Shown here: positions 1-64,000 of the stretch, in pieces | How the letters are laid out: every line of letters begins with the position of its first letter | Numbering within the stretch: position 1 is the first letter of the stretch | Assembly: GCF_041053055.1 (NCBI RefSeq) | Contig: NZ_CP163443.1 | Location: 4,216,001 to 4,280,000, forward strand | Length of the DNA stretch: 64,000 bases | DNA from: Streptomyces sp. R41 | GTDB taxonomy: Bacteria; Actinomycetota; Actinomycetes; Streptomycetales; Streptomycetaceae | Reading direction: 5' to 3' | Notes under the pieces: generated by a model | What the model saw: only the letters and a program-made list of their open reading frames with translations | What the model was told of the DNA's origin: nothing | The model's database searches: none | Translations under genes and position numbers: made by a program

Positions 1-1223
1 TGTTCGCACTGGCCGACGCGGTGGCCACGGCCGTCGGCGGCGCCACGGTCGTCGAGGACCCGCGCCAGCGGATCCTCGCCTACTCGACCGTGCCGGGGCA
101 GCCGGTCGACGAGGACCGCAGGCAGGGCATCCTCGGCCTCCAGGTGCCGACGAGCCCGGAGAACTCGGAGCAGTACCGGGTGCTGTTCGCGGCCGACGGC
201 CCCGTCCGGCTGCCCGCGCTCGGCGGCACCGGCCTGGGTGACCCAGGTGGTCTCCTCCCCCGCCTCGCCGTCGCCGTCCGCGCCGGCGGCGAAACGCTCG
301 GTTCGCTCTGGGTCGTGGACGACGGCAACCTCGCGCCCGACGCCGAGGAGGCCCTCGCCCAGGGCGCGTCCACGGCGGCGCTGCTCCTGCTGCGCGCGCG
401 GGCCGCGCAGGAGCTTGCCCGGCACCAGAACGGGGACCTGCTGCGCCGCCTGCTCGACGGCACCGCCGACCCGGCCGGCGCCGCCCACCGGCTGGGCCTC
501 GGCCTCGGCCCGGACGGAGACCCGGCGCCCGTCCGCGTGGCCGCCTTCGTCCTCGACTCGGCCGTCTCGGCGGCGGACGTCGAGCAGACCGCGCTGCGGC
601 TCCTGGACCTCGTACGGCTCCAGTGCGAGGCGCGCTACGGGCGGCACGCGTGCGTCCTCGTCGACGGAGTCGTGTACGCGCTGCTGCCCGCGCTCGGCGA
701 ACACGGCGGGGCGCGTCACAAGAGGCTCGCTGAGGACATCGTGCGGCGGGCCGGGCAGGCACTGCGGGTGCCCGTGCGGGCGGGGCTCGGCGATGTCGTG
801 CCGGGGCTCGCGGAGGTGACGGCCTCCCGCGCCGACGCGGACCTCGTCCTGCGCGTCCTCGGACCGGAGCTGCCGGTGGCGTCCGTGGCGGAGGTGCGGC
901 CGCGTGTCGCCCTCCTCCGCCTCACCGAAGTCATGGGCGAGCGGCGGGAGTTGAGTGCCGGGGCGTGGCGGACGGTTCTCGCGTACGACACCGAGCACGG
1001 CACCGACTACGCCCGCACCCTCGTCTCCTGGCTGGACGCCGGCTGCGACATGGCGGGCGCGGCCCGGCTGCTCGCCGTACACCCCAACACCTGCCGCTAC
1101 CGCCTCCGGCAGGCCCAGCAGCAGCTCGGCATCGACCTCGACGATCCCGACGAACGGCTGGTGCTGTGGCTGCAGTTGCGGACGCTGGCCGGGCTCACGG
1201 CGACGCCGACAGCCAGCTCCTGA
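1..1223 (+). CDS. PucR-family transcriptional regulator, 5' end outside window
   Basis: The reading frame is open from the first bases, so the gene begins before the window; about 407 residues are visible. The last 60 residues carry the PucR C-terminal helix-turn-helix, with the typical block HPNTCRYRLRQAQQQLGIDL followed by a leucine-rich end. A GGDEF-like middle region (RYGRHACVLVDGVVYALLP) precedes it, as in CdaR/PucR regulators. Such proteins usually regulate purine, amino-acid or other catabolic genes. The gene converges on dapE and overlaps its 3' end by 29 bases. The target is unknown, although the neighbouring deacylase and permease are plausible. Confidence 0.85.
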   Translation, partial: FALADAVATAVGGATVVEDPRQRILAYSTVPGQPVDEDRRQGILGLQVPTSPENSEQYRVLFAADGPVRLPALGGTGLGDPGGLLPRLAVAVRAGGETLGSLWVVDDGNLAPDAEEALAQGASTAALLLLRARAAQELARHQNGDLLRRLLDGTADPAGAAHRLGLGLGPDGDPAPVRVAAFVLDSAVSAADVEQTALRLLDLVRLQCEARYGRHACVLVDGVVYALLPALGEHGGARHKRLAEDIVRRAGQALRVPVRAGLGDVVPGLAEVTASRADADLVLRVLGPELPVASVAEVRPRVALLRLTEVMGERRELSAGAWRTVLAYDTEHGTDYARTLVSWLDAGCDMAGAARLLAVHPNTCRYRLRQAQQQLGIDLDDPDERLVLWLQLRTLAGLTATPTASS

Positions 1224-2277
1224 GCCGCTCCTCGCACCCGCGCAGCTGCGCCACCGGCACGTACTCGCCCACCGTGTGCGCCAACACCGGGTCCGCGGGG
1301 CCATAGTTGAGCGCCGGGACACCGAGCGCGGCGAACCGGGCGACATCGGTCCAGCCGAGCTTCGGACGGGGCGTCGCACCGAGTACGCCGACGAGCGAGG
1401 CCACGGCTTCCTGGCCGAGCCCGGGCAGGGCGCCGGGCACGACCTCGGTGACCTCGACGTCGTACTCCGGGAAGAGGTCGCGTACGTACGCCTCCGCCTC
1501 TTCGGGTGAACGGCTCGGCGCGAAACGGGAGTTGACCGTGATCACGCACTCGTCGGGGACGACATTGCCCGCGACCCCGGACCGCACGGCGACGGCGTTC
1601 AGCCCTTCCCGGTACTCCAGGCCGTCGATCACGACCCGCGCGGGTGTGTGGTCGGCAAGGCGCTGGAGGACGGCCCCGGCGCGGTGCGCGGCGTTCACGC
1701 CCCTCCAGGCGCGCGCGGTGTGCGCACGCTCGCCGCGCACCGTGATGTCGGCCATCAGTACGCCCTGACAGCCGGCCTCGACCCCGGCGTCGGACGGCTC
1801 CATGAGGATCGCGAAGTCGGCCTTGAGGAGCTCCGGCCGCTCGGCGGCGATCCTGCCGAGCCCGTTGCGGTCGCCCTCGACCTCCTCGCACTCGTAGAAG
1901 ACGTACGTGATGTCGCGCGCGGCCGGCACGGGGACGGTGGCCGCCAGCCGCAGGGCGACCGCGACGCCGCCCTTCATGTCGCAGGCGCCGAGTCCGTACA
2001 CCAGGTCGCCGTCCAGGCGTGAGGGCAGGTTCCCGGCGGCGGGGACGGTGTCCAAGTGGCCCGCGATCACGACCCGTTCGGGGTGGCCGAGGTCCGTGCG
2101 GGCGACCACCGAGTTGCCGACGCGTTCGACGCCGAGGTGCGGGAGTGCGGCGAGCGCCGCCTCCACGGCGTCCGCGAGCCGGGCCTCCTCGCCGCTCTCG
2201 GAGGGGATGTCGACGAGGGCACGGGTGAGGGTGACGACGTCGGTGGTGAGGTCGAGGGGGGTGGTGAGGACGGTCAT
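1195..2277 (-). CDS. dapE: Succinyl-diaminopimelate desuccinylase
   Basis: A 360-residue M20-family metallopeptidase, the usual length for actinobacterial DapE. Metal-binding landmarks are present: AGHLDTVP near residue 72, YGLGACDMKGG near 100, and ECEEVEG near 133 with the catalytic Glu. A dimerisation domain follows, and the C-terminus has a conserved His (LAHTVGEY). The enzyme hydrolyses N-succinyl-LL-diaminopimelate in lysine and peptidoglycan precursor synthesis. The ATG at 2277 overlaps the permease stop (ATGA), so the two genes are translationally coupled. A catabolic M20 deacylase cannot be fully excluded, because of the amino-acid permease partner. Confidence 0.85.
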   Translation of the reverse strand: MTVLTTPLDLTTDVVTLTRALVDIPSESGEEARLADAVEAALAALPHLGVERVGNSVVARTDLGHPERVVIAGHLDTVPAAGNLPSRLDGDLVYGLGACDMKGGVAVALRLAATVPVPAARDITYVFYECEEVEGDRNGLGRIAAERPELLKADFAILMEPSDAGVEAGCQGVLMADITVRGERAHTARAWRGVNAAHRAGAVLQRLADHTPARVVIDGLEYREGLNAVAVRSGVAGNVVPDECVITVNSRFAPSRSPEEAEAYVRDLFPEYDVEVTEVVPGALPGLGQEAVASLVGVLGATPRPKLGWTDVARFAALGVPALNYGPADPVLAHTVGEYVPVAQLRGCEERLRSWLSASP

Positions 2278-3752
2278 GCGGATTCCTGGGCGAGGTCGGG
2301 TTCCTGGAGCTCGGGGCGCCGGCTGAGCTTGGAGTTCTTGATCCCGTACAGCCAGTAGATCACCAGGCCGACCGCCATCCACGCGCCGAACGCGACCCAC
2401 GTGTCCGTCCCCAGGCTGAACAGCATGTACGCGCAGAAGCCGACGCCCAGGATCGGCGTGACCGGCGAGAAGGGCACCCGGAAGGAGCGGGGCGCCTCGG
2501 GGCTGCGGCGGCGCAGCAGGATGACGGCCAGGTTGACCAGCATGAAGGCGAACAGCGTGCCGATGCTGGTGGCGTCGGCGAGGGCGCCCAGCGGGACGAG
2601 CGCGGCGAGCACGGCGATGAAGCCGGAGACGATCACCGTGTTGGCGCGCGGCACCCCGGTGGTGGGGTGCACCTTGGAGAACAGCGGCGGCACGAGCCCG
2701 TCCCGGGACATCGCGAAGAGGATGCGGATCTGCCCGTACTGGACGGTGAGGACGACGCTGGTGGTGGCGACGACCGCGCCGATGGACAGCAGGATCGGCC
2801 AGAGGCTGCCGCCGCCCACCGACTGCACGAGCACCTCGCTCAGCGTGGCCTCGGTCCCCTCGAACTTCTGCCACGGCATGGCGCCGAGCGCGGCGACCGC
2901 GACGAGGACGTACAGCGCGGTGACGAGCACGAGGGAGAAGATGATCGCGCGAGGAAGATCGCGCTGCGGGTTCTTGGCCTCCTCCCCCGCCGTCGACGCG
3001 GCGTCGAAGCCGATGTAGGAGAAGAAGAGCGAGGCGGCGCCCGCGCTCATGCCGGCCGTGCCGAGCGGGAAGAGGGGCGTGAAGTTCCCGGCGCGGAACG
3101 CGGTGAAGGCGACCGCGCAGAACATCACCAGGGCGGCGATCTTCACGCCGACCATGAGGGTGTTGGCGACGGCGCTCTCCCGGGCGCCCCGCAGCAGCAC
3201 GACCATGGCGAGGACGACGATGGCGGCGGCGGGGATGTTCAGCACACCGCCGTCACCGGGCGGCGCGCTGAGGGAATCGGGCAGGGTGACCCCGAGGGTG
3301 AGCTGGAGCAGTTCGTTGACGTACTGCCCCCACCCCACGGCCACGGCGGCCACCGACACGCCGTACTCCAGGATCAGACACCAGCCGCAGACCCAGGCGA
3401 CGAGTTCGCCGAGGGTCGCGTAGGCGTAGCTGTACGAGGACCCCGAGCCCGGGATCATGCCGGCCAGCTCGGCGTACGACAGCGCGGAGAACAGCGCGGT
3501 CACCCCGGCGAGCACGAACGACACGACGATCGCGGGCCCGGCCTCGGGAACGGCCTCCCCGAGCACCACGAAGATCCCGGTCCCGAGCGTGGCCCCCACA
3601 CTGAGCAGCGTGAGCTGCCCGACCCCCATGGTCCGCTTGAGCGGACTCCCGGCGGCCTCGGCAACCAGCGCCCCAACCCCCTGCCGCCGCGTCAACCGAG
3701 CCGCCCACCCGCCCTCTCGCCCGACATCCGGCCGCGTACGCACTGTCTCCAC
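2274..3752 (-). CDS. APC-superfamily amino acid permease
   Basis: A 492-residue integral membrane protein with about 12 to 13 hydrophobic segments. The first one holds the APC substrate-binding signature GATLGTGIFVVLGE (near residue 53), and SYAELAGMIPGSGSSYSYAY follows in TM3. The sequence resembles the cationic amino acid transporter subgroup (YfnA/CAT). The GTG start at 3752 follows a GGAGGGAG ribosome site. The gene is the first of a two-gene operon with dapE, suggesting import of a basic amino acid or of a DapE-type substrate. The nearby IclR gene, read the same way further upstream, may control it. Confidence 0.85.
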   Translation of the reverse strand: METVRTRPDVGREGGWAARLTRRQGVGALVAEAAGSPLKRTMGVGQLTLLSVGATLGTGIFVVLGEAVPEAGPAIVVSFVLAGVTALFSALSYAELAGMIPGSGSSYSYAYATLGELVAWVCGWCLILEYGVSVAAVAVGWGQYVNELLQLTLGVTLPDSLSAPPGDGGVLNIPAAAIVVLAMVVLLRGARESAVANTLMVGVKIAALVMFCAVAFTAFRAGNFTPLFPLGTAGMSAGAASLFFSYIGFDAASTAGEEAKNPQRDLPRAIIFSLVLVTALYVLVAVAALGAMPWQKFEGTEATLSEVLVQSVGGGSLWPILLSIGAVVATTSVVLTVQYGQIRILFAMSRDGLVPPLFSKVHPTTGVPRANTVIVSGFIAVLAALVPLGALADATSIGTLFAFMLVNLAVILLRRRSPEAPRSFRVPFSPVTPILGVGFCAYMLFSLGTDTWVAFGAWMAVGLVIYWLYGIKNSKLSRRPELQEPDLAQESA

Positions 3753-4047
3753 CGGGCCACTCCCTCCACGGTTCCACCATCAGTGCCCTGATGATGCGGA
3801 GGGCGGGGCGGCGGGCGGTGGGCCTATCGGCCAGAGATACGGGGGGCGCTTTGGCGGGTTGGCCAAAGTCAAGGGGCAACCGGAAACACGGCTCTACATA
3901 GCTGTAGGCAATCGTGCCGCCAGAGCGGCACCCGTCCCACAGAAAGCGGCACCCCGTAACCGCGGGCTGCGCCACCCACCCCGAGCCCAGCCCCCACACC
4001 GGGTGCCCATTGAACCGGCGCCGGCGCAAGGCCGAACCGGCGCGGCG
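3753..4047. other. Intergenic region upstream of permease operon
   Basis: A gene-free stretch between the permease start and the end of the IclR gene. It contains a short dyad at 3894-3907 (CTACATAGCTGTAG) that could be part of an operator, but no clear promoter hexamers are convincing. The dyad is short enough to be chance. Confidence 0.3.
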
Positions 4048-4689
4048 TCAGCGCAGGGCGTCCGCAACCTCCCGGGCGGCGTCCACGACGCGGGGCCCGA
4101 CCCGCTCGGGCACAGAGTCGGCGAGCATCACAACGCCGACGCTGCCCTCAACTCCAGTCACCCCGATCAGAGGAGCCGCGGCCCCACTGGCCCCCGCCTC
4201 CAACTCCCCGTGCGTAAGCGTGTATCCGGGCTCCCCCACGGGCGCCTGCCGAGCCGCAAGAATCGCCCGCCCCGCAGCGCCCCGGTCCAGCGGATGCCGG
4301 AACCCGGCGCGATAGGCCACGTGGTAGTCCGTCCATGTCGGCTCCACGACCGCGACGGCCAACGCCTCGGTCCCATCGACCAGCGTGAGATGCGCGGTGG
4401 CCCCGATGTCCTCGGCCAGCGACCGCAACGCGGGCAGCGCAGCCTCCCGTACCAACGGATGCACCTGGCGGCCAAGCCGCAGCACCCCGAGCCCGACCCG
4501 GGCACGGCCACCCAGATCACGGCGTACAAGAGCGTGCTGCTCCAACGTGGCGAGCAACCGGTACACAACCGTCCGATTGACGCCCAGTTTGTTCGAAAGC
4601 TCGGTGACGGTCAGCCCGTGATCCGTGTCGGCGAGCAACTTGAGGACGCGCAGTCCCCGGTCGAGCGTCTGAGAGGTCTCCGCGGTCAC
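4048..4689 (-). CDS. IclR-family transcriptional regulator
   Basis: About 213 residues: an N-terminal winged helix (LTVTELSNKLGVNRTVVYRL) followed by an IclR effector-binding domain that contains LDRGAAGRAILA, the loop typical of this family. The GTG at 4689 is preferred to the GTG at 4698, because AAGGAG lies eight bases upstream of the first and would overlap the second. IclR proteins bind small acids or amino-acid-like effectors. Its likely target is the permease-dapE operon immediately downstream on the same strand, but this rests on position only. Confidence 0.88.
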   Translation of the reverse strand: MTAETSQTLDRGLRVLKLLADTDHGLTVTELSNKLGVNRTVVYRLLATLEQHALVRRDLGGRARVGLGVLRLGRQVHPLVREAALPALRSLAEDIGATAHLTLVDGTEALAVAVVEPTWTDYHVAYRAGFRHPLDRGAAGRAILAARQAPVGEPGYTLTHGELEAGASGAAAPLIGVTGVEGSVGVVMLADSVPERVGPRVVDAAREVADALR

Positions 4690-5155
4690 GACGCCCACTC
4701 CTTAGTGGTGAGGTCGACGGCCCCCTCGCGGCGGTTGCGACGCCGAGTCCCGTCGGCGACGCGCTTCAGAGGCCGCCGGTCGGCTGACGACCCGGGTTCT
4801 TCCCGGGCGTGAGTCGCTTCACGGCTGCGCTCCGCGGCGGCGCTGCCACGGGGCGTGTGCGTAGCGGGACAGTAGCGAGCCGGTCCGCTCAGCGGAAGTC
4901 TCCGTCCAGAATCCGGGCAGTGGCTGGTACGGACCCTTTCCCTTTGTCCCGATACGCGAGGCGCCCACCACTCGGCGTGCACCACCCTTGCACACAGCGC
5001 ACACGGCACCCCGCGCGCCTGTAAGGAGGGAACACGCGCCTGTATGGAGGGAACACGCCCCCGTACGTGACATACGCCCCCGCACCGAACACTTGGGGGA
5101 GGTCACACGCTCCGCACCCCGACGGCAGCCACCCGCTCAGGCACAGCGGCCGGCG
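4690..5155. other. Intergenic region with two direct repeats
   Basis: No convincing gene. The only structure seen is a tandem direct repeat, listed separately, about 325 bases upstream of the IclR start and beyond the end of the helicase gene. Confidence 0.4.
5014..5055. repeat. Two 21-bp tandem direct repeats
   Basis: Two adjacent 21-base units (5014-5034 and 5035-5055) differ at one base; a third degenerate copy of the first bases follows. The period equals two helical turns, as expected for tandem protein-binding sites. Function is not known. Confidence 0.5.
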
Positions 5156-6955
5156 TCACCGCATCCGGGTGGCCCACTCCTGCACTTTGGCGATCCGCTG
5201 CCGCAGCTGCCCCGCCGTCGCCTCCGCGCTCGGCGGCCCTCCGCACACACGCCGCAGCTCGGTGTGGATCACCCCGTGCGGCTTGCCGCTCTGGTGGACG
5301 TACGCGCCGACCATGGTGTTGAGCTGCTTGCGGAGCTCCAGCATCTCCTTGTGGGAGACCACGGGCCGCCGCTCGGCGGGGAGTTCGAGGAGATCGGCCT
5401 CCTCGTCGGGCTTCTTGCGACTGTGCGCGATCTGCCGGGCCTGCCGCTTCTGCAACAGCAGCTGAACCTGGTCGGGTTCGAGGAGCCCCGGAATCCCGAG
5501 GTAGTCCTGCTCCTCCTCACTGCCCGGGTGGGCCTGCATCCCGAACTCGGCGCCGTCGTAAAGGACCCGGTCGAAGACGGCTTCCGACTCCAGCGCCTCG
5601 AAGGAGAACTGCTCCTGCTCCCCGGTGTCCTCGTCCTGCTCCCGGTTCGCCTCCTCCATCTCCTTCTCGGACTCGGCGTACGGGTCCTCCTCGCCCTCCT
5701 TCTTGGGCTTGTCGAGGACGTGGTCGCGCTCGACCTCCATCTCGTTGGCGAAGCCCAGGAGATCGGGGACGGTCGGGAGGAAGACGGAGGCGGTCTCACC
5801 GCGCCGCCGGGACCGTACGAAGCGCCCGACGGCCTGCGCGAAGAAGAGAGGGGTCGAGATGGTGGTGGCATACACGCCGACGGCGAGCCGCGGCACGTCC
5901 ACGCCCTCGGACACCATGCGCACCGCGACCATCCACCGGTCGTCGCTGTGGCTGAACTCGTCGATACGGTTCGAGGCACCGGTGTCGTCGGACAGGACGA
6001 GGGTCGCCTTGGTCCCGGTGATCTCGCGGATCAGCTTGGCGTACGCGCGCGCAGAGTCCTGGTCGGAGGCGATGACGAGGGCGCCGGCGTCCGGAATGCC
6101 CTTGCGCACCTCGGTCAGCCGCTGATCGGCGGCGCGCAGCACGCTCGGCATCCACTCGCCGCGCGGATCGAGGGCGGTGCGCCAGGCCTGGCTGATGGCG
6201 TCCTTGGTCATCGGCTCACCGAGCCGCGCCGCGATCTCGTCCCCCGCCTTCGTACGCCACCGCATGTTGCCGCTGTAGGAGAGGAAGATGACGGGCCGCA
6301 CGACACCGTCGCCGAGGGCGGACCCGTATCCGTACGTGTAATCGGCGGCGGACCGCCGAATCCCGTCGTTCCCCTCCTCGTACGTCACGAAGGGGATGGG
6401 GTTGGTGTCGGACCGGAAGGGCGTACCGGTGAGCGCGAGTCGGCGGGTGGCGGGCTCGAAGGCCTCGAGGCAGGCCTCACCCCAGGACTTGCTGTCACCG
6501 GCGTGGTGGATCTCGTCAAGAATGACGAGGGTCTTGCGCTGCTCCACCCGATTCCGATGCAGCATCGGCCGCACGCCCACACCCGCGTACGTCACGGCGA
6601 CGCCCTGGTACTCCTTGCTGAGCGGCCCCGCGCTGTACTCGGGATCCAGCTTGATCCCGACCCGCGCGGCCGCCTCCGCCCACTGCTTCTTCAGATGCTC
6701 GGTCGGCGCGACCACGGTCACCTGCTGCACGACATGGTGGTGCAACAGCCAGGACGCCAGCGTCAGCGCGAACGTCGTCTTACCGGCGCCGGGCGTGGCA
6801 ACGGCCAGGAAGTCGCGCGGCTGCACCTGGATGTACTTCTCCATCGCCCCCTGCTGCCAGGCGCGCAGCTTGTTGGCGGTGCCCCAGGGGGCGCGGCCGG
6901 GGAAGGCGGGTGAGAGATGGTGCGAGGAGGAGGCACTGGCGGCGGTGGTAGTCAC
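5156..6955 (-). CDS. SF2 DEAD/DEAH-box helicase
   Basis: A 599-residue superfamily 2 helicase. Walker A is ATPGAGKT (residues 53-60). The Walker B box is DEIH (about residue 150), the motif III region is LTGTPFRSD, and motif VI is FAQAVGRFVRSRRRG (about residue 375). After the second RecA domain there is a highly acidic linker rich in Glu/Asp (about 420-465) and a C-terminal alpha-helical region. This matches a conserved Streptomyces DEAD/DEAH helicase of unknown substrate. The start is GTG at 6955. The gene stands alone between gene-free flanks. A role in DNA or RNA repair is family-based inference only. Confidence 0.85.
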   Translation of the reverse strand: MTTTAASASSSHHLSPAFPGRAPWGTANKLRAWQQGAMEKYIQVQPRDFLAVATPGAGKTTFALTLASWLLHHHVVQQVTVVAPTEHLKKQWAEAAARVGIKLDPEYSAGPLSKEYQGVAVTYAGVGVRPMLHRNRVEQRKTLVILDEIHHAGDSKSWGEACLEAFEPATRRLALTGTPFRSDTNPIPFVTYEEGNDGIRRSAADYTYGYGSALGDGVVRPVIFLSYSGNMRWRTKAGDEIAARLGEPMTKDAISQAWRTALDPRGEWMPSVLRAADQRLTEVRKGIPDAGALVIASDQDSARAYAKLIREITGTKATLVLSDDTGASNRIDEFSHSDDRWMVAVRMVSEGVDVPRLAVGVYATTISTPLFFAQAVGRFVRSRRRGETASVFLPTVPDLLGFANEMEVERDHVLDKPKKEGEEDPYAESEKEMEEANREQDEDTGEQEQFSFEALESEAVFDRVLYDGAEFGMQAHPGSEEEQDYLGIPGLLEPDQVQLLLQKRQARQIAHSRKKPDEEADLLELPAERRPVVSHKEMLELRKQLNTMVGAYVHQSGKPHGVIHTELRRVCGGPPSAEATAGQLRQRIAKVQEWATRMR

Positions 6956-7123
6956 GGTCTCCGTGGGGTGTCGAATGAAAAGGGCCGCGCGCAGCGCGTC
7001 GGGTGGGGCGGTGGTGGGAGACGGGCGGGCGCTCGGCTACGTATGACAACCGGGCCACCCTACCGGCGGCCCGGATGTGTCAACGCGCGGACGACGCCGG
7101 GTCACCCGCGGATGGGATCCACC

Positions 7124-7440
7124 TCACAGACCGCGCAGCCGGTCCGCAAGCACCCCGATGTCACTCTCCTCACCGGAGGCCACGTCGATGACCAGGTCGT
7201 ACGCAGCGTTCTGGTCGCAGGACACGAGGTCGACGCCGCTGACGGCGAGGAAGGTCGCGGCGGCCGGCCAGGCGGTCCGCTTGTTCCGTCGACGAGGGGG
7301 TCGGCGATTGCTCGCCGAGGAATGCGCATACGCCCAAGACCGTTCGGGGCGTGCGGCTGATCGGGCTCGCTCCCGCTCAGTCCAAAGGAACGGTGGTTGG
7401 TGGCGATGGCGTGGAGGAGGGCGGCGGCCTGCTCGTGGTT
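7124..7440 (-). pseudogene. doc: Degenerate Fic/Doc-family toxin gene
   Basis: Read leftward, one frame gives HEQAAALLHAIATNH (about 7440-7396), typical of Doc just before its Fic motif. About 60 bases of unrelated sequence follow. A second frame then gives PLVDG, and a third gives NKRTAW... ending VASGEESDIGVLADRLRGL at a stop at 7124-7126. Together PLVDG and NKR reconstitute the Doc/Fic motif (HPLVDGNKR), but one base is missing between them and the His is lost. Upstream the gene is cut off by the MFS stop codon, and no antitoxin remains. It is a toxin-antitoxin relic. Confidence 0.7.
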
Positions 7441-8869
7441 ACGGTCGCCGCACCCGCAGCCGTGTCGTCACCCAGGCGCCCACCAGCGCCACCCCGGCCA
7501 TCGGCAGGAACACGGCGGCGAAGGCGGCGGGATGCGAGCCGGAGGTGGACGCGGCCGCGTCGGTGACCGTGCCGCCGCCCAGCGCCGCGAAGGCGGCGCC
7601 GCCCACGGCGAGCAGCAGCACGTTGGACAGACCGTCGGAGATCTGCAGCGCCGCGGAGTTGGCGCCGGCCTCCTCGGGTGCCGAGAGGTGGAGCAGCAGC
7701 ACGCTGGTCGAGGCGATCACCAGCCCCATGCCGAAACAGCCCAACCCCCAGGCGACGGCGACGATCCACACCGGCACGGCGTGGATCAGCACGCTGGGCG
7801 CGGCGGCGATGGCGGCCGCCACCAGCACCATGCCGAGGAACATCAACCGGTCCCGGTAGGGCTCCACACGCGGCCGCGCCTGGACATACGAACCCAGCGC
7901 CCAGGTCCCGCCGCCCGCCGCGAGCGAGAACCCGGCGAGCGTGGGTGACAGCCCCCGCTGGGTGACCAGCATGAGCGGCACGAAGGACTCGGCGGCGATG
8001 AACGATCCGGCTGCGACCCCGCGCAACAGCACCACGGCCGGCAGTCCGCGCGCCGCCCGGTACGTACCGCGCGGCAGCAGTCCGAGGACGGCCGGGACGA
8101 GCAGCGCGGCACCGGCGGCGGCCGGGACGAGCGACAGCCATTCCAGGTCCTGGGCGGCGTACTGGAGAAGCCCGGCGCCCAGCGAAATCCCGAGCGCCAG
8201 CCGGATGCGCCGCCGGTCGAGGGGCGCGGGGACGGCCTCCCCGGTCCCTCCCGACGTCCGCCGCCGTATCTGGGGCAGCGCGAGCGCCAGTGGAAAGACG
8301 ACGAGGACAGGTATCCCGACGAACACCCAGCGCCAGCACAGGTGTTCGGTCACCGCGCCCGCCGCGAGGGGGCCGACCACGGACGGAACCACCCAGCCCG
8401 CCGCGAACGCCGCCATGATCGACGGCCGCAACCGCTCCGGATAGGCGCGCCCGACCACCACGTACAACGCGACGATCACCAGCCCGCCACCGAGCCCCTG
8501 CACGGCCCGCCCGAGGATGAACACCCACATGGACGCCGCCGACCCGGACAGCAGCAACCCCGCCGCGAACGCCCCGATCCCCGCGGTCAGCGACGCCAGC
8601 GGCCCGCCTCGGTCCGACCACTGCCCGGCGAGCACCATCCCGAACAGACTCGTCGTGAAGTACCCCGAGAACGCGAACGCGTACAACGACACCCCGTCGA
8701 GCTCCCGCGCCGCCACGGGCATCGCCGTCCCCACGGCGGTCGCCTCGAAGGCGATCACCAGCACGACGGAGACGATCCCGATACTGAGCGCCCGGTACGG
8801 GCGGCTCAGCACACCGCCTTCCACCTCCGACGGTGCCGTCGCGACATCACTGGTTTCCAGGGCTGCCAT
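7439..8869 (-). CDS. MFS transporter (drug-efflux type)
   Basis: A 476-residue protein with about 14 hydrophobic segments. The MFS loop motif appears as GQWSDRGGP after TM2, and RAVQGLGGGLVIVALY in TM4 is typical of the drug:proton antiporter (DHA2-like) branch. The ATG at 8869 is chosen because the frame further upstream lacks homologous-looking sequence. The distance from that ATG to the preceding -10-like TACGCT is short, so a leaderless transcript is possible. The substrate is unknown. Its stop codon lies inside the Doc relic. Confidence 0.8.
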   Translation of the reverse strand: MAALETSDVATAPSEVEGGVLSRPYRALSIGIVSVVLVIAFEATAVGTAMPVAARELDGVSLYAFAFSGYFTTSLFGMVLAGQWSDRGGPLASLTAGIGAFAAGLLLSGSAASMWVFILGRAVQGLGGGLVIVALYVVVGRAYPERLRPSIMAAFAAGWVVPSVVGPLAAGAVTEHLCWRWVFVGIPVLVVFPLALALPQIRRRTSGGTGEAVPAPLDRRRIRLALGISLGAGLLQYAAQDLEWLSLVPAAAGAALLVPAVLGLLPRGTYRAARGLPAVVLLRGVAAGSFIAAESFVPLMLVTQRGLSPTLAGFSLAAGGGTWALGSYVQARPRVEPYRDRLMFLGMVLVAAAIAAAPSVLIHAVPVWIVAVAWGLGCFGMGLVIASTSVLLLHLSAPEEAGANSAALQISDGLSNVLLLAVGGAAFAALGGGTVTDAAASTSGSHPAAFAAVFLPMAGVALVGAWVTTRLRVRRP

Positions 8870-9148
8870 GACGTCAGCGTAAGGGGCACAACTGACATTG
8901 ACCCCTGTCCGGAGACCGTGATCGCCTGGGCCTTTGGTCGTACGGCCACCCACGGACCGGGACACCCGCGGGCCACCGCGGGCCACCCGGCGGTTCATGA
9001 ACGGCGTATGGCAGTCCCATTGCAGCACCCGCCCATCCCTTGAGCGCCGCGAGCACCCGCGCCTACGGTCTTACCCATCAGGTTCGGAACGAGTGAGCCG
9101 TGCCGCACCTGACATTGGCCGTCTGCCTGAGTGGCGGCCAATGTGCCC

Positions 9149-9220
9149 GGCCGTGTGCCCGAGTGGTTTAGGGACTCGCCTGCAAAGCGAGTTACGTGGG
9201 TTCGATTCCCGCCACGGCCT
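9149..9220 (+). tRNA. tRNA-Cys (anticodon GCA)
   Basis: A 72-base cloverleaf. The acceptor stem GGCCGTG (9149-9155) pairs with CACGGCC (9213-9219). The anticodon stem CTCGC/GCGAG encloses the loop CTGCAAA with anticodon GCA. The T arm is GTGGG-TTCGATT-CCCGC. CCA is not encoded. The 3' half, from the anticodon loop, is the attachment site of the island that follows, and it is repeated at 15740. Confidence 0.93.
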
Positions 9221-9233
9221 CTAGCGCCTGACC
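9179..9233 (+). repeat. attL: left 55-bp direct repeat of integrated island
   Basis: These 55 bases, from the anticodon loop of tRNA-Cys to just past its 3' end, recur exactly at 15740-15794. Integration by a tyrosine recombinase into a tRNA 3' half regenerates the tRNA and leaves such a repeat at the far end. Confidence 0.9.
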
Positions 9234-9240
9234 AGGCAAA

Positions 9241-9279
9241 ACAACAGGGCGGCACCCCTCCTGGGTGCCGCCCTGTTGT
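9241..9279 (+). terminator. Hairpin after tRNA-Cys (left junction)
   Basis: A perfect 17-bp stem (9241-9257 with 9263-9279) with a five-base loop. It is a likely tRNA terminator brought in by the island. A different hairpin of similar design sits at the equivalent place beyond attR. Confidence 0.7.
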
Positions 9280-9283
9280 CTGT

Positions 9284-9305
9284 CCGTCTCATTTCCCGTC
9301 TCAGT
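9284..9305 (+). promoter_or_regulatory. Putative integrase arm-binding repeats, left arm
   Basis: CCGTCTCATT (9284-9293) and CCGTCTCAGT (9296-9305), spaced 12 bases start to start. The same decamer pair with the same 12-base spacing occurs at 15603-15624 inside the other end. Position, pairing and phasing fit integrase arm-type sites; this is inference. Confidence 0.55.
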
Positions 9306-9370
9306 CGGCGGCGAGCACACTACGAGGCCAAGCAGCTCCTTGGCCTTGCCACCAAGGCAGAACGTGCGCC

Positions 9371-9949
9371 TCATCGACCTCCAGGACAGATGTTGAAGCC
9401 GATCGCCCTGGATTTTGTGATGGACTCCATGCCCACACGCCCACCCTCGGCGATATACGGATTGGCGTCCTCTCCACCATCCTCCATCACATCGGCAGCA
9501 ATCTCGTATTGGCGTATCGATCCCAAAGCCAGGGATTGAGCTTCCGCTACCTTTTCCCTCATGTCCTTATAGTCGGGGACAACGAGGGCTTGCCAGTCAC
9601 GGACCACTGCACCGAGGACCTCATTCTTTTCGCGAAGATGAGCAGCATAAGCTACCGGATCACCTTGCCACGGCCCGTCCCCCAACTCGGCAAGGGCTGG
9701 GCCATATTTTGCGCATGCCGCATCGGATGCTTCACGATATGAAACAAAAGCTTTCTGGGCGGACTTTTCCTCCTTCTGGCCGTTCTGATCATCACCGAAG
9801 AGCCAAACGATGACGCCGACCAGGAGGGCTGCTAGCGCCAGAAGCACGCCGACTAGCGCCAACCACTGCTCTCTTGTCCAGCTGGTGGAAGGCGCCGGTT
9901 CACCAGTGGGAGTTGGCTCTCCAGTGGGGGCGGGTTCGCCTGTTGACAT
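9371..9949 (-). CDS. Membrane-anchored protein of unknown function
   Basis: 192 residues from the ATG at 9949, which has GGAGCG eight bases upstream; a longer frame to 10060 lacks this. A Pro/Thr/Gly-rich N-terminus with a repeated GEPxPT unit precedes one TM segment (LVGVLLALAALLVGVIVWLF, about residues 31-50). A mostly helical extracytoplasmic-type domain follows, with two cysteines. It is cargo of the tRNA-Cys island, between attL and the broken integrase. I do not recognise a family. Confidence 0.65.
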   Translation of the reverse strand: MSTGEPAPTGEPTPTGEPAPSTSWTREQWLALVGVLLALAALLVGVIVWLFGDDQNGQKEEKSAQKAFVSYREASDAACAKYGPALAELGDGPWQGDPVAYAAHLREKNEVLGAVVRDWQALVVPDYKDMREKVAEAQSLALGSIRQYEIAADVMEDGGEDANPYIAEGGRVGMESITKSRAIGFNICPGGR

Positions 9950-10360
9950 GCGTCGCTCCAATGGTCCTGCCAGCCTTGGATCATTGAAATTAGACGCCTC
10001 GTAAGATGGCCACCAGGGCGCACGAAGGCGCCTGAGAGCGCGAAACCGTCGTGGCAGCATGACTGTGCGCCCTCAGACCCTTATCACTGAAGCAACGAGG
10101 AACTTCAATCCTCTATCAGCAGCCCCCACAGTCCACCTCGTGCTACGAAGCCACAGCCGCGTCCCTGATGAATTCTGTCAGCGTCGCCACCATCTCTGAT
10201 CACTACAACAAATTCAATGAGGAGCTGTAGACACGCCAGTACGTGACCACACCACGCGGTCCTGGAGGGAGGCAGCAACCTTGCGCGGTACCGCGCTTCG
10301 CATGGTCTGTGGCTACCCCGACCTCTCGGTCGGGGTGCACCCCTCGGCGTCCGCTATCGA
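9950..10360. other. Island intergenic region
   Basis: No gene with convincing codon use. The sequence is more AT-rich than the chromosome on either side, and no repeats or clear promoters were seen. Confidence 0.4.
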
Positions 10361-11414
10361 TCAGCTGCCACTGTCTGCAGCCTGCCCATTCGGCCGCCAA
10401 ATGAGGGCATCGACTTGCTTGGCCACATCGGCCCGCACCGCGTCGACCATGTGCTGATACCGAGCAGCCATGGCGGTCGTCGACCATCCCATGAGGCCCA
10501 TGACGGCCCGTTCGGGTACCCCAAGGATCAGTAGGACCGTGGCGGCGGTGTGGCGCGCGTCGTGCAGACGCCCGTCCCGGACTTTCGCCTCTTCCAGCAG
10601 GGCCTTCCACTCGGTCCAGTCCCGGCGGTGGGAGGGGCTGCGACCGTGCTCGTCCGGGAAGAGCAACCCGTGCTCCTCCCAGTGCTTCCCGGCCGCCGCC
10701 CGCTCCGCTTCCTGCGCCTTGAGGTGAGCCCGGAGTAGGTCACCGAGTTGCTCGGGAAGACCGACAGCGCGGCGGCCGGCGCGCGATTTAGTGGTGGACA
10801 GCTCCGGGTTCGCACGACGCCTCTGCGGGCAATACCCTGCGGCCCTGCGTCCACAGGGGTCCTCACACCCGTGGGCGTACTGCGGCCGGTGTCGACTGCG
10901 CCGGACTACAAGGAACCCACCGTCAAGGTCCACGTCCTCCCACCTCAGACCGAGCACTTCCCCTTGCCGCAGTCCGAGGGCAAGGGCGACGGCCCAGCGA
11001 GCGGAGTTGCGGTGCTGGTCAGCGGCCTTGAGCAACCGCTGTACCTCTTGGACGCTGTAGGGCTCCACCTCGTACTCCCCCGTTTTCGGCGCCTTGGCCA
11101 ACTGAACGGGGGTTCTTGCCAAGATGTCCGCGCCGCACGGCCTCGTTGAGGGCGGTGCGCAAGGTTCGGTGTACCTGGTGAGCAGTCGCGGGCTTGCTGC
11201 CGTTGGCCTGCATCTTGGCGTAGAACGCCTCTATGTGCTCGGGCTTGAGCCTGTCGAGACGGTGAGCCCCCAAGCCGGGGATCAGGTGCTTCCGTACGGC
11301 GATGCCGTACCCGACCATCGTGTTGTCGTTGACGGCGAGGGGCGCAACGTTCTCAATCCAGTGCGTCAGCCACGCCTTGACCGTCCATGCCTTGCCGTAC
11401 CCAGATCCTTCTAC
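10361..11414 (-). pseudogene. Tyrosine-recombinase integrase, frameshifted and N-truncated
   Basis: The catalytic half (10361-11122) has the first Arg in LALGLRQGEVLGLRW, the HxxR box as LHDARHTAATVL, and MGWSTTAMAARYQHM with the His/Tyr end of the active site. The core-binding half (KAWLTHWIENVAPLAV, then HLIPGLGAHRLDRLKPEHIE) lies in another frame. The frames meet at five G on the plus strand (11108-11112); removing one base gives a continuous KNPVQLAKAPK. The normal N-terminal arm-binding domain is missing, because the frame stops at 11415, next to the nuclease-STAND gene. The enzyme is probably dead. Confidence 0.85.
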
Positions 11415-13732
11415 TCATCTTCATTCCGAAGGGTTCGCATCATGGCTTCTATGTCGCTGGCTGTCCTTCGGCGCGCCAACCCAGGAGTGCTTGTTTCGGA
11501 GTCGAGTTGCTCAGAGGGGAGCGTATAGGCAGAGTCGCGCTCATCCAGACGCTCCACAACCGCCTCATAGTCCTCGAATGGTGGATATTCATTGCTCTGG
11601 CCGTAGTACTCAACAATCTCCCTCATCTCCGCGGCAGGCAAGTCGGGTTCAACGAAGGTTTGCGCCCACTCCTCAAAAGCTCTTTCTGCGTAGTCGTCTC
11701 GAATTGACTCAAGTAAGCGAATCGCCTCCTCTATCTCAGGCCTTGACACATAGGACTTGATTCGCTGGAGCGCTTCTTCCGCCGACTCTATTTGACTCCA
11801 TTCATAGACATCTACCATGGCCCATTCGATAGCAGTCTCTACACATTGCGCGAGGGCCTCGCGTCCCTCGCGCGTGTTGTCATGCGCCAGAGTCTGGACA
11901 AGATCGATGATTTCCAATTCCGACATAGGTCCCGCATATCTTCCAAAATTCTCGGCTATAGTGCGAAATCCGAGATCCCGGAGAGTCTGACTTTCCAAGT
12001 CCTTTGCTATGTCGAGGAAGATATAGGCACGCCGCACCCAGTTCTCATCGACGCCCGGTTCGCCCCGTGGTTCGCCGGAGTCGGTTATCTCACCCATTAA
12101 GGGCGCTGATGCCATAACGTCTACGGCAGCCTGCTCTATGGCCTCTTTAAGCTCGCGAAAAGCAGGCAGTGGTGGACCTTCTCCGCGCGAAGGAAAGAGC
12201 GACCACAAGATTTCAAATTGCTCAAAGCGGCGCACGAGATTTACGAAGGATGCCAGTTCCTCAGGATCCGACCCAACATAATCCATCATATAATCTCGCA
12301 CAGATGGGTTATGAAATTCTATGCAAATGAGCCCGGTACGATCGAGTAGTGTTTCGAATCGCTCGAAGCTCTTCAGCATGGTTCCGTCGAGCACAGCCAA
12401 GGACCCACGGAGGTCCCGCGCGGACTCACCGTAACTTGTCCATAGCTCGCGGAGAGCCTGAAGGGGAACGGGGCCCGAGAAAGACAGAACGACTTTTAGA
12501 AGCCGTATATCCGTTTCGCTCAGCTGGTGACTAACTATGTGATGCCAGATGCGGTGAGGCTCTTCCAAATTCCTAAGAATCTCGTCTGCCACAAACTCTG
12601 GCTCGTTTGACAACAAGTGTGCTTCCGCTAGTGTTGCGGCAATGATTCGCGGATTGAAATTCCCGTGCCCGATAATGGGGATATACACGCGGGGTGAGGC
12701 GAAATTAGCTTTGATCTCATCCGGTAGCGGGGAGTTGTAGACATGGTTGTACAGAATTGCCGCTCGGGCTCCAGCGGTATAGTCAGCGAGGTCCACGACA
12801 CATGTATGTATATCAAACCGGTGGCGATCGATTCGTTCGTAGCGCTGTTTGGCCTGCGCGAGAATATATTCACGCGTTGTCAGAATAAACCGCTTATTCG
12901 GGGCAGCCGACACTCGTCTAATTAGCGACAGTAGCCGGTTATCCTCATTCTTTCCCAGCTTCTCAACCAGGTTCGTTTGCCCCAGAAAGTCATCGTAGTA
13001 AAATATTTGGTTCGCGGAATCGTCCCACAGGCTGTTAGCTTCTTCTGCATCCTCGGATATCTCTACAAGCTCGTACCCCAAACCAAGGTAATAAGCACAC
13101 AGAACATGACCTAGCGTCGTCTTACCGATTCCCGGAATGCCAGCAATTACGCATACACGCTTCCCTTCCAGGATATCGACCGCTCGAGGAAAACTAGGGT
13201 TTTCTGCGTACGTCCTCAAGGTTTCGTCGAGTTCCCGCGCCAACGCTTGTGAGCGCGTGACAATACTTTTCGAAAGCAGCGAGTTAAGAATTGATGCACT
13301 AGTGAGCCACAGCCGGAGATGCCTGCGGACTACAATTTCATTTTTTCGCAGGAGGGCATCTATTTCATGTCGACCGTATACATCGCCCGGAGTTAGGAGA
13401 TATGGTTTTAGCTCATCGAATATCTTGCCTTTGGCATCTCTAGTCAACGGAAGCGACGTGGCCAACACGTAGCGCGTCGGGTTAAGCTTGCGCACTTTGT
13501 GCACTTCGGTCTTCTTTATATGCTCGATTAGCTTTGACCGAGTGGACCCGTGCCAGTGCTTGCACTGAATCACTAGCGACGACCCGTTGTCGTGAAGATG
13601 GCGAAGATCCACCCCGCCGTCTGCACCAGGAGTGAAGATCTCCAGTCGCACATCAAATTCCTCTTCGAATAGATCCTTACAGACCATTTCGAAGTCGAAG
13701 TCTGTCAATCTGCTCAGGTCGAACGACTCCAT
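11411..13732 (-). CDS. Mrr-like nuclease / STAND NTPase fusion, putative antiviral protein
   Basis: 773 residues from the ATG at 13732, which follows a GAGGGGGG ribosome site. Residues 1-130 are a restriction-endonuclease (Mrr/PD-(D/E)xK) fold: Glu15, then GADGGVDL with Asp42, and IQCKHW with the Q-x-K pair 56-58. Residues 190-400 are a P-loop NTPase with Walker A AGIPGIGKTT (197-206), Walker B-like FYYDDFLG (244-251) and LTTREYIL, the signature I associate with the nSTAND3 group. A long helical C-terminus may be the sensor. Related nuclease-STAND proteins (Avs-type) sense phage proteins and then degrade DNA. AT-rich codon use marks recent acquisition. The defence role is inferred. Confidence 0.8.
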   Translation of the reverse strand: MESFDLSRLTDFDFEMVCKDLFEEEFDVRLEIFTPGADGGVDLRHLHDNGSSLVIQCKHWHGSTRSKLIEHIKKTEVHKVRKLNPTRYVLATSLPLTRDAKGKIFDELKPYLLTPGDVYGRHEIDALLRKNEIVVRRHLRLWLTSASILNSLLSKSIVTRSQALARELDETLRTYAENPSFPRAVDILEGKRVCVIAGIPGIGKTTLGHVLCAYYLGLGYELVEISEDAEEANSLWDDSANQIFYYDDFLGQTNLVEKLGKNEDNRLLSLIRRVSAAPNKRFILTTREYILAQAKQRYERIDRHRFDIHTCVVDLADYTAGARAAILYNHVYNSPLPDEIKANFASPRVYIPIIGHGNFNPRIIAATLAEAHLLSNEPEFVADEILRNLEEPHRIWHHIVSHQLSETDIRLLKVVLSFSGPVPLQALRELWTSYGESARDLRGSLAVLDGTMLKSFERFETLLDRTGLICIEFHNPSVRDYMMDYVGSDPEELASFVNLVRRFEQFEILWSLFPSRGEGPPLPAFRELKEAIEQAAVDVMASAPLMGEITDSGEPRGEPGVDENWVRRAYIFLDIAKDLESQTLRDLGFRTIAENFGRYAGPMSELEIIDLVQTLAHDNTREGREALAQCVETAIEWAMVDVYEWSQIESAEEALQRIKSYVSRPEIEEAIRLLESIRDDYAERAFEEWAQTFVEPDLPAAEMREIVEYYGQSNEYPPFEDYEAVVERLDERDSAYTLPSEQLDSETSTPGLARRRTASDIEAMMRTLRNEDE

Positions 13733-14176
13733 AGCCCCCCTCACGACGGAGCCTCAGTATCCGACGGGGGAGCACTCGTGTCAGCCCTCGCGGAGGCAGC
13801 ATCCTGACTGGCGTCGCCTCTCTTGCACCCCCCGTCTCGTTCAGCGTCGTACGCAGCCGTCCGGAGCCATTCACTCGGCTTTGCTGAGCAGGTAGTCCGT
13901 ATGAAGCTGGACGCCGGTGAACGACTGCGGACCCTCGTCCGTCCGGCGCGGACAAACCTGCAAAGCGCAGTAACTGCCAGCAGACTGCGGGTCTCGGTTC
14001 TGGTCACACTTCGCGGGACGGGCCGGAAAAACCCGCCCCGTCTCGGGCACCACGTCACTGCACTCCCCACACTGACCCCTAAACCCGCAGTAACGGAGAA
14101 GTCCGGCTGGAGTACCAGGGGGCTGTGCCATGTGGACGTGAGACGGTTTCCCCGGGACTGGCCCGGGAGGCCCTCG
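13733..14176. other. Island intergenic region containing a third attachment-site arm
   Basis: No supported gene. The stretch 13832-13967 resembles the right arm of the island and is listed separately. The remainder, about 13968-14176, shows no recognisable feature. Confidence 0.45.
13832..13967 (+). repeat. Partial internal attachment site (arm plus half core)
   Basis: CCGTCTCGTT at 13832 lies 125 bases before CCTGCAAAGCG at 13957. At the true right end the same decamer (15615) lies exactly 125 bases before the core (15740). The two stretches align without gaps by eye, with clear partial identity, ending in the shared 19-mer CGGACAAACCTGCAAAGCG (13949-13967 and 15732-15750). Past the anticodon-loop core the sequences diverge. 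This is best read as an older junction inside a composite island. Confidence 0.65.
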
Positions 14177-14671
14177 TCAGCGGCGCGCGGACCATGCCTC
14201 GCTGTTCAGGAAGTGGTTGTCGTAGAGCTCCTGGACCTCCAGCAGACTTTCCCGGCCGACCTCGCCCAGGCGGATGCGCTGGATGTGGCGGAAGTACTCG
14301 AAGCGCTCGACGCCCGGGGTAATCACGATGAGGATGTCGGCGCCGGCGCCGGGGGTGGCGGCGAAGGCGTGCGGCTTGCCCGGCGGGACGATGAGGAGAT
14401 CGCTGCGTTCCGCGGTGACGATGTCGTCGCCGGAGAGGATCTCGGCGGCACCATCCAGCAGGAAGAACATCTCCGCGGAGTGCCGGTGCAGATGCGGTGG
14501 GGCGCCGTCGGTGCCCGCCGTCAGGTTGACCCGCACAGTGGACAGCGCCCCACCAGACGCGCTGCTGTCAGCCAGCAGCGTGAAAACACCGTTGGGATCA
14601 TCATCGATCGTCTCGGCCTCCGCCGCACGGACGATCACGGACGAGTCGAACTTCGGCACGAACAGTGACAT
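14177..14671 (-). CDS. Cupin-domain protein
   Basis: 164 residues with one double-stranded beta-helix cupin. Motif 1 is PHLHRHSAEMFFLLDG (about residues 59-74) with metal ligands His, His and Glu. Motif 2, PPGKPHAFAA (about 96-105), supplies the last His. A strong AAGGAGGT site precedes the ATG at 14671. It follows the RidA gene by 49 bases on the same strand, probably in one operon. Small cupins of this type act on small organic molecules or as sugar/acid sensors; the substrate cannot be read from sequence. Confidence 0.8.
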   Translation of the reverse strand: MSLFVPKFDSSVIVRAAEAETIDDDPNGVFTLLADSSASGGALSTVRVNLTAGTDGAPPHLHRHSAEMFFLLDGAAEILSGDDIVTAERSDLLIVPPGKPHAFAATPGAGADILIVITPGVERFEYFRHIQRIRLGEVGRESLLEVQELYDNHFLNSEAWSARR

Positions 14672-14720
14672 TTCCGGACCTCCTTGTGAGGCTCACGACC
14701 AGACTTGGGGGCGCGCTCCG

Positions 14721-15125
14721 TCAGTGCGTCACGTCAAGGCGGACGACCGCGCCGATCTCGACGAGCTGGTCGGGCAGCGCGAGGTCGGCCACGCCCATGA
14801 CGGTGCTGGTGGGCCGGTGGTCGCCGCAGTACGCGGCGTGCAGCCTGGCGAGGGTGTCGAAGTTTTCCCGCAGGTCCATGGCCAAGACGGTGGTCTCGAC
14901 GATTTGGTTGCGGGTGGCGCCGAAGTGCTCCAGCACCCGGTCGAGGTTTTCGAAAGTCGTCCGCACCTGGAGCTCGAAGTCTCCCGCCCCGACGAAGGCC
15001 CCGGTGCTGTCGTGCGACACCTGCCCGGAGACATAGAGCGTGTCGCCGACTTGAACTGCCTGGCTGTACCCGTATTGGGCTTCCCACGGCATACCGAAGC
15101 TGAGTTCCCTGGACCGAACAGTCAC
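14721..15125 (-). CDS. RidA-family (YjgF/UK114) protein
   Basis: 134 residues from the GTG at 15125 with GGGAGA just upstream; the longer frame to 15377 has no family similarity. GDTLYVSGQVSHDSTG and the C-terminal VEIGAVVRLD are RidA hallmarks. The pocket Arg that marks imine deaminases (usually in R/K-xx-RxxV near residue 105) is not evident: the region reads RPTSTVMGVADLALPDQLVEI. It may therefore belong to a non-deaminase RidA subgroup. Paired with the cupin gene in the second half of the island. Confidence 0.82.
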   Translation of the reverse strand: MTVRSRELSFGMPWEAQYGYSQAVQVGDTLYVSGQVSHDSTGAFVGAGDFELQVRTTFENLDRVLEHFGATRNQIVETTVLAMDLRENFDTLARLHAAYCGDHRPTSTVMGVADLALPDQLVEIGAVVRLDVTH

Positions 15126-15739
15126 GATTCTCTCCCGAATAATCGACCGAACCAATTCCGGGCTCATACAACTTGCTTCGCAGCGGAGACGACGTTCGCC
15201 CGCATCAGTGACACGCCGTACGACGTGTGCCTCGTACAGATAGCACCCCCGACCAGGGTGTCTCGTGCCGGCAACCTCCGCATCCGGGGCCGCGGCGGTC
15301 AGGACCAGGAAGGGCGTGCCGCACGGCAGCAGCCTCACCGTGGATGACCCGGAAAGCTGAGAAGGGTCAACGTTCAAAGGAGCCCGCCCCTGGTAATCGA
15401 CGCCTTCACCGCCGCAGTCCCAGACCAGTCGACAGCCGGCCCGGGGCAGTCAAGACCTACGTCACCACAGCCTGACCTGCTCGCAGGTGCGGCCCAGGGT
15501 GCGCAAGAGCCCTTCGTTGGCGTCCGCGTAGATCACTGCGGAGTCAGCGATGCCACCGACCCGGGAAGGGCCTGGACCACCGCTGTCTAGGTAGGTCTCG
15601 CCCCGTCTCAGTTTCCGTCTCGTTCACCGACGTACGCGACCCTCCAGAGCCGTTCACCCCGCCCCTGCGGGCTCAGCTTCCGTACGGATCTGAACGCCCG
15701 CGACCACGCCCGGATGACGCCCTGACCAGGCCGGACAAA
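15126..15739. other. Right-end noncoding region of the island
   Basis: No gene is supported. It holds the paired arm-type decamers near 15603-15624 and leads into the attR core. The rest shows no clear promoter, apart from the need to drive the leftward RidA-cupin operon. Confidence 0.45.
15603..15624 (+). promoter_or_regulatory. Putative integrase arm-binding repeats, right arm
   Basis: CCGTCTCAGT (15603-15612) and CCGTCTCGTT (15615-15624), with the same 12-base phasing as the left arm. They lie 125 bases from the attR core. Confidence 0.55.
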
Positions 15740-15794
15740 CCTGCAAAGCGAGTTACGTGGGTTCGATTCCCGCCACGGCCTCTAGCGCCTGACC
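15740..15794 (+). repeat. attR: right 55-bp direct repeat
   Basis: Exact second copy of 9179-9233. It carries only the 3' half of tRNA-Cys, from the anticodon loop on, so it is not a functional tRNA. It marks the right boundary of the 6.56 kb island. Confidence 0.9.
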
Positions 15795-15796
15795 TG

Positions 15797-15845
15797 CAGA
15801 ACGAAGGGGCGGCACCCCCGAAGGGGTTGCCGCCCCTTCGTTCTG
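15797..15845 (+). terminator. Hairpin beyond attR
   Basis: A perfect 18-bp stem (15797-15814 with 15828-15845). It is probably the original terminator of tRNA-Cys before the island inserted, and may also end the leftward gene that follows. Confidence 0.7.
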
Positions 15846-15873
15846 TGGTCGGGTCTCTTGTCCGGGGTGCGGT

Positions 15874-17136
15874 CTACGGGGCCGGGCAGGCGTCCGGTCC
15901 GTCCTTTTCGAACGCGGCCGTGGTGCAGTAAGTGATGGTCGGGTAGTAAGGGCCCATGGCCGTGGCCGGGTCCTGACCCTTCTGGACATTCTGTACGGCG
16001 TTGTGGAAGTCGCCGGCCGGGAGCATGTTCCGGAAGAGCAGGAGGCCGTCGACGTCGGTGGGTCCCCAGGCGATCCAGGTGACCTTGTTGGACGCGGTCG
16101 CATTCGCGGGGCGGTCCTGGGGGGTGGAGACCACATAGGTGTACTGCCCGTCCTTCAGGGCCGTTTGGTAATCAGCGGCGCAGGAGCTCGACGGGTAAGG
16201 AAGCCGCCACTGGTTCTGGCAGAGCGACCAGTACCTGAGTTGCGTCTTGGTGAGCACCGACTGGCCTTCGCTGGTGTTGGGGAACGTCGGCGCCTTGCCC
16301 CGGATGACGGCAATGCGGCCGGGCTCATACGCAATCGGGGTGCACAGGTACTTGTTGTACGGGTTGGGGAACAATCCCCCGGCCTTATTGGGCACGGCGA
16401 AGACCGGGGCACTCGGAGTGGACTTCCCGCATCCCTCGAATCCTCCCGGGGGTGCGTTGCTTTTCACGAGCTGCCGCAGGAACCCGGCCAGTGGTCCTGC
16501 GGGACCCTGGGCAGAACCGGCTGCGGGGCAGGTCGCAATGTTGCTGGTGCTGCCGCCCTGGTGCTGGATCGAGAGCGCGGGAAGGGGAACGCCGCCCGTG
16601 GGGTCGGACGCCTCGGTCGGCACATAGATCCTCAAGGCGATGAACCCGGATCCGGAGGCGGCACTGTTGGCAGTGGCGGCCAGGGTGTTGTTGCCGGAGC
16701 CGGCTGCGACGCCGCTCTGCGCGGTGACGCGATACCGGTGCTGAGCAGGGTCTGTCCCGGCATTCGCCTGAGCGAAGGGGTTTTTGCTGCCTGCGCTCGG
16801 GGCGATCGATTTGTCGTCGAGCGAATCGATCGGGGATCCCGTGGTGTCGTACGTCGTCAGCGACGTGAACCGGGCCGATGGATATGTCCCCTCCACAACC
16901 AGCCGGTCTCCCTCGGCCAACTGGTAAGGCATGACCCAGTAGGTGGCGTTCGTCTCGGGAAACGCGAAATTCAACCTGTTGGGATTGACCACGGCCGGCC
17001 ACCCGCAGGAGACCTTGGGGACACTCTTATGGCCGGTTCCCGCCGGGACCGCCGCATTGGCTGACGGCACAGCCAGCACCGCGAGGAAGCCCATCGCAAG
17101 GGAACAAGATCCCAGCCTCTGTCTCAAAGAGCGCAT
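15874..17136 (-). CDS. Secreted protein of unknown function
   Basis: 420 residues from the ATG at 17136. The N-terminus is a Sec signal peptide: MRSLRQRLGS, then the hydrophobic LAMGFLAVLAVPSANA with a likely cut after ANA-A. The mature part has about six cysteines and blocks such as YWVMPYQLAEGDRLVVEG and FTSLTTYDTTGSPIDSLDD. These are reminiscent of the DUF1254/DUF1214 beta-rich proteins, but only weakly. It is a monocistronic gene next to the island's right end. No catalytic motif is recognised. Confidence 0.7.
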   Translation of the reverse strand: MRSLRQRLGSCSLAMGFLAVLAVPSANAAVPAGTGHKSVPKVSCGWPAVVNPNRLNFAFPETNATYWVMPYQLAEGDRLVVEGTYPSARFTSLTTYDTTGSPIDSLDDKSIAPSAGSKNPFAQANAGTDPAQHRYRVTAQSGVAAGSGNNTLAATANSAASGSGFIALRIYVPTEASDPTGGVPLPALSIQHQGGSTSNIATCPAAGSAQGPAGPLAGFLRQLVKSNAPPGGFEGCGKSTPSAPVFAVPNKAGGLFPNPYNKYLCTPIAYEPGRIAVIRGKAPTFPNTSEGQSVLTKTQLRYWSLCQNQWRLPYPSSSCAADYQTALKDGQYTYVVSTPQDRPANATASNKVTWIAWGPTDVDGLLLFRNMLPAGDFHNAVQNVQKGQDPATAMGPYYPTITYCTTAAFEKDGPDACPAP

Positions 17137-17559
17137 GGCTTCGCTCCGTCCATGGACACTGAAGGTGGTGGAAGCCCTGCGCTCATGGAAACGCGGAGGA
17201 TCAGGCGCGCTGCAAGGGCCGAGACTCAGGAATCCCTGGCCCAGCGTGCGGCCGGGTGCCCCCAACGACTTTCTGCACGTATTTCCGTCGCCGTTTCGGT
17301 ACTGCCGTTCGGCCCGACGAGTACCTACCTGCCTCGCACTCCCCTGGAGAAGGCACCCATAACAGTTTCACGCCGTCACCAGCGTCACGCAACGCAGCAG
17401 CCGCCAGGCACGAGCTCGACGCGGCTCGACGCGGCTCGAGGCGGCATTACGCGCGCTGCTCGCGCTCGCCACGGCCTCGCGAAAGAGTCGGCCGTCCCCC
17501 ATCCAGGGGGCGGCCGATCCGCCTTCCGGTGCCGGACCGCCTCAAGTGCGGCCCGCCGC
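17137..17559. other. Intergenic region with a hairpin
   Basis: No gene is supported. A GC-rich hairpin (arms about 17489-17500 and 17506-17515) lies just past the 3' end of the SUKH-like gene and probably terminates it. A short CTCGACGCGG triplication sits near 17415-17445. Confidence 0.5.
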
Positions 17560-18717
17560 CTACGCGTACAGCGCTCCGCCGGCCTGGTCCTCGAATATCT
17601 CTGGCCAGTAGCGCCAGCCGTCGTCCCCGGGCAGGAACGGGGTCGGGTCGCAGGCGACGGGGTCGACCGTGGCGAGGGTCTGGGCCATCGTGGCGGCGAG
17701 TTGCTCGTAGGAGTCGGTCAGGTCGTGGGCCGCGTCGATCGTCTTCTCACGGTGGAGCAGCCAGAGGGTGAAGGCGAGGGTGGAGATGTCGGCGTTGAGG
17801 GGGCGGAGGGTGAGGTCCGGTTCGCTCCAGGCGAGGACCGCGCCCGTGCTGCCGTCCACGACGAGGCTGGTGTCCTCCAGCAGATGGCCGAGGCGTATCA
17901 GACGGTCCGCGGCGGTGGGCAGTTCGTCGGCGGAGAAGTCGCCTGGGCGCTCGTCCGCGTAGTACTCGCTGAGCGCCGGCAGCGGCACCTCCGTGTCCAG
18001 CTGGAAGAGGAGGCCGTCCTCGGGCAGGCCCGTCTCCCGCAGGAACCGGCGCGTGGGTTCGTGCGCAAGCGCGGACGGGAAGTCGACGTCCTCGAAGCGC
18101 ATGATCTCGCCCGCGCCGAACTCCTCGTCCAGCAGCCGCTTCGGCAGGTCCAGGACGAGTCCGTCGCCCGGGCCCGCGATCCGGGCCAGCGGGCGGATCA
18201 GGGCGGCCATCCGCCAGTACGGCGGCACGTCGTCGCCCGCGCCCGACTCGAAGACGGCGGTCAGGCGGTCCGACGCCTCCGTGACCGCCTTCGGGCCGAA
18301 CTGGCCTCGGGCGGCCGTCAGTTCCTCCGTCGCGGCCGCGAAGCGCAGCAGCGCCTCCAGGGAGGGGGCGAGGGGGGACAGGTCCATCAGGGCCGGGTTC
18401 CGGTGGACATACGTCGTGGAGACCTCTCCCGTCGTGCCGTCCAGCACGATCGACTCCAGGTCCCTGTCGAGGTTGCGCAGCGCCCCTATGACGAGTTGGT
18501 CCCTCAGCTCCTCGGCGAGCTTCTCCGCGTCGCCGGCCAGGTCCGCGAGCCTTCGCAGGCCGTGCTCCCGCAGCGTGCCGAACCCCAACAGCGCGCCGTC
18601 GGACGGCAGCCCTGGCCCTGTCAGCCACCGGCGCGTCCCCGCGTGCGTGACATACGCATCCAGCTCGTCGTCGGTCAGTGTGATCGCGCCGCCGACAGCG
18701 GTGTCAGTCGTGCTCAT
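17560..18717 (-). CDS. SUKH-4-like immunity-type protein
   Basis: 385 residues. Two related halves are visible: RRFLRETGLPEDGLLFQLDTE and RRWLTGPGLPSDGALLGF both resemble the start of SUKH-4 domains, and VLDGTTGEVSTTYVHRNP and VVDGSTGAVLAWSEPD both resemble their core. This suggests a tandem duplication. SUKH proteins commonly serve as immunity proteins against polymorphic nuclease toxins, but free-standing ones are common in Streptomyces. No toxin gene is adjacent. The ATG at 18717 is chosen over an upstream in-frame start because SUKH-like sequence begins there. Confidence 0.65.
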   Translation of the reverse strand: MSTTDTAVGGAITLTDDELDAYVTHAGTRRWLTGPGLPSDGALLGFGTLREHGLRRLADLAGDAEKLAEELRDQLVIGALRNLDRDLESIVLDGTTGEVSTTYVHRNPALMDLSPLAPSLEALLRFAAATEELTAARGQFGPKAVTEASDRLTAVFESGAGDDVPPYWRMAALIRPLARIAGPGDGLVLDLPKRLLDEEFGAGEIMRFEDVDFPSALAHEPTRRFLRETGLPEDGLLFQLDTEVPLPALSEYYADERPGDFSADELPTAADRLIRLGHLLEDTSLVVDGSTGAVLAWSEPDLTLRPLNADISTLAFTLWLLHREKTIDAAHDLTDSYEQLAATMAQTLATVDPVACDPTPFLPGDDGWRYWPEIFEDQAGGALYA

Positions 18718-19095
18718 GGCTCCCCCGCGCATGTGAACGCATCGTGCTTCCCCCACGTGAGAACACCCCGCCGCCCAGCGGCAGTTCCCCACTGCCGAGA
18801 ACCATACGCCGCACCACTGACAACGCCAGAAACACGCAGGAACAGCCCGCCCACACCGGGGAAACTTCCGTCCCAGAGCCTGCGGGCCCCTGTTCTTCGC
18901 CCCCTCCGCCCCTACCCGTCCCGTACCAGCCTTTCGGCTGCGGGTGCGTGGGGGTTGCTCGCGCAGTTCCCCGCGCCCCTTTTAGGGGCGCGGGGAACTG
19001 CGCAATCTTTTAAGCGGGGGTCTGGGGGCGCAGCCCCCAGGTACGGGAACGGGTAGGGGCGGAGGGGGCGAAAAAATCCCCGAGCCCACCGGATC
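18718..19095. other. Intergenic region with nested palindrome
   Basis: Gene-free. Nearly half of it is the nested inverted repeat listed next; nothing else is recognised. Confidence 0.5.
18898..19070. repeat. Nested inverted repeat (Streptomyces palindromic element)
   Basis: Outer arms 18898-18927 and 19040-19070 are complementary except for one extra base. Inside them a perfect 20-bp stem (18961-18980 with 18984-19003), reading AGTTCCCCGCGCCCCT and its complement, has a three-base loop. The inner hairpin is a motif I recall as recurrent in Streptomyces intergenic DNA, and it probably also ends the leftward xanthine-dehydrogenase-like operon. Confidence 0.7.
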
Positions 19096-19224
19096 TCAGC
19101 TGAGGTACACGCCACCCACGACAACCACGACGGCCGCCAGCACGAACAGCAGCACCCAGAGCATCAACTTCCCGGCGCTGGGCGGGGGTTCATAGCGCGG
19201 AGGCTCGGGCTCAGGAGCGCTCAT
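19096..19224 (-). CDS. Small single-pass membrane protein
   Basis: 42 residues: a Pro/Glu-rich N-terminus (MSAPEPEPPRYEPPPSAGK) and one C-terminal TM segment (LMLWVLLFVLAAVVVVVGGVYL). The ATG at 19224 overlaps the stop of the upstream large dehydrogenase subunit (ATGA), so it is the last gene of that operon. It could anchor or assist the enzyme at the membrane; no family is recognised. Confidence 0.7.
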   Translation of the reverse strand: MSAPEPEPPRYEPPPSAGKLMLWVLLFVLAAVVVVVGGVYLS

Positions 19225-21527
19225 GACGGCGTCACCACCGCGGCCTGGGGCCGGATGGGGAGGCGGTTGACGGGACGCCCCGTCGCCGCGCGGACGGCGG
19301 ACGCGACCGCCGCCGGGGACGTCACGACCGGCACCGCGCTGACCGCCTTCGCGCCGAAGGGAGCGACCACGTCGCGTTCCTCGACCAGCTTGACGATGCG
19401 GATGTCGGGGGCGTCCAGGGCGGTGGGGAGGGCGTACCCGGTGAGGTCGGGGTGGCGGACCAGGCCGCGGGCCGTGCGGAGGTTCTCCGTCAGCGCGGCG
19501 CCGACTCCCTGGGTGACGCCCGCCTCGATCCGGGCGGTGAGCTGCGCCGGGTTGAGCACTCGGCCCACGTCCTGGGCGAGGGCGAGTTCCACGACACGGA
19601 CCGAGCCGAGCTCGATGTCGACGTCCACCACCGCGCGGATCGCGCAGAAGGCCAGGCCCACGAAGGCGTCGCCCTGCCCGGCGTCGTCCAGGGGTTCCGT
19701 CGGATGCGGGCGGCACTGCGCGGTGGCCCACAACTCCTTGCCGTCCATCGCCTCGGTGACGGTCGTCGACAGAACACCGTCGTACGACGTGATCTTGCCG
19801 TCCGTGATCTGCAGCAGCTCCGTGGACATGCCGAACTTGTGCGCCAGCGGCTGGAGCAGTTGCGTGCGGACCATTTTCGCGGCCCGTTCCACCGCGCCGC
19901 CCGACACCCACGTGTGGCGGCCGCGGCAACTCCCGCCCGCCGGAGGCTGGTCGGTGTCGACAGGTGCCACATGCACCTCGTCGATGCCGAGCGTCTCCTG
20001 GACGATCTGGCGGGCCAGCGTGGTGAAGCCCTGGCCGGTCTCGACGGCCGCGCAGAGCACCGTGGCGACGCCGTCGTGGACCTTCACCGTGGCCGTGGAG
20101 ACCTCGTCCGCGCCCTCGGCGCCCAGCATGTGGACCATGCCGACGCCGTAGCCGACACCACGGCGTACGGCACCGGGTTCGCCCGCGCCTTCGGGGCCCC
20201 CGGGGAGCAGCCACTCGTCCTCGGGCGTGTCCTTGGGGAGGGCGGGGAGCGGGAAGTCCCGTACGGCTTGCAGCAACTCGGCCACCGGAGCGGGACATGT
20301 CACCGTCTGGCCCGTGGGCAGCACATCCCCCGTGGCCATCGCGTTGCGCAGGCGCAGTTCCGCCGGGTCGATGCCGAGCTTCTTCGCCAGCTTGTCCATC
20401 TGCGCCTCGTAGGCGGCGCACACCTGCATGGCGCCCTCGCCGCGTACGTGCCCGGAGGGCGGGTTGTTGGTGCGTACGGCCCAGCCCTCGATGAAGGCGT
20501 TCGGGACGACGTACGGGCCACAGGCGAAGGAGACGGCGGCGGCCAGCGACTCGGCGGAGGTGTCCGCGTAGGCGCCCGCGTCGAGCAGGATCTGCGCCTC
20601 GACCTTCACCAACTTGCCCTCGGCGTCCGCGTGGTGGCGGTAGCGCAGCAAAGTGGGGTGTCGGTGGACGTGGCCCAGGAAGGACTCCTCGCGCGTAGCG
20701 GTGAGCTTCACCGGGCAGCCGGTCTTCAGGGCCAGCAGGCCGAGCGGGAGCTGGAAGCCCTGGTCCTCGCGGTCGGCGGTGGCGCCGGGGACCCCGGTGA
20801 CGACGACCTTCACGCGCTCGGGTTCCAGGCCGTAGCAGGCGGCGGCCGTGTCGCGGTCGGTGTGCGGGTCGGTGGAGGCTACGTAGAGCTCGACTCCGCC
20901 GTCGGGGCGGGGCACGGCGAGACCCGCCTCGGCGCCGATGGGGGCCGGGTCCTGGCGGCCGATGCGGTACTGGCCCTCGACGACGATCTCGCCGGCCGCG
21001 GCGGGGTCGCCGTGGCGCAGCGGGATGTGCCGGATCAGGTTGCCGTCGGGGTGCAGGGGTTCGGCCTCGAAGGCCTGCTCAGGGTCGGTCACCGCGTCGA
21101 GCACTTCGTACTCGACGATGACGGCGGCGGCGGCCATGCGCGCGGTGTCCGGGTGGTCGGCGGCGACGGCCGCGATGGGCTCCCCGTGGTGGCGTACGAC
21201 CTCGGAGGCGAACACCGGGCGGTCCGCCCTGCCGCGCCCGTGCATCGCGCTGCCGGGCACGTCCTCGTGGGTGATGACCGCTCGCACGCCGGGCATCTCG
21301 CGCGCGTGGCTGGTGTCGATGGACACGATGCGCGCGTGCGGGTGGGGCGACCTGAGCACGGCGGCCCACAGCAGGCCCTCGGCCCACAGGTCGGCCGCGT
21401 ACGGGAAGGTGCCCTCCGTCTTGGCGCGGGCGTCCGCGGCGGGCAGCGAGACGCCCAGCCCGTGCGGCACGGGCTCGGGGCCGGTCTCGGGTGCCGCCGG
21501 TGTCGCGGTCGCGGCTTCGTTGCTCAC
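19221..21527 (-). CDS. Xanthine dehydrogenase family molybdopterin-binding subunit, divergent
   Basis: 768 residues with the aldehyde oxidase/xanthine dehydrogenase a/b hammerhead (SPHPHARIVSIDTSHAREMP) and molybdopterin domains (RNAMATGDVLPTGQ, ETGQGFTTLARQIVQETLG). Three usual signatures are altered. The GGGFGGKED-type loop reads VPGATADREDQGF. The AFRGFG loop reads GHVRGEGAMQ. The C-terminal GAKGxGEPP, which supplies the catalytic Glu, reads GAKAVSAVP. GTG start, GTGA overlap with the iron-sulfur gene. It belongs to a three-subunit hydroxylase operon; the substrate is unknown and catalysis is doubtful. Confidence 0.8.
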   Translation of the reverse strand: MSNEAATATPAAPETGPEPVPHGLGVSLPAADARAKTEGTFPYAADLWAEGLLWAAVLRSPHPHARIVSIDTSHAREMPGVRAVITHEDVPGSAMHGRGRADRPVFASEVVRHHGEPIAAVAADHPDTARMAAAAVIVEYEVLDAVTDPEQAFEAEPLHPDGNLIRHIPLRHGDPAAAGEIVVEGQYRIGRQDPAPIGAEAGLAVPRPDGGVELYVASTDPHTDRDTAAACYGLEPERVKVVVTGVPGATADREDQGFQLPLGLLALKTGCPVKLTATREESFLGHVHRHPTLLRYRHHADAEGKLVKVEAQILLDAGAYADTSAESLAAAVSFACGPYVVPNAFIEGWAVRTNNPPSGHVRGEGAMQVCAAYEAQMDKLAKKLGIDPAELRLRNAMATGDVLPTGQTVTCPAPVAELLQAVRDFPLPALPKDTPEDEWLLPGGPEGAGEPGAVRRGVGYGVGMVHMLGAEGADEVSTATVKVHDGVATVLCAAVETGQGFTTLARQIVQETLGIDEVHVAPVDTDQPPAGGSCRGRHTWVSGGAVERAAKMVRTQLLQPLAHKFGMSTELLQITDGKITSYDGVLSTTVTEAMDGKELWATAQCRPHPTEPLDDAGQGDAFVGLAFCAIRAVVDVDIELGSVRVVELALAQDVGRVLNPAQLTARIEAGVTQGVGAALTENLRTARGLVRHPDLTGYALPTALDAPDIRIVKLVEERDVVAPFGAKAVSAVPVVTSPAAVASAVRAATGRPVNRLPIRPQAAVVTPS

Positions 21528-23023
21528 GCCTGGCCTCCGTCCTGGCCGTACGGCTGCTCATGCGGCGCTTGGGGATCGTACGGAGCGGTGTTCTCGTACG
21601 CCGACGGGTGGACGCCGCCCGCGCCGGGTCCCGCCTGGTGCGGGATGCGTGCCTCGTCCGCGTCCGGCGCGGCTTCGGCGGCGGCCGCGGAGTGAGCCTC
21701 GCGTTCGGCGACGACCTCCTGCACGGCATCCAGGACCCCGCGGTAGCCGGAGCAGCGGCACAGGTTGCCGCACAGCGCCTGGCGGGTCTCGAGCTCGGTC
21801 GGCGCGGGGTTGCCCTCGAGGAGGTCGTGCACGGTCATCGCCATGCCCGGTACGCAGAAACCGCACTGCACGGCACCGCACTTGGCGAGCGCCCGCTGCA
21901 CGTCGGAGGGCTGCCCGTCGGCGGCCAGGCCCTCGACGGTGCGCACCTCGCTGCCGGCGGCGGTGACGGCGGGCACCAGGCAGGACGCCACGAGCCGTCC
22001 GTCGACCTGCACGTTGCAGGCGCCGCACTCGCCCTGCGAGCAGCCGTCCTTGGCGCCCGCGAGGCCGAGCCGCTCGCGCAGCACGTAGAGCAGCGATTCG
22101 CCGATCCAGGCGTCGCTGACGGGACGGTCGGCGCCGTTGACGCGCAGGACGTACGAGGCCAGAGGGTGTTCGTCGTGCTGGGGTGAGGCGGGGGTGCCCT
22201 CGTCCCGCGCCTCCTCGGCGGCGCTCTCGGAAGTCTCCGAGGCGTCTCGATCCTCGGGTGCCGGGTCCGGTTCGTGCGCCTCCGCAGGCTCACCGGCCAC
22301 GTGCTCGGGCCCGGCGACCGGCCCGTGAGCCTCGTGAGCGGCCTCGGCGGCCTGCTGGGCGGCCTGCGCGGGCGATTCCGTATGCGACTGCGCCGGCGGC
22401 TCCGCGGGAGCCTCAGCGGCCGTTTTCGCCGGCTCGGCGGACCATGCCTGCCCGATGGTCTCCGTCGCCCAGGGAGCGGCCGCGCCGCCGGGGAGCGTGG
22501 CGGGTGGCGTCCCGCCCCACTGCTCGACGAGCGCCGACGTGGTGAACTCGCCCGATTCGTCCGGAAGATCGCCATTGGCGACCGGAATCGACCACTGCCC
22601 GGTCACGTCGTGCCCGGAGTGCGACGAGTGCCCGGAATGCCCATCGGTAGCGGCTTCTTGTGCGGGCGCCTGACCGAAGTCCCACTGCCCGGTGGCTCCC
22701 GGGTGGTACGAGAACCGGTCGTTCGCGCCCTGCTGAGGCTCGCCCCCCTGGGGCGCACCGTTCGGATCCGGCCACTGGACGGCCTCGCCGGGCACCGCCC
22801 AGGTCCCGGTGGCCGCCGGGTCGGTCGCGACGCTGATCTGCGGGGGCACGTAACCGTGCCCGGGCGCCGCGAGCGGGCTGTCCCGGTCGGCGAGGAGGGC
22901 GTCGATACCGCCTTCGGGGAGCTGGACGAAGGCGGTCGCGCTGTCGTCGTAGTCGCCCTGGGGCAGCGGATCCCATCGGCCGCCGCTCCGCGGAGCGCCC
23001 TCTCCGTGCTGGTCGTCGGTCAC
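21524..23023 (-). CDS. [2Fe-2S] subunit of xanthine-dehydrogenase-like enzyme with long N-terminal extension
   Basis: 499 residues. The last 190 form a normal small subunit: a plant-type ferredoxin cluster (GCSQGECGACNVQVDG with further Cys in ASCLVP) and the second cluster CGFCVPGMAM ... CGNLCRCSGYRG. Before it lie about 310 residues of low-complexity, acidic, Ala/Pro/His/Gly-rich sequence, unusual for a family that is normally about 170-200 residues long. The GTG at 23023 overlaps the FAD-subunit stop (GTGA), which supports the long form. It passes electrons from the molybdenum centre to FAD. Confidence 0.85.
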   Translation of the reverse strand: MTDDQHGEGAPRSGGRWDPLPQGDYDDSATAFVQLPEGGIDALLADRDSPLAAPGHGYVPPQISVATDPAATGTWAVPGEAVQWPDPNGAPQGGEPQQGANDRFSYHPGATGQWDFGQAPAQEAATDGHSGHSSHSGHDVTGQWSIPVANGDLPDESGEFTTSALVEQWGGTPPATLPGGAAAPWATETIGQAWSAEPAKTAAEAPAEPPAQSHTESPAQAAQQAAEAAHEAHGPVAGPEHVAGEPAEAHEPDPAPEDRDASETSESAAEEARDEGTPASPQHDEHPLASYVLRVNGADRPVSDAWIGESLLYVLRERLGLAGAKDGCSQGECGACNVQVDGRLVASCLVPAVTAAGSEVRTVEGLAADGQPSDVQRALAKCGAVQCGFCVPGMAMTVHDLLEGNPAPTELETRQALCGNLCRCSGYRGVLDAVQEVVAEREAHSAAAAEAAPDADEARIPHQAGPGAGGVHPSAYENTAPYDPQAPHEQPYGQDGGQA

Positions 23024-23940
23024 GACAGTGCCCTCCCCAGTGCTCGTCGGGCCAGCGCGGCGACGGTGCGCCGCAGGTGCAGTACGGCGGGCGGAAGCGG
23101 TTGCACGGAGCCGTCCTCGGCAGGGACGGGATCGGGGATGCAGGCCGCGGCGACGTACTCCCCGAAGGCGTTCAGCGCCTCGGGCACGAGCGTGCGCTCT
23201 CCGTCCCAGTCGATCAGCTGGGCGACCCACGCCTCGGCGTCCAGCGGCCGCAGCGGCATCGGCGCTATGGCCCCGACGGCGCACCGCACTCCGCGCCGCG
23301 CGGGGTCGAGGACGAGCGCCACGGACGCGATCGCGCGCCCGGGTCCGGTACGTCCGGTCGCCTTCAGGAAGACCTGCGGCGCGTGCAGCAGCGGCACGCG
23401 CACGTAACCGATGAGTTCGCCGCCGCGGAGCATCTCCATGCCCGCGAGCAGGTGCGAGACGGGAATCTCGCGGCGGGCTCCGCCCTGGCCCGCGATGATC
23501 AACGTGGCTTCCAGGGCGGCCAGTACGGGCAGCGCGTCCCCCGTAGGGGAGGCCGACGCGATATTGCCACCCAGGGTGCCCGCGTTACGGATCTGCGGTG
23601 GTCCCGCCGCACGCGCGGCGGCGGCCAGCGCCGGGATGAGGGCCGCGAAATCGGGGCGCCCCATACGGGCGTGGGTGAGGCCCGCGCCGAGCAGCGCGTG
23701 GCCGTCCTGGTACTGCCAGCCGCGGATCTCGCTGATCCGGCCGAGGCCGACGAGCGCGGCGGGCCGCAGCTGTCCGGAGTTGACCGCGGCCATGAGGTCG
23801 GTGCCGCCGGCCACCGGAACGGCGGCGGGCATGGCGGCCAGCGCCGCCACTGCCTCGTCCAGCGAGGCGGGCAGCGTCACGGCCTGCGCCGCCTGCGGTG
23901 CGTGCGTGGTCAAACCGGCTGCCCCTTCCCGCTGCCCCAC
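23020..23940 (-). CDS. FAD-binding subunit of xanthine-dehydrogenase-like enzyme
   Basis: About 306 residues of the CoxM/XdhB FAD-binding type. PVAGGTDLMAAVNSG (about residue 42) and AGTLGGNIASASPTGDALP (about 120) are the two FAD-contact loops and are well conserved. A C-terminal CO-dehydrogenase flavoprotein domain follows. The start may be the GTG at 23940 or a TTG at 23913, which lies just after GGGAAGGGG. It is the first gene of the four-gene operon FAD - FeS - Mo - small TM protein. Confidence 0.85.
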   Translation of the reverse strand: MGQREGAAGLTTHAPQAAQAVTLPASLDEAVAALAAMPAAVPVAGGTDLMAAVNSGQLRPAALVGLGRISEIRGWQYQDGHALLGAGLTHARMGRPDFAALIPALAAAARAAGPPQIRNAGTLGGNIASASPTGDALPVLAALEATLIIAGQGGARREIPVSHLLAGMEMLRGGELIGYVRVPLLHAPQVFLKATGRTGPGRAIASVALVLDPARRGVRCAVGAIAPMPLRPLDAEAWVAQLIDWDGERTLVPEALNAFGEYVAAACIPDPVPAEDGSVQPLPPAVLHLRRTVAALARRALGRALS

Positions 23941-24193
23941 CTGGTCCCACCTGTGCTGCCGTACGGTACGTGCTGACAGGGCGGACGTGGCAACTCTGGC
24001 ACATCTTCCCCGACCCTCGACGCGGGGGTCCGCTAGGAGGCATTCGCCCCTCTCACCAGGGAGATGGTCCGTTTTCGCACGGCATCACCCGTGAGTGCGA
24101 ATTGCCACTCTTCGGTGACCCTTGGGTGCCTTTTTCCATGTGGGGCCACCGTGGCAGGGTGAAAACGACGGGACACACCGGTTGGGAGTCACC

Positions 24194-25831
24194 TCACACG
24201 TTTGGGGGCGCCCCCTCGATCGGGCGTCCGAGCACACCGGGTCGCTTCTGCCACGGCAGCGGTCCCGTGGGCGGGCGATAGGCCACTCCCAGAGCGTCAA
24301 GTCGCGCGTAGTGGGCGGTCATCCGGTGCTCGAAGTCCGCGAAGTCCCGTTCGGCGGGGGCGGGCAGGGCGCTCCAGGCGACCTCGGCGAAGGCCGCGAG
24401 CCGCGGGTGGGTCTGATAGTCCACGCGCGCGTGATCCTCCATCACCTCGGTCCACACATTGGCCTGAGTACCCAGCACATGCCGTGCCTCCGCCTCGGTG
24501 AGCTGCGGCGGGACCGGTTCGAAGCGGTAGACGTCCTCCAGGGTGCGGACATAGCCGATGGGCACCGGCTCGTCCTCGCCGGCGTCCTGACGGTGGTCCA
24601 AGTACACCTGCTGCTCGGGGCACATGACGACGTCGTGGCCCGCGCGGGCGGCCGTGATGCCGCCCTGGTAGCCGCGCCACGAGGACACGGCCGCGCCGTC
24701 CGCGAGCCCACCCTCCAGGATCTCGTCCCAGCCGATCAGCCGACGCCCGTGCGCGGAGAGCCAGTTGTCGAAGTGCCGGATGAACCAGGACTGCAACTCG
24801 TCCTCGTCCGCGAGCCCGAGTTCCTTGATGCGCGCCTGAGCGGTGGGCGACTGCTTCCACTGGTCCTTGGCGCACTCGTCTCCGCCGATGTGGACAAACC
24901 CCGAGAACGGCGCGGCGTCCGCCGGGAAGAGCTCCAGGAGTTCCTCGAACACCCCCTCGTAGAAGCGCAGGGTGTTGTCAGTGGGGGCGAGTACGTTTTT
25001 GGAGACGCCCCAGTTGTCCCAGACGGTCAAGGAGGTCGTGTCGATGACGTCGGTGTTGCCCAGTTCCGGATACGCGGCGATGGCGGCCTGCGAGTGGCCC
25101 GGGATGTCGATTTCGGGGACGACGCTGATATGCCGCTCGGCCGCGTACGCGACGATCTCGCGGATGTCGTCCTGCGTGTAGAAGCCCCCGTGCGGCTTCT
25201 CCTCCCACAGCGGCGAGGCACGATGGCCGAATTTCGTGCGCGCCCGCCAGGACCCGACCTCCGTCAGCTTCGGGTAGCGCTTGATCTGGACACGCCAGCC
25301 CTGGTCATCGGTGAGGTGGAAGTGGAAGACGTTGAGTTTGTGCGCGGCCAGGACGTCGAGATGGCGCAGGACTCCGTCCTTGGGCATGAAGTGACGCGAC
25401 ACGTCGAGCATCAGACCGCGCCAGCGGAATCGGGGGGCGTCCTCGATGATCTGGTGCGGGATTCCGTAGATCGTCCCCGGCCGGACGGGGGCACGGCGGA
25501 AGGCGTCGGGGCCGAGGATCTGACGCAGCGTCTGCGCGCCCCAGAACACTCCGGCCGCGTCGCCGCCGCGGATCTCGATGCCCCAGTCGACGACGCTGAG
25601 CTTGTACGCCTCGGGCTCCAGCCTGTCGTCGAGGAGCAGCCGTACGGCATTGCGGGCGTCCTGCGGCCCTGGTGACAGGAGTAGGCCGAGTGCCGCGCCG
25701 AGCGTGGCGCGCAGCCAGCGCTCCGTGCCGCCCGTGCCGGGCGCGGCCCACACGGTGGTGTCGGCGTCGAGCGCGACCCCACGGCGCATCGGGCCCTCGA
25801 CGGCGCGGGGCGCCGGAATCAGATCAGTCAC
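24194..25831 (-). CDS. Beta-N-acetylhexosaminidase (GH20)
   Basis: 545 residues, no signal peptide, so probably cytoplasmic. An N-terminal GH20b domain is followed by the catalytic barrel with RFRWRGLMLDVSRHF, FHFHLTDDQGWR and the catalytic Asp-Glu pair in HIGGDECAKDQW (about residue 310). It removes terminal N-acetylhexosamine from chito-oligosaccharides or glycans using the substrate acetamido group. The GTG at 25831 begins one base before the stop codon of the second permease, so the gene is the last of the ABC importer operon. The transporter and hexosaminidase together imply uptake and intracellular cleavage of an amino-sugar oligosaccharide. Confidence 0.92.
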   Translation of the reverse strand: MTDLIPAPRAVEGPMRRGVALDADTTVWAAPGTGGTERWLRATLGAALGLLLSPGPQDARNAVRLLLDDRLEPEAYKLSVVDWGIEIRGGDAAGVFWGAQTLRQILGPDAFRRAPVRPGTIYGIPHQIIEDAPRFRWRGLMLDVSRHFMPKDGVLRHLDVLAAHKLNVFHFHLTDDQGWRVQIKRYPKLTEVGSWRARTKFGHRASPLWEEKPHGGFYTQDDIREIVAYAAERHISVVPEIDIPGHSQAAIAAYPELGNTDVIDTTSLTVWDNWGVSKNVLAPTDNTLRFYEGVFEELLELFPADAAPFSGFVHIGGDECAKDQWKQSPTAQARIKELGLADEDELQSWFIRHFDNWLSAHGRRLIGWDEILEGGLADGAAVSSWRGYQGGITAARAGHDVVMCPEQQVYLDHRQDAGEDEPVPIGYVRTLEDVYRFEPVPPQLTEAEARHVLGTQANVWTEVMEDHARVDYQTHPRLAAFAEVAWSALPAPAERDFADFEHRMTAHYARLDALGVAYRPPTGPLPWQKRPGVLGRPIEGAPPNV

Positions 25832-25832
25832 G

Positions 25833-26693
25833 TCAGTCCTTTACCGCTCCGCCGAGGCCGGAGACCAGTCGTCGCTGTACGAGTACGAAGAAGATCAGCA
25901 CCGGAATCGTCATCACGGTGGAGGCCGCCATCACTCCGCCCCAGTCCGGCTCGTCCGGCTTGTAGAAGACGAGAAGGGCCATCGGCAGGGTGGACTGCGA
26001 AGTGTCGCTGATGATGAAGGACTTGGCGAACAGGAAGTCGTTCCAGGCCGAGATGAACGAAAAGACGCTCGTGGACACAAGGCCCGGGAAGACCAGGGGG
26101 AACAGAATCTGCCAGAGGAATCGCGCACGGCTCGCCCCGTCGATGTACGCGGCCTCCTCCAGCGCGTCCGGTACGGCCTTTACGAAACCCCGCAGCATCC
26201 AGATCGCGAAGGGCAGCGAGAAGGCGATGTGCGGCAGGATCAGCGAGCCCAGCGTGTTCAGCTGACCGAAGTCCCGCATGAGGAAGAAGAGGGGGATCGT
26301 CAGGGCCTCGACGGGCACCATCTGCGCGACCAGGAACATGATCAGCAGGGTGGTCCGGAAACGGAAGCGGAATCGTGTCACCGCCGTCGCCGCGAGAAAC
26401 GCGACGAGCGCCGACACGAGCACCACGGAGCACGCCACGACAAGGCTGTTGAGGAAGTACCGGCCGAATTCCTGCTGTCCGAAGACGCGCCGGAAGGAAT
26501 CCAGGGAGGGCGAAAGCGTCCAGGGGCGGGGCTCGGTCGACTCGACCTCTCCGGCCGGTTTGAAGGCGCTGAGCACCATCCAGTAGAGGGGGAAGGCGAC
26601 GACGGCCGCGATCAGCAGCGCGGACGCCTCGGCGGCCAGCCGCCATGGACGCCGTACGAAACCCCGTAGGAAGTTCCCCGTCGGGAAGCTCAC
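25833..26693 (-). CDS. Carbohydrate ABC transporter permease (MalG type)
   Basis: 286 residues, six TM segments. The EAA loop, which docks the ATPase, reads EEAAYIDGASRARFLWQILFP (from about residue 190). GTG start with GTGA overlap to the partner permease. No ATPase gene is in the operon; in Streptomyces a shared ATPase, MsiK, usually serves such importers. Confidence 0.92.
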   Translation of the reverse strand: MSFPTGNFLRGFVRRPWRLAAEASALLIAAVVAFPLYWMVLSAFKPAGEVESTEPRPWTLSPSLDSFRRVFGQQEFGRYFLNSLVVACSVVLVSALVAFLAATAVTRFRFRFRTTLLIMFLVAQMVPVEALTIPLFFLMRDFGQLNTLGSLILPHIAFSLPFAIWMLRGFVKAVPDALEEAAYIDGASRARFLWQILFPLVFPGLVSTSVFSFISAWNDFLFAKSFIISDTSQSTLPMALLVFYKPDEPDWGGVMAASTVMTIPVLIFFVLVQRRLVSGLGGAVKD

Positions 26694-28231
26694 AGTTCCT
26701 CCCCCTGCCTGCGCAACAGCCGCAGATAGACCAGCGTGACCGCCAGCAGAATCACCAGCATCACCACGCCGATCGCCGAGCCGAGGCTGTACTGGGAGGC
26801 GGCGAACGCCTTCTGGTACGCGTACACGTTGAGCACCAGGTTCTGTCCCGCGATGCCGCCGCCGTTCGTCATCACGTAGATCTGCGTGAAGACCTTGAAG
26901 TCCCAGATGACCGACTGGATGGTGACGACCACCAGGATCGGCCGGAGCATCGGCGCGAGCACCGAGCGCCAGATCCGCCAGTGCGAGGCGCCGTCCAGAG
27001 CGGCCGCCTCCAGCACCTCACCCGGTACGGCGCGGATCCCGGCGTACACCGTCACCATCACGAACGGGAAGGAGCACCACACCACTTCGAGCAGCACCAG
27101 CGCGAAGGCGCTGTAACGCCCGTACGTCCATGAGTGGTCGCCGATCCCGAGGACCCGGTTGGCGGGGCCGAAGTCGGGGTCGAAGAGGAACAGCCAGACC
27201 GTGGATCCGGTGACGGCCGGGGTGGCCCAGGCGCCGAGCGCGGCCAGCATCAGCGCGAGGCGCGGCACGGCCCGTACGCGCGTGAGGAGCACCGCGAGCG
27301 CGCAGCCGACGGCCAGGGTGGAGACCACGCAGGCCGCCGCGAACACCAGGGTCGCGAGCAGCACCTGCCAGAACTGGTCGTCGGCGAAGAGCGTCGCGTA
27401 GTTGCCGAAGCCCTCGAAGGTGGTCGGCTCGCCACCGCTGACCTGGGCCTGGGTGTACCGCAGGAACGAGATCAGGCCGAGCTGGTAGATGGGGTAGACG
27501 AGCAGACCGCCGAGGACGACGAGGGCGGGGGCGAGGTAGAGCCAGGGGGTCCAACCGGCTTGGGTGCGGCGGGATTTACCTGTGCTACGGCGAGGTTGGG
27601 CGGGCCGCCCGCGACGGAGGCTGCCGGTCCCCGGCCCGGATTTGCCGGGCCCGCCGGGGTGCCCGGGCGCCCCCTGGGCGGCCGCGGGCAGCAGGTCGCG
27701 CACGGGCGCGCCGCCGCTCGGCCGTGCCGTGGGGGCCGCCGCCGGCCGACCGGGCACGGCCGAGTCCGGCCCGCCGGAACGGCCCACGCCGGAGCCGTCG
27801 GAGCCCGCGCCGGTGCCAGAGCCCGCGCCGGTGCCGCGCTCGGGCGGGATGTCGTCCGTCGGATCGTCCGTCGGAACAGCACCGTCTCTCGGCGATGACG
27901 CCCGGCCTCCCGCCGCCCGACCGGGCACAGCCGAGTCCGGCCCATCGGAACGCCCCACACCGGAGCCGTCGGAGCGCGCGCCAGTGCCAGAGCCCGCGCC
28001 GGTGCCGCGCTCGGGCAGGATGTCGTCCGTCGGAACAGCACCGTCCCTCGGTGACGGCGCCCGGCCTCCCGCCGCCCGACCGGGCACAGCCGAGACCGGC
28101 CCACCGGAACGCCCCACACCGGAGCCGTCGTAGCCCGCGTCGGTGCCGGTGCTGGACCCGCAGTCGGCGCCGGAGTCCGTATTCGAGCCGTCCTCGGGCG
28201 GGACACCCGTCGAAGCCGCACGCTTCTTCAT
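26690..28231 (-). CDS. Carbohydrate ABC transporter permease (MalF type) with repetitive N-terminal extension
   Basis: 513 residues from the ATG at 28231. A GTG at 28240, overlapping the binding-protein stop as GTGA, would add three residues. The membrane part starts near residue 230 (WTPWLYLAPALVVLGGLLVYP) and has six TM segments and the EAA loop VLEAAALDGASHWRIWRSVL. The preceding roughly 225 residues are low-complexity Gly/Ser/Pro/Asp sequence made of imperfect repeats of GSGVGRSxGPxSAVPGRAAG. MalF-type proteins normally have a short tail here, so this extension is unusual. Confidence 0.88.
   Translation of the reverse strand: MKKRAASTGVPPEDGSNTDSGADCGSSTGTDAGYDGSGVGRSGGPVSAVPGRAAGGRAPSPRDGAVPTDDILPERGTGAGSGTGARSDGSGVGRSDGPDSAVPGRAAGGRASSPRDGAVPTDDPTDDIPPERGTGAGSGTGAGSDGSGVGRSGGPDSAVPGRPAAAPTARPSGGAPVRDLLPAAAQGAPGHPGGPGKSGPGTGSLRRGRPAQPRRSTGKSRRTQAGWTPWLYLAPALVVLGGLLVYPIYQLGLISFLRYTQAQVSGGEPTTFEGFGNYATLFADDQFWQVLLATLVFAAACVVSTLAVGCALAVLLTRVRAVPRLALMLAALGAWATPAVTGSTVWLFLFDPDFGPANRVLGIGDHSWTYGRYSAFALVLLEVVWCSFPFVMVTVYAGIRAVPGEVLEAAALDGASHWRIWRSVLAPMLRPILVVVTIQSVIWDFKVFTQIYVMTNGGGIAGQNLVLNVYAYQKAFAASQYSLGSAIGVVMLVILLAVTLVYLRLLRRQGEEL
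27748..28135. repeat. Long tandem repeat inside the permease N-terminal coding region
   Basis: Units begin at 27748, 27919 and 28078. The first spans 171 bases and the second 159; the third is partial. The 12-base difference between the first two comes from a small internal duplication. All are multiples of three, so the reading frame is kept. It encodes the low-complexity repeat of the permease. Confidence 0.8.
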
Positions 28232-28236
28232 CGGCT

Positions 28237-29544
28237 TCACCCAGCGGAGCTGAACGCGTCGTTCATCTTCTTCGCCGCGTCCTTCGAGGCCGCTGCCACG
28301 TCCTTCTTGCCGCTGACGATCTCCTGGAACATCGTCGGCAGGACGAGCGAGGCGTCGATCTGCGCCCACGCGGGCGAGGCGGGCACGAACTTGGCGCCCG
28401 CGGCGAGCGTCTTCACGAAGGGGGCGACGAACGGCTCCTTGGCCGCGACGTCTTCCCGCACATCGGTGTACGTCGGCAGGAAGCCCATCGCGTCGAAGAG
28501 CTCGCCCTGGGTCTTCTTCGACGCCAGCCGCTTCATCAGGTCGACGGCGAGCGTGCGGTGCGAGGTGCTCTTCAGTACGCCGATGTTGTTGCCGCCCGCG
28601 AACGCCGGCGCGATCTCGCCCGCCTTCAGACCCGGCAGCGGTACGACCGCGTACTTGCCCTTGACCTTCCCGGCCTCGATCGCCGCATGGCTGAAGTCAC
28701 CGCCGATGGCCATGCCCGCCTTGCCCGAGGCGAAGGCAGTCACCGTGTCGTTCCCGCCCATGCCCGCGCACTTGGCGGCCGGACAGTTGTCGTCGCCGAA
28801 GAGCGAGGTGTACGCCTTGATGCCCTTCCGGGCGTCCGCGCTGTCGATGGTGGAGGCGTACGAACCGCCCTTGCCCTCGGCGAGTTCACCTCCGTTGGAC
28901 CAGATGAACGGCATCGCGCCGTACGTGTAGGCGCCGCCGACCGCGAGACCGTACAGGTTGGGCTTCGCCGCGTGGATCTTCCGGGCGGTCTCAGCCAACT
29001 CGGCCTGGGTCTTCGGGACTTCGAGGCCCAGTTCCTTGAGGACGTCGGTGCGGTAGTAGAGGGCGCGTACGCCGACGAAGTACGGGGCGCCGTAGATCCT
29101 CCCGTCCACCGTCACCGACTGCCTGGCCGTCGGGTCGGTGTCCTTGGCCTCGCTCCAGTCCGTGAACTCCTTGGTGACGTCGGCGAGTCCGCCGTCCTTC
29201 ACATAACCGGCCGTGTCCGTGTTGCCGTACTCGATGACGTCCGGGGCGCTCTTGGGGTCGTTGAAGGCGGCCTTGATGCGCTGGGCGCGGGTCTCCACGG
29301 GGATGTACTCGACGGTAACCTCGGTGCCCTTGTGGGCCTTCTTGAAGGTGTCGAGCGCCGCGTCGACGACCTTCTCCTTCGGCGCGTTGTCGACCTCCTG
29401 GAAGAGCCAGATCCGCAGGGTGCCGGTCTTCTCGTCCTTGCCGGAGGAGGAGTTGTCGGAGGTCTGGGGGGCGCAGGCGGTGGCGACGACAAGGGCCGCG
29501 AGGGCGGCGGCCGTTCGGACGGGGAGCTTGGCAGGGAGCTTCAT
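28237..29544 (-). CDS. Sugar ABC transporter substrate-binding lipoprotein
   Basis: 435 residues from the ATG at 29544, which follows GGAGGATGC. The lipoprotein signal is LAALVVATAC with lipobox ATAC (Cys about residue 24). The mature part is a family 1 extracellular solute-binding protein with TLRIWLFQEVDN near its start and DVIEYGNTDTAGYVKDGGLAD, a segment seen in sugar-binding proteins such as DasA. It is the first gene of the operon and delivers sugar to the two permeases. With the GH20 gene downstream, an N-acetylglucosamine-containing oligosaccharide is the most likely ligand. Confidence 0.92.
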   Translation of the reverse strand: MKLPAKLPVRTAAALAALVVATACAPQTSDNSSSGKDEKTGTLRIWLFQEVDNAPKEKVVDAALDTFKKAHKGTEVTVEYIPVETRAQRIKAAFNDPKSAPDVIEYGNTDTAGYVKDGGLADVTKEFTDWSEAKDTDPTARQSVTVDGRIYGAPYFVGVRALYYRTDVLKELGLEVPKTQAELAETARKIHAAKPNLYGLAVGGAYTYGAMPFIWSNGGELAEGKGGSYASTIDSADARKGIKAYTSLFGDDNCPAAKCAGMGGNDTVTAFASGKAGMAIGGDFSHAAIEAGKVKGKYAVVPLPGLKAGEIAPAFAGGNNIGVLKSTSHRTLAVDLMKRLASKKTQGELFDAMGFLPTYTDVREDVAAKEPFVAPFVKTLAAGAKFVPASPAWAQIDASLVLPTMFQEIVSGKKDVAAASKDAAKKMNDAFSSAG

Positions 29545-29568
29545 CGAGCATCCTCCGGTGGGGGTGCG

Positions 29569-29583
29569 TTGCAACATGCGCAA
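29569..29583. promoter_or_regulatory. Possible operator of the sugar importer operon
   Basis: TTGCAACATGCGCAA, an imperfect dyad TTGC-N7-GCAA, lies 25 bases upstream of the binding-protein start. It does not match the DasR consensus. It is a weak candidate only. Confidence 0.25.
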
Positions 29584-29688
29584 TGGCGGTTTTGCTCTGC
29601 ACAACACCCACGAGGCTATGGAGTACATGAACATGCCCACAAGAGGTCTCAACCACTCTGTGACCACGGCACGCACTCCGTGCAACGG

Positions 29689-30122
29689 TCAGCCGTCGGC
29701 GGCCTTTTCGCGATCCTCACCGACACCGTCCCGGATCCCCGCCGCGAGGGGCGTGCCGATCGACGCGAGCAGGAACCATCCGAGGCCGCCGAGGGAGCAG
29801 CACCTTCCACACGATCAGCAGAACCACCGCGCGGGCATCACCCGCATCAGCTCAAGGATGCGTTCTCGACGCTGTCCGACCCGTCGCGCACCAGCAACAG
29901 CGTCCCGGCGACGACGACCACCGGCACGCACGCCAGGGCCGGGCCGCCCCGGCACCGCATCGCCTTGCGGCCGCCCGGACTCAACTCCTCCGCACTCTGC
30001 GGCTCCGGCTCCGCCCGCTCCGCCGGCGCCCGGCTCCCGCGGAACTTCCGCGCCGCCGCCGGTTCCCGCGCCCGCAGCGACAACTCCGTGCCCCTCCCCC
30101 GCGTACGACAAGACCGCGGCAC
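29689..30122 (-). pseudogene. Degenerate small membrane protein gene
   Basis: One frame (29847-30122) gives an Arg/Glu-rich start and a hydrophobic segment VPVVVVAGTLLLV before a stop. Another frame, ending at 29689, gives PLGGLGWFLLASIGTPLAAG and a charged tail DGVGEDREKAADG. Each piece looks like half of a small two-TM protein, and at least two frameshifts are needed to join them. It could instead be two unrelated frames without function. Confidence 0.3.
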
Positions 30123-30189
30123 CCCCTGACCAGGGGCGCCGCGGCCGTGCTCGGTCTACGCGGCGTGCTGCGCCGGGGACCCGGTGGCG

Positions 30190-30495
30190 TTACTTCTTGT
30201 CGCCGCCCTTGCCGTCCTTGCCCTTGTCGCCGCCGGCGCCCATGGACTCGTAGATCTCCTTGCACATGGGGCACACGGGGTACTTCTTCGGGTCACGACC
30301 CGGGACCCACACCTTGCCGCAGAGGGCCACGACGGGCGTGCCGTCGAGGGCGCTCGCCATGATCTTGTCCTTCTGGACATAGTGGGCGAAGCGCTCGTGG
30401 TCCCCGTCGCCGTGCGACACCTGCGGCGTCGGCTCTACGAGGGTCCCCGTCCCCGTGCCTCGCTGGGGCTGGGTCTCAGGCTCAAGAGTGCTCAT
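30190..30495 (-). CDS. DUF3039 domain protein
   Basis: 101 residues from the ATG at 30495. It has the actinobacterial DUF3039 core: ERFAHYVQKDKI, VVALCGKVWVPGRDP and CPMCKEIYESM. The three cysteines (one in LCGK, two in CPMC) look like a zinc site. The C-terminus is a Gly/Lys-rich tail. The gene lies just upstream of the YqgE gene, on the opposite side from murA. The function of the family is unknown. Confidence 0.85.
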   Translation of the reverse strand: MSTLEPETQPQRGTGTGTLVEPTPQVSHGDGDHERFAHYVQKDKIMASALDGTPVVALCGKVWVPGRDPKKYPVCPMCKEIYESMGAGGDKGKDGKGGDKK

Positions 30496-30524
30496 GAGTG
30501 CAAGGGTACTGAAACCCGTGCGCA

Positions 30525-31097
30525 TCAGTTGAGCGACGGGTCGTCCGGATACGTCGCCACCATCGCCAGCTCGTTGCGCTGGCGGCGCAGCACCTCGCGC
30601 CAGAGCCGTTCGGGTGACGGGGAGGAGACGTCTCCGGGTTCGGACTCGACGACGTACCAGGCGCCCTCGACCAGTTCGTCCTCCAGCTGGCCCGGGCCCC
30701 AGCCCGCGTACCCGGCGAAGATTCTCAGCGAGCCGAGGGCCGAGGCGAGGAGCTCGGGCGGGGCCTCCAGGTCGACCAGGCCGATCGCGCCGTGCACGCG
30801 CCGCCAGCCGAGGGGCGCACGCTCACTGGACGCGCCGCCCGGGATGACCGCGACGCCCAGCGCCGAGTCCAGCGACACCGGGCCGCCCTGGAAGACGACG
30901 CCGGGCTCGCCGGCCAGGTCCGCCCAGGCCTCCAGAATGTCACCGACGTCCACCGGTGTGGGCCGGTTGAGGACGACGCCCAGGGAGCCCTCCTCGTCGT
31001 GGTCGAGGAGCAGCACCACCGCGCGATCGAAGTTCGGGTCCGCCAGGGCGGGCGTGGCCACGAGCAGCCGCCCTGTGAGCGAGGACACCTCGGTCAT
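30525..31097 (-). CDS. YqgE/AlgH family protein (UPF0301)
   Basis: 190 residues from the ATG at 31097; another ATG three codons upstream is possible. It begins SSLTGRLLVATPALADPNFDRAVVLLLDHDEEGSLGVVLNRP, here cited by its key blocks LLVATP, NFDRAVV and GVVLNRP, and later has FAGYAGWGPGQLEDEL. These are the family signatures. It is a conserved cytoplasmic protein of uncertain function, sometimes linked to alginate regulation in Pseudomonas. It is divergent from murA. Confidence 0.88.
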   Translation of the reverse strand: MTEVSSLTGRLLVATPALADPNFDRAVVLLLDHDEEGSLGVVLNRPTPVDVGDILEAWADLAGEPGVVFQGGPVSLDSALGVAVIPGGASSERAPLGWRRVHGAIGLVDLEAPPELLASALGSLRIFAGYAGWGPGQLEDELVEGAWYVVESEPGDVSSPSPERLWREVLRRQRNELAMVATYPDDPSLN

Positions 31098-31367
31098 GCC
31101 AGACATGATCCCGCATCTTCCCTTCGTGTGGGGAGGCAATGTCCTTACGCAGCTCAGGGCGCAGAGAAGCGACCCCCGCGCACGCCCGTACCGGTGACCC
31201 CGTGTGCCCGATTCGGAACGGTTCGTGTTGTGGCAAAGCTATGACGTAGCTGGGTGGTACTTGGGCTTACTGAAGGGGGGTAGGCGGCTATTACCCTTGC
31301 TCATCGGCTCCCGCAAACCGGCTTGCCGACGACTCACACCTGCCCAACTCACCGGAACGCGAGATAC

Positions 31368-32708
31368 ATGACCGTCAACGACGATGTCCTGCTTGTCCAC
31401 GGCGGAACCCCGCTTGAGGGCGAGATCCGTGTCCGCGGTGCGAAGAATCTCGTACCCAAGGCCATGGTCGCCGCCCTGCTGGGCAGCGCGCCGAGTCGGC
31501 TGCGCAATGTCCCCGACATCCGCGACGTGCGGGTCGTGCGCGGTCTGCTGCAGCTCCATGGTGTGACGGTACGTCCGGGTGAGGAACCGGGCGAGCTGGT
31601 GCTCGACCCGTCGCACGTCGAGAGCGCGAACGTCGCCGACATCGATGCCCACGCGGGTTCGTCGCGCATCCCGATCCTGTTCTGCGGTCCGTTGTTGCAC
31701 CGTTTGGGGCACGCTTTCATCCCGGGGCTCGGTGGCTGTGACATCGGCGGCCGGCCGATCGACTTCCACTTCGAGGTGCTGCGGCAGTTCGGCGCGAAGA
31801 TCGAGAAGCGGGAGGACGGCCAGTACCTGGAGGCCCCGCAGCGGCTGCGCGGCACCAAGATCCGGCTGCCGTACCCGTCCGTCGGCGCCACCGAGCAGGT
31901 GCTGCTGACGGCCGTGCTCGCGGAGGGCGTCACCGAGCTCGCCAACGCCGCCGTGGAGCCCGAGATCGAGGACCTCATCTGCGTTCTGCAGAAGATGGGC
32001 GCGATCATCGCCATGGACACCGACCGGACGATCCGCATCACGGGTGTGGACAGCCTCGGCGGTTACACCCACGCGGCCCTCCCGGACCGTCTGGAGGCCG
32101 CCTCCTGGGCTTCCGCGGCGCTGGCGACCGAAGGCAACATCTACGTCCGCGGCGCCCAGCAGCGCTCGATGATGACGTTCCTGAACACCTACCGCAAGGT
32201 GGGCGGCGCCTTCGAGATCGACGACGAGGGCATCCGCTTCTGGCACCCGGGCAGCCAGCTCAAGTCGATCGCCCTGGAGACGGACGTCCACCCCGGCTTC
32301 CAGACCGACTGGCAGCAGCCGCTCGTCGTCGCCCTCACCCAGGCGACCGGCCTCTCGATCATCCACGAGACGGTGTACGAGTCCCGCCTCGGCTTCACCT
32401 CCGCGCTCAACCAGATGGGCGCGCACATCCAGCTCTACCGCGAGTGCCTCGGCGGCTCGAACTGCCGCTTCGGCCAGCGCAACTTCCTGCACTCGGCCGT
32501 CGTTTCGGGCCCGACGAAGCTCCAGGGCGCCGACCTGGTCATCCCCGACCTGCGCGGCGGCTTCTCGTACCTCATCGCCGCCCTCGCCGCCCAGGGCACC
32601 TCCCGGGTCCACGGCATCGACCTCATCAACCGCGGCTACGAGAACTTCATGGAGAAGCTCGTGGAGCTCGGCGCGAAGGTGGAGCTGCCGGGCAAGGCGC
32701 TCGGCTGA
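31368..32708 (+). CDS. murA: UDP-N-acetylglucosamine 1-carboxyvinyltransferase
   Basis: 446 residues from the ATG at 31368; a longer frame to 31323 adds no family sequence. It is an EPSP-synthase-like two-domain enzyme that adds enolpyruvate to UDP-GlcNAc, the first committed step of peptidoglycan synthesis. The N-terminal GAKNLVPKAMVAALL holds the conserved Lys-Asn, and PGLGGCDIGGRPIDFH contains the catalytic Cys, so fosfomycin sensitivity is expected. The late block LRGGFSYLIAALAAQGTSRV is typical. A strong bidirectional hairpin follows. Streptomyces often carry two murA genes; which paralogue this is cannot be told here. Confidence 0.95.
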   Translation: MTVNDDVLLVHGGTPLEGEIRVRGAKNLVPKAMVAALLGSAPSRLRNVPDIRDVRVVRGLLQLHGVTVRPGEEPGELVLDPSHVESANVADIDAHAGSSRIPILFCGPLLHRLGHAFIPGLGGCDIGGRPIDFHFEVLRQFGAKIEKREDGQYLEAPQRLRGTKIRLPYPSVGATEQVLLTAVLAEGVTELANAAVEPEIEDLICVLQKMGAIIAMDTDRTIRITGVDSLGGYTHAALPDRLEAASWASAALATEGNIYVRGAQQRSMMTFLNTYRKVGGAFEIDDEGIRFWHPGSQLKSIALETDVHPGFQTDWQQPLVVALTQATGLSIIHETVYESRLGFTSALNQMGAHIQLYRECLGGSNCRFGQRNFLHSAVVSGPTKLQGADLVIPDLRGGFSYLIAALAAQGTSRVHGIDLINRGYENFMEKLVELGAKVELPGKALG

Positions 32709-32734
32709 CAGCGACAGTCGTACGTACTACGACG

Positions 32735-32766
32735 ATGGGGCGGCCCCGGTGAGGGGGCCGCCCCAT
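32735..32766. terminator. Bidirectional terminator between murA and hup
   Basis: Perfect 13-bp stem ATGGGGCGGCCCC (32735-32747) with its complement (32754-32766), between two convergent genes. Confidence 0.8.
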
Positions 32767-32822
32767 TGGCGTTACTGGCGCCTCGTACGCGTCCCGTGGC
32801 GTACGGGAACGTACAAGTGGGC

Positions 32823-33104
32823 TTACTTGCCCTTGGCGGCTTCCTTGAGCTTGGAGCCCGCGGAGACCTTCACGCTGTAGCCGGCCGGGATCTGGATCGG
32901 GTCGCCGGTCTGCGGGTTGCGCGCGGTGCGAGCGGCACGGTGGGTGCGCTCGAAGGTCAGGAAGCCGGGGATGGTGACCTTCTCATCGCCCTTGGCGACG
33001 ATCTCGCCGACGGTCTCGGCGAACGCGGCCAGAACGGCGTCGGCGTCCTTGCGGGTCACCTCGGCGCGGTCGGCCAGCGCGGCCACCAGCTCACTGCGGT
33101 TCAT
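32823..33104 (-). CDS. hup: HU-family nucleoid protein
   Basis: 93 residues, the normal HU length. MNRSELVAALADRAEVTRKDA starts the helical dimerisation part, and GFLTFERTHRAARTARNPQTG is the DNA-binding beta arm with the conserved RNPQTG. There is no Lys/Ala-rich tail, so it is the short form (HupA-like) rather than the long HupS type. Two 21-bp-phased repeats lie 180-220 bases upstream. Confidence 0.95.
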   Translation of the reverse strand: MNRSELVAALADRAEVTRKDADAVLAAFAETVGEIVAKGDEKVTIPGFLTFERTHRAARTARNPQTGDPIQIPAGYSVKVSAGSKLKEAAKGK

Positions 33105-33284
33105 GTTGTTACTCCCGTGTTCTTCTTGCCGTTGAGGCGTGCCACGCGGCGGAGCCGCATATTGGGCACAGCGGAGTCGATGCTGCCAGGGTCCTTGGTC
33201 GGTCCCCGGACCCGGGTCCGTAGCCAGACCCTCGCGCCCGAAGACGCATCCTGCCCCCACCTGCGGCGGGAAAGCCAATCCGGC

Positions 33285-33325
33285 ACCCCTGGGAGTCACA
33301 CGAACACCCTTGGGAGTCACACGAA
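33285..33325. repeat. Two 20-bp direct repeats upstream of hup
   Basis: 33285-33304 and 33306-33325 differ by one base and share GGGAGTCACACGAA, with a 21-base period (two helical turns). They lie between hup and the malic enzyme gene, on the promoter side of hup. They could be tandem activator or repressor sites. Confidence 0.55.
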
Positions 33326-33456
33326 AAGGCCCTGGAGAGGCCTGGGCAGGGCTGAGCCTGGCCGCCACCCTAAAGGCGGCCACAGGCCCCGCGTTCCACG
33401 ACGCGCCGGGGTCTCGGGCGGTCGTGGCACCCGTCACAGCCGCAGCGCGGCCGCGC

Positions 33457-34890
33457 TCACACCGTCGTGTTGTCCGCTTCCGTCACCCCCGCCGCCTTCG
33501 CGGCGTTGCGCACCGCTCCGGCGACCGCGCCCGCGACCTTGTCGTTGAAGACGCTCGGGATGATGTAGTTCGGGTTGAGCTCGTCCTCGGTCACCACGTC
33601 CGCGAGGGCGGTCGCGGCGGCCAGCATCATCTCCGTATTGACCGTACGCGACTGGGCGTCCAGGAGGCCACGGAAGACGCCCGGGAAGACCAGGACGTTG
33701 TTGATCTGGTTGGGGAAGTCGGAGCGGCCGGTGGCGACAACTGCCGCCGTCTGACGGGCGATTGCCGGGTCGACCTCGGGGTCGGGGTTCGCGAGCGCGA
33801 ACACGATGGCGTCGTCGGCCATGGCGGCCACGTCGTCGCCGTCGAGCACGTTCGGGGCGGAGACGCCGATGAAGACGTCGGCGCCGCGCACGGCCTCCTT
33901 CAACGTGCCCGTGAGGCCCTCGGGGTTGGTGTTGTCGGCGATCCAGCGCAGCGCCGAGTCCGGGGCGGCGTCCACCAGGTCGGCGCGGTCGGCGTGCACG
34001 ACGCCGTGGATGTCGGCGACGACGGCGTTCTTGACGCCCGCGGCGAGCAGCAGCTTGAGGATGGCCGTACCGGCCGCGCCCGCGCCGGACATGACGACAC
34101 GAATGTCGCCGATCGCCTTGCCGGCCACGCGAAGTGCGTTGGTCAGGGCGGCGAGTACGACGATCGCGGTGCCGTGCTGGTCGTCGTGGAAGACGGGGAT
34201 GTCGAGGGCCTCGCGCAGGCGGGCCTCGATCTCGAAGCAGCGCGGCGCGGAGATGTCCTCCAGGTTGATGCCCGCGAAGCCGGGGGCGATCGCCTTCACG
34301 ATCTCGACGATCGCGTCGGTGTCCTGGGTGTCCAGGCAGAGCGGCCAGGCGTCGATGCCGGCGAACCGCTTGAAGAGGGCGGCCTTGCCCTCCATGACGG
34401 GGAGGGCGGCCTTGGGCCCGATGTTTCCGAGACCCAGCACGGCCGAGCCGTCCGTCACGACCGCAACGGAGTTGCGCTTGATGGTCAGGCGGCGGGCGTC
34501 CTCGGGGTTCTCGGCGATCGCCATGCACACCCGGGCCACGCCCGGGGTGTAGATCATGGACAGGTCGTCACGGTTGCGGATCGGGTGCTTGGACTGCATC
34601 TCGATCTTGCCGCCGAGGTGCATGAGGAACGTACGGTCGGAGACCTTGCCGAGCGTGACGCCCTCGATGCCGCGCAGCTGCTGGACGATCTCGTCGGCGT
34701 GGGCCGTGGAGGTCGCGGCGATGGTGACGTCGATCCGGAGCTTCTCGTGGCCTGAGGCGGTCACGTCGAGGCCGGTCACCGAGCCTCCGTGGGACTCTAC
34801 GGCCGTGGTGATCTGGGAGACCGCGGTTCCGCTCGCGGGCACCTCCAGCCGGACCGTAATCGAGTAGGAGACGCTGGGCGCCGTTGCCAT
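33457..34890 (-). CDS. NAD(P)-dependent malic enzyme with ACT domain
   Basis: 477 residues. Residues 1-80 form an ACT-like regulatory domain (SITVRLEVPASGTAVSQI). The malic domain follows with IYTPGVARVCMAI, NSVAVVTDGSAVLGLGNIG and the metal-binding HDDQHGTAIVVLAAL. The Rossmann domain has VVMSGAGAAGTAIL. It decarboxylates malate to pyruvate. GAGAAG does not decide between NAD and NADP. The N-terminal ACT domain suggests allosteric control by an amino acid or similar ligand. Monocistronic, leftward. Confidence 0.92.
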   Translation of the reverse strand: MATAPSVSYSITVRLEVPASGTAVSQITTAVESHGGSVTGLDVTASGHEKLRIDVTIAATSTAHADEIVQQLRGIEGVTLGKVSDRTFLMHLGGKIEMQSKHPIRNRDDLSMIYTPGVARVCMAIAENPEDARRLTIKRNSVAVVTDGSAVLGLGNIGPKAALPVMEGKAALFKRFAGIDAWPLCLDTQDTDAIVEIVKAIAPGFAGINLEDISAPRCFEIEARLREALDIPVFHDDQHGTAIVVLAALTNALRVAGKAIGDIRVVMSGAGAAGTAILKLLLAAGVKNAVVADIHGVVHADRADLVDAAPDSALRWIADNTNPEGLTGTLKEAVRGADVFIGVSAPNVLDGDDVAAMADDAIVFALANPDPEVDPAIARQTAAVVATGRSDFPNQINNVLVFPGVFRGLLDAQSRTVNTEMMLAAATALADVVTEDELNPNYIIPSVFNDKVAGAVAGAVRNAAKAAGVTEADNTTV

Positions 34891-35053
34891 GGCCGACTTC
34901 CTCTGCTTTCACCGTGTCGCTGGTATGCCGTCCGATCGTCGCACCTACCGTCGAGTACGCGGTAGCCGCCCCGGATTGCGAACGTTTTGTTCGTGAGCGG
35001 CGGGAACTTTCGGAAAACGTCTTCCACCATACGAGAAGTGGGGGCGCAGCAAA

Positions 35054-35086
35054 AGAGGCCCACGTCACGGGGTGACGTGGGCCTCT
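35054..35086 (-). terminator. Terminator of the HelD-like gene
   Basis: Perfect 15-bp stem (35054-35068 with 35072-35086), loop of three, followed on the minus strand by TTTT. It lies downstream of the leftward HelD-like gene and upstream of the malic enzyme. Confidence 0.8.
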
Positions 35087-35285
35087 CGTACGTTCAATGA
35101 CACCGACCCGCCATGCTCGCCTCGCGGCAAGTGGTCGCTCGTAGCGACGAAGGTTGGGCCCGGGGGCTTGGATCGGGCCGGTGCCACGTCAACGGTAACA
35201 AACGATCCCCGTAAGGCAATTCCCGTCCCGAGAGTTCTTACCCACGGGGCGAGGCTGCCGGGCGGGCAGGCACAGGACGCTCACA

Positions 35286-37898
35286 TCAGTCCCGGAGCAG
35301 ATCAGGCACCCCGTTCGCATCCGCTTGGTCCCGCTCACCGGAGACAACGGTCAGCTGCTGAGTAGCCCGGGTAAGAGCCACGTACAGCACGCGCAAGCCC
35401 GCGGGCGACTCGTCGGCGATCTCCGCCGGCGAGACGACCACCGTCGCGTCGTACTCCAGCCCCTTGGCCTCCAGGCTGCCGAGCGCCACCACGCGGTCGC
35501 CGAGCCCTGCGAGCCAGCGCGCGGCCTCCTCGCGCCGGTTCATGGCGACGACGACACCCACCGTGCCGTCCACCCGGTCGAGAAGGCGAGCCGCCTCGGC
35601 GCGTACCGCCTGCCGGAGTGAGTCCCGTACGACGGCGCCGTGTCCATTGTTCGTTGTCACAAAACGCGGCTCGACGCCGGTGGACCGCACGGCGGACGGC
35701 GACTCGGAGCCCGGCATGGCGAGGGCGAGGACCTTCGCGGCCAGCTCGGCGATCTCGGCGGGGTTGCGGTAGTTGACGGTGAGGTTGAAGCGGCGCCGGG
35801 GACGGGTCCCGAGGGCCTCGTCGCGGGCCTCGGCGGCCTCGTCCGGGTCGGACCACGAGGACTGCGCCGGGTCGCCGACCACTGTCCAGGTGGCGTGCCG
35901 CCCGCGCCTGCCCACCATCCGCCACTGCATGGGAGTGAGGTCCTGCGCCTCGTCGACGATGACGTGCGCGTACTCGACCCGCTCCTGCGCCAGCCGCTCG
36001 GCGCGCTCGCGCTGCGACTCCTCGCGTACGGGCATGAGCTCTTCGAGTCCGGTGAGCTGGTCCAGGGGATCCAGATCGCGCTTCTTCCTGGGCCTGGCCG
36101 GGGTGCCGAGGATCGCCTGGAGCTCGTCAAGGATGGCCACGTCATGGACAGACAAACCGTCCCGCTTGAGCGAGCGCGCCACCCGGCGGATCTCGCCGGG
36201 GTTGAGGATCCGCCGCGCCCACCGTCCCAGCCGCCGCTCGTCGGCCATGGCGGCCAGCACCCCGCGCGGCGTCAGCTCCGGCCACCACGCGTCCAGGAAC
36301 TCGATGAAGCTGTCCTCGGACGTGATGTCGTCGTCGAACGACGACCGCAGCTCGGCGGCCAGCTCCGGGTCCGTGTGCCGCGTCCCGGCGCCCGAGTGCG
36401 CCCACAGCGCGTCGAGCAGCAGCTTGCGGGCCCGCGGCCGCAGCATGTTGACGGGCGCGGTCCCGCTGAGCGCGTTGCGCTTGATCCGGTCCAGCTCGGC
36501 CGCCTCCAGCTCCAGCCGCCGCCCGAAGGCGACGACGCGGAGGCGGGTGGGAGGACCGACGGGGGCCCCACCCTCCGGGCCGCCCTGCCCAGCGGCCCCG
36601 GCCTCCTCGCCGAAGGCGAGCTGTTCGGCGCGGGGGCCGCGGTCACCGGCGCCCGGCGCGTCCACGCGGCCGTTACTCGAGACTCCGGCCGCGTCGGTCC
36701 TGCCGTGCATGGTGTCCGTGGCCCCGCCGTCGGCCCCGCGCCCGCTGCGGTCCGCCCGCGAGCCTCCGGCCGCGGCCCCGTCCCGCCCGGAGCGCGAGGA
36801 CGGCCGGGGCTCGCCCCCGGGCCCCTCCAGCACGCCGCGCGCCGCCTTCCGCAGCACCTTCAGCATCCGGTACGAGCCCTTGGCACGGGCCACCGCCGGA
36901 GAGTCGTACAGGGTGGCCTCCGCACCGTCGACGAGCGCGCCGATCGCACGGATGGCGACCTGGCCCTCCTCGCCGAGGGAGGGGAGGACGCCCTCGGTGT
37001 AGGCGACGAGGAGGGGGGTCGGGGAGACGATCAGGATGCCGCCCGCGTAGCGGCGGCGGTCCTGGTAGAGCAGGTACGCCGCCCGGTGCAGGGCCACCGC
37101 CGTCTTGCCCGTGCCCGGGCCGCCCTCCACGTACGTCACGGACGCGGCGGGCGCCCGGATCACCAGGTCCTGCTCGGCCTGGATCGACGCCACGATGTCG
37201 CGCATGGTGTGGCTGCGGGCCTGCCCGAGCGCGGCCATCAGCGCGCCGTCGCCGATCACCGGGAGTTCGCGGCCGTCGAGGGAGGCCTTCAGCTCCGGGC
37301 GCATCAGGTCGTCCTCGACGCCGAGGACCTTGCGACCCTTGGAGCGGATGACCCGGCGGCGTACGACACGTCCCGGGTCGACCGGCGTCGAACGGTAGAA
37401 GGGGGCCGCGGCGGGCGCCCGCCAGTCGATGACCAGCGGCGCGTAGTCCGCGTCGAGGACACCGATCCGGCCGATGTGGAGCGTCTCGGCGATATCGGCG
37501 CTGTTGTCCTCACGGACGGCGCCCTCCGCCGGTTCGACCGCTGTGTACGCGCCGTCCGGGCCCTTCTTGCCGTCCTTCCCCAGGAGCAGGTCGATGCGCC
37601 CGAAGAGGAAGTCCTCGAACTCGTTGTTGAGGCGGTTGAGGTGAACTCCCGCGCGGAACACCTGGGCGTCCCGCTCCGCGAGCGCCCCCGGCGTACCGAC
37701 CTGACCGCGCTTGGCGGCGTCGTTCATCAGGAACTCCGCCTCGTGGATCTTCTCCTCGAGGCGCCGGTAGACCCGGTCCAGATGTTCCTGTTCGACGCTG
37801 ATCTCCCGGTCCCGTACGGAGTCGTCCTTGGCGGAGTCGTCCTTCACGGATTCGCGGACCGAGCCGAGCGCGGTTTCCTGCTGAGCCTGAGCGGCCAC
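35286..37898 (-). CDS. HelD-like RNA polymerase-associated SF1 ATPase
   Basis: 870 residues. The N-terminus is a helical hairpin (EQEHLDRVYRRLEEKIHEAE), as in the RNA-polymerase-probing coiled coil of HelD. PLVIDWRAPAAAPFYRS is a HelD hallmark, followed by Walker A GGPGTGKTAVAL (about residue 265), Walker B VIVDEAQDLTPMQWRM and VLYVALTRATQQL. Actinobacterial HelD proteins dislodge stalled RNA polymerase, and some (HelR) protect it from rifamycins. A Gly/Ser/Arg/Asp-rich insert of about 100 residues interrupts the first ATPase domain (about residues 355-455). No rifamycin-associated element was recognised upstream. Confidence 0.85.
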   Translation of the reverse strand: MAAQAQQETALGSVRESVKDDSAKDDSVRDREISVEQEHLDRVYRRLEEKIHEAEFLMNDAAKRGQVGTPGALAERDAQVFRAGVHLNRLNNEFEDFLFGRIDLLLGKDGKKGPDGAYTAVEPAEGAVREDNSADIAETLHIGRIGVLDADYAPLVIDWRAPAAAPFYRSTPVDPGRVVRRRVIRSKGRKVLGVEDDLMRPELKASLDGRELPVIGDGALMAALGQARSHTMRDIVASIQAEQDLVIRAPAASVTYVEGGPGTGKTAVALHRAAYLLYQDRRRYAGGILIVSPTPLLVAYTEGVLPSLGEEGQVAIRAIGALVDGAEATLYDSPAVARAKGSYRMLKVLRKAARGVLEGPGGEPRPSSRSGRDGAAAGGSRADRSGRGADGGATDTMHGRTDAAGVSSNGRVDAPGAGDRGPRAEQLAFGEEAGAAGQGGPEGGAPVGPPTRLRVVAFGRRLELEAAELDRIKRNALSGTAPVNMLRPRARKLLLDALWAHSGAGTRHTDPELAAELRSSFDDDITSEDSFIEFLDAWWPELTPRGVLAAMADERRLGRWARRILNPGEIRRVARSLKRDGLSVHDVAILDELQAILGTPARPRKKRDLDPLDQLTGLEELMPVREESQRERAERLAQERVEYAHVIVDEAQDLTPMQWRMVGRRGRHATWTVVGDPAQSSWSDPDEAAEARDEALGTRPRRRFNLTVNYRNPAEIAELAAKVLALAMPGSESPSAVRSTGVEPRFVTTNNGHGAVVRDSLRQAVRAEAARLLDRVDGTVGVVVAMNRREEAARWLAGLGDRVVALGSLEAKGLEYDATVVVSPAEIADESPAGLRVLYVALTRATQQLTVVSGERDQADANGVPDLLRD

Positions 37899-37981
37899 CG
37901 GGCCCCCTTCTGACGTGCTGGGCAGCCGTCAACCGTACGCGAAGGGGGGGCCGTCAGGCTACGTGCGCGCCAGGGGTTCGC

Positions 37982-38806
37982 TCATGCGTCCACCTCCACG
38001 AGCCGCTTCCCGTCGAAGGTCATGACCTCGAAGTGGTCGATCTCGTTGGGCGAGAAGGCCGCGCCGCCGTGTACGTAGAGCGGGGATTTCGCCTCTTCGC
38101 TCTTCGCGCTGGGGATGCCGTAACCCCACTTCGGGACCGCCCAGGAGGTCACCGTCTCGCGCTCGCCGTTCTTGCCGACGGCGATCAGGGAGCACTTGAG
38201 CGGGCCCTTGACGTTCTTGAGCTGGAGGACGGCGTGGGTGCCCCAGTCCTTCTTCTCGACGGCGACGACGGCGTTGACCTTGGTGCTCGGGTCCGTGGCC
38301 GAGACCCTGTCCTTCATGACCTCGAAGGCGGCCTTGGCAGGGCTGGTGGGGTGCGCCATCCCGGCCTCGTTGCTGGTGCTGCCGCCGTTGACCGCCATCA
38401 CCGTCAGCGGACCGCCGATGATCAGCGCGGCCGCGGCCGCCACCAGGTACATCCCGCGCCGGCGCTTCTGGGCGCGCCGCTCCGAGACCTCGTCGACCAG
38501 CCGTTCCGCGAGCCGTGGGCTCGGGCGCGCGGCCAGGGACTCGCCGATGGCCGGGGTGCCCTGGGAGGCGGGCAGATCCGCGAGCGCGGCGAGCATCGGT
38601 TCCATGCCGGCGAGCTCGTCGAGCTGCTGGGCGCACCACTCGCAGGTGGCGAGGTGCGCCTCGAAAGCGGTTGCCTCGGCGTCGTCGAGGATGCCGAGGG
38701 CGTAGGCGCCGACGGTCTCGTGGATGTTGTCACCGGGATTCTGCTGTCCCCGTGGTCCCTGCATGGCTCCTGGACCGCCCGTTCCGTAACCCCCGTACAT
38801 GTTCAT
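37982..38806 (-). CDS. rsuA: Membrane anti-sigma factor of SigU
   Basis: 274 residues. The N-terminal zinc anti-sigma domain has HETVGAYALGILDDAEA and HLATCEWCAQQL (His-x3-Cys-x2-Cys). One TM segment follows (YLVAAAAALIIGGPLTVMAV, about residues 120-139), then an extracytoplasmic sensor domain of about 130 residues of the RskA C-terminal type. The start overlaps the sigma gene stop by four bases, so the two are co-translated. Regulated release of the sigma factor by proteolysis is expected from the family. The symbol follows recalled S. coelicolor synteny. Confidence 0.85.
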   Translation of the reverse strand: MNMYGGYGTGGPGAMQGPRGQQNPGDNIHETVGAYALGILDDAEATAFEAHLATCEWCAQQLDELAGMEPMLAALADLPASQGTPAIGESLAARPSPRLAERLVDEVSERRAQKRRRGMYLVAAAAALIIGGPLTVMAVNGGSTSNEAGMAHPTSPAKAAFEVMKDRVSATDPSTKVNAVVAVEKKDWGTHAVLQLKNVKGPLKCSLIAVGKNGERETVTSWAVPKWGYGIPSAKSEEAKSPLYVHGGAAFSPNEIDHFEVMTFDGKRLVEVDA

Positions 38807-39387
38807 GCCGTCACCCCCCGCTCCTCCAGCGCCAGCTTCATCGAACGCAGGGCGTAGAACACCCGGGAGCGCACGGTGCCGCTGGGTATGCCGAGCGTCT
38901 CGGCCGCCTCATTGACCGTACGCCCTTTGAAGTACGTTTCGACCAGAACCTCCCTGTGAGCAGGGGTCAGGTCGTCCAGCGCGTCCGACAGTGTCATCAG
39001 CCACAACGCCTTGTCGATCTCGTCCTCCGCGGGGATGACCTCCAGCGGTGACGGGTCCACCTCCTGCGGCCGGGCCTGCCGGCTGCGGTGGCCGTCGATG
39101 ACGATGCGCCGGGCGACCGTCACCAGCCAGGGTCGTACCGAACCGGTCGCCCGATTGAGCTGACCGGCGTTCTTCCAGGCACGGATGAGCGTTTCCTGCA
39201 CGACGTCCTCGGCACGCTGCCGGTCTCCGGCGACCAGCCGCAGCACGTAGGCCAGCAGGGGTCCCGCGTGTTCCCGGTACAACGCGCGCATCAGCTCCTC
39301 GTCGGGTTCGTTCGACGAGGACTGCTGGGACATGCGATGTCGGGCCCTTGGCCTGTGTTCATCAGCCACGGCGGAATCCTTGCGCAC
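38803..39387 (-). CDS. sigU: ECF RNA polymerase sigma factor
   Basis: 194 residues from the GTG at 39387, which follows a perfect GGAGGT; an internal ATG at 39333 is an alternative. Region 2 is LYREHAGPLLAYVLRL to AEDVVQETLIRAWKN, and region 4 is LTPAHREVLVETYFKGRTV to GIPSGTVRSRVFYALRSMK. It is partnered with the overlapping anti-sigma gene. The gene order with hup and the HelD-like gene matches the sigU locus of S. coelicolor, recalled rather than searched. Confidence 0.88.
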   Translation of the reverse strand: MRKDSAVADEHRPRARHRMSQQSSSNEPDEELMRALYREHAGPLLAYVLRLVAGDRQRAEDVVQETLIRAWKNAGQLNRATGSVRPWLVTVARRIVIDGHRSRQARPQEVDPSPLEVIPAEDEIDKALWLMTLSDALDDLTPAHREVLVETYFKGRTVNEAAETLGIPSGTVRSRVFYALRSMKLALEERGVTA

Positions 39388-39718
39388 GCCTACCTCCGGT
39401 GTCCGGGGGTTCCCCCAGTCGGTCGCTCATCTCCGGGTACGTGCGCGGGCGGGCGTGTGTTCAAAGAGGTCGCGCATATTTCTTGGTCGGGGTGTGAAGG
39501 GGGAGTTGAAGGGCTTTCTGAGAACTGGATGCGGTCGGGGGGTCACGTACGGGTCACATCCGGGCCGCGCGCCGATCCACGACCGGAAGGACCACTCGGG
39601 GCCGGAGTGGGGAGGATCACACCTGGTGGAACGTCCGGATGTCCCCTATGTGGAGGGTCCGGAGGATCACGAGTACGTGGAGGGTCCGAAGGATCACGAA
39701 CGGACACGGGGCGCCCGC
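39388..39718. other. Promoter region of sigU with a direct repeat
   Basis: No gene is supported. It contains two 27-base direct repeats listed next. No ECF-type promoter could be assigned with confidence. Confidence 0.4.
39648..39701. repeat. Two 27-bp direct repeats upstream of sigU
   Basis: GTGGAGGGTCC begins at 39650 and again at 39677; the units share GTGGAGGGTCCGnAGGATCA and continue with GCGAn-like bases. They lie about 260-315 bases upstream of the sigma gene and next to the stop of the CGNR gene. Confidence 0.5.
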
Positions 39719-40306
39719 TCACGCGCGGGCGAGGGCCGCCCGGCGGCGGTGCCGGGCCACCCGCTCGCGGTTGCCGCACACCTCGCTGGAACACCATCGT
39801 CGGCGCCGGCCCCGGGAGGTGTCGAGGTAGACGATCGGACAGTTGTCACCCTCGCACTGCCTCAGGCTCGCCCGCGCCACCGGATCGGTGAGCAGTTCCA
39901 GGGCGTCCCGGGCGACGACGGAGAGCAGTTCGGCGCAGCTCGGCGGGGTGCGCAGCCTGCGGTGCAGCGAACCGTCATCCGCGCGTACGGCCCAGGGGGT
40001 GGGCGGGGTGCCCAGCGCGACCGCGTTGACGCGGGCGAGTGCCGCGTCGGCGGGCCGCCCGTCGAGCTCGCCGCGTACCAACTGGGCGATGTGTCCGCGC
40101 AGCTCACGGAAGCCGAGCAGCCATGCCGCGTCGACCGATGCCAGCGGCGTCCCCGCGGGCACGAGTCCGGACGCGGCGATCCAGGCGCGCAGCCGGGGGG
40201 CCGAGTCGAGCCGTTCCTCGGGGTGGGTGGTCGCCGTCAGGTCCAGGCAGATCCGCCCGGAGTCGAACCGCAGCTCGTACGAGGCCGTGGCCATGCCCGA
40301 TGCCAT
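39719..40306 (-). CDS. ABATE-domain / CGNR zinc-finger protein
   Basis: 195 residues. The N-terminal ABATE-type domain starts FDSGRICLDLTAT. The C-terminal CGNR zinc finger has CEGDNCPIVYLDTSRGRRRR, then WCSSEVCGNRERVARHRRR, giving four Cys and the name motif CGNR. These proteins are probably DNA-binding regulators. The ATG may be at 40306 or five codons later (MATASYELRF). Targets are unknown. Confidence 0.88.
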   Translation of the reverse strand: MASGMATASYELRFDSGRICLDLTATTHPEERLDSAPRLRAWIAASGLVPAGTPLASVDAAWLLGFRELRGHIAQLVRGELDGRPADAALARVNAVALGTPPTPWAVRADDGSLHRRLRTPPSCAELLSVVARDALELLTDPVARASLRQCEGDNCPIVYLDTSRGRRRRWCSSEVCGNRERVARHRRRAALARA

Positions 40307-40532
40307 GTGCCTGTCACCGCCTTGGGGTTACCGACGTGAGGGGTCGGTGAGATGCCGATGAAAGGTGCTCGTAGGGTGCGTACCCCCTACAGTGCATGCC
40401 CGCGCGCCCCGCCGGAAGACTGCGTACCGCTCCACTGCCGGACACGGCGTCGCGCCCGTACTGGACGCGCGCTTATGGGGCCGCGCGTCTGAGCCATGTC
40501 ACCCGTGCCGCGGCGCCGGTTGACTCGAGGAC

Positions 40533-41096
40533 ATGACAGACAACAGCACTGGGCGGCGTACGACCGCCGGAGGTGTACTGGGTGCGGCCACGGTCGCGAT
40601 GGGCCTGATCGCGGGGGTCTTCTACATATTCGCCTGCGACGTCATGCCGTCGCTGGCCCGCAGCGACGACCGCGTCTTCATCGAGGTCATGCAGAACATC
40701 AACGACGTGATCCAGAACCCGGTGTTCTTCCTGAGCTTCATGGGCGCGCTGGCGCTGACGGCGATCTCCGCCTGGCAGTTGCGGAGCTCCCCGTACCGGT
40801 GGTGGGTGTTCGCCGCCCTCGCCGCGTACGCGCTCGCCTTCCTCTTCACCGTCGTCGTGAACATCCCTCTCAACAACGACCTCGCGAACGCCGGCGATCC
40901 GGCGAAGATCGCCGACCCGGCCGCCGTGCGCGAGAAGTTCGAGGACACGTGGGTGGCGTGGAATGTCGTACGGGCTCTGCTGTCGACGCTCGCGCTGGCG
41001 TGCCTGGCCCGCGCGCTCCTTCTGTACGGGAGGTCCGGAAGGTCCTACGCGTCGGCGTACTTGGAGTCCGCGGCCGGGTCGAGCGCGAGCCGGTAG
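40533..41096 (+). CDS. DUF1772 (anthrone oxygenase-like) membrane protein
   Basis: 187 residues with four TM segments. The family pattern is present: GLIAGVFYIFACDVMPSLA, VFIEVMQNINDVIQNPVFF, VVNIPLNNDLA and FEDTWVAWNVVRALLSTLA. Some relatives are anthrone oxygenases, but most are uncharacterised. Its 3' end overlaps the convergent uroporphyrinogen-III synthase gene by 52 bases, which is unusual for this chromosome. Confidence 0.85.
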   Translation: MTDNSTGRRTTAGGVLGAATVAMGLIAGVFYIFACDVMPSLARSDDRVFIEVMQNINDVIQNPVFFLSFMGALALTAISAWQLRSSPYRWWVFAALAAYALAFLFTVVVNIPLNNDLANAGDPAKIADPAAVREKFEDTWVAWNVVRALLSTLALACLARALLLYGRSGRSYASAYLESAAGSSASR

Positions 41097-42196
41097 CCGC
41101 GCTTGACCACCGTCTGGATGAGCTTGGGCGCACCCAGTGCCGTACGCAGCCGGGCCATCGCCGTCTCGACGGCGTGCTCGTCCCGCCCGGCACCCGGCAG
41201 CGCGCGCAGCAGCTCGGCCCGGGCCACCACCCAGCCGGGCCGCCGCGACAGGGCCCGTAGCAGCGACATCCCGGCGGGCGGTACGGGCCGCAGTGCCCCG
41301 TCCACCATCACGGCGTGCCCGCGGATCTCCACCCGGTGCCCGGCGATGGGCAATGCCCGTGCCCGCCCCGGCAGCTCCTGACACAGCAGCTGTACGAGGG
41401 GGCCGAGCCTGAAGCGTTCGGGCTGGACCGTGTCGATGCCCCGGGCCTGCAGCGGCAGCGCGGTGACCGGGCCGACACAGGCGGCCAGCACGTCGTGGTG
41501 GAGGGCGGCGAGGAGTTCCGGGAGCAGCCCACGGTTCTCCGCGCGGGACAGCAGGGAGGCCGCGGCGGGCGCGCTGGTGAAGGTGAGCGCGTCCAGCCCC
41601 CGGGTGACGGCCGCGTCGAGCAGCCGGTCGACGGGACCGATGTCCTCCGGCGGCATCCACCGGTAGACGGGGACCCCGACGACCTCGGCGCCCGCGGCGC
41701 GCAGCGACTCCACGAATCCGGGCAGCGGCTCGCCGTGCAGCTGGATGGCGATACGGCGCCCGTCGACCCCCTCGTCCAGCAGCCGGTCGAGGACCTCGGC
41801 CATGGACTCCGAGGAGGGCGACCACTCCTCGGTCAGGCCCTGGGCTCGTATCGCCCCCTTGACCTTGGGCCCGCGGGCGAGCAGCTCGACCCCGCGCAGC
41901 CGGGCCAGCAGGTCCTCGCCGAGCCCCCATCCGTCGGCCGCCTCGACCCAGCCCCGGAATCCGATGGCGGTCGTCGCCACCACGACGTCCGGTGCCTGGT
42001 CGATCAGTTCCTTGGTGGCGGCGAGCAGTTCGCTGTCGTCGGCGAGCGGCACGATGCGCAGGGCCGGCGCGTGCACGACGGAGGCGCCGCGCCGCTGGAG
42101 CAGCGCGCCGAGCTCGTCGGCCCGGCGCGCGGCCGTCACGCCCACGGTGAATCCGGCGAGGGGTCCGTTGTCCGGTCGCTGCTGTTCGTCGTACAT
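41045..42196 (-). CDS. Uroporphyrinogen-III synthase / winged-helix fusion
   Basis: 383 residues from the ATG at 42196; an upstream ATG at 42220 would add eight residues. Residues 1-260 are HemD-like (GFTVGVTAARRADELGALLQ, ALTFTSAPAAASLL). Residues 280-380 are an OmpR/PhoB-type winged helix (LSRRPGWVVARAELLRALPG, HAVETAMARLRTALGAPKLI, VVKRGYRLAL). In actinobacteria this fusion commonly sits beside nitrate/nitrite genes and regulates them; here narK is its upstream neighbour on the same strand, 114 bases away. A role as regulator rather than haem enzyme is likely. Confidence 0.88.
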   Translation of the reverse strand: MYDEQQRPDNGPLAGFTVGVTAARRADELGALLQRRGASVVHAPALRIVPLADDSELLAATKELIDQAPDVVVATTAIGFRGWVEAADGWGLGEDLLARLRGVELLARGPKVKGAIRAQGLTEEWSPSSESMAEVLDRLLDEGVDGRRIAIQLHGEPLPGFVESLRAAGAEVVGVPVYRWMPPEDIGPVDRLLDAAVTRGLDALTFTSAPAAASLLSRAENRGLLPELLAALHHDVLAACVGPVTALPLQARGIDTVQPERFRLGPLVQLLCQELPGRARALPIAGHRVEIRGHAVMVDGALRPVPPAGMSLLRALSRRPGWVVARAELLRALPGAGRDEHAVETAMARLRTALGAPKLIQTVVKRGYRLALDPAADSKYADA

Positions 42197-42309
42197 GGCT
42201 CTTGCCCCGGCTCTCGTCATGCGCTCGAGTCGTCGTGCACTTGCGGCTGAGCCGAGCCTGTCAACGGACCGTGACAGGCTCGGATCAGCTGGATGTCGCT
42301 GGCGTTACG

Positions 42310-43692
42310 TCACACCTCGGCGTAGCTGAGCTGGGGCTTCGTCTCCTTGGCTGCTGTGACCGGGGTCTCGGCGGCGGCCGGGCGGCGAAGGTATACGGCC
42401 CAAGTGACCGCGAAGCAGGCCGCGTAGAAGGCGAGGAAGGCGACGAAGGCGCCGGTGCCGGAGCCCACGCTCAGGAACGACTGCCGGAAGGCGAGGTTGA
42501 TCCCCAGCCCGCCGAGCGCACCCACGGCTCCGATGAGCCCCATGGAGGCGCCGGACAGCCGCCGCCCGTAGGCGGCCGCCTCCTCACCGGTGAGCCCCTT
42601 GGCGACGGCCTTCGCCTGGAAGATCCCGGGGATCATCTTGTACGTCGACCCGTTGCCGAGCCCGGTCAGTACGAACAGCACGATGAACGCGGTGGTGAAC
42701 AGGGGCAGCGACTTCTGCATGGAGGCCATCACGATGACGCCGGTCGCGGCGGCCATCCCGACGAAGTTCCACAGCGTGATCTTCGCGCCGCCGTAGCGGT
42801 CGGCGAGCCAGCCGCCCACGGGCCGGATCAGCGAGCCGAGCAGCGGTCCGATGAAGGTGACGTACGCGGACTGCAGCGGCGTACGGCCGAACTGCGTCTG
42901 CAGGACCAGCCCGAACGCGAAGCTGTATCCGATGAACGACCCGAACGTCCCGATGTAGAGGAAGGACATGATCCAGGTGTGGGCGTCCTTGACGGCCTCC
43001 TTGGCGGCGCCGGTGTCGTTCTTCACGGACGAGATGTTGTCCATGTAGAGCGCGCCGAGGACGGCGGCGATCACGATGAGCGGGATGTAGATGCCCAGCA
43101 GGACCCTCGGTCCGCCGCTGGCGCCGATGACCGCGAGGCCGACGAGCTGCACGACCGGGACGCCGATGTTGCCGCCGCCCGCGTTGAGGCCGAGTGCCCA
43201 CCCCTTCTTCCTGAGCGGGAAGAAGGAGTTGATGTTGGTCATGGAGGAGGCGAAGTTGCCGCCGCCGACGCCGGCGAGCATCGCGCAGACCAGGAAGGTC
43301 CCGAACGACGTACCCGGCTTCATCACGATGAACGCGGCGATGGTGGGGATGAGCAGCATGCTCGCCGAGACGATGGTCCAGTTCCGGCCACCGAAGCGGG
43401 CGACCGCGAAGGTGTACGGCACCCGGACGACGGCGCCGACCAGCGTCGCCATCGACACGATGAAGAACTTGTCGGCGGGGGTGAGCCCGTACTCGGGGCC
43501 CATGAAGAGCACCATCACGGACCACAGGGTCCAGATCGAGAATCCGATGTGCTCGGACAGCACGGAGAAGAACAGATTCCGCCGGGCGACCTTCTCCCCG
43601 GTCTCCTGCCAGAAGGCCTCGTCCTCTGGATCCCACTCCTCGATCCAGTGGCCTCCCCTGCTCCGTGCGGGGGCTGTACTAGGGGCTGTCAT
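42310..43692 (-). CDS. narK: NarK-type nitrate/nitrite transporter
   Basis: 460 residues from the ATG at 43692 with GGAGGCGTC just upstream; the longer frame to 43755 is not needed. About 12 TM segments. The nitrate signature is present twice: MLAGVGGGNFASSMTNINSF (TM5) and the GLGNGSTYKMIPGIF region (TM11), with Gly-rich helices and Arg residues for anion binding. A hydrophilic N-terminus WDPEDEAFWQETG is typical of the actinobacterial type. It imports nitrate or exports nitrite. Confidence 0.92.
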   Translation of the reverse strand: MTAPSTAPARSRGGHWIEEWDPEDEAFWQETGEKVARRNLFFSVLSEHIGFSIWTLWSVMVLFMGPEYGLTPADKFFIVSMATLVGAVVRVPYTFAVARFGGRNWTIVSASMLLIPTIAAFIVMKPGTSFGTFLVCAMLAGVGGGNFASSMTNINSFFPLRKKGWALGLNAGGGNIGVPVVQLVGLAVIGASGGPRVLLGIYIPLIVIAAVLGALYMDNISSVKNDTGAAKEAVKDAHTWIMSFLYIGTFGSFIGYSFAFGLVLQTQFGRTPLQSAYVTFIGPLLGSLIRPVGGWLADRYGGAKITLWNFVGMAAATGVIVMASMQKSLPLFTTAFIVLFVLTGLGNGSTYKMIPGIFQAKAVAKGLTGEEAAAYGRRLSGASMGLIGAVGALGGLGINLAFRQSFLSVGSGTGAFVAFLAFYAACFAVTWAVYLRRPAAAETPVTAAKETKPQLSYAEV

Positions 43693-43868
43693 GACGCCTC
43701 CACGGTTCTCCGGTGCGGTGCTCGTGTCATTCCTGGGCTTGCCTGGGGATGACACCCGAAGGTAGGGAGGGCGCGTTTCCGGCCTGTGGCTGTGGGTGAC
43801 CGGAAGGGAACGTTGCTCTCACTCGGGCGCGGGGGCGGCGGTGAGGGCGGGGATCGTCGTCTCGGTAC

Positions 43869-44912
43869 TCAGTGCTGTGGGGGGACGGGGTGGGGGTGGG
43901 GCTGGGCGTAGGGGCCGGGGGTCGGCTGGTTGTGGTTCGGCGGGGTGGGGGGCTGGGGCTGGCTGTACGGGGTGGGGGGTTGGGGCTGGCCGTACGGGTC
44001 GGGGGCCTGCGGCTGGCCGTACGGGTCGGGGGCCTGCGGCTGGCCGTACGGGCCCGGGGCCTGCGGCTGGCCGTACGGGCCCGGGGCCTGCGGCTGGCCG
44101 TACGGGCCCGGGGCCTGCGGCTGGCTGTAGGGGCCGGGGGCCGGCTGCTGACCGTATGGGGTCGTTGCCTGCGGCTGACCGTACAGACCCGGGGTCGGCT
44201 GCTGGCCGTACTGGCCGGGCGCCTGCTGCTGGCCGTACTGGCCGGGCGCCTGCTGCTGGCCGTACGGACCAAGCTGCGCCTGCGGAGGGTATGGCCCTGG
44301 TCCGGCGACTTGCTGCGCGTACGGCGTCGGCGGCAGATACCGCACCCGGCCGCCCTCCTCCGTGACGGGCACGAACCCGGCGGCCTGCAACCGCGCAGCA
44401 AACTTGGCGTTGCGTTTGCGCGTGACGACGAAGCCGATGCCGAAGACGGCCATGAGCACCGCCCACAGAACGCCCGCCACGGTGTAGGCGACGGAATCCC
44501 CACCGGTCCGGACCGCCAGGACGACGCAGCCGACGGTGACGCCGACAACCCCGTACAGCATCCGCTTCTCGGCGTTCTTGCCGGTGAGGTCGAAGTTGAT
44601 GCGAGCCTTGAGGAGTTCCAGCGCGTCGGGAATGACGGGCGGCAGCGACTGCCCATCCCCGGCCTGCGGATACTGCGCCCAGTTCTGCGCGGCCCGCGCC
44701 TGAGCCTGCGGGCTGGGATCGGGCACGATGAGCATGGTGAGCGCGTTGTTCCGCCCGCTTCCCTGCCGCACATCGGCGTACTCGTACCCGAACTGCTGGG
44801 CGATGAAGGCGAGTCGGGCCAGCTTCTTCACCGAGGCCATGGGACTCGTGAGCTGAACCGCCTCCCCCGCGGCCATCAACTGGAACATCTTCCGAATCTG
44901 CCGCTTGCTCAT
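43869..44912 (-). CDS. Membrane protein with Pro/Gln/Tyr-rich repeat tail
   Basis: 347 residues. Residues 1-110 are soluble and well conserved-looking (AFIAQQFGYEYADVRQGSGR). Two TM segments follow (LYGVVGVTVGCVVLAV and YTVAGVLWAVLMAVFGIGFVV), then a short basic domain. The last 140 residues are repeats of APGPYGQPQ and relatives, probably disordered and on the cytoplasmic side. No family with known function is recognised. Monocistronic. Confidence 0.8.
   Translation of the reverse strand: MSKRQIRKMFQLMAAGEAVQLTSPMASVKKLARLAFIAQQFGYEYADVRQGSGRNNALTMLIVPDPSPQAQARAAQNWAQYPQAGDGQSLPPVIPDALELLKARINFDLTGKNAEKRMLYGVVGVTVGCVVLAVRTGGDSVAYTVAGVLWAVLMAVFGIGFVVTRKRNAKFAARLQAAGFVPVTEEGGRVRYLPPTPYAQQVAGPGPYPPQAQLGPYGQQQAPGQYGQQQAPGQYGQQPTPGLYGQPQATTPYGQQPAPGPYSQPQAPGPYGQPQAPGPYGQPQAPGPYGQPQAPDPYGQPQAPDPYGQPQPPTPYSQPQPPTPPNHNQPTPGPYAQPHPHPVPPQH
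43960..44280. repeat. 27-bp coding tandem repeats
   Basis: About ten imperfect 27-base units (core CTGCGGCTGGCCGTACGG on the plus strand) encode the nine-residue repeat APGPYGQPQ. Units near 44030-44130 are almost identical, so copy number is likely to vary between strains. Confidence 0.8.
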
Positions 44913-45671
44913 AGCGCCCCCAACTCCCCACCGGGCTCACCGGTTCACATCCGCAACCGGCCCAGCCTTTCACGCGCCCGATCCGCCAAGAACGGCAAGG
45001 CAACCTGGTTTACCGGCCCTTGACCGCGCTTTGACGGAAACCGGCGAGACCAAGCCAATTCCGCGCAGGGAACGAGCCGTTGGATGCGCATGGGTGAGAC
45101 CTCAACCATCCCCTTTCTTCACTGGAAACACACAGGTCCCAGGCGGATCCACACGACCCTCGGGCCGCTCCGAACGGCCCCGGGTCACCGCCCTCGCGAT
45201 CCGGCCACGCCCCGCACCACTCTTGCTCCGCGCTCCGCCCCCATGCCTATGGTGATCGCCGCGCAACGGTGGCCCTGACCAGGCCTCCCGGACGCGCCGA
45301 CCGACACCGGGGGAACCATGGGGGGAACCATGTTCACGGGGGATCGCGCCTCACGCGCCGCATCATTCGCACGCGCCTCACGGACGGAACAACTCGTACG
45401 CGCCGCACAAGTCGCACGCGCCTCATCGGCCGTGCATGACGTGCGTGTCTCAGCCGTACGTGACGTCCACGCCTCTGCCGTGCGTGACGTGCGTGACGTG
45501 CACGACGCGTATGCCTCGCGCGCCTGATCGGTCTCACCACTTCCGTCACACCACGCCCCGGCGCCAGACGCCTCTATCGGCGGAGCGGAACGCCCTCAAG
45601 TCCGGTGCTCCGCCGTGCCGTTGCCCTGCGCCGCCCGCCGTACGCGATCGCCGAAGGAGAACCCGCGCCCC
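44913..45671. other. Long intergenic region
   Basis: About 760 bases without a firm gene. It contains a possible small ORF, listed next, and repeated CGTGACGT/GTGCGTGACGTG words near 45440-45510. Confidence 0.4.
45318..45527 (+). CDS. Possible small protein (repetitive)
   Basis: A 69-residue ORF preceded by a 12-base tandem duplication of GGGGGAACCATG, giving two in-frame starts each with a good ribosome site. The protein is Ala/Arg/Val-rich with a repeated SAVRDVHA / VRDVHD unit. It resembles no known family and may be a chance frame within repeats. Confidence 0.25.
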   Translation: MGGTMFTGDRASRAASFARASRTEQLVRAAQVARASSAVHDVRVSAVRDVHASAVRDVRDVHDAYASRA

Positions 45672-47903
45672 ATGGCCGACGAGATGGTCCGGAGAGCTCA
45701 GCAGTTCGTCAACCGCACGTACCCCAACATGCTCGGCATCCCCGCGCTGGACGAGAACGGCCAGACCGGCTGGACGACGATGTTCGCGCTGACCCGCGCG
45801 CTCCAGTACGAGCTCGGCATCTCGAGCCTGTCGGACACGTTCGGCCCCACCACCCTGTCGACGCTCGCCTCGAAGTTCCCGAAGCTGAACGCCTCGACGA
45901 CCCCCTCGGCGAACTTCGCCCGCATCATCCAGTCCGCCCTGTACTGCAAGGGCTACGACGGCGGTGACATCGACGGGAAGTACAACTCCCGCGTCGCGTC
46001 CTCGGTGGCCAAGCTGAAGACGGACATGGGCGTCGACGGCGCGTTCCCCGGCGGCGACCTGGTGCCCAAGGTGTTCAAGGGCCTGCTGAACATGGACGCC
46101 TATGTCACCGTGAACTCCGGGTCCGAAGGGATCCGCAGTGTGCAGCGGTGGCTGAACGGCCGTTATGTGAACCGCGCGGACTTCTTCGTCATCCCGTGCG
46201 ACGGCCACAACTCCCGTGATGTGTCCAAGTCCATGCTGTACGCCATCCAGTACGAGCTCGGCATGGCCGACGGAACCGCGAACGGCGTCTTCGGTCCCGG
46301 CACGAAGTCCGGCCTCAAGTCGCACACGGTCTCGACGGGTTCGACGGGCACCTGGGTCTCCCTCTTCTCCGCCGCGATGATCCTCAACCAGCGGCCGGTC
46401 TCCTTCTCCTCCAGCTTCTCCTCCTCCCTGGCCGACGCGGTCAGGACGTTCCAGTCGTTCGCCAAGCTCGCGGTGAACGGCAGCGGCGACTTCCAGACCT
46501 GGGCCTCGCTCCTCGTCAGTTACGGCGACCAGGACCGCAAGGGCGAGGCGTGCGACGGCGTCACGAAGATCACCGCGGCGCGGGCGGCGGCCCTGAAGGC
46601 GGACGGCATCAAGTACGTCGGCCGCTATCTCACCAACCCCAGCACGACCTCACTGCCCGAGAAGGCGATCCAACCGGGCGAACTCCAGACGATCGCCACG
46701 AGCGGCCTGCGCTGCTTCCCGATCTACCAGACCTTCGGCCGCGACGCCTCCGGCTTCACCTACCCCGCCGGGCGGGCCGCCGGCTACGCCGCCATCAACG
46801 CGGCGCTGGACCACGGGTTCAAGCCGGGTGCCCGGATCTTCTTCGCGGTCGACTTCGACGCCCTCGACGCCGATGTCACCAGCAACGTCCTGCCCCACTT
46901 CAAGGGCATCGAGGACTCGATGGCGGATGCCGGGAACCCGTTCAAGGTCGGTGTGTACGGTCCGCGCAACGTGTGTACGCGGGTTGCCGAGGCCGGCCAC
47001 TCCTCGGCCTCGTTCGTCTCCGACATGTCGTCCGGGTTCTCGGGGAACTACGGCTACCCGCTACCGGCCGACTGGGCCTACGACCAGATCGTCACGCGCA
47101 CCGTCGGCTCCGGCGACGGGAAGATCGAGATCGACAACAACATCGCCTCCGGCCGCGACATCGGCGAGAACTCCTTCAACAAGCCGCGCGGGGTCCTCCC
47201 GGACGTCCGCTTCCTCGGCGGCTACCTGAACGCGCTGCACGACGACATCGGCAAGTACATGCAGTCGATCGGCTTCCCGAACGACGGCGGCAACCGCATC
47301 TTCAGCCACACCGAGTGCTTCGAGACAGTCCTCGCCCATGACGACGTGGTCACCGCGCAGTCGAACCGCTACAACATGCGCAAGGCGCTGATCCAGACGT
47401 CCGCGTACTGGGAGATGCGCCACTACGACATCATCGACCAGGCCGTGGACGCCGCCGTCGTCTACTACCACACTGGCGTCGGCGGCGGCATGACCCCGAA
47501 GCGGGACTCGTCCACGGGTATCGCCCAGATCAGCGGCGAGGTCGGCATCCGTGCCTGGAACCACTGCATCACCAAGGGCTATGTCTCCGGCACGATCCTC
47601 GACCCCGCCAAGGACGCCGACATCTGGACGATGTGGCAGAAGGTCAACAAGGACAACGCGTACGCCCTGCAGACCGTGTCCCTGATCCACCTGTGGGACG
47701 CGGAGGGCAAGCCCGGGGGCCAGAACCCGCCCGCCGGCGAGACCACCCTGCGCTCCATGCGCCTGGACTACACCGAGTCGGAGATCTTCCAGGTCCTGCG
47801 CCGCTACCAGGGCTGGGGCACGGAGGCGGAGGAGCACGCGACCAAGCGGATGGCGCTCTACCAGATCTTCGAGAAGTACAACGGCATCGTCCGGAACCTG
47901 TAG
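45672..47903 (+). CDS. DUF1906 glycoside-hydrolase-like protein with peptidoglycan-binding-like repeats
   Basis: 743 residues, no signal peptide seen. Residues 1-290 hold repeated peptidoglycan-binding-like helical units (ALQYELGISSLSDTFGPTTL, AIQYELGMADGTANGVFGPGT). Residues 300-530 are a DUF1906/Rv2525c-like TIM-barrel with GIKYVGRYLT, IYQTFGRDASGFTY, ARIFFAVDFDALD and FKVGVYGPRNVC. The last 190 residues are helical with TGVGGGMTPKRDSSTGIAQI, which resembles a lysozyme-like fold. Likely a cell-wall-directed protein, but how it leaves the cell is unclear. It starts an operon-like set with the next two genes. Confidence 0.82.
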   Translation: MADEMVRRAQQFVNRTYPNMLGIPALDENGQTGWTTMFALTRALQYELGISSLSDTFGPTTLSTLASKFPKLNASTTPSANFARIIQSALYCKGYDGGDIDGKYNSRVASSVAKLKTDMGVDGAFPGGDLVPKVFKGLLNMDAYVTVNSGSEGIRSVQRWLNGRYVNRADFFVIPCDGHNSRDVSKSMLYAIQYELGMADGTANGVFGPGTKSGLKSHTVSTGSTGTWVSLFSAAMILNQRPVSFSSSFSSSLADAVRTFQSFAKLAVNGSGDFQTWASLLVSYGDQDRKGEACDGVTKITAARAAALKADGIKYVGRYLTNPSTTSLPEKAIQPGELQTIATSGLRCFPIYQTFGRDASGFTYPAGRAAGYAAINAALDHGFKPGARIFFAVDFDALDADVTSNVLPHFKGIEDSMADAGNPFKVGVYGPRNVCTRVAEAGHSSASFVSDMSSGFSGNYGYPLPADWAYDQIVTRTVGSGDGKIEIDNNIASGRDIGENSFNKPRGVLPDVRFLGGYLNALHDDIGKYMQSIGFPNDGGNRIFSHTECFETVLAHDDVVTAQSNRYNMRKALIQTSAYWEMRHYDIIDQAVDAAVVYYHTGVGGGMTPKRDSSTGIAQISGEVGIRAWNHCITKGYVSGTILDPAKDADIWTMWQKVNKDNAYALQTVSLIHLWDAEGKPGGQNPPAGETTLRSMRLDYTESEIFQVLRRYQGWGTEAEEHATKRMALYQIFEKYNGIVRNL

Positions 47904-47971
47904 CCCCGGGGACAACCCACGAGGGAAGCCCCACGAGGAAGCCCCATGAGAAAGACCCGTGAGGAAGTCGC

Positions 47972-48448
47972 ATGAGTGACGACCAGCCCAACGTCATCGC
48001 CCTCCTGCTGATCGGCCTCGTCGGCCTGGCCATCGCCGGCGGGTTCGCCGTGTTCGGCTTCACCACGCTCGCCCGGCACGGCGTCAGGCGCGCGGAGAGG
48101 GAGGCCTTGCTCCGCGGCTTCGCGGGCCTGGCCGCCGCGGCGGCGGCCGCCATGTACGTCTGGGGCGCCCTCCACCTCGTCAAGGACGAGTCGATGACGA
48201 CCGACGCGTGCCGCGCCGCGGTGGGCCGGGCACACGCCGCCGACATCACCGGCGCCGACGTCTCCTACCTCCCGCTGCACCTGAACTGCCATGTCAGAGG
48301 TGCCGGTACGTACGCCGCCGCCGTACCGGACTACGTCAACCCCGCCGCCCTGGGGCTGGCCCTGACCGCCGTGGCGCTCGGAGTCTTCGCGGCGTTCGCG
48401 TCGGAGCTCCGCGCCAGAGACAACTTCAGGAAAGAGAAGGCAAGTTGA
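47972..48448 (+). CDS. Small membrane protein of unknown function
   Basis: 158 residues. Three TM segments: ALLLIGLVGLAIAGGFAVFGF, FAGLAAAAAAAMYVWGALHLV and LGLALTAVALGVFAAFA. Between the second and third lies a loop of about 55 residues with two cysteines (TDACRAA, LNCHVRG), probably external and disulfide-linked. Its stop overlaps the TTG start of the next gene. I do not recognise a family. Confidence 0.75.
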   Translation: MSDDQPNVIALLLIGLVGLAIAGGFAVFGFTTLARHGVRRAEREALLRGFAGLAAAAAAAMYVWGALHLVKDESMTTDACRAAVGRAHAADITGADVSYLPLHLNCHVRGAGTYAAAVPDYVNPAALGLALTAVALGVFAAFASELRARDNFRKEKAS

Positions 48449-49203
48449 ACAAGCCACAGCACACTCCTCACGTATCCCGGCGTACGGTGCTCACCCGCAC
48501 AGCGGTGATCACGGGCGCCGCGATCGCCGCCTCGCTCCCCGCCTCGCAGTTCCTGGCGAGCCCGGCGTACGCGGCCGCGGTCGGAAAGGACCCGGGCCCC
48601 GGCACGAACCCGCTCTCCAAGAAGGTGCGGGAGGCCGTCCGCCGGGCGGAGGCCCGCGCCAGACGGGTGATGACGGGCAAGCCGTCCCGCAACGGCTGGG
48701 AGATGGAACGCGTCGCCGACGACGGCGGCACCATCTTCACCCGCCCCGTCCCCGGCACCCCGCTCACCGGCAGCGCGGGCATCGCGGTCCGCATGGGCGA
48801 CGTAGAGACCGTCCTCGTCCACGTCGTACGCCGCTTCCACTACGAGCTCGAGGAACTCCGCAAGGGTGACGTCATCGGATGGCGGTCCCCCGGCACGGTC
48901 CGCAAGGGCCTCCCGGAGTCCAACCAGGCCTCCGGCACGGCAGTGCAGATCCGCCCCGGCGCCTACCCCGCCGGCACCCGCGGCGGCTTCTTCCCCCAGC
49001 AACAACTGCTGATCCAGGACATCCTCTCCGAGCTCGACGGCGTAGTCCGCTGGGGCGGCAACGACCACAAGCCCGACGAGTCCCTCTTCTATATCGCCGT
49101 ACGCCCCGACGACTCCCGCCTGACCCACGCGGCGAACCGCATCCGCCGCTGGGACGAGACGCCGGGGCGGGGGGCGGGGGTGTTGGCGGATGTGACGAGC
49201 TGA
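48445..49203 (+). CDS. Tat-exported M15-peptidase-like protein, apparently without metal ligands
   Basis: 252 residues from the TTG at 48445, which overlaps the previous stop (TTGA) and follows GAGAAGG. The N-terminus is a twin-arginine signal: SRRTVLTRTAVITGAAIAAS, cleaved after AYA-A. The C-terminal half follows the layout of D-Ala-D-Ala carboxypeptidases (M15/VanY): SNQASGTAVQIRPG where SxHxxGxAxD is expected, and WGGNDHKPDESLFYI where the last His is expected. All three metal-ligand positions appear changed. It may bind rather than cut peptidoglycan. The downstream region is unrelated. Confidence 0.7.
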   Translation: MNKPQHTPHVSRRTVLTRTAVITGAAIAASLPASQFLASPAYAAAVGKDPGPGTNPLSKKVREAVRRAEARARRVMTGKPSRNGWEMERVADDGGTIFTRPVPGTPLTGSAGIAVRMGDVETVLVHVVRRFHYELEELRKGDVIGWRSPGTVRKGLPESNQASGTAVQIRPGAYPAGTRGGFFPQQQLLIQDILSELDGVVRWGGNDHKPDESLFYIAVRPDDSRLTHAANRIRRWDETPGRGAGVLADVTS

Positions 49204-49233
49204 CGCCGGACGCGGTGAAGGGGGGTCTCCGTC

Positions 49234-49400
49234 TCAGGGACTGTGAGAAGCGAGGTAGGCACGTGCCCTGGCCAGGCAAACTGTGGAAGCCCGGAATGCG
49301 ATACCGGAATCCTCGTGGCCCAGGACTACCTCGAAGGCCCCTCCGTCATGAATGGCCAGATGGATCTTCCGCGCCTCGGACGCACCCCACCCGGCCACGT
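49234..49400 (-). pseudogene. C-terminal fragment of an unidentified gene
   Basis: The frame ending at the stop 49234-49236 reads as a plausible protein end: GWGASEARKIHLAIHDGGA, then FEVVLGHEDSGIAF and LARARAYLASHSP. Nothing protein-like precedes it in the same frame; it abuts the broken end of the Rhs fragment. It is probably a gene tail stranded by a deletion. Confidence 0.45.
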
Positions 49401-51043
49401 GTAGTCCCTCCAGTACCGGACGTTCCCGGCGCGGGTGATGCGTGTGCCGATGTAGGCGCGGGAGCCGGTGGCTTCGTGTCCGGGATGCGTTGCGGGCCAG
49501 TTGGCTTCGGTCTGGTTACCCGCCTCGTCGTATGCGTACGTCTCCGGTCCAGGCGTGAGCGTGCACGGCAGTAACGCGGCCTGCCCCGTCCAGATCGAAC
49601 CGACGAGTGCCGTTCAGCAGGTCGTCGAGGGCCTGGACGTTGCCGTCGGCCCGGTAGGAGTAGGAGCGCTTCTGGAGGACGCGGGAACCACCAGCGTTTA
49701 CCGACTGCTCTGTCAGGCGACCGAGTTCGTCGAAGGACTGGGTCTGAGCGAGGTTTTCGCCCACCCGACAAGCCACCTCCCGGCCTGCCTGGTCGTGATC
49801 GAAGTCGAGGGTGCGGCCTGGCACGGTGAGCTGCGTGCTCCGACCTGCCCCGTCGTAAGACCAGGTGCTGGTTGCGCCCGTCGGAGTGACACGGGAGGTC
49901 CGGCGACCGAGCCTGTCGTAGGTGACGCTCAGCGTGCGGCCGTTGACTGTCTCGGACTGGAGACGGCCGAGGGGGTCGCGGACGAGTATGAGGGTCGCGT
50001 CTGGGCCGGTCGCATGGGCGAGTTGGTCCGTGAGGTCGTAGGCGAAGGTGGTGACCTGACCGTCGGCGTCCTTGCGAAGGACCCGACCAAGCGCGTTCCG
50101 TTCGTAACGGACAGTCTGGCCCAGGGCGTTGGTGTGAGAGGTGAGGCGGCCTGCCGCATCGTGCGAGTAGGTCGGTACGCGGTCGTCGAAATCCTTCTCG
50201 GCCACCAGACGGCCAGCGGGGTCGTGGCTGTAGGTCCACGTCAGCCCCTGGGGGTTGGTCACCTGGGTGACGCGCAGTTCGCTGTCGTACGCGAAGGTGT
50301 AGCGAACGCCGTCCGGTCCGGTGCGGGCGGCAAGCACGTCGAAGGGGGCGTACTCGAAGAGGGAGACGGCGCCCAGCGTGTCAGTGTGACTGGTGCAGTT
50401 GCCCTCGCCGTCGTACGTCCACGACTCGCTGCTGCCGTCAGCGTTTGTCCGGTGTGTGATCCTTCCTTCAACGGTCCACCGAGAGTGTGTGACGTTGCCG
50501 AGCGGATCCGTTATGGCGATCGGCCGTCCGAAGGCGTCGCGTTCGTAGAGGGTGGTTGACCCGAGGGCATCGATTGCCTCAACCGGGAGACCTGCACCAT
50601 CGTTGTTCAACCGGGTGACATTGCCGAGGGCGTCTGTGACCGATGTCAGATGTCCCTTGGAGTCGTAGGTGAAGCGGCTTGTGGTCCCGGCAGGGTCGAT
50701 AACCGCAGTGCGATTACCACGCTCATCGAAGTCCTGGTGCCAGACGGTACCGTCGGGGCTGGTCACCGCTGTGGTCAGGCCGAGGGCGTTGTACATGAAG
50801 ACGGTCTCGCGGTTGCCCGGCCGGATCACGGATACCAGCCGGCCGCGCTCGTCGTAGCTGTAGCGAGTGGTGTGGCCGAGTGGATCGGTGACGGCGGTCA
50901 GCCGGTGACTGGTGTCCCACTCCTGGCGGACGCTGTGGCCGAGCGGGTCGGTCTGGCGGACGAGTCGATACGCGTCGTTGTGCTCGTAGTGAGTTCGCTG
51001 TCCCGCCGCGTTGGTGACCGTGGTGGTGTGCGTGCCCGTCGGC
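49396..51043 (-). pseudogene. Rhs/YD-repeat core fragment
   Basis: A 515-codon open frame (49516-51063) is made of about 22 YD repeats, such as YSYDERGRLVSV, FTYDSKGHLTSVTDALGN and YDRLGRRTSRVTPTGA. At about 49540 one frame ends and a second continues ETYAYDEAGNQTEANWP and RAYIGTRITRAGNVRYW, so a frameshift is present. The usual RHS N-terminal region and the C-terminal toxin tip (after the PxxxxDPxGL core end) are both missing. It is a decayed piece of a polymorphic toxin, read leftward. Confidence 0.85.
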
Positions 51044-51320
51044 GCGGACGACTTCCCGACCACGGGCCAGTCGTTCGACTACGTCGAGGGCCCCGTCCCG
51101 CAGCTCGACACGGTCCAGTTGGACTCACACCACGGCGCCTGTGAATTCCTTGACGCGGAGGCACAACGGCTCGAACTGCGGGTACATCGCCAGCGCCTCT
51201 GACGGAACCATCCGCCTCCGCGAAAGCGACGAGCCTGACGCCATCGTCGCTACGACCCGCGCCGGCCTCCATGAGCTGATACGAAGCCTCAAGACTCACC
51301 CGTTCATGCCAGGCGCCTGA
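51030..51320 (+). pseudogene. Fused remnant of DUF5753 regulator and DUF397 protein
   Basis: The first part reads GADDFPTTGQSFDYVEGPVP and LDTVQLDSHHGACEFLDAEA, the middle of a DUF5753 (Scr1-type) helix-turn-helix regulator. It then jumps to YIASASDGTIRLRESDEPDA and LHELIRSLKTHP, the end of a DUF397 partner. The middle of the two-gene unit has been deleted. A fuller copy of the same pair lies at 57805-58359. It abuts the Rhs fragment head-on. Confidence 0.75.
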
Positions 51321-51323
51321 TCA

Positions 51324-51407
51324 ATTGGCAGATTTGAGCCACCCGGTCACGCCCCGGTCGCCGAGTCGACAGGGTCCGTCACACTCCCCGGTGGCCCAAA
51401 GTTGCCA
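51324..51407. repeat. Inverted repeat after the DUF397 remnant (copy 1)
   Basis: Arms 51324-51341 and 51392-51407 are imperfect complements (TTGGCAGATTTGAGCCA against TGGCCCAAAGTTGCCA) around a 50-base centre. The same structure, with perfect arms, follows the intact DUF397 gene at 58362-58446. Confidence 0.6.
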
Positions 51408-51573
51408 CACGCGCCCGAAAGCAGCCTCAGAAGGCGACGTCTTCGCGGTTCGCTGCGGCGCGGGGCGGGGAGATCCGGCCGTACACGCGGACGACGCCTT
51501 TGTCGCATTGGCCTGCGACCTCATCTGTTGGAGGCGGCTGAAGAGAAACCGATCATGATCGTGTTACGAGCTC

Positions 51574-51960
51574 TTACGCCTGGAGGTAGAGTCGCTCGGC
51601 GTCCAGGATCAGCGCGGCCAGCGGGCTGCCGTAGGGCCAGGAGTCGGCGATGACGCGACCGGCGCCACGCACCCGCCGAGGCCTGGGTGGCAGCGGGGAG
51701 GACGAAAGCTGCAGCATCATCTGGGTCAACTGATCACGGATTGCGGTCAGTTGACCAGCACTGCTCACGCGCCCATGGCCCGCGGCGTGTCGCTCCAACT
51801 CCTCGTCGATTCCCGACAGGGCCTGCTCGGATGCGGCGAGGGCCCTTTGTACGGCTGATTCGGACACTATGGCTCCGGCAAGTCCCTGTCGGGGTTCAAT
51901 ACGTATGTCTGCTCGCTTCGGGCTTTCCTCCCCGCCGGTGGAGCCCTTCTCCGCAATCAA
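51574..51960 (-). CDS. Small helical protein at the end of cassette A
   Basis: 128 residues from a TTG at 51960 that overlaps the stop of the preceding gene (TTGA); a later start at GTG (VSESAVQRAL) is possible. The central part is helical (ALAASEQALSGIDEELERH, LTAIRDQLTQMMLQL). The C-terminus reads RVIADSWPYGSPLAALILDA. No family is recognised. Cassette B has no counterpart in the window. Confidence 0.55.
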   Translation of the reverse strand: MIAEKGSTGGEESPKRADIRIEPRQGLAGAIVSESAVQRALAASEQALSGIDEELERHAAGHGRVSSAGQLTAIRDQLTQMMLQLSSSPLPPRPRRVRGAGRVIADSWPYGSPLAALILDAERLYLQA

Positions 51961-52646
51961 CCCGCCACGCTCGTTTCCGGTTCCAGCGGGTTGTCGAAGC
52001 TGACGAGTTCCGCAATGTGCCGGAGGATCGCACGGTACTGCTGGCGGCACGCCCCAGCTGTCGTACTCAGGGTGAGAACGACGAGGCGCTTGCAGTCCGG
52101 GTGCGGCAGATGGGCGTGGATCTGGAGAAGCGGCGTCTGAGGGAGGCCTCTGCCCGCCTGGGGAATGAGTACGGTCTCGCTGAGGGTGGCCGGGCCGCAG
52201 GGGAGTTCGAGGTACTCGATTCCAGTGTGGCCTTCGGCTGAAGTCACAGCGCGGGCGGCGGTGACTGAACGTGGGGCCAACTCTGTGCCGCGCCAGGAAA
52301 GGGTGAAGAGGGAGAGCAGGGGCTGACCGTTGCTGCCGCCCGTTTCGTCGATGTCGTCGCGATGCAGGCCGATCGAACAGTGGACCGTGCCGACCTCGCA
52401 CAGAGCGCCCAGCAATAGCTTCCCCTGTGCCAATTGGGCGATGACCTGCTGGCGCGCCTTCTCGTCGGGCGCCGCGTCAAGAAATGGCGCGAGCACGGCC
52501 CGAAGATTGTCGGCGGCCGGAGAGCCGGGCGGGGTGAGCAGGGCGTCGAGGGGGATGGGGGTGAAGCCTTCCGGTTCTGCGAACCAGATGTCGGCGTCTG
52601 GGTCCGTGGCCGAGTCGGCGACAACGATGTGGGGGGCCGTGGTCAT
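51957..52646 (-). CDS. 'DIWFA' cytoplasmic protein, cassette A
   Basis: 229 residues, no signal or TM. Opens with DPDADIWFAEPEGFTPIPLD; mid-region VHCSIGLHRDDID and LLSLFTLSWRGTELAPRSV; end CRQQYRAILRHIAELVSFDN. The cassette B gene at 59477-60145 matches all these blocks. Such genes accompany type-VII-like cargo genes in Streptomyces, and they have been left as hypothetical proteins. A chaperone or immunity role is possible but unproven. Confidence 0.75.
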   Translation of the reverse strand: MTTAPHIVVADSATDPDADIWFAEPEGFTPIPLDALLTPPGSPAADNLRAVLAPFLDAAPDEKARQQVIAQLAQGKLLLGALCEVGTVHCSIGLHRDDIDETGGSNGQPLLSLFTLSWRGTELAPRSVTAARAVTSAEGHTGIEYLELPCGPATLSETVLIPQAGRGLPQTPLLQIHAHLPHPDCKRLVVLTLSTTAGACRQQYRAILRHIAELVSFDNPLEPETSVAG

Positions 52647-52666
52647 GGGGTCCTGTCCGGTGCGAG

Positions 52667-53353
52667 TCAGTACGAGGGCGGTTGCGAGGGCGCCGCGTCG
52701 GGAACGTGGGCTCCTGCGCGGCGGGCGCGCTCAAGGGCGGCGGGGCTCGCGTTCCAGCCGGTCGGTTCGATACCGCGGCGGCCCGTGGCCGTGCGCTGGT
52801 AGAGGAGGTGCAGCCGCCTGGGGGCGCTGCCGCGGCGGCCGGTGGCGGCGACGACGGCGATGAAGCGAGGGTCGCCGGCGAACCAGAGAGGCTCGATCTG
52901 GGCTTTCAGCTCCGGTTTCGTGCGGGTAGTGCCGAAGCGTCGCATCCACCAAAAGGTGCGCATGTTCGCGAGGAAAAGCAGGGGGATCTGTTCCTCGGGC
53001 TTCTCCGGGTTGGGGAACTCGAACCACATCTCATCCTGCTCGACCTGGGGGTGCTTGTTCCGGCCGCGGGGGACGCCGGTGAGGAGCTGCCAGGGGTACT
53101 GCCAGAGGACACGTTGGATGTAGATGGAGGAACGGAAGTGGGGGAGCTGGATTACGGCGCGGAAGGTGGCGTACACGAGGAGGGGGAGGAAGACCCAGCC
53201 GATCCAGCGGGGTGTTGCCACCATGAGAAAGAGGCTTCCGAGCCAGACGGCGACCCAGCCGACCAGTCGCAACACGATCATGATCATGTGCTGGATCCAG
53301 GCTCGCCTGGTCGGAGGATGTTCCCAAGCAGTGCGGTAATTGGTCGGATTCAT
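52667..53353 (-). CDS. Two-TM 'WFAGDPRF' membrane protein, cassette A
   Basis: 228 residues from the ATG at 53353. Two adjacent TM segments (MIMIVLRLVGWVAVWLGSLF and IGWVFLPLLVYATFRAVI) follow a short cytoplasmic N-terminus. The remainder is probably cytoplasmic, with EYPWQ-like QYPWQLLTG, WFEFPNPEKPEEQ and the strongly conserved PLWFAGDPRFIAVVA. The paralogue at 58807-59475 shares these. In cassette A it precedes the DIWFA gene; in B it follows it. Confidence 0.75.
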   Translation of the reverse strand: MNPTNYRTAWEHPPTRRAWIQHMIMIVLRLVGWVAVWLGSLFLMVATPRWIGWVFLPLLVYATFRAVIQLPHFRSSIYIQRVLWQYPWQLLTGVPRGRNKHPQVEQDEMWFEFPNPEKPEEQIPLLFLANMRTFWWMRRFGTTRTKPELKAQIEPLWFAGDPRFIAVVAATGRRGSAPRRLHLLYQRTATGRRGIEPTGWNASPAALERARRAGAHVPDAAPSQPPSY

Positions 53354-53375
53354 GTGTGAGCTCTCCGTTCGGGGC

Positions 53376-54716
53376 TCAGAAGACGTGCCGGGCAACATTG
53401 ACGAGCCCTCCGACGTCCAGGCCAAGCCGTACTCCGTCGATACTCGCCATGGAGCCGTCCTTGATCCCGTCGTCGTCGGTGTCCACCGCGGTCATGACCA
53501 GGCCGAAGCCCGCAGTGGCAACACCGACTGAGGCTGATGTGACCTCGGCCGCTCTGGTGATCTGTGCTGCTCGGGCACCTCGAACCGTAAAGCCGAGTAG
53601 AGCGTTGTCCAGGTCGGAGATGGCCTTCGCATTTTCCATGGTGCTGCTTCCGAATCGGGCCACTCGCGGTACGAACGTGAGTGCCTCCCCTGTCTCCCCA
53701 GTTGCCCGCACGGCAGCCGCAACACCCTTGCCCGCAGCACCGACCCCGGGCAGCATGCCGAGGGCGTCGCCGCCGACCGTAACGAGGTTGCTCCAGAAGT
53801 CCGTGTCGAACTCTCCCTTGGTGAATCCGTCCCACAGCGAGGCACGCAGCGTTGGGTCACCAAAAACCCTCATCCCCAACGCCGCTGCGCTAAAAGCTGC
53901 AGCGGCGAGCAGCAGAACGGCAGCCGCCGTCCCGCCCGACACCACGAACAGTGCCACCAGCCCGATAACGGCCGCCGCGGTGCTGAGGATGTCCGGAAGG
54001 TTCTCGTCGAGCCAGTCGAGTGCCGAGTCGAACCAGCCCGGCTCGTGCGGTGCCAGCTTCTTCGTGGCGTCGCGGATTTTGCGCGCCCGGTGCTGGGCTT
54101 GGAGCTCGTGCTCGTCGGCGAGTTTTCGGGCCTTGCCTCGGATCTTTTCCAGTGCTTCCTCGGCGTCGTCCACCGCCGTGTTCGCCTTGGTCAGGGCCTT
54201 CTGCGCGTCGTCGTGCCGGGCACCCTTCTTGTCCAGGTCAGGGCTGTTGCCCGCCTTGTTGGCGTGGCCCTTCGCTCGGTTCACGGCGGCCTGGGCGTCC
54301 TTCGCGTCCTCTTCGAGTCGCTTCGCTCGACGCTGGAAGTCGTCGAGCTCGCCTTCCCAGCGGTCGAGTTGCTTTGCCGCCTTGCGGATGGAGTGCGCAG
54401 CGTTCTTCAGGTTCAAGGGCAGTGTGCCGCCGTCGAGTTGCTCGCGGAAGGCGACGGCGGCGTCGCCCTTCCAGTAGCTGCCGTCCATGAGCTTGGTGAC
54501 GAGCTCATGCGTCTCTTCAAGGACCTTCGCGCACCCCGTGAGCTTCTTGCGCAGGCCGCTCACCGTCTCGGTACTGCCCGGAACCGGGTTGAAGCCCAGG
54601 TGTGGGTAGTCCGGGTTCGGAATGCGCGGGGCGGACTTGAGGCCTTGTGGTTTGTCGCGGTCGGCACGGGACTGCGGGTCGAGGGCCGCTCCTGAATCGC
54701 CGGGTGGGTACGTCAC
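53376..54716 (-). CDS. T7SS-signal-like secreted/membrane protein, cassette A
   Basis: 446 residues. Residues 30-130 match the putative T7SS signal region: HLGFNPVPGSTETVSGLRKK, GSYWKGDAAVAFREQLDGG and LDRWEGELDDFQRRAKRLEE. A long charged coiled coil (about 120-215) follows, then two hydrophobic stretches (VIGLVALFVVSGGTAAAVLL and AAAAFSAAALGM) and a weakly structured C-terminus. No known toxin motif is seen. The GTG overlaps the stop of the small ESX-like gene (GTGA). Substrate of a type VII-like export is likely; the secretion genes are not in the window. Confidence 0.78.
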   Translation of the reverse strand: MTYPPGDSGAALDPQSRADRDKPQGLKSAPRIPNPDYPHLGFNPVPGSTETVSGLRKKLTGCAKVLEETHELVTKLMDGSYWKGDAAVAFREQLDGGTLPLNLKNAAHSIRKAAKQLDRWEGELDDFQRRAKRLEEDAKDAQAAVNRAKGHANKAGNSPDLDKKGARHDDAQKALTKANTAVDDAEEALEKIRGKARKLADEHELQAQHRARKIRDATKKLAPHEPGWFDSALDWLDENLPDILSTAAAVIGLVALFVVSGGTAAAVLLLAAAAFSAAALGMRVFGDPTLRASLWDGFTKGEFDTDFWSNLVTVGGDALGMLPGVGAAGKGVAAAVRATGETGEALTFVPRVARFGSSTMENAKAISDLDNALLGFTVRGARAAQITRAAEVTSASVGVATAGFGLVMTAVDTDDDGIKDGSMASIDGVRLGLDVGGLVNVARHVF

Positions 54717-55036
54717 TTCGCGGCGCCGCCCTTGCCCTTGGCAACCCTGGACCTACTCAGGGCCTCCTCCAGGGCCTTGTCCACCTCGCGGTAGCTGTCC
54801 CTGCTCTTGCCGATGATCTTGGCGAGATCTTCGGTCTGCTCACCGATCTGGTCGGTCCCGTACTTCCAGTCGTCCTGGAAGTCCTCACAGGCGGTGTCGA
54901 GATCATCGGTACCCAGGCCCGTGACAGTCGCGTCTTCCAGCGCCTTGCGCAGGCCCCTCAGCGAGTCAGTCGATTTCCTGAGCATCTTCATGAAGTGCGT
55001 GAGCTCGTCACCGTCCACGACCAGCCGTTCCGCCAT
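54713..55036 (-). CDS. Small ESX/WXG100-like protein, cassette A
   Basis: 107 residues from the ATG at 55036. Two helical halves with a central turn: DELTHFMKMLRKSTDSLRGL, then FQDDWKYGTDQIGEQTEDLA and SYREVDKALEEALSR. The size, helical hairpin and central Trp recall WXG100 partners, although the canonical WxG is DDWKYG here. It overlaps and probably pairs with the T7SS-signal-like protein. Very similar to 61500-61817. Confidence 0.78.
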   Translation of the reverse strand: MAERLVVDGDELTHFMKMLRKSTDSLRGLRKALEDATVTGLGTDDLDTACEDFQDDWKYGTDQIGEQTEDLAKIIGKSRDSYREVDKALEEALSRSRVAKGKGGAAK

Positions 55037-55164
55037 GCGCCCCGTCCCCTCTCCCGGTGCACCCGCACCATGGGGAGGAACGACGTCGGCGATCTTTCGT
55101 GGCGCTCGGTGGAGTGCTCCCCTCTTTAGGGGGAGCACTTACCGGACACGGATCGCGACCGCGG

Positions 55165-56214
55165 TCAGCGGTTGACGGACTGGATCTCCTGCACGATGAC
55201 GTCCTGGGTGGCCCCGAACGTGCCCTCCGGCAGACGTTGCGCCCTGGCCACCCCGGTGCCCGTCCAGTGGATCTTCCACGTGATGGTGGCCTTGAGCTTG
55301 TACGCGCCGTCGCCCGAGGAGCGCAGGTAGCGCACGCCGCAGGGCGGGGTCTCGTCCGACTTGCCCTTGGCGTAGGCCTCGCCGATGTGGCCGCTGTCGA
55401 ACTCGCAGACGCCGGAGGCGGGGTACGTGGTGGCGTCGTCCGTGCCGGGCTCGATCTTCAGCGCGACCGGTTCTGCCGTGGTCGTCGCATAGACGCCGAG
55501 CAGCGGGACACGTGCTGTGACGGACACCGGCTTGAACTTCGCTGTGTCCAGCCACGCCCACGTCGGGAGGTTCACCTTCGTGGTGCCGGCCGGGGCCAGT
55601 TCCACCTTCGTCGACGGGACGCGTATCTCGGCGTACGCGAGCTGCGCCAGCATCTCGGGCGTAATCGCCTCGGGAATGTCCGCGGGCGGGGCATCGCCCT
55701 TGTCCACCCAGAAGATGGGCTTGTCGCAGTCGAGAGCACCCGGGTCACCCTCGCGCCCCGGGGTGACGTACGAGTCCCACCAATAGCCCTTGTCGGCCTT
55801 GTCCTTGTTGAAGTCCTTGTACGGGCTGCCGTTCACGTATTTGTTGCGCTGCTCCAAGTCCCACTGGGACCCGGTCGACTCGGCATTCCAGATCGGCTCC
55901 AAGTACTTCTGCAGCTCGTCCGGGGAGTACTTGGGGGCGTAGTAGCACGCGGGCGGAGTCCACGTGGACGACGTGGAAGTCACCGGACCCGTGGACTCAC
56001 CCGAACCATTCTTCGAACGGTCGAAGACAACGGCTCCAGCCTGTGCGGAAACACCGCCGGCACCGTCGGATTTACCGGATGCGCTGGTATCCGAGCCGTT
56101 GGTGCTGCCGCCATGGCCATATCCCGCGTTCGCTTGAGTCGCGCACAGCAGCAGGGCCGTGGAAGCAATGAAGGCGACTGCTCCGGCGTTCCTGTACTTC
56201 ATCCAGACTGGCAT
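55165..56214 (-). CDS. Secreted four-cysteine protein, cassette A
   Basis: 349 residues from the ATG at 56214, with GGGGGAG upstream; its first bases overlap the lipoprotein gene by 16. Signal peptide AGAVAFIASTALLLCATQANA, then a low-complexity Gly/Ser stretch. The conserved region starts WTPPACYYAPKYSPDELQKY and holds PTWAWLDTAKFKPVSVTARV and YPASGVCEFDSGHIGEAY. Cysteines (ACYY, DCDK, VCEF, PCGV) suggest two disulfides. Its C-terminal half is nearly identical to that of 61938-62981, while the N-terminal third is not. Confidence 0.75.
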   Translation of the reverse strand: MPVWMKYRNAGAVAFIASTALLLCATQANAGYGHGGSTNGSDTSASGKSDGAGGVSAQAGAVVFDRSKNGSGESTGPVTSTSSTWTPPACYYAPKYSPDELQKYLEPIWNAESTGSQWDLEQRNKYVNGSPYKDFNKDKADKGYWWDSYVTPGREGDPGALDCDKPIFWVDKGDAPPADIPEAITPEMLAQLAYAEIRVPSTKVELAPAGTTKVNLPTWAWLDTAKFKPVSVTARVPLLGVYATTTAEPVALKIEPGTDDATTYPASGVCEFDSGHIGEAYAKGKSDETPPCGVRYLRSSGDGAYKLKATITWKIHWTGTGVARAQRLPEGTFGATQDVIVQEIQSVNR

Positions 56215-56858
56215 GCGCTGCTCCCCCGCTGCGACGTCAGTTTCTCCGTGATCCAGATGCCTTGCTTGTTGACCCGGAGTCGGCTGTTGTAGAGGACGTA
56301 GTTGTCCTTCGACTTCGGAGTCACCTCGGTCTTGCCGGTCTTCAGGTTCTTGTTGTAGGCCTTGTTCTGGTCTTCGCAGTAGACAAAGCCGGCCGTTCCA
56401 TCAGTGTTGATCTTCACGTTGGCGTTGTAGTAACGCTTTGCTCCGGTGATGCGGTCCTTGTAGTCCACGAACTCCTGGATGAACTTCTGGCTCCCGGCCG
56501 CCGCAGTGCCTTCGGAGTAGAAGCGGTACGCCTTGTGCAGCGGGTCCTGCTCAGCGATGGCCATGTCCACGGCCTTGATGAACTGCTCGCTGTCGCTCAG
56601 GACCGCGTCCTTGTCCTTGTCGCCCGTCTTCGGCCACTCGAAGGTGTACGTGAGATCCGACGGCAGCTCGATCTTCGGGCGGTCGGCGGCCGCGGAAGCC
56701 GAGGCGCTCGGCGACGCCGAAGCCCCATCCCCCGTATCCGCCCCCGCGATCTTGTCGTTGCCCTTCGATCCGCCACCGCCCCCACCGCACGCGGTCAAAA
56801 GGAGTGCAGCCATCGCACCGACGGCGGCTGTGGTGAGCAGGCGGGGACGGCGGTTCAC
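56199..56858 (-). CDS. Lipoprotein, cassette A
   Basis: 219 residues from the GTG at 56858, which has AGGAG seven bases upstream. The lipobox is LLTAC (Cys about residue 24) after MAALLLTACG, followed by a Gly run and a Ser/Ala-rich linker. The mature domain has YSEGTAAAGSQKFIQEFVDY, AKRYYNANVKIN and FVYCEDQNKAYNKN, then VLYNSRLRVNKQGIWITEKL. It is the first gene of the cassette. The signal region is almost identical to that of 62969-63625, while the mature domain is clearly diverged. Confidence 0.78.
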   Translation of the reverse strand: MNRRPRLLTTAAVGAMAALLLTACGGGGGGSKGNDKIAGADTGDGASASPSASASAAADRPKIELPSDLTYTFEWPKTGDKDKDAVLSDSEQFIKAVDMAIAEQDPLHKAYRFYSEGTAAAGSQKFIQEFVDYKDRITGAKRYYNANVKINTDGTAGFVYCEDQNKAYNKNLKTGKTEVTPKSKDNYVLYNSRLRVNKQGIWITEKLTSQRGSSACQSG

Positions 56859-57233
56859 GGCAGACTCCTGTGCGGCGTGGGGTTCGGAAGGGCCACGACA
56901 CGCTATCGGTGACGCGTGTGACGACACCAGAGCGAATTACGTCAACGACAATGACAAATCCGGCATAGGAGCACAGAAGGTGACCAAGCCTGACTCTGCA
57001 ACCTTCGATCGAGTGACCCAAGCGGTCGGAATCGTGACCGCGTTGGCCCCTGCAAAGCCGTTGCAGGGCCGTCAGCCCCGGCGAGCTCCCATCTTGGCTC
57101 CCGGCCGAGCAGCTCTCCCCCGCCCCCGCACCCCACTCGGCCAAAGCCGAGCCCACCGCTTCGCCGCCATGTCCTCAATCCACCCGAACGCGACGATCGT
57201 CAAGCCAATCAACGGCCACCAGCACGGACATTC
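56731..57233. repeat. Long near-identical direct repeat, copy 1
   Basis: This 503-base stretch, covering the lipoprotein signal region and its upstream DNA, recurs at 63498-64000 (offset 6767 bases) with only a couple of mismatches visible by eye. The identity starts inside the lipoprotein gene and runs to the window end, so the true length is unknown. Confidence 0.9.
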
Positions 57234-57545
57234 ACAGCATGTACGTCGTGTCGAGGGCGGCCACCACCCGGTCGCTCTGCATGCCGAGCGCCGACAGGTC
57301 GTCCGACTCCGCCTTGAACTCGCGCAACGGCTTCGCGGTGTGGTGCGACACCTTGCAAAACGCGGTGGGCCCTCTCCAGCGACTCCGCTTCCTTCCTCAG
57401 GTCCAACACGCCTGCCTGACCGCGTACTTCACTCTGCGCACATGTCAACCTGTCGACCGCGGTGGGGGTTTATAGGGTGGGCATGGCGGGCGCCAAGGGC
57501 AGCCAAAGATCGCCGCTCTGCACTCCCTTGCGGGCCGACATCCGG
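56859..57545. other. Intergenic region upstream of cassette A
   Basis: The first 375 bases are the duplicated upstream DNA. The rest shows no gene with convincing codon use; several overlapping frames exist, but none has recognisable blocks. The leftward cassette promoter should lie here. Confidence 0.4.
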
Positions 57546-57833
57546 TCAGGCAGCCCCAGCCGGCGCAGCCCCGGGCCCGCCGACCTCGAACCACAGCAAC
57601 TTTCCGGCTCCCTTCCCGAGCAGGTCGTCGCCGAGCGGCCAGCCACCCCACGAGTCTGCATATTCCTGTACGAGGAGCAGCCCCCGCCCGCCGCCGGCGT
57701 CCTCGCGAGCGGGCCGAACCCTGTCGCCGGGCGGTTTGTCGAAGGGCGCGGGGATGTGCGGGCTGCTGTCCCACACCCCCACCCGTAACCACCCGTCCCC
57801 CAATGCCGTCAGCCGCAGGGAGGCGCTCCGCAT
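57546..57833 (-). pseudogene. C-terminal fragment of an anti-sigma-type HATPase
   Basis: 95 codons resemble the second half of a RsbW/SpoIIAB-like ATPase: LRLTALGDGWLRVGVWDSSP, then AGGGRGLLLVQEYADSWGG with the Gly-rich G box and GKLLWFEVGG. The N-box half, with the Asn and the rest of the ATP pocket, is absent: the sequence abuts the DUF5753 fragment read in the other direction, at about 57805-57833. Confidence 0.7.
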
Positions 57834-58152
57834 GGACTTCGGCGGTCCATCCGTCGCCCGCGCTCAGCTCCAGCACCTCATCGAGATGTGCGAACTGGCC
57901 CATGTCACCGTCAGGGTGATTCCCTTCGGCGCCGACCACTTCCCCAGCACGGGTCAGTCCTTCGACTACGTCGAAGGGCCCGTCCCGCGGCTCGACACCG
58001 TCCAGCTGGACACACACCACGGCGGCTGCGGATTCCTCGACGCGGAGGCACAGTTGAGCAAGTACCGTTCCGTGCTGGATCACATGGAGCCGTGTGCACT
58101 CAGCCCCACCGAGTCACACGACTTCCTCCAACGCCTCATCCGGGACATCTGA
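57805..58152 (+). pseudogene. C-terminal fragment of a DUF5753 helix-turn-helix regulator
   Basis: About 115 codons: REALRMDFGGPSVARAQLQH, then CELAHVTVRVIPFGADHFPS and GQSFDYVEGPVPRLDTVQLD, ending FLQRLIRDI. This is the end of a DUF5753 protein, but the helix-turn-helix N-terminus is missing. The break with the HATPase fragment is in the overlap 57805-57833. It is followed 12 bases on by the DUF397 gene, as is usual for this pair. Confidence 0.75.
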
Positions 58153-58164
58153 AAGAGACCAACG

Positions 58165-58359
58165 GTGCAGACCTTCCACTGGCAGAAGTCCACCTACAGC
58201 GGGGACAGCTCGAACTGCGTCTACGTAGCCGCCACGGCCACCGGAACCGTCCACCTCGGCGAGAGCGACGAGCCGCACATCATCCTCACTACGACCCGCG
58301 CCCGCCTACACGAGCTGATACGAACCCTGAAGGCGCCCCCTTCCACGCACAGCGCCTGA
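58165..58359 (+). CDS. DUF397 protein
   Basis: 64 residues from the GTG at 58165. The full DUF397 pattern is present: WQKSTYSGDSSNCVYVAATA, then GTVHLGESDEPHIILTTTRA and LHELIRTLK. DUF397 proteins are small partners of DUF5753-type regulators (WhiJ-like), in developmental and antibiotic control. The partner regulator here is truncated. Confidence 0.85.
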   Translation: MQTFHWQKSTYSGDSSNCVYVAATATGTVHLGESDEPHIILTTTRARLHELIRTLKAPPSTHSA

Positions 58360-58361
58360 CT

Positions 58362-58446
58362 ATTGGCAACTTTGGGCCAGCCGGTCATCCCCCAGCATCA
58401 GGTACGACGGGTGTCGCCACGCTCCCGATGGCCCAAAGTTGCCAAT
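58362..58446. repeat. Inverted repeat after DUF397 (copy 2)
   Basis: Perfect 18-base arms, 58362-58379 and 58429-58446 (ATTGGCAACTTTGGGCCA and its complement), around 49 bases. A degenerate copy follows the other DUF397 remnant at 51324-51407. Confidence 0.7.
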
Positions 58447-58589
58447 TGCCGACGGGCGGCCTCAGGAAGCGAGTCCGCGACCGGTTCGTCGCGGCACGGG
58501 TGGACCCGGCATCTGCCGTCGTCCAGCCGCTCGACGCGGCGGACGGACACCCCGTCCAGGCCGAGCAGCACCGTCGTATCGTTGTCCAA
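58398..58589 (-). pseudogene. N-terminal fragment of an ISL3-like transposase
   Basis: Starts MDNDTTVLLGLDGVSVRRVE, matching the beginning of ISL3-family transposases, then loses similarity at about residue 35 and stops at 58398. Just upstream (58590-58650) an imperfect dyad with GCGTGATC and GATCACGC may be an insertion-sequence end. A truncated mobile element. Confidence 0.5.
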
Positions 58590-58806
58590 GCCCGTGGCCC
58601 CCGCGTGATCGTCTAAAGATCAGACATGATCACGCAAGGCCACGGGCACTTCGCTTCCGGGGCCAGGCTCTCCTCGGCTGAACACGGGCCGTGACGCCCC
58701 ATCGCGGGAGCCATCCGCACCGCTCAACCGCGAAGACTCCTCAGTCTCCACGGCTTCAGGGCGTTCTCGAAGCGGAACATCTCGGCGAGTCCCTGGCAAC
58801 CTGGCG
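58590..58806. other. Intergenic, insertion-sequence scar
   Basis: Contains the dyad GCCCGTGGCC...GCGTGATC / GATCACGC...GGCCACGGGC (about 58590-58649), which looks like two inward copies of one transposase-gene upstream region. No gene is supported. Confidence 0.4.
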
Positions 58807-59475
58807 CTACGCCTCGGTGTCCGGCGCCACCACGTGCAGTTCCGGTACACGGATGCCTGCGCGACGGGCGCGTTCGACGGCGTCCGGGCCTGCCCCGTGG
58901 GCGTGGCCAGGGATACCCCTGTTGTAGCTCGGGCGCTGGCAGATCACGTAGAGGCGGCGGGGGCCCGGGATGGCGATGACGGCAGCGAAGCGGGGGTCGC
59001 CGGCGAACCAGATCTCTTGAACCTGAGCCGCCTTCTCAGGCTTGACGCCAGGGCCAAGACGCCGAGCCCAGAAGGTTGCTCGGAGATGGGAGCGCATGAC
59101 CATGGCGACCCTCCCGGCAGACTGTTCGGGGTCGGGGAACTTCAGCCACACGTCGCCGGGCCCGGCGTCCGGCACCTTGCCGATGCCGCTCTCCGGCCTC
59201 TCGTAGACCTGCCAGGGGTACTCCCGCAACAGACGCAGCGCGCGGAGAGCCCAGGTGATGTAGGCAGGTTGAAGAAAGGTCCGGTAGAACGAGTAGAGCA
59301 TCGGTACGAAGAAGAACCACAGCGTCCAGGTCGGCGAGATCACGTACCACGCCAGCAGGCCAACCCACGCCACCGGCCAGAGGATCTGTCCGAGGATCGC
59401 GAACGTGACGAGCTGCGTCCAGGCACGGCGCGTGGCCGGGTCGGCCCAGGCTGTGGAATCTTGCGTGGGAGCCAT
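58807..59475 (-). CDS. Two-TM 'WFAGDPRF' membrane protein, cassette B
   Basis: 222 residues from the ATG at 59475; an ATG at 59487 would overlap the upstream stop. Two TM segments near residues 25-65 (LGQILWPVAWVGLLAWYVIS and WFFFVPMLYSFYRTFL), then the shared blocks LLREYPWQVYERPE, VWLKFPDPEQSAG and IWFAGDPRFAAVIA, ending ALERARRAG-like AVERARRAGIRVPEL. The counterpart in cassette A is 52667-53353. It is the last gene of cassette B. Confidence 0.75.
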   Translation of the reverse strand: MAPTQDSTAWADPATRRAWTQLVTFAILGQILWPVAWVGLLAWYVISPTWTLWFFFVPMLYSFYRTFLQPAYITWALRALRLLREYPWQVYERPESGIGKVPDAGPGDVWLKFPDPEQSAGRVAMVMRSHLRATFWARRLGPGVKPEKAAQVQEIWFAGDPRFAAVIAIPGPRRLYVICQRPSYNRGIPGHAHGAGPDAVERARRAGIRVPELHVVAPDTEA

Positions 59476-59476
59476 G

Positions 59477-60145
59477 TCATTTCTCATCAGGCACATCCAG
59501 GAACGGGTTGTCGAAGCTGACCGACTCGGCGATGTCCCGGAGCAGAGCACGGTAGTGTCGCGCACGCCGGACCGCCGTGGTGGCCAATGTGAGGATCGCG
59601 ATCCGTGCACCGTCGGGGCAGGGAACGTACGCGGTGACCTGAAGCAGATCCCGCTGGCCGAGTCCCGCCTCCGGCGGCGTGGTCAGACGCTCCTGCACAA
59701 GTGAGGCCGGGCCGCAGGGAAGGTCCAGAGTCTCGATGTGCTCAGCGTTCGTCTCGCCGCCGGCCGCTGCACGAGCCGCTATGACACTCCGCGGAGCCCA
59801 GCTGGTCGCCCGCCACGCGAGTGTGAACAGCGAGAGCAGCAGACTGCCGTCACCTTCGTCGTCCATGTGCAGGCCGAGGGAGCAGTGAATAACTCCGGAC
59901 TCCAGGAACGCCTGGGCCATCCGCTGGACCGGAGCGAAATCGGTCAGGAGCCGATCCCGAGACTCGGGATCGGGGAGAGCCTCCCACAGCGGACGCACCA
60001 CATCCCCCGGATTCGCCTCCTCCGGGCCGCTCGCCGCCTCCGCCAGTTCCACGAGCGGAAATGCGACGAAGCCCGCGGGCAGTGCGAACCAGATATCGGC
60101 ATCCCGGCTCCGCGCTGACTCGTCGATCAGATAGGGAACGCTCAC
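59477..60145 (-). CDS. 'DIWFA' cytoplasmic protein, cassette B
   Basis: 222 residues. Opens SRDADIWFALPAGFVAFPLV; mid-region VIHCSLGLHMDDEGDGS and LLSLFTLAWRATSWAPRSV; end ARHYRALLRDIAESVSFDNP. Its start overlaps the upstream T7SS-signal-like gene by four bases (60142-60145), so the two are coupled, unlike in cassette A, where the membrane protein intervenes. Confidence 0.77.
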   Translation of the reverse strand: MSVPYLIDESARSRDADIWFALPAGFVAFPLVELAEAASGPEEANPGDVVRPLWEALPDPESRDRLLTDFAPVQRMAQAFLESGVIHCSLGLHMDDEGDGSLLLSLFTLAWRATSWAPRSVIAARAAAGGETNAEHIETLDLPCGPASLVQERLTTPPEAGLGQRDLLQVTAYVPCPDGARIAILTLATTAVRRARHYRALLRDIAESVSFDNPFLDVPDEK

Positions 60146-61503
60146 GATGCCGCCCTCGCCCCGAACATGAGGAAGTGAATCGCTCCGACCGCCGCTGGGA
60201 GATCTACCCCAAGGGTTCTGGGGCCATCCAGACCACTGGTGATCGCCTTGGCCGCGTCGTTGTCCAGGCTCTCCGCAAGGGTGCCGGCCACGCCGTACAA
60301 CGCGGTCCCGGCGCCCAGGAGGGTCGCCGGAGCGTCGATCTTCTCCACGATCGGAGCCAGCCGACCACCGAACACCTTCGGATGAGCCAAGATGCTCACG
60401 GCGCCTCCGGCTGCGGTGGCCTCCGTCTTGATCGAGGTTCCAACTGCCGCGATCTTCTGCGGCAACGTCAGGACCTCACCACTCGCACGCATGAGCTGTG
60501 GCGCCTTGAAGGCTCCCTTGAGTGCCACCCCAAGCGCCGGCACCATACCCAGAAGGTCCCCCGCCACCCCGAGGGCGTTGCTCCAGAAGTCCAGGTCCAA
60601 CTCACCCTTGGAGAATCCGTCCGCCAGGGACGCCCGAACCTCGGGATCGCTGATCCGCAGACCGAAAGCGGTCGCGCTCAACAGCCCCGCTGCCAGGAAC
60701 AGCGCCCATGGTGCAATAGCCGTAAGCCCCAGCAGTGCGATCACACCCAACACCGCTGCGCACGCGCTGAGGATGTCGGGCAGGTTGTCGCCCAGCCAGT
60801 CGGTGAACTTGTCCCACGCGCCGGGTTCATGCGGCGCCAGCTTCTTCGTCGCGTCGCGGATCTTGGCCGCCCGGTACTGCGCCTTCTGCTCGTGCTCCTC
60901 GGCCAGCTTCTTCGCCTTGCCGATGATCTTGTCGAGTTCGGCCTGGGCGTCGTCCACGGCCGTGTTCGCGTGGGTCAACGCCTTCTGGGCGTCGTCCTGC
61001 CGGGCGCCCTTCTTGTCCCGGTCGGGGTCGTTCTCCGCCTTGCTCGCTGGGCCCTTCGCCGTGTCGAGCGCGGCCTGTGCGTCCTTCGCGTCGCCTTCGA
61101 GCTTCTTGGCACGGCGCTGGAAATCGTCGAGTTCCCCTTCCCAGCGGTCGAGCTGCCGGGCCGCCTTGCGGATGGAGTGCGCGGCGTTCTTCAGGTTCAA
61201 GGGGAGGGGGCCGCCGTCCAACTGCTCCCGGAAGGCAACTGCTGCATCACCCTTCCAGTAGCTGCCGTCCAGGAGCTTGGTGACGAGGTCGTAAGCCTCT
61301 TCCAGGGTCTTGGCGCAGTTCGCGAGCTTCTTGTGCAGGTCACGAACCGTATCGGTGCGTCCGGGCACAGGATTGAAGCCCAAGTGCGGATAGTCGGGAT
61401 TCGGGATGGACGGGGAGGACTTCAGCCCCTGGGGAAGATCACCGTTCCGGCGGGCCGCCGAATCGGGAAAAGGGGACGGTTCGACGCCTGGAGTGACAGT
61501 CAC
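60142..61503 (-). CDS. T7SS-signal-like secreted/membrane protein, cassette B
   Basis: 453 residues. Signal-like region YPHLGFNPVPGRTDTVRDLH and GSYWKGDAAVAFREQLDGGP; coiled coil to about residue 215; hydrophobic stretches ILSACAAVLGVIALLGLTAI and ALFLAAGLLSATAFGLRI. The first 240 residues are close to the cassette A protein; the last 150 are clearly different, as expected if a variable effector part is joined to a fixed export part. GTG start overlapping the upstream stop (GTGA). No catalytic motif is recognised. Confidence 0.78.
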   Translation of the reverse strand: MTVTPGVEPSPFPDSAARRNGDLPQGLKSSPSIPNPDYPHLGFNPVPGRTDTVRDLHKKLANCAKTLEEAYDLVTKLLDGSYWKGDAAVAFREQLDGGPLPLNLKNAAHSIRKAARQLDRWEGELDDFQRRAKKLEGDAKDAQAALDTAKGPASKAENDPDRDKKGARQDDAQKALTHANTAVDDAQAELDKIIGKAKKLAEEHEQKAQYRAAKIRDATKKLAPHEPGAWDKFTDWLGDNLPDILSACAAVLGVIALLGLTAIAPWALFLAAGLLSATAFGLRISDPEVRASLADGFSKGELDLDFWSNALGVAGDLLGMVPALGVALKGAFKAPQLMRASGEVLTLPQKIAAVGTSIKTEATAAGGAVSILAHPKVFGGRLAPIVEKIDAPATLLGAGTALYGVAGTLAESLDNDAAKAITSGLDGPRTLGVDLPAAVGAIHFLMFGARAAS

Positions 61504-61817
61504 TTCTTAGCTCCACCCTTACCGTCCTTGGCATTCCTCAGTGCTTCCTCCAGCGCCTTGTCCACCTCGTTGTAGCTGTCCTTGCTTTGCCCGATGATCT
61601 TCGCAAGCTCCTCGGTCTGCTCACCGATCTGCTCGGTGCCGTACTTCCAGTCCTCCTGGAAGTCCTCGCACGAGGCGTCCAGATCGTCCGTGCCGAGCCC
61701 GGTGACAGTCGCGTCGGCCAGCGCCTTGCGCAGCCCCTTCAGGGAGTCGCTCGACTTGTTGAGCAACTTCATGAAGTGTGCGAGCTCATCGCCGTCGACG
61801 ACCAGTCGATCCGCCAC
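61500..61817 (-). CDS. Small ESX/WXG100-like protein, cassette B
   Basis: 105 residues from the GTG at 61817. About four fifths identical by eye to the cassette A protein: DELAHFMKLLNKSSDSLKGL, FQEDWKYGTEQIGEQTEELA and SYNEVDKALEEALRNAKDGK. It overlaps the T7SS-signal-like gene by four bases. Confidence 0.78.
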   Translation of the reverse strand: MADRLVVDGDELAHFMKLLNKSSDSLKGLRKALADATVTGLGTDDLDASCEDFQEDWKYGTEQIGEQTEELAKIIGQSKDSYNEVDKALEEALRNAKDGKGGAKK

Positions 61818-61937
61818 ACCGGTGTCCTCTCCTGCCTCTGGCACGAGTAAGTGACTCTATCCATCCCGCATTTGCCGTCGCGACGGTGCCCGCCCCTTCT
61901 CGGGAGCGGGCACCTGACCGCAGAGCCCCGCAAGTGG

Positions 61938-62981
61938 TCAGCGGTTGACGGACTGGATCTCCTGGACGATGACGTTCTGGGTGGCCCCGAACGTCCCCTC
62001 CGGCAGACGTTGCGCCCCGGCCACCCCGGTGCCCGTCCAGTGGATCTTCCACGTGATGGTGGCCTTGAGCTTGTACGCGCCGTCGCCCGAGGAGCGCAGG
62101 TAGCGCACGCCGCAGGGAGGGGTCTCGTCCGACTTGCCCTTGGCGTAGGGCTCGCCGATGTGACCGCTGTCGAACTCGCAGACGCCGGAGGCGGGGTACG
62201 TCGTGGCGTCGTCCGTGCCGGGCTCGATCTTCAGCGCGACCGGCTCCGCGGTGGTTGTCGCCGAGACGTTGAGCAAAGGAACCGAGGCGGTCACCGACAC
62301 CGGCTTGAACTTTGCCGTGTCCAGCCACGCCCACGTCGGGAGGTTCACCTTCGTGGTGCCCGCCGGCGCGAGGTCCACCTTGGTCGACGGGACGCGTATC
62401 TCGGCGTACGCGAGCTGCGCCAGCATCTCGGGAGTGATCGCCTCGGGGATGTCCGCGGGCGGGGCATCGCCCTTGTCCACCCAGAAGATGTCCTTGTCGC
62501 AGTCGGCCGCGCCCGGGTCGCCCTCGCGGCCCTGGGTGACGTACGAGTCCCACCAATAGCCCTTGCCGGCCTTGGCCTTGTTGAAGTCCTTGTACGGGTT
62601 GCCGTTCACGTATTTGTCGCGCTGCTCCGCGTCCCACTGATACCCCGTCGACTCGACCCCCCAGATCGACTCCTTGTACTTCTGCAGCTGATCCGGGGTG
62701 TACTTGGGAGCGTAGTAACACGCCGGCGGAGTCCAGTTCGTGGTGGAGCTCACCGGGCCCACCGACTCGCCCGTACCATTCTTCGCGCGGTCGAAGACCA
62801 CGGCGCCAGCTGTGGCAGACAGCGTGCCGTCATCAGTGGCATTGCCGTGTGGCTGCGGTGTGGTGTTCTCATTACCTTCGCCGCCACGACCGCCGGCGTA
62901 CGCGGCGTTTGGGCTAAGCGCCGAGAGACAGACAAGCGCCACGAATGTCGCAGCACGGGTTGACCGCTTCACGGCTGGCAC
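61938..62981 (-). CDS. Secreted four-cysteine protein, cassette B
   Basis: 347 residues from the GTG at 62981, overlapping the lipoprotein gene by 13 bases. Signal peptide STRAATFVALVCLSALSPNAAYA. The conserved region begins NWTPPACYYAPKYTPDQLQK and includes PTWAWLDTAKFKPVSVTASV and ASGVCEFDSGHIGEPYAKGK. The last half differs from cassette A at only a few positions, while the signal peptide and linker are unrelated, which points to gene conversion in the 3' part. Confidence 0.75.
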   Translation of the reverse strand: MPAVKRSTRAATFVALVCLSALSPNAAYAGGRGGEGNENTTPQPHGNATDDGTLSATAGAVVFDRAKNGTGESVGPVSSTTNWTPPACYYAPKYTPDQLQKYKESIWGVESTGYQWDAEQRDKYVNGNPYKDFNKAKAGKGYWWDSYVTQGREGDPGAADCDKDIFWVDKGDAPPADIPEAITPEMLAQLAYAEIRVPSTKVDLAPAGTTKVNLPTWAWLDTAKFKPVSVTASVPLLNVSATTTAEPVALKIEPGTDDATTYPASGVCEFDSGHIGEPYAKGKSDETPPCGVRYLRSSGDGAYKLKATITWKIHWTGTGVAGAQRLPEGTFGATQNVIVQEIQSVNR

Positions 62982-63625
62982 TGGTCAGCACCTCGCTTCG
63001 AAATGACCTTCGTGGTCTGCCACACGCCGTCCGAGTTCTTGACGAGCTTCGTGTTGTACAGCACGTAACTGTCAGACGAGGTAGGCGTCTTCTCGGCCTT
63101 GCCTGTCTTCCGGTTCTTGAGGAAGGACTTACTTTCATCCGAGCAATAAATGACAGACGCACTACTATCGCTGCGAAATGTCACCTGGCGGTCGAAGTAC
63201 CGGGTTGTCCCCATCCACGAACGATCGTCGTCCAAGTATCCCTGAACGAACGTCCTCGCACTGTCCAAGGCGCCTTCTGCGCTGTAGAAGCCCAAAGCTT
63301 CGGTATTCACTTTCCCTTGGAAGATCGCGTCGTCCACAGAGTTAATGCGCTGAGCGTTGTCCGCGAGTACCGCATCCTTCTTGGCGTCTCCGGTCTTCTG
63401 CCCTTCGAACACGTTCCGCGCATCCGAGGGGAACGTGATCGTTGGCCGCCCCGCGCTGCTCGTCGCGCTCGCGCTAGGCGAAGCCGGCGACTCGCTCCCC
63501 GTATCCGCCCCCGCGATCTTGTCGTTGCCCTTCGATCCGCCACCGCCCCCACCGCACGCGGTCAAAAGGAGTGCAGCCATCGCACCGACGGCGGCTGTGG
63601 TGAGCAGGCGGGGACGGCGGTTCAC
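62969..63625 (-). CDS. Lipoprotein, cassette B
   Basis: 218 residues from the GTG at 63625, with the same ribosome site as cassette A. Lipobox LLTAC and the Gly run are identical; the mature domain has FYSAEGALDSARTFVQGYLD, TTRYFDRQVTFRSDSSASVI and VLYNTKLVKNSDGVWQTTKV, the same fold plan as in A but with low identity. It heads cassette B. Confidence 0.78.
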   Translation of the reverse strand: MNRRPRLLTTAAVGAMAALLLTACGGGGGGSKGNDKIAGADTGSESPASPSASATSSAGRPTITFPSDARNVFEGQKTGDAKKDAVLADNAQRINSVDDAIFQGKVNTEALGFYSAEGALDSARTFVQGYLDDDRSWMGTTRYFDRQVTFRSDSSASVIYCSDESKSFLKNRKTGKAEKTPTSSDSYVLYNTKLVKNSDGVWQTTKVISKRGADQCQP

Positions 63626-64000
63626 GGCAGACTCCTGTGCGGCGTGGGGTTCGGAAGGGCCACGACACGCTATCGGTGACGCGCGTGACGACACCAGAGC
63701 GAATTACGTCAACGACAATGACAAATCCGGCATAGGAGCACAGAAGGTGACCAAGCCTGACTCTGCAACCTTCGATCGAGTGACCCAAGCGGTCGGAATC
63801 GTGACCGCGTTGGCCCCTGCAAAGCCGTTGCAGGGCCGTCAGCCCCGGCGAGCTCCCATCTTGGCTCCCGGCCGAGCAGCTCTCCCCCGCCCCCGCACCC
63901 CACTCGGCCAAAGCCGAGCCCACCGCTTCGCCGCCATGTCCTCAATCCACCCGAACGCCACGATCGTCAAGCCAATCAACGGCCACCAGCACGGACATTC
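63498..64000. repeat. Long near-identical direct repeat, copy 2 (runs off the window)
   Basis: Matches 56731-57233 over its whole length; differences seen are at about 63684 (C for T) and 63959 (C for G), plus any I missed. The upstream part of cassette B, beyond 63626, holds no gene in the window. Confidence 0.9.

Follow-up and report, generated by a model that had tools for sequence, protein, structure and literature searches.

Each of the two six-gene cassettes in the 64,000-nucleotide stretch of the Streptomyces sp. R41 chromosome analysed here (the window) is, with some reserve, best read as a type VII secretion effector module with an ESX-like targeting factor (esx), a chaperone (the DIWFA protein, diw) and an immunity protein (the WFAGDPRF protein, wfa), and not as a secretion machine. 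The secretion system that serves them is probably the type VII system with an FHA-domain EssC ATPase encoded at 6.09 Mb of the chromosome, 1.8 Mb from the cassettes of the window. This reading is built on computed conservation, gene order, motif, predicted fold, location, co-variation and gene arrays, from which we infer every interaction as well as the secretion, toxicity, chaperone and immunity roles. According to it, esx would pair with the WXG-like N-terminal hairpin of the signal protein (sig) and supply the export signal, as Lap1 does with LXG toxins, and the DIWFA protein, with its predicted Mog1/PsbP fold, would hold the hydrophobic segment of sig, which would be insoluble in the cytosol, until export. 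The WFAGDPRF protein would work with the C-terminal half of sig, most likely protecting the producer, which would make sig an antibacterial effector that acts on membranes. The lipoprotein (lipo) and the secreted four-Cys protein (cys) may represent envelope partners common to cargo modules that are exchanged behind them by recombination. For the type VII systems of Streptomyces the cassettes provide a concrete set of candidate substrates, and an abundant one, while six unnamed families gain testable roles.

Organisation of the cassettes

A duplicated six-gene cassette had been proposed in a sequence-only reading of the window, and the list of open reading frames confirms it: each of the six families is present twice, always on the minus strand (Table 1). 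The reading frame of wfa A opens at 59610, and the family alignment begins near 59523. The last two genes stand in opposite order in the two cassettes (diw then wfa in A, wfa then diw in B), a swap that the earlier reading did not mention. It had also taken the overlaps between genes as a sign that the set is co-translated. Overlaps of 4-16 bp do exist between lipo and cys (13 bp in A, 16 bp in B), between esx and sig (4 bp in both) and between sig and diw in A (4 bp), but co-translation of all genes in a cassette is rejected because cys and esx in A and wfa and diw in B are separated by gaps, the latter of 20 bp. The leaders of the two cassettes are 99.6% identical across 503 nt, the match running to the end of the stretch compared. 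Directly upstream, beyond the edge of the window, is a third, divergent copy (C; L009:1057-5825).

Table 1. Genes and leaders of cassettes A and B in the window; percentages are protein identities to the A copy.
Feature	Description	Position	Strand	Basis
lipo A	Lipoprotein	62969-63694	-	ORF, lipobox LLTACGG
cys A	Secreted four-Cys protein	61938-62981	-	ORF
esx A	Probable targeting factor, helical and ESX/EspC-like	61500-61844	-	PF10824 sub-threshold, export-arm-like motif
sig A	Probable T7SS substrate: WXG-like hairpin at the N-terminus, then coiled coil, hydrophobic segment and variable C-terminus	60142-61503	-	Homologs, hydropathy
diw A	Probable chaperone: DIWFA protein with a predicted Mog1/PsbP/DcrB fold	59477-60145	-	
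wfa A	WFAGDPRF membrane protein; probably an immunity protein or a membrane partner	about 58807-59523	-	Hydropathy, co-variation, arrays elsewhere
lipo B	Lipoprotein	56199-56927	-	ORF, 59%
cys B	Four-Cys protein	55165-56214	-	ORF, 81%
esx B	ESX/EspC-like protein	about 54713-55030 (ORF opens at 55138)	-	76%
sig B		53376-54716	-	ORF, 58%
wfa B	WFAGDPRF protein	52667-53425	-	ORF, 38%
diw B	DIWFA protein	51957-52646	-	ORF, 46%
Leader A	Upstream DNA with the beginning of lipo	63497-63999	-	Repeat D2
Leader B	Matching 503 nt	56730-57232	-	

Conservation of the core

Of the 53 loci fetched with DIWFA, 50 carry an uninterrupted esx-sig-(wfa,diw) core, in the order esx-sig-wfa-diw in 38 loci and esx-sig-diw-wfa in 12. 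This arrangement is not attributable to chance, since none of the six families had a match in 20 random 20-kb stretches. The families are not found mostly apart, a result that would have counted against the earlier proposal, although lipo and cys also occur without the core. Strong WFA matches adjoin a DIWFA gene in 13 of 14 cases. Among the copies of lipo, cys, diw and wfa searched against Pfam and NCBIfam (not every one in one search), no family scored above its cut-off.

The signal protein and its ESX-like partner

The earlier proposal of an ESX-like partner is borne out by an export-arm-like motif: the pattern [YF]xx[VIL][DE]xxL occurs in all 57 esx members of the family HMM set and in 1.5% of shuffles, in keeping with the YxxxD/E-type export arm expected of a helical partner. 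The PF10824 scores of esx A (17.3 bits) and esx B (19.3 bits) both lie below the cut-off of 23.5.

The signal protein combines a WXG-like hairpin with a hydrophobic segment and belongs to the T7SS_signal family by homology, in agreement with the type-VII-like cargo recognised previously. The expected match to the T7SS signal profile holds for relatives and not for the window copies, neither of which matches PF21725 at E<=1 and whose WXG100 scores (12.6 and 14.3 bits) stay below the cut-off of 27.3. The PF21725 cut-off of 27 bits is passed by the third copy (L009, 27.9) and by relatives from two other settings, an EssC locus and an RHS toxin; the score in L070 is 38.0 bits, and that of the sig copy at this genome's own EssC locus, 25.3 bits, remains below it. 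Precomputed PF21725 assignments are present in many of the listed sig homologs near 60% identity. The window copies matched no toxin family and no PAAR family at E<=1, and PDB sequence profiles of sig and diw gave weak or coiled-coil matches only.

Proteins of the sig family align across their full length, without unrelated C-terminal toxin domains. Their two halves nevertheless have partly separate histories (r 0.73, partner trees), esx going with the signal half and wfa and diw with the other.

The DIWFA and WFAGDPRF proteins

Hydropathy and gene order place diw beside a gene, sig, with a transmembrane-like segment. The predicted fold of the DIWFA protein is Mog1/PsbP/DcrB, that of type VI Eag chaperones, with extra N-terminal helices beyond the Mog1/DcrB-type fold. 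At the level of families, DUF1795/DcrB of Pfam was not matched at E<=1 by any of 22 DIWFA members in a search in which all seven families were listed. In the comparison that counted Mog1-like genes ahead of RHS genes, the second set (23/23) included two EccC loci and L009, which a later count separates; sig genes close to the edge of a stretch were left out, four of them in that later count.

The WFAGDPRF protein and a positional substitute, X, form tandem arrays elsewhere that resemble those of immunity genes, with two full wfa copies in L015 and in L018 and four full X copies in L069. No relation between WFA and X296 was found by hhalign.

Envelope proteins and the secretion ATPase

A lipobox is present in 71 of 73 lipo relatives, and the lipo family lies on the plus strand in 39 of 53 loci; 59 of the 60 full-length relatives of cys have four Cys residues in their mature portion. 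In a phyletic count that ignores kinship, cys follows FHA-EssC in 10 of 11 genomes with a close EssC, compared with 2 of 30 without one; an EssC was taken as close from 57% identity upwards (22 of 101 genomes), and strong cys excludes G002 (E 2e-20). Beside an EssC ATPase with an FHA domain stand diverged copies of the cassette, as they do in this genome. The anticipated link to an EccC/EssC-type ATPase is seen in diverged relatives and not in the window copies themselves. On the tree, the association between EssC and the cassette corresponds to six independent changes, too few to prove EssC dependence. The loci L065, L066, L069-L073 and L252-L254 had been chosen for a DIWFA match near EssC, L250 and L251 for cys near EssC, and those of G014 (two loci), G022, G024, G031 and G086 for EssC alone.

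Alternative explanations

Other distributions of roles among the six proteins may be considered. That the DIWFA protein is the immunity protein, its Mog1 fold neutralising sig in the cytosol as Tsi3 does Tse3, with the WFAGDPRF protein as a membrane adaptor, seems quite unlikely: no tandem cluster of DIWFA-type genes was found among 79 and 87 matches in the fetched loci, whereas wfa and X do cluster; co-variation with the C-terminal half of sig is stronger for wfa than for diw; and Mog1-like genes also precede four of ten RHS genes, which have another architecture. A non-toxic envelope module, in which secreted sig would be a structural or translocation part extending the type VII system across the wall with lipo and cys, and the DIWFA and WFAGDPRF proteins would be assembly factors, would suit a sig family that aligns from end to end without a recognisable toxin domain, as well as the strong tie of cys to FHA-EssC. 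It is nonetheless an unlikely explanation in view of the several different esx-sig modules that stand side by side, like cargo, at one EssC locus (L252, L254), of the separate histories of the sig halves and of the immunity-like wfa/X arrays.

As to the machinery, the sequence-only reading had taken the set for a secretion or contact-dependent system complete in itself. Secreted, lipid-anchored and membrane parts are indeed encoded together, but the cassette holds no secretion ATPase, as that reading had itself stated for the window, its relatives adjoin EssC or EccC ATPases, and it is missing from most canonical EccC loci; a self-sufficient system is thus highly improbable. Export of the window's cassette by a canonical ESX/EccC system, and not by FHA-EssC, is improbable. 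It draws on G008, where EccC is immediately followed by esx-sig-diw-wfa in the same orientation, on G022, where sig-diw-wfa adjoins EccC, and on at least 7 of the 53 DIWFA-family genes (55 rows minus two fragment rows of genes already counted) lying within 29 kb of EccC (35-kb limit). Those genes, however, belong to a remoter subgroup or are weakly related, the window-type DIWFA protein accompanies FHA-EssC, and any cassette match (an esx gene) was found in only one of 40 EccC loci, hand-picked from the listed matches and viewed in 20-kb stretches because stretches of up to 4.7 kb are too short for a neighbourhood.

Relation to known secretion systems

Read as an effector module, the cassette resembles the LXG effectors of T7SSb with their targeting factors Lap1 and Lap2 (PMC9600955, in part), in that a helical-headed effector and a small WXG100-like partner bearing an FxxxD-type motif are encoded together; unlike these, it has a single small partner where they have two, an added Mog1-fold protein and an actinobacterial host, and no LXG match was listed for it. 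The N-terminal half of sig is homologous to that of the T7SS_signal-RHS polymorphic toxins of Streptomyces (PF21725, DUF6531, RHS; L023, L066), although sig ends after the hydrophobic region, without RHS repeats or a tip toxin. A dedicated cytosolic chaperone for hairpin substrates recalls the EspG chaperones of PE/PPE substrates in T7SSa (PMC11217815, in part); EspG is absent from the 50 listed structural matches of diw, with which a relation to EspG remains compatible. The system at 6.09 Mb, with an FHA-type domain (PF16697), an EssC match and kinase-like and WXG100-like genes nearby, read from sequence, recalls in these components the actinobacterial T7SSd of Olsenella and Bifidobacterium (PMC11217815, in part); Streptomyces is absent from the main text of that source, and the published subtype list, as far as its consulted part extends, holds no description of an FHA-EssC system for this genus.

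The closest parallel for the putative chaperone is the pairing of Eag with prePAAR-TMD effectors in type VI secretion, where the gene for a Mog1/DcrB-type fold likewise neighbours that of an effector containing a hydrophobic segment (PMC7773334, in part), sig being the presumed effector here. The cassette differs from it by its type VII context, its extra N-terminal helices and the absence of PAAR and DUF1795/DcrB family matches. Reports found of such chaperone logic for membrane-inserting effectors concern type VI only, and according to a passage of PMC12419801 type VI secretion can be diagnosed from a PsbP/MOG1 domain next to a toxin. We tentatively propose, as an idea a little short of an even chance, that in Streptomyces type VII secretion Eag-like Mog1-fold chaperones carry membrane-inserting effectors via FHA-EssC, and that effector-chaperone-immunity modules are swapped by recombination behind a shared lipo/four-Cys platform. 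If the Mog1 fold regularly follows the signal proteins of type VII systems and precedes some type VII RHS toxins, two unrelated machines would seem to handle the export of proteins with hydrophobic segments alike; an Eag-like pairing is also present with some RHS toxins.

Cassette organization and mosaic structure

The 10.46-Mb chromosome that carries the window (G000:C1:4216001-4280000) contains two leftward six-gene cassettes, A and B, each encoding a lipoprotein (lipo), a four-Cys secreted protein (cys), an ESX/EspC-like protein (esx), a T7SS-signal-like protein (sig), the DIWFA protein (diw) and the WFAGDPRF membrane protein (wfa). Their proteins share 38-81% identity pairwise and have named relatives nearly all from Streptomyces. 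The final two genes are swapped, with A ending in esx-sig-diw-wfa and B in esx-sig-wfa-diw. A third copy has lipo and cys, leader included, as in A and B, followed by a different cargo of lower GC content (56-61% vs 61-67% for A and B genes), including two proteins of 200 residues that are possibly Mog1-like.

A and B have in common a leader and lipo start of 503 nt (99.6% identity), after which identity drops to 33-67% (60-nt windows) in the remainder of lipo and returns to 95-100% at the end of cys. The third copy is 86% identical to the window cassettes in cys and 78% in the leader, and blastn of its cargo against them gave no match. This pattern suggests that cargo modules were swapped by recombination between conserved lipo and cys ends. 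The DUF5753/DUF397 pair found between the cassettes occurs once more in a less intact form (repeats D6 and D7).

Features of the cassettes, their neighbours and related loci (L009, stretch directly upstream of the window; L065 and L066, FHA-EssC locus of the same genome)
Feature	Position	Strand	Remark
Rv2525c-like glycoside-hydrolase-like protein	window 45615-47903	+	peptidoglycan-binding domain
RHS/YD-repeat ORF	window 49516-51063	-	downstream of B
DUF5753 C-terminal part and DUF397 gene, with the less intact copy	window 57832-58359, 51035-51320	+	between cassettes
Third cassette	L009:1057-5825 (G000:C1:4280056-4284824)	-	just outside window, directly upstream, divergent
Third-copy esx	L009:3718-4041	-	
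Third-copy sig	L009:2288-3721	-	passes PF21725
200-residue protein	L009:1663-2265	-	third copy
200-residue protein	L009:1057-1659	-	third copy
FHA-EssC gene	L065:7060-11841		best match T7_EssCb_Firm
esx-sig-p1057-p1663	L065:12728-16612		near FHA-EssC
lipo-cys-esx-sig-X-diw	L066:695-5654		near FHA-EssC; X in the place of wfa
RHS gene	L066:8842-13326		T7SS_signal, DUF6531, RHS, sub-threshold GIY-YIG end

Conservation of the core and features of sig and esx

An alignment scan with DIWFA retrieved 53 loci, nearly all from Streptomyces (one each from Kitasatospora and Actinacidiphila); esx-sig, wfa and diw are contiguous in 50 of them, and lipo and cys, which are also found without the core, immediately precede it in 31. 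In a phylum sample DIWFA occurred in 6 of 296 genomes, five belonging to the window's genus and one being a weak match. Among 41 genomes of the genus, all 12 strong sig matches (E about 1e-90 or better) and 13 of the 14 strong wfa matches (E <1e-16) lie beside a DIWFA gene.

In sig, a W-G-AA-F hairpin at the N-terminus is followed by a coiled coil and a hydrophobic segment, which shows up as one or two hydropathy peaks in all of 17 members. Variability is highest at the C-terminus (mean distance of 0.59-0.63 vs 0.25-0.31 in the hairpin). Many sig homologs near 60% identity carry PF21725, and the N-terminal half can be aligned to a T7SS_signal-DUF6531-RHS protein. Of 18 esx members, 13 have an EspC (PF10824) match at E<=0.1, the best at 4.5e-5, and 12 a WXG100 match, with the window copies under the Pfam cut-off. 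The motif [YF]xx[VIL][DE]xxL is present near the C-terminus of all 57 family-HMM members, vs 1.5% of shuffled sequences; for LXG export, Lap1 proteins depend on an FxxxD motif located towards the end of their second helix (PMC9600955).

Partner co-variation and proposed mechanism

Pairwise distances of esx, wfa and diw were compared with those of the sig halves across 43 loci. Those of esx follow the N half (r 0.86, vs 0.67 for the C half), while wfa (0.87 C, 0.55 N) and diw (0.82 C, 0.70 N) follow the C half; for each of the three, zero lies outside the bootstrap interval of the difference between the halves, likewise in the 36 loci of one gene order. The wfa signal is maximal beyond the hydrophobic segment (sig columns 301-390), and that of diw peaks at columns 211-270 and 361-420. 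In the 31 loci with all six genes, lipo and cys track each other (r 0.70) and are least like wfa (0.22) and the sig C half (0.35-0.37).

From sequence, predicted structure and genome context, we propose a type VII substrate module in which esx would bind the sig hairpin and present an export arm to EssC, and DIWFA, with its predicted Mog1/PsbP/DcrB fold, would shield the hydrophobic segment of sig. The membrane of the producer would be guarded by wfa and that of a neighbour cell targeted by sig, and lipo and cys would function outside the membrane. PsbP/MOG1 is treated as diagnostic of type VI secretion in PMC12419801 and described in T6SS operons in PMC3482391. In the literature searched, which takes in only a minority of subscription papers and no bioRxiv preprints, Mog1, type VII secretion and chaperone are co-mentioned only in PMC12419801, T7SS, Streptomyces and DUF1795 were not found together, and the further matches listed contain no Mog1-type VII link. 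T7SS-associated alarmone-synthetase effectors are reported from Streptomyces and Amycolatopsis in PMC12691689, and a published T7SS subtype list leaves Streptomyces unmentioned in the main text (PMC11217815).

Link to FHA-EssC and EccC

The EssC of this genome, which contains the FHA-type domain PF16697, is a relative and not a member of T7_EssCb_Firm, since its 576 bits are under the cut-off of 778. A WXG100-like gene and two cassette-type sets surround it. The type VII-like locus as a whole (L065:4198-19998 and L066) includes kinase-like and WXG100-like genes and encodes two membrane proteins with signal anchors (421 aa and about 706 aa), relatives of which occur at the EssC locus of another genome, G023.

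Across 20 FHA-EssC stretches, mostly fetched for nearby DIWFA or cys, each of the 20 non-RHS sig genes is immediately preceded by esx and followed downstream by a Mog1-like gene, four further sig genes at edges being skipped. At loci chosen by EssC only, the same flanking holds for 3/3 sig genes, and cassette genes of any kind occur in only 3/6. Counts by genome are less biased: strong cys occurs in 12 genomes, 10 of which carry a copy within 25 kb of FHA-EssC (exceptions G012 and G014), cys occurs in 10/11 genomes with a close EssC vs 2/30 without, both of the latter possessing a more distant FHA-EssC, and strong DIWFA occurs in 13/22 vs 1/79. Of the 53 DIWFA-family genes, eight lie no more than 17 kb from FHA-EssC (binomial p 2.5e-6, 35-kb limit) and at least seven no more than 29 kb from EccC (p 3e-4). 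An rpoB tree covering 60 of the 101 genomes has six changes of DIWFA and 12 of EssC; among independent pairs, EssC changes in the same direction as DIWFA in about 3.8 and in the opposite one in none, with a median p of 0.125 that is unable to reach 0.05.

Only one of 40 canonical EccC loci had a match, an esx gene alone; canonical EccC is adjoined by a window-like set in both G008 and G022. The only EccC of the window's genome among the matches listed (G000:C1:9518580-9522470) scores 644 bits, vs about 780 in many other genus genomes.

Arrays and RHS toxins

Two adjacent full copies of wfa occur in loci L015 and L018, and X is present as four full copies plus pieces behind one esx-sig module (L069:2114-7296); tandem clusters are absent from the DIWFA-type genes of the scanned loci (79 and 87 matches). 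By their sequence arrangement, the wfa and X arrays appear immunity-like, and PMC9484751 describes strings of dissimilar immunity paralogs for T7SS toxins. However, a further wfa-diw pair, broken by in-frame stops, lies behind an intact cassette (G009:C1:6302658-6303937), and dissimilar Mog1-like genes are adjacent at EssC loci.

The RHS/YD-repeat ORF of the window matched no N-terminal T7SS signal family and no toxin family. Of ten T7SS_signal-RHS genes, four are preceded by a Mog1-like gene at a distance of at most 2.5 kb (L066:8098-13326, and in L243, L245 and L247) and two by cys in that interval; neither gene precedes an eleventh RHS gene, in L023. This arrangement of Mog1-like and T7SS_signal-RHS genes resembles the eag-rhs pairs of type VI.
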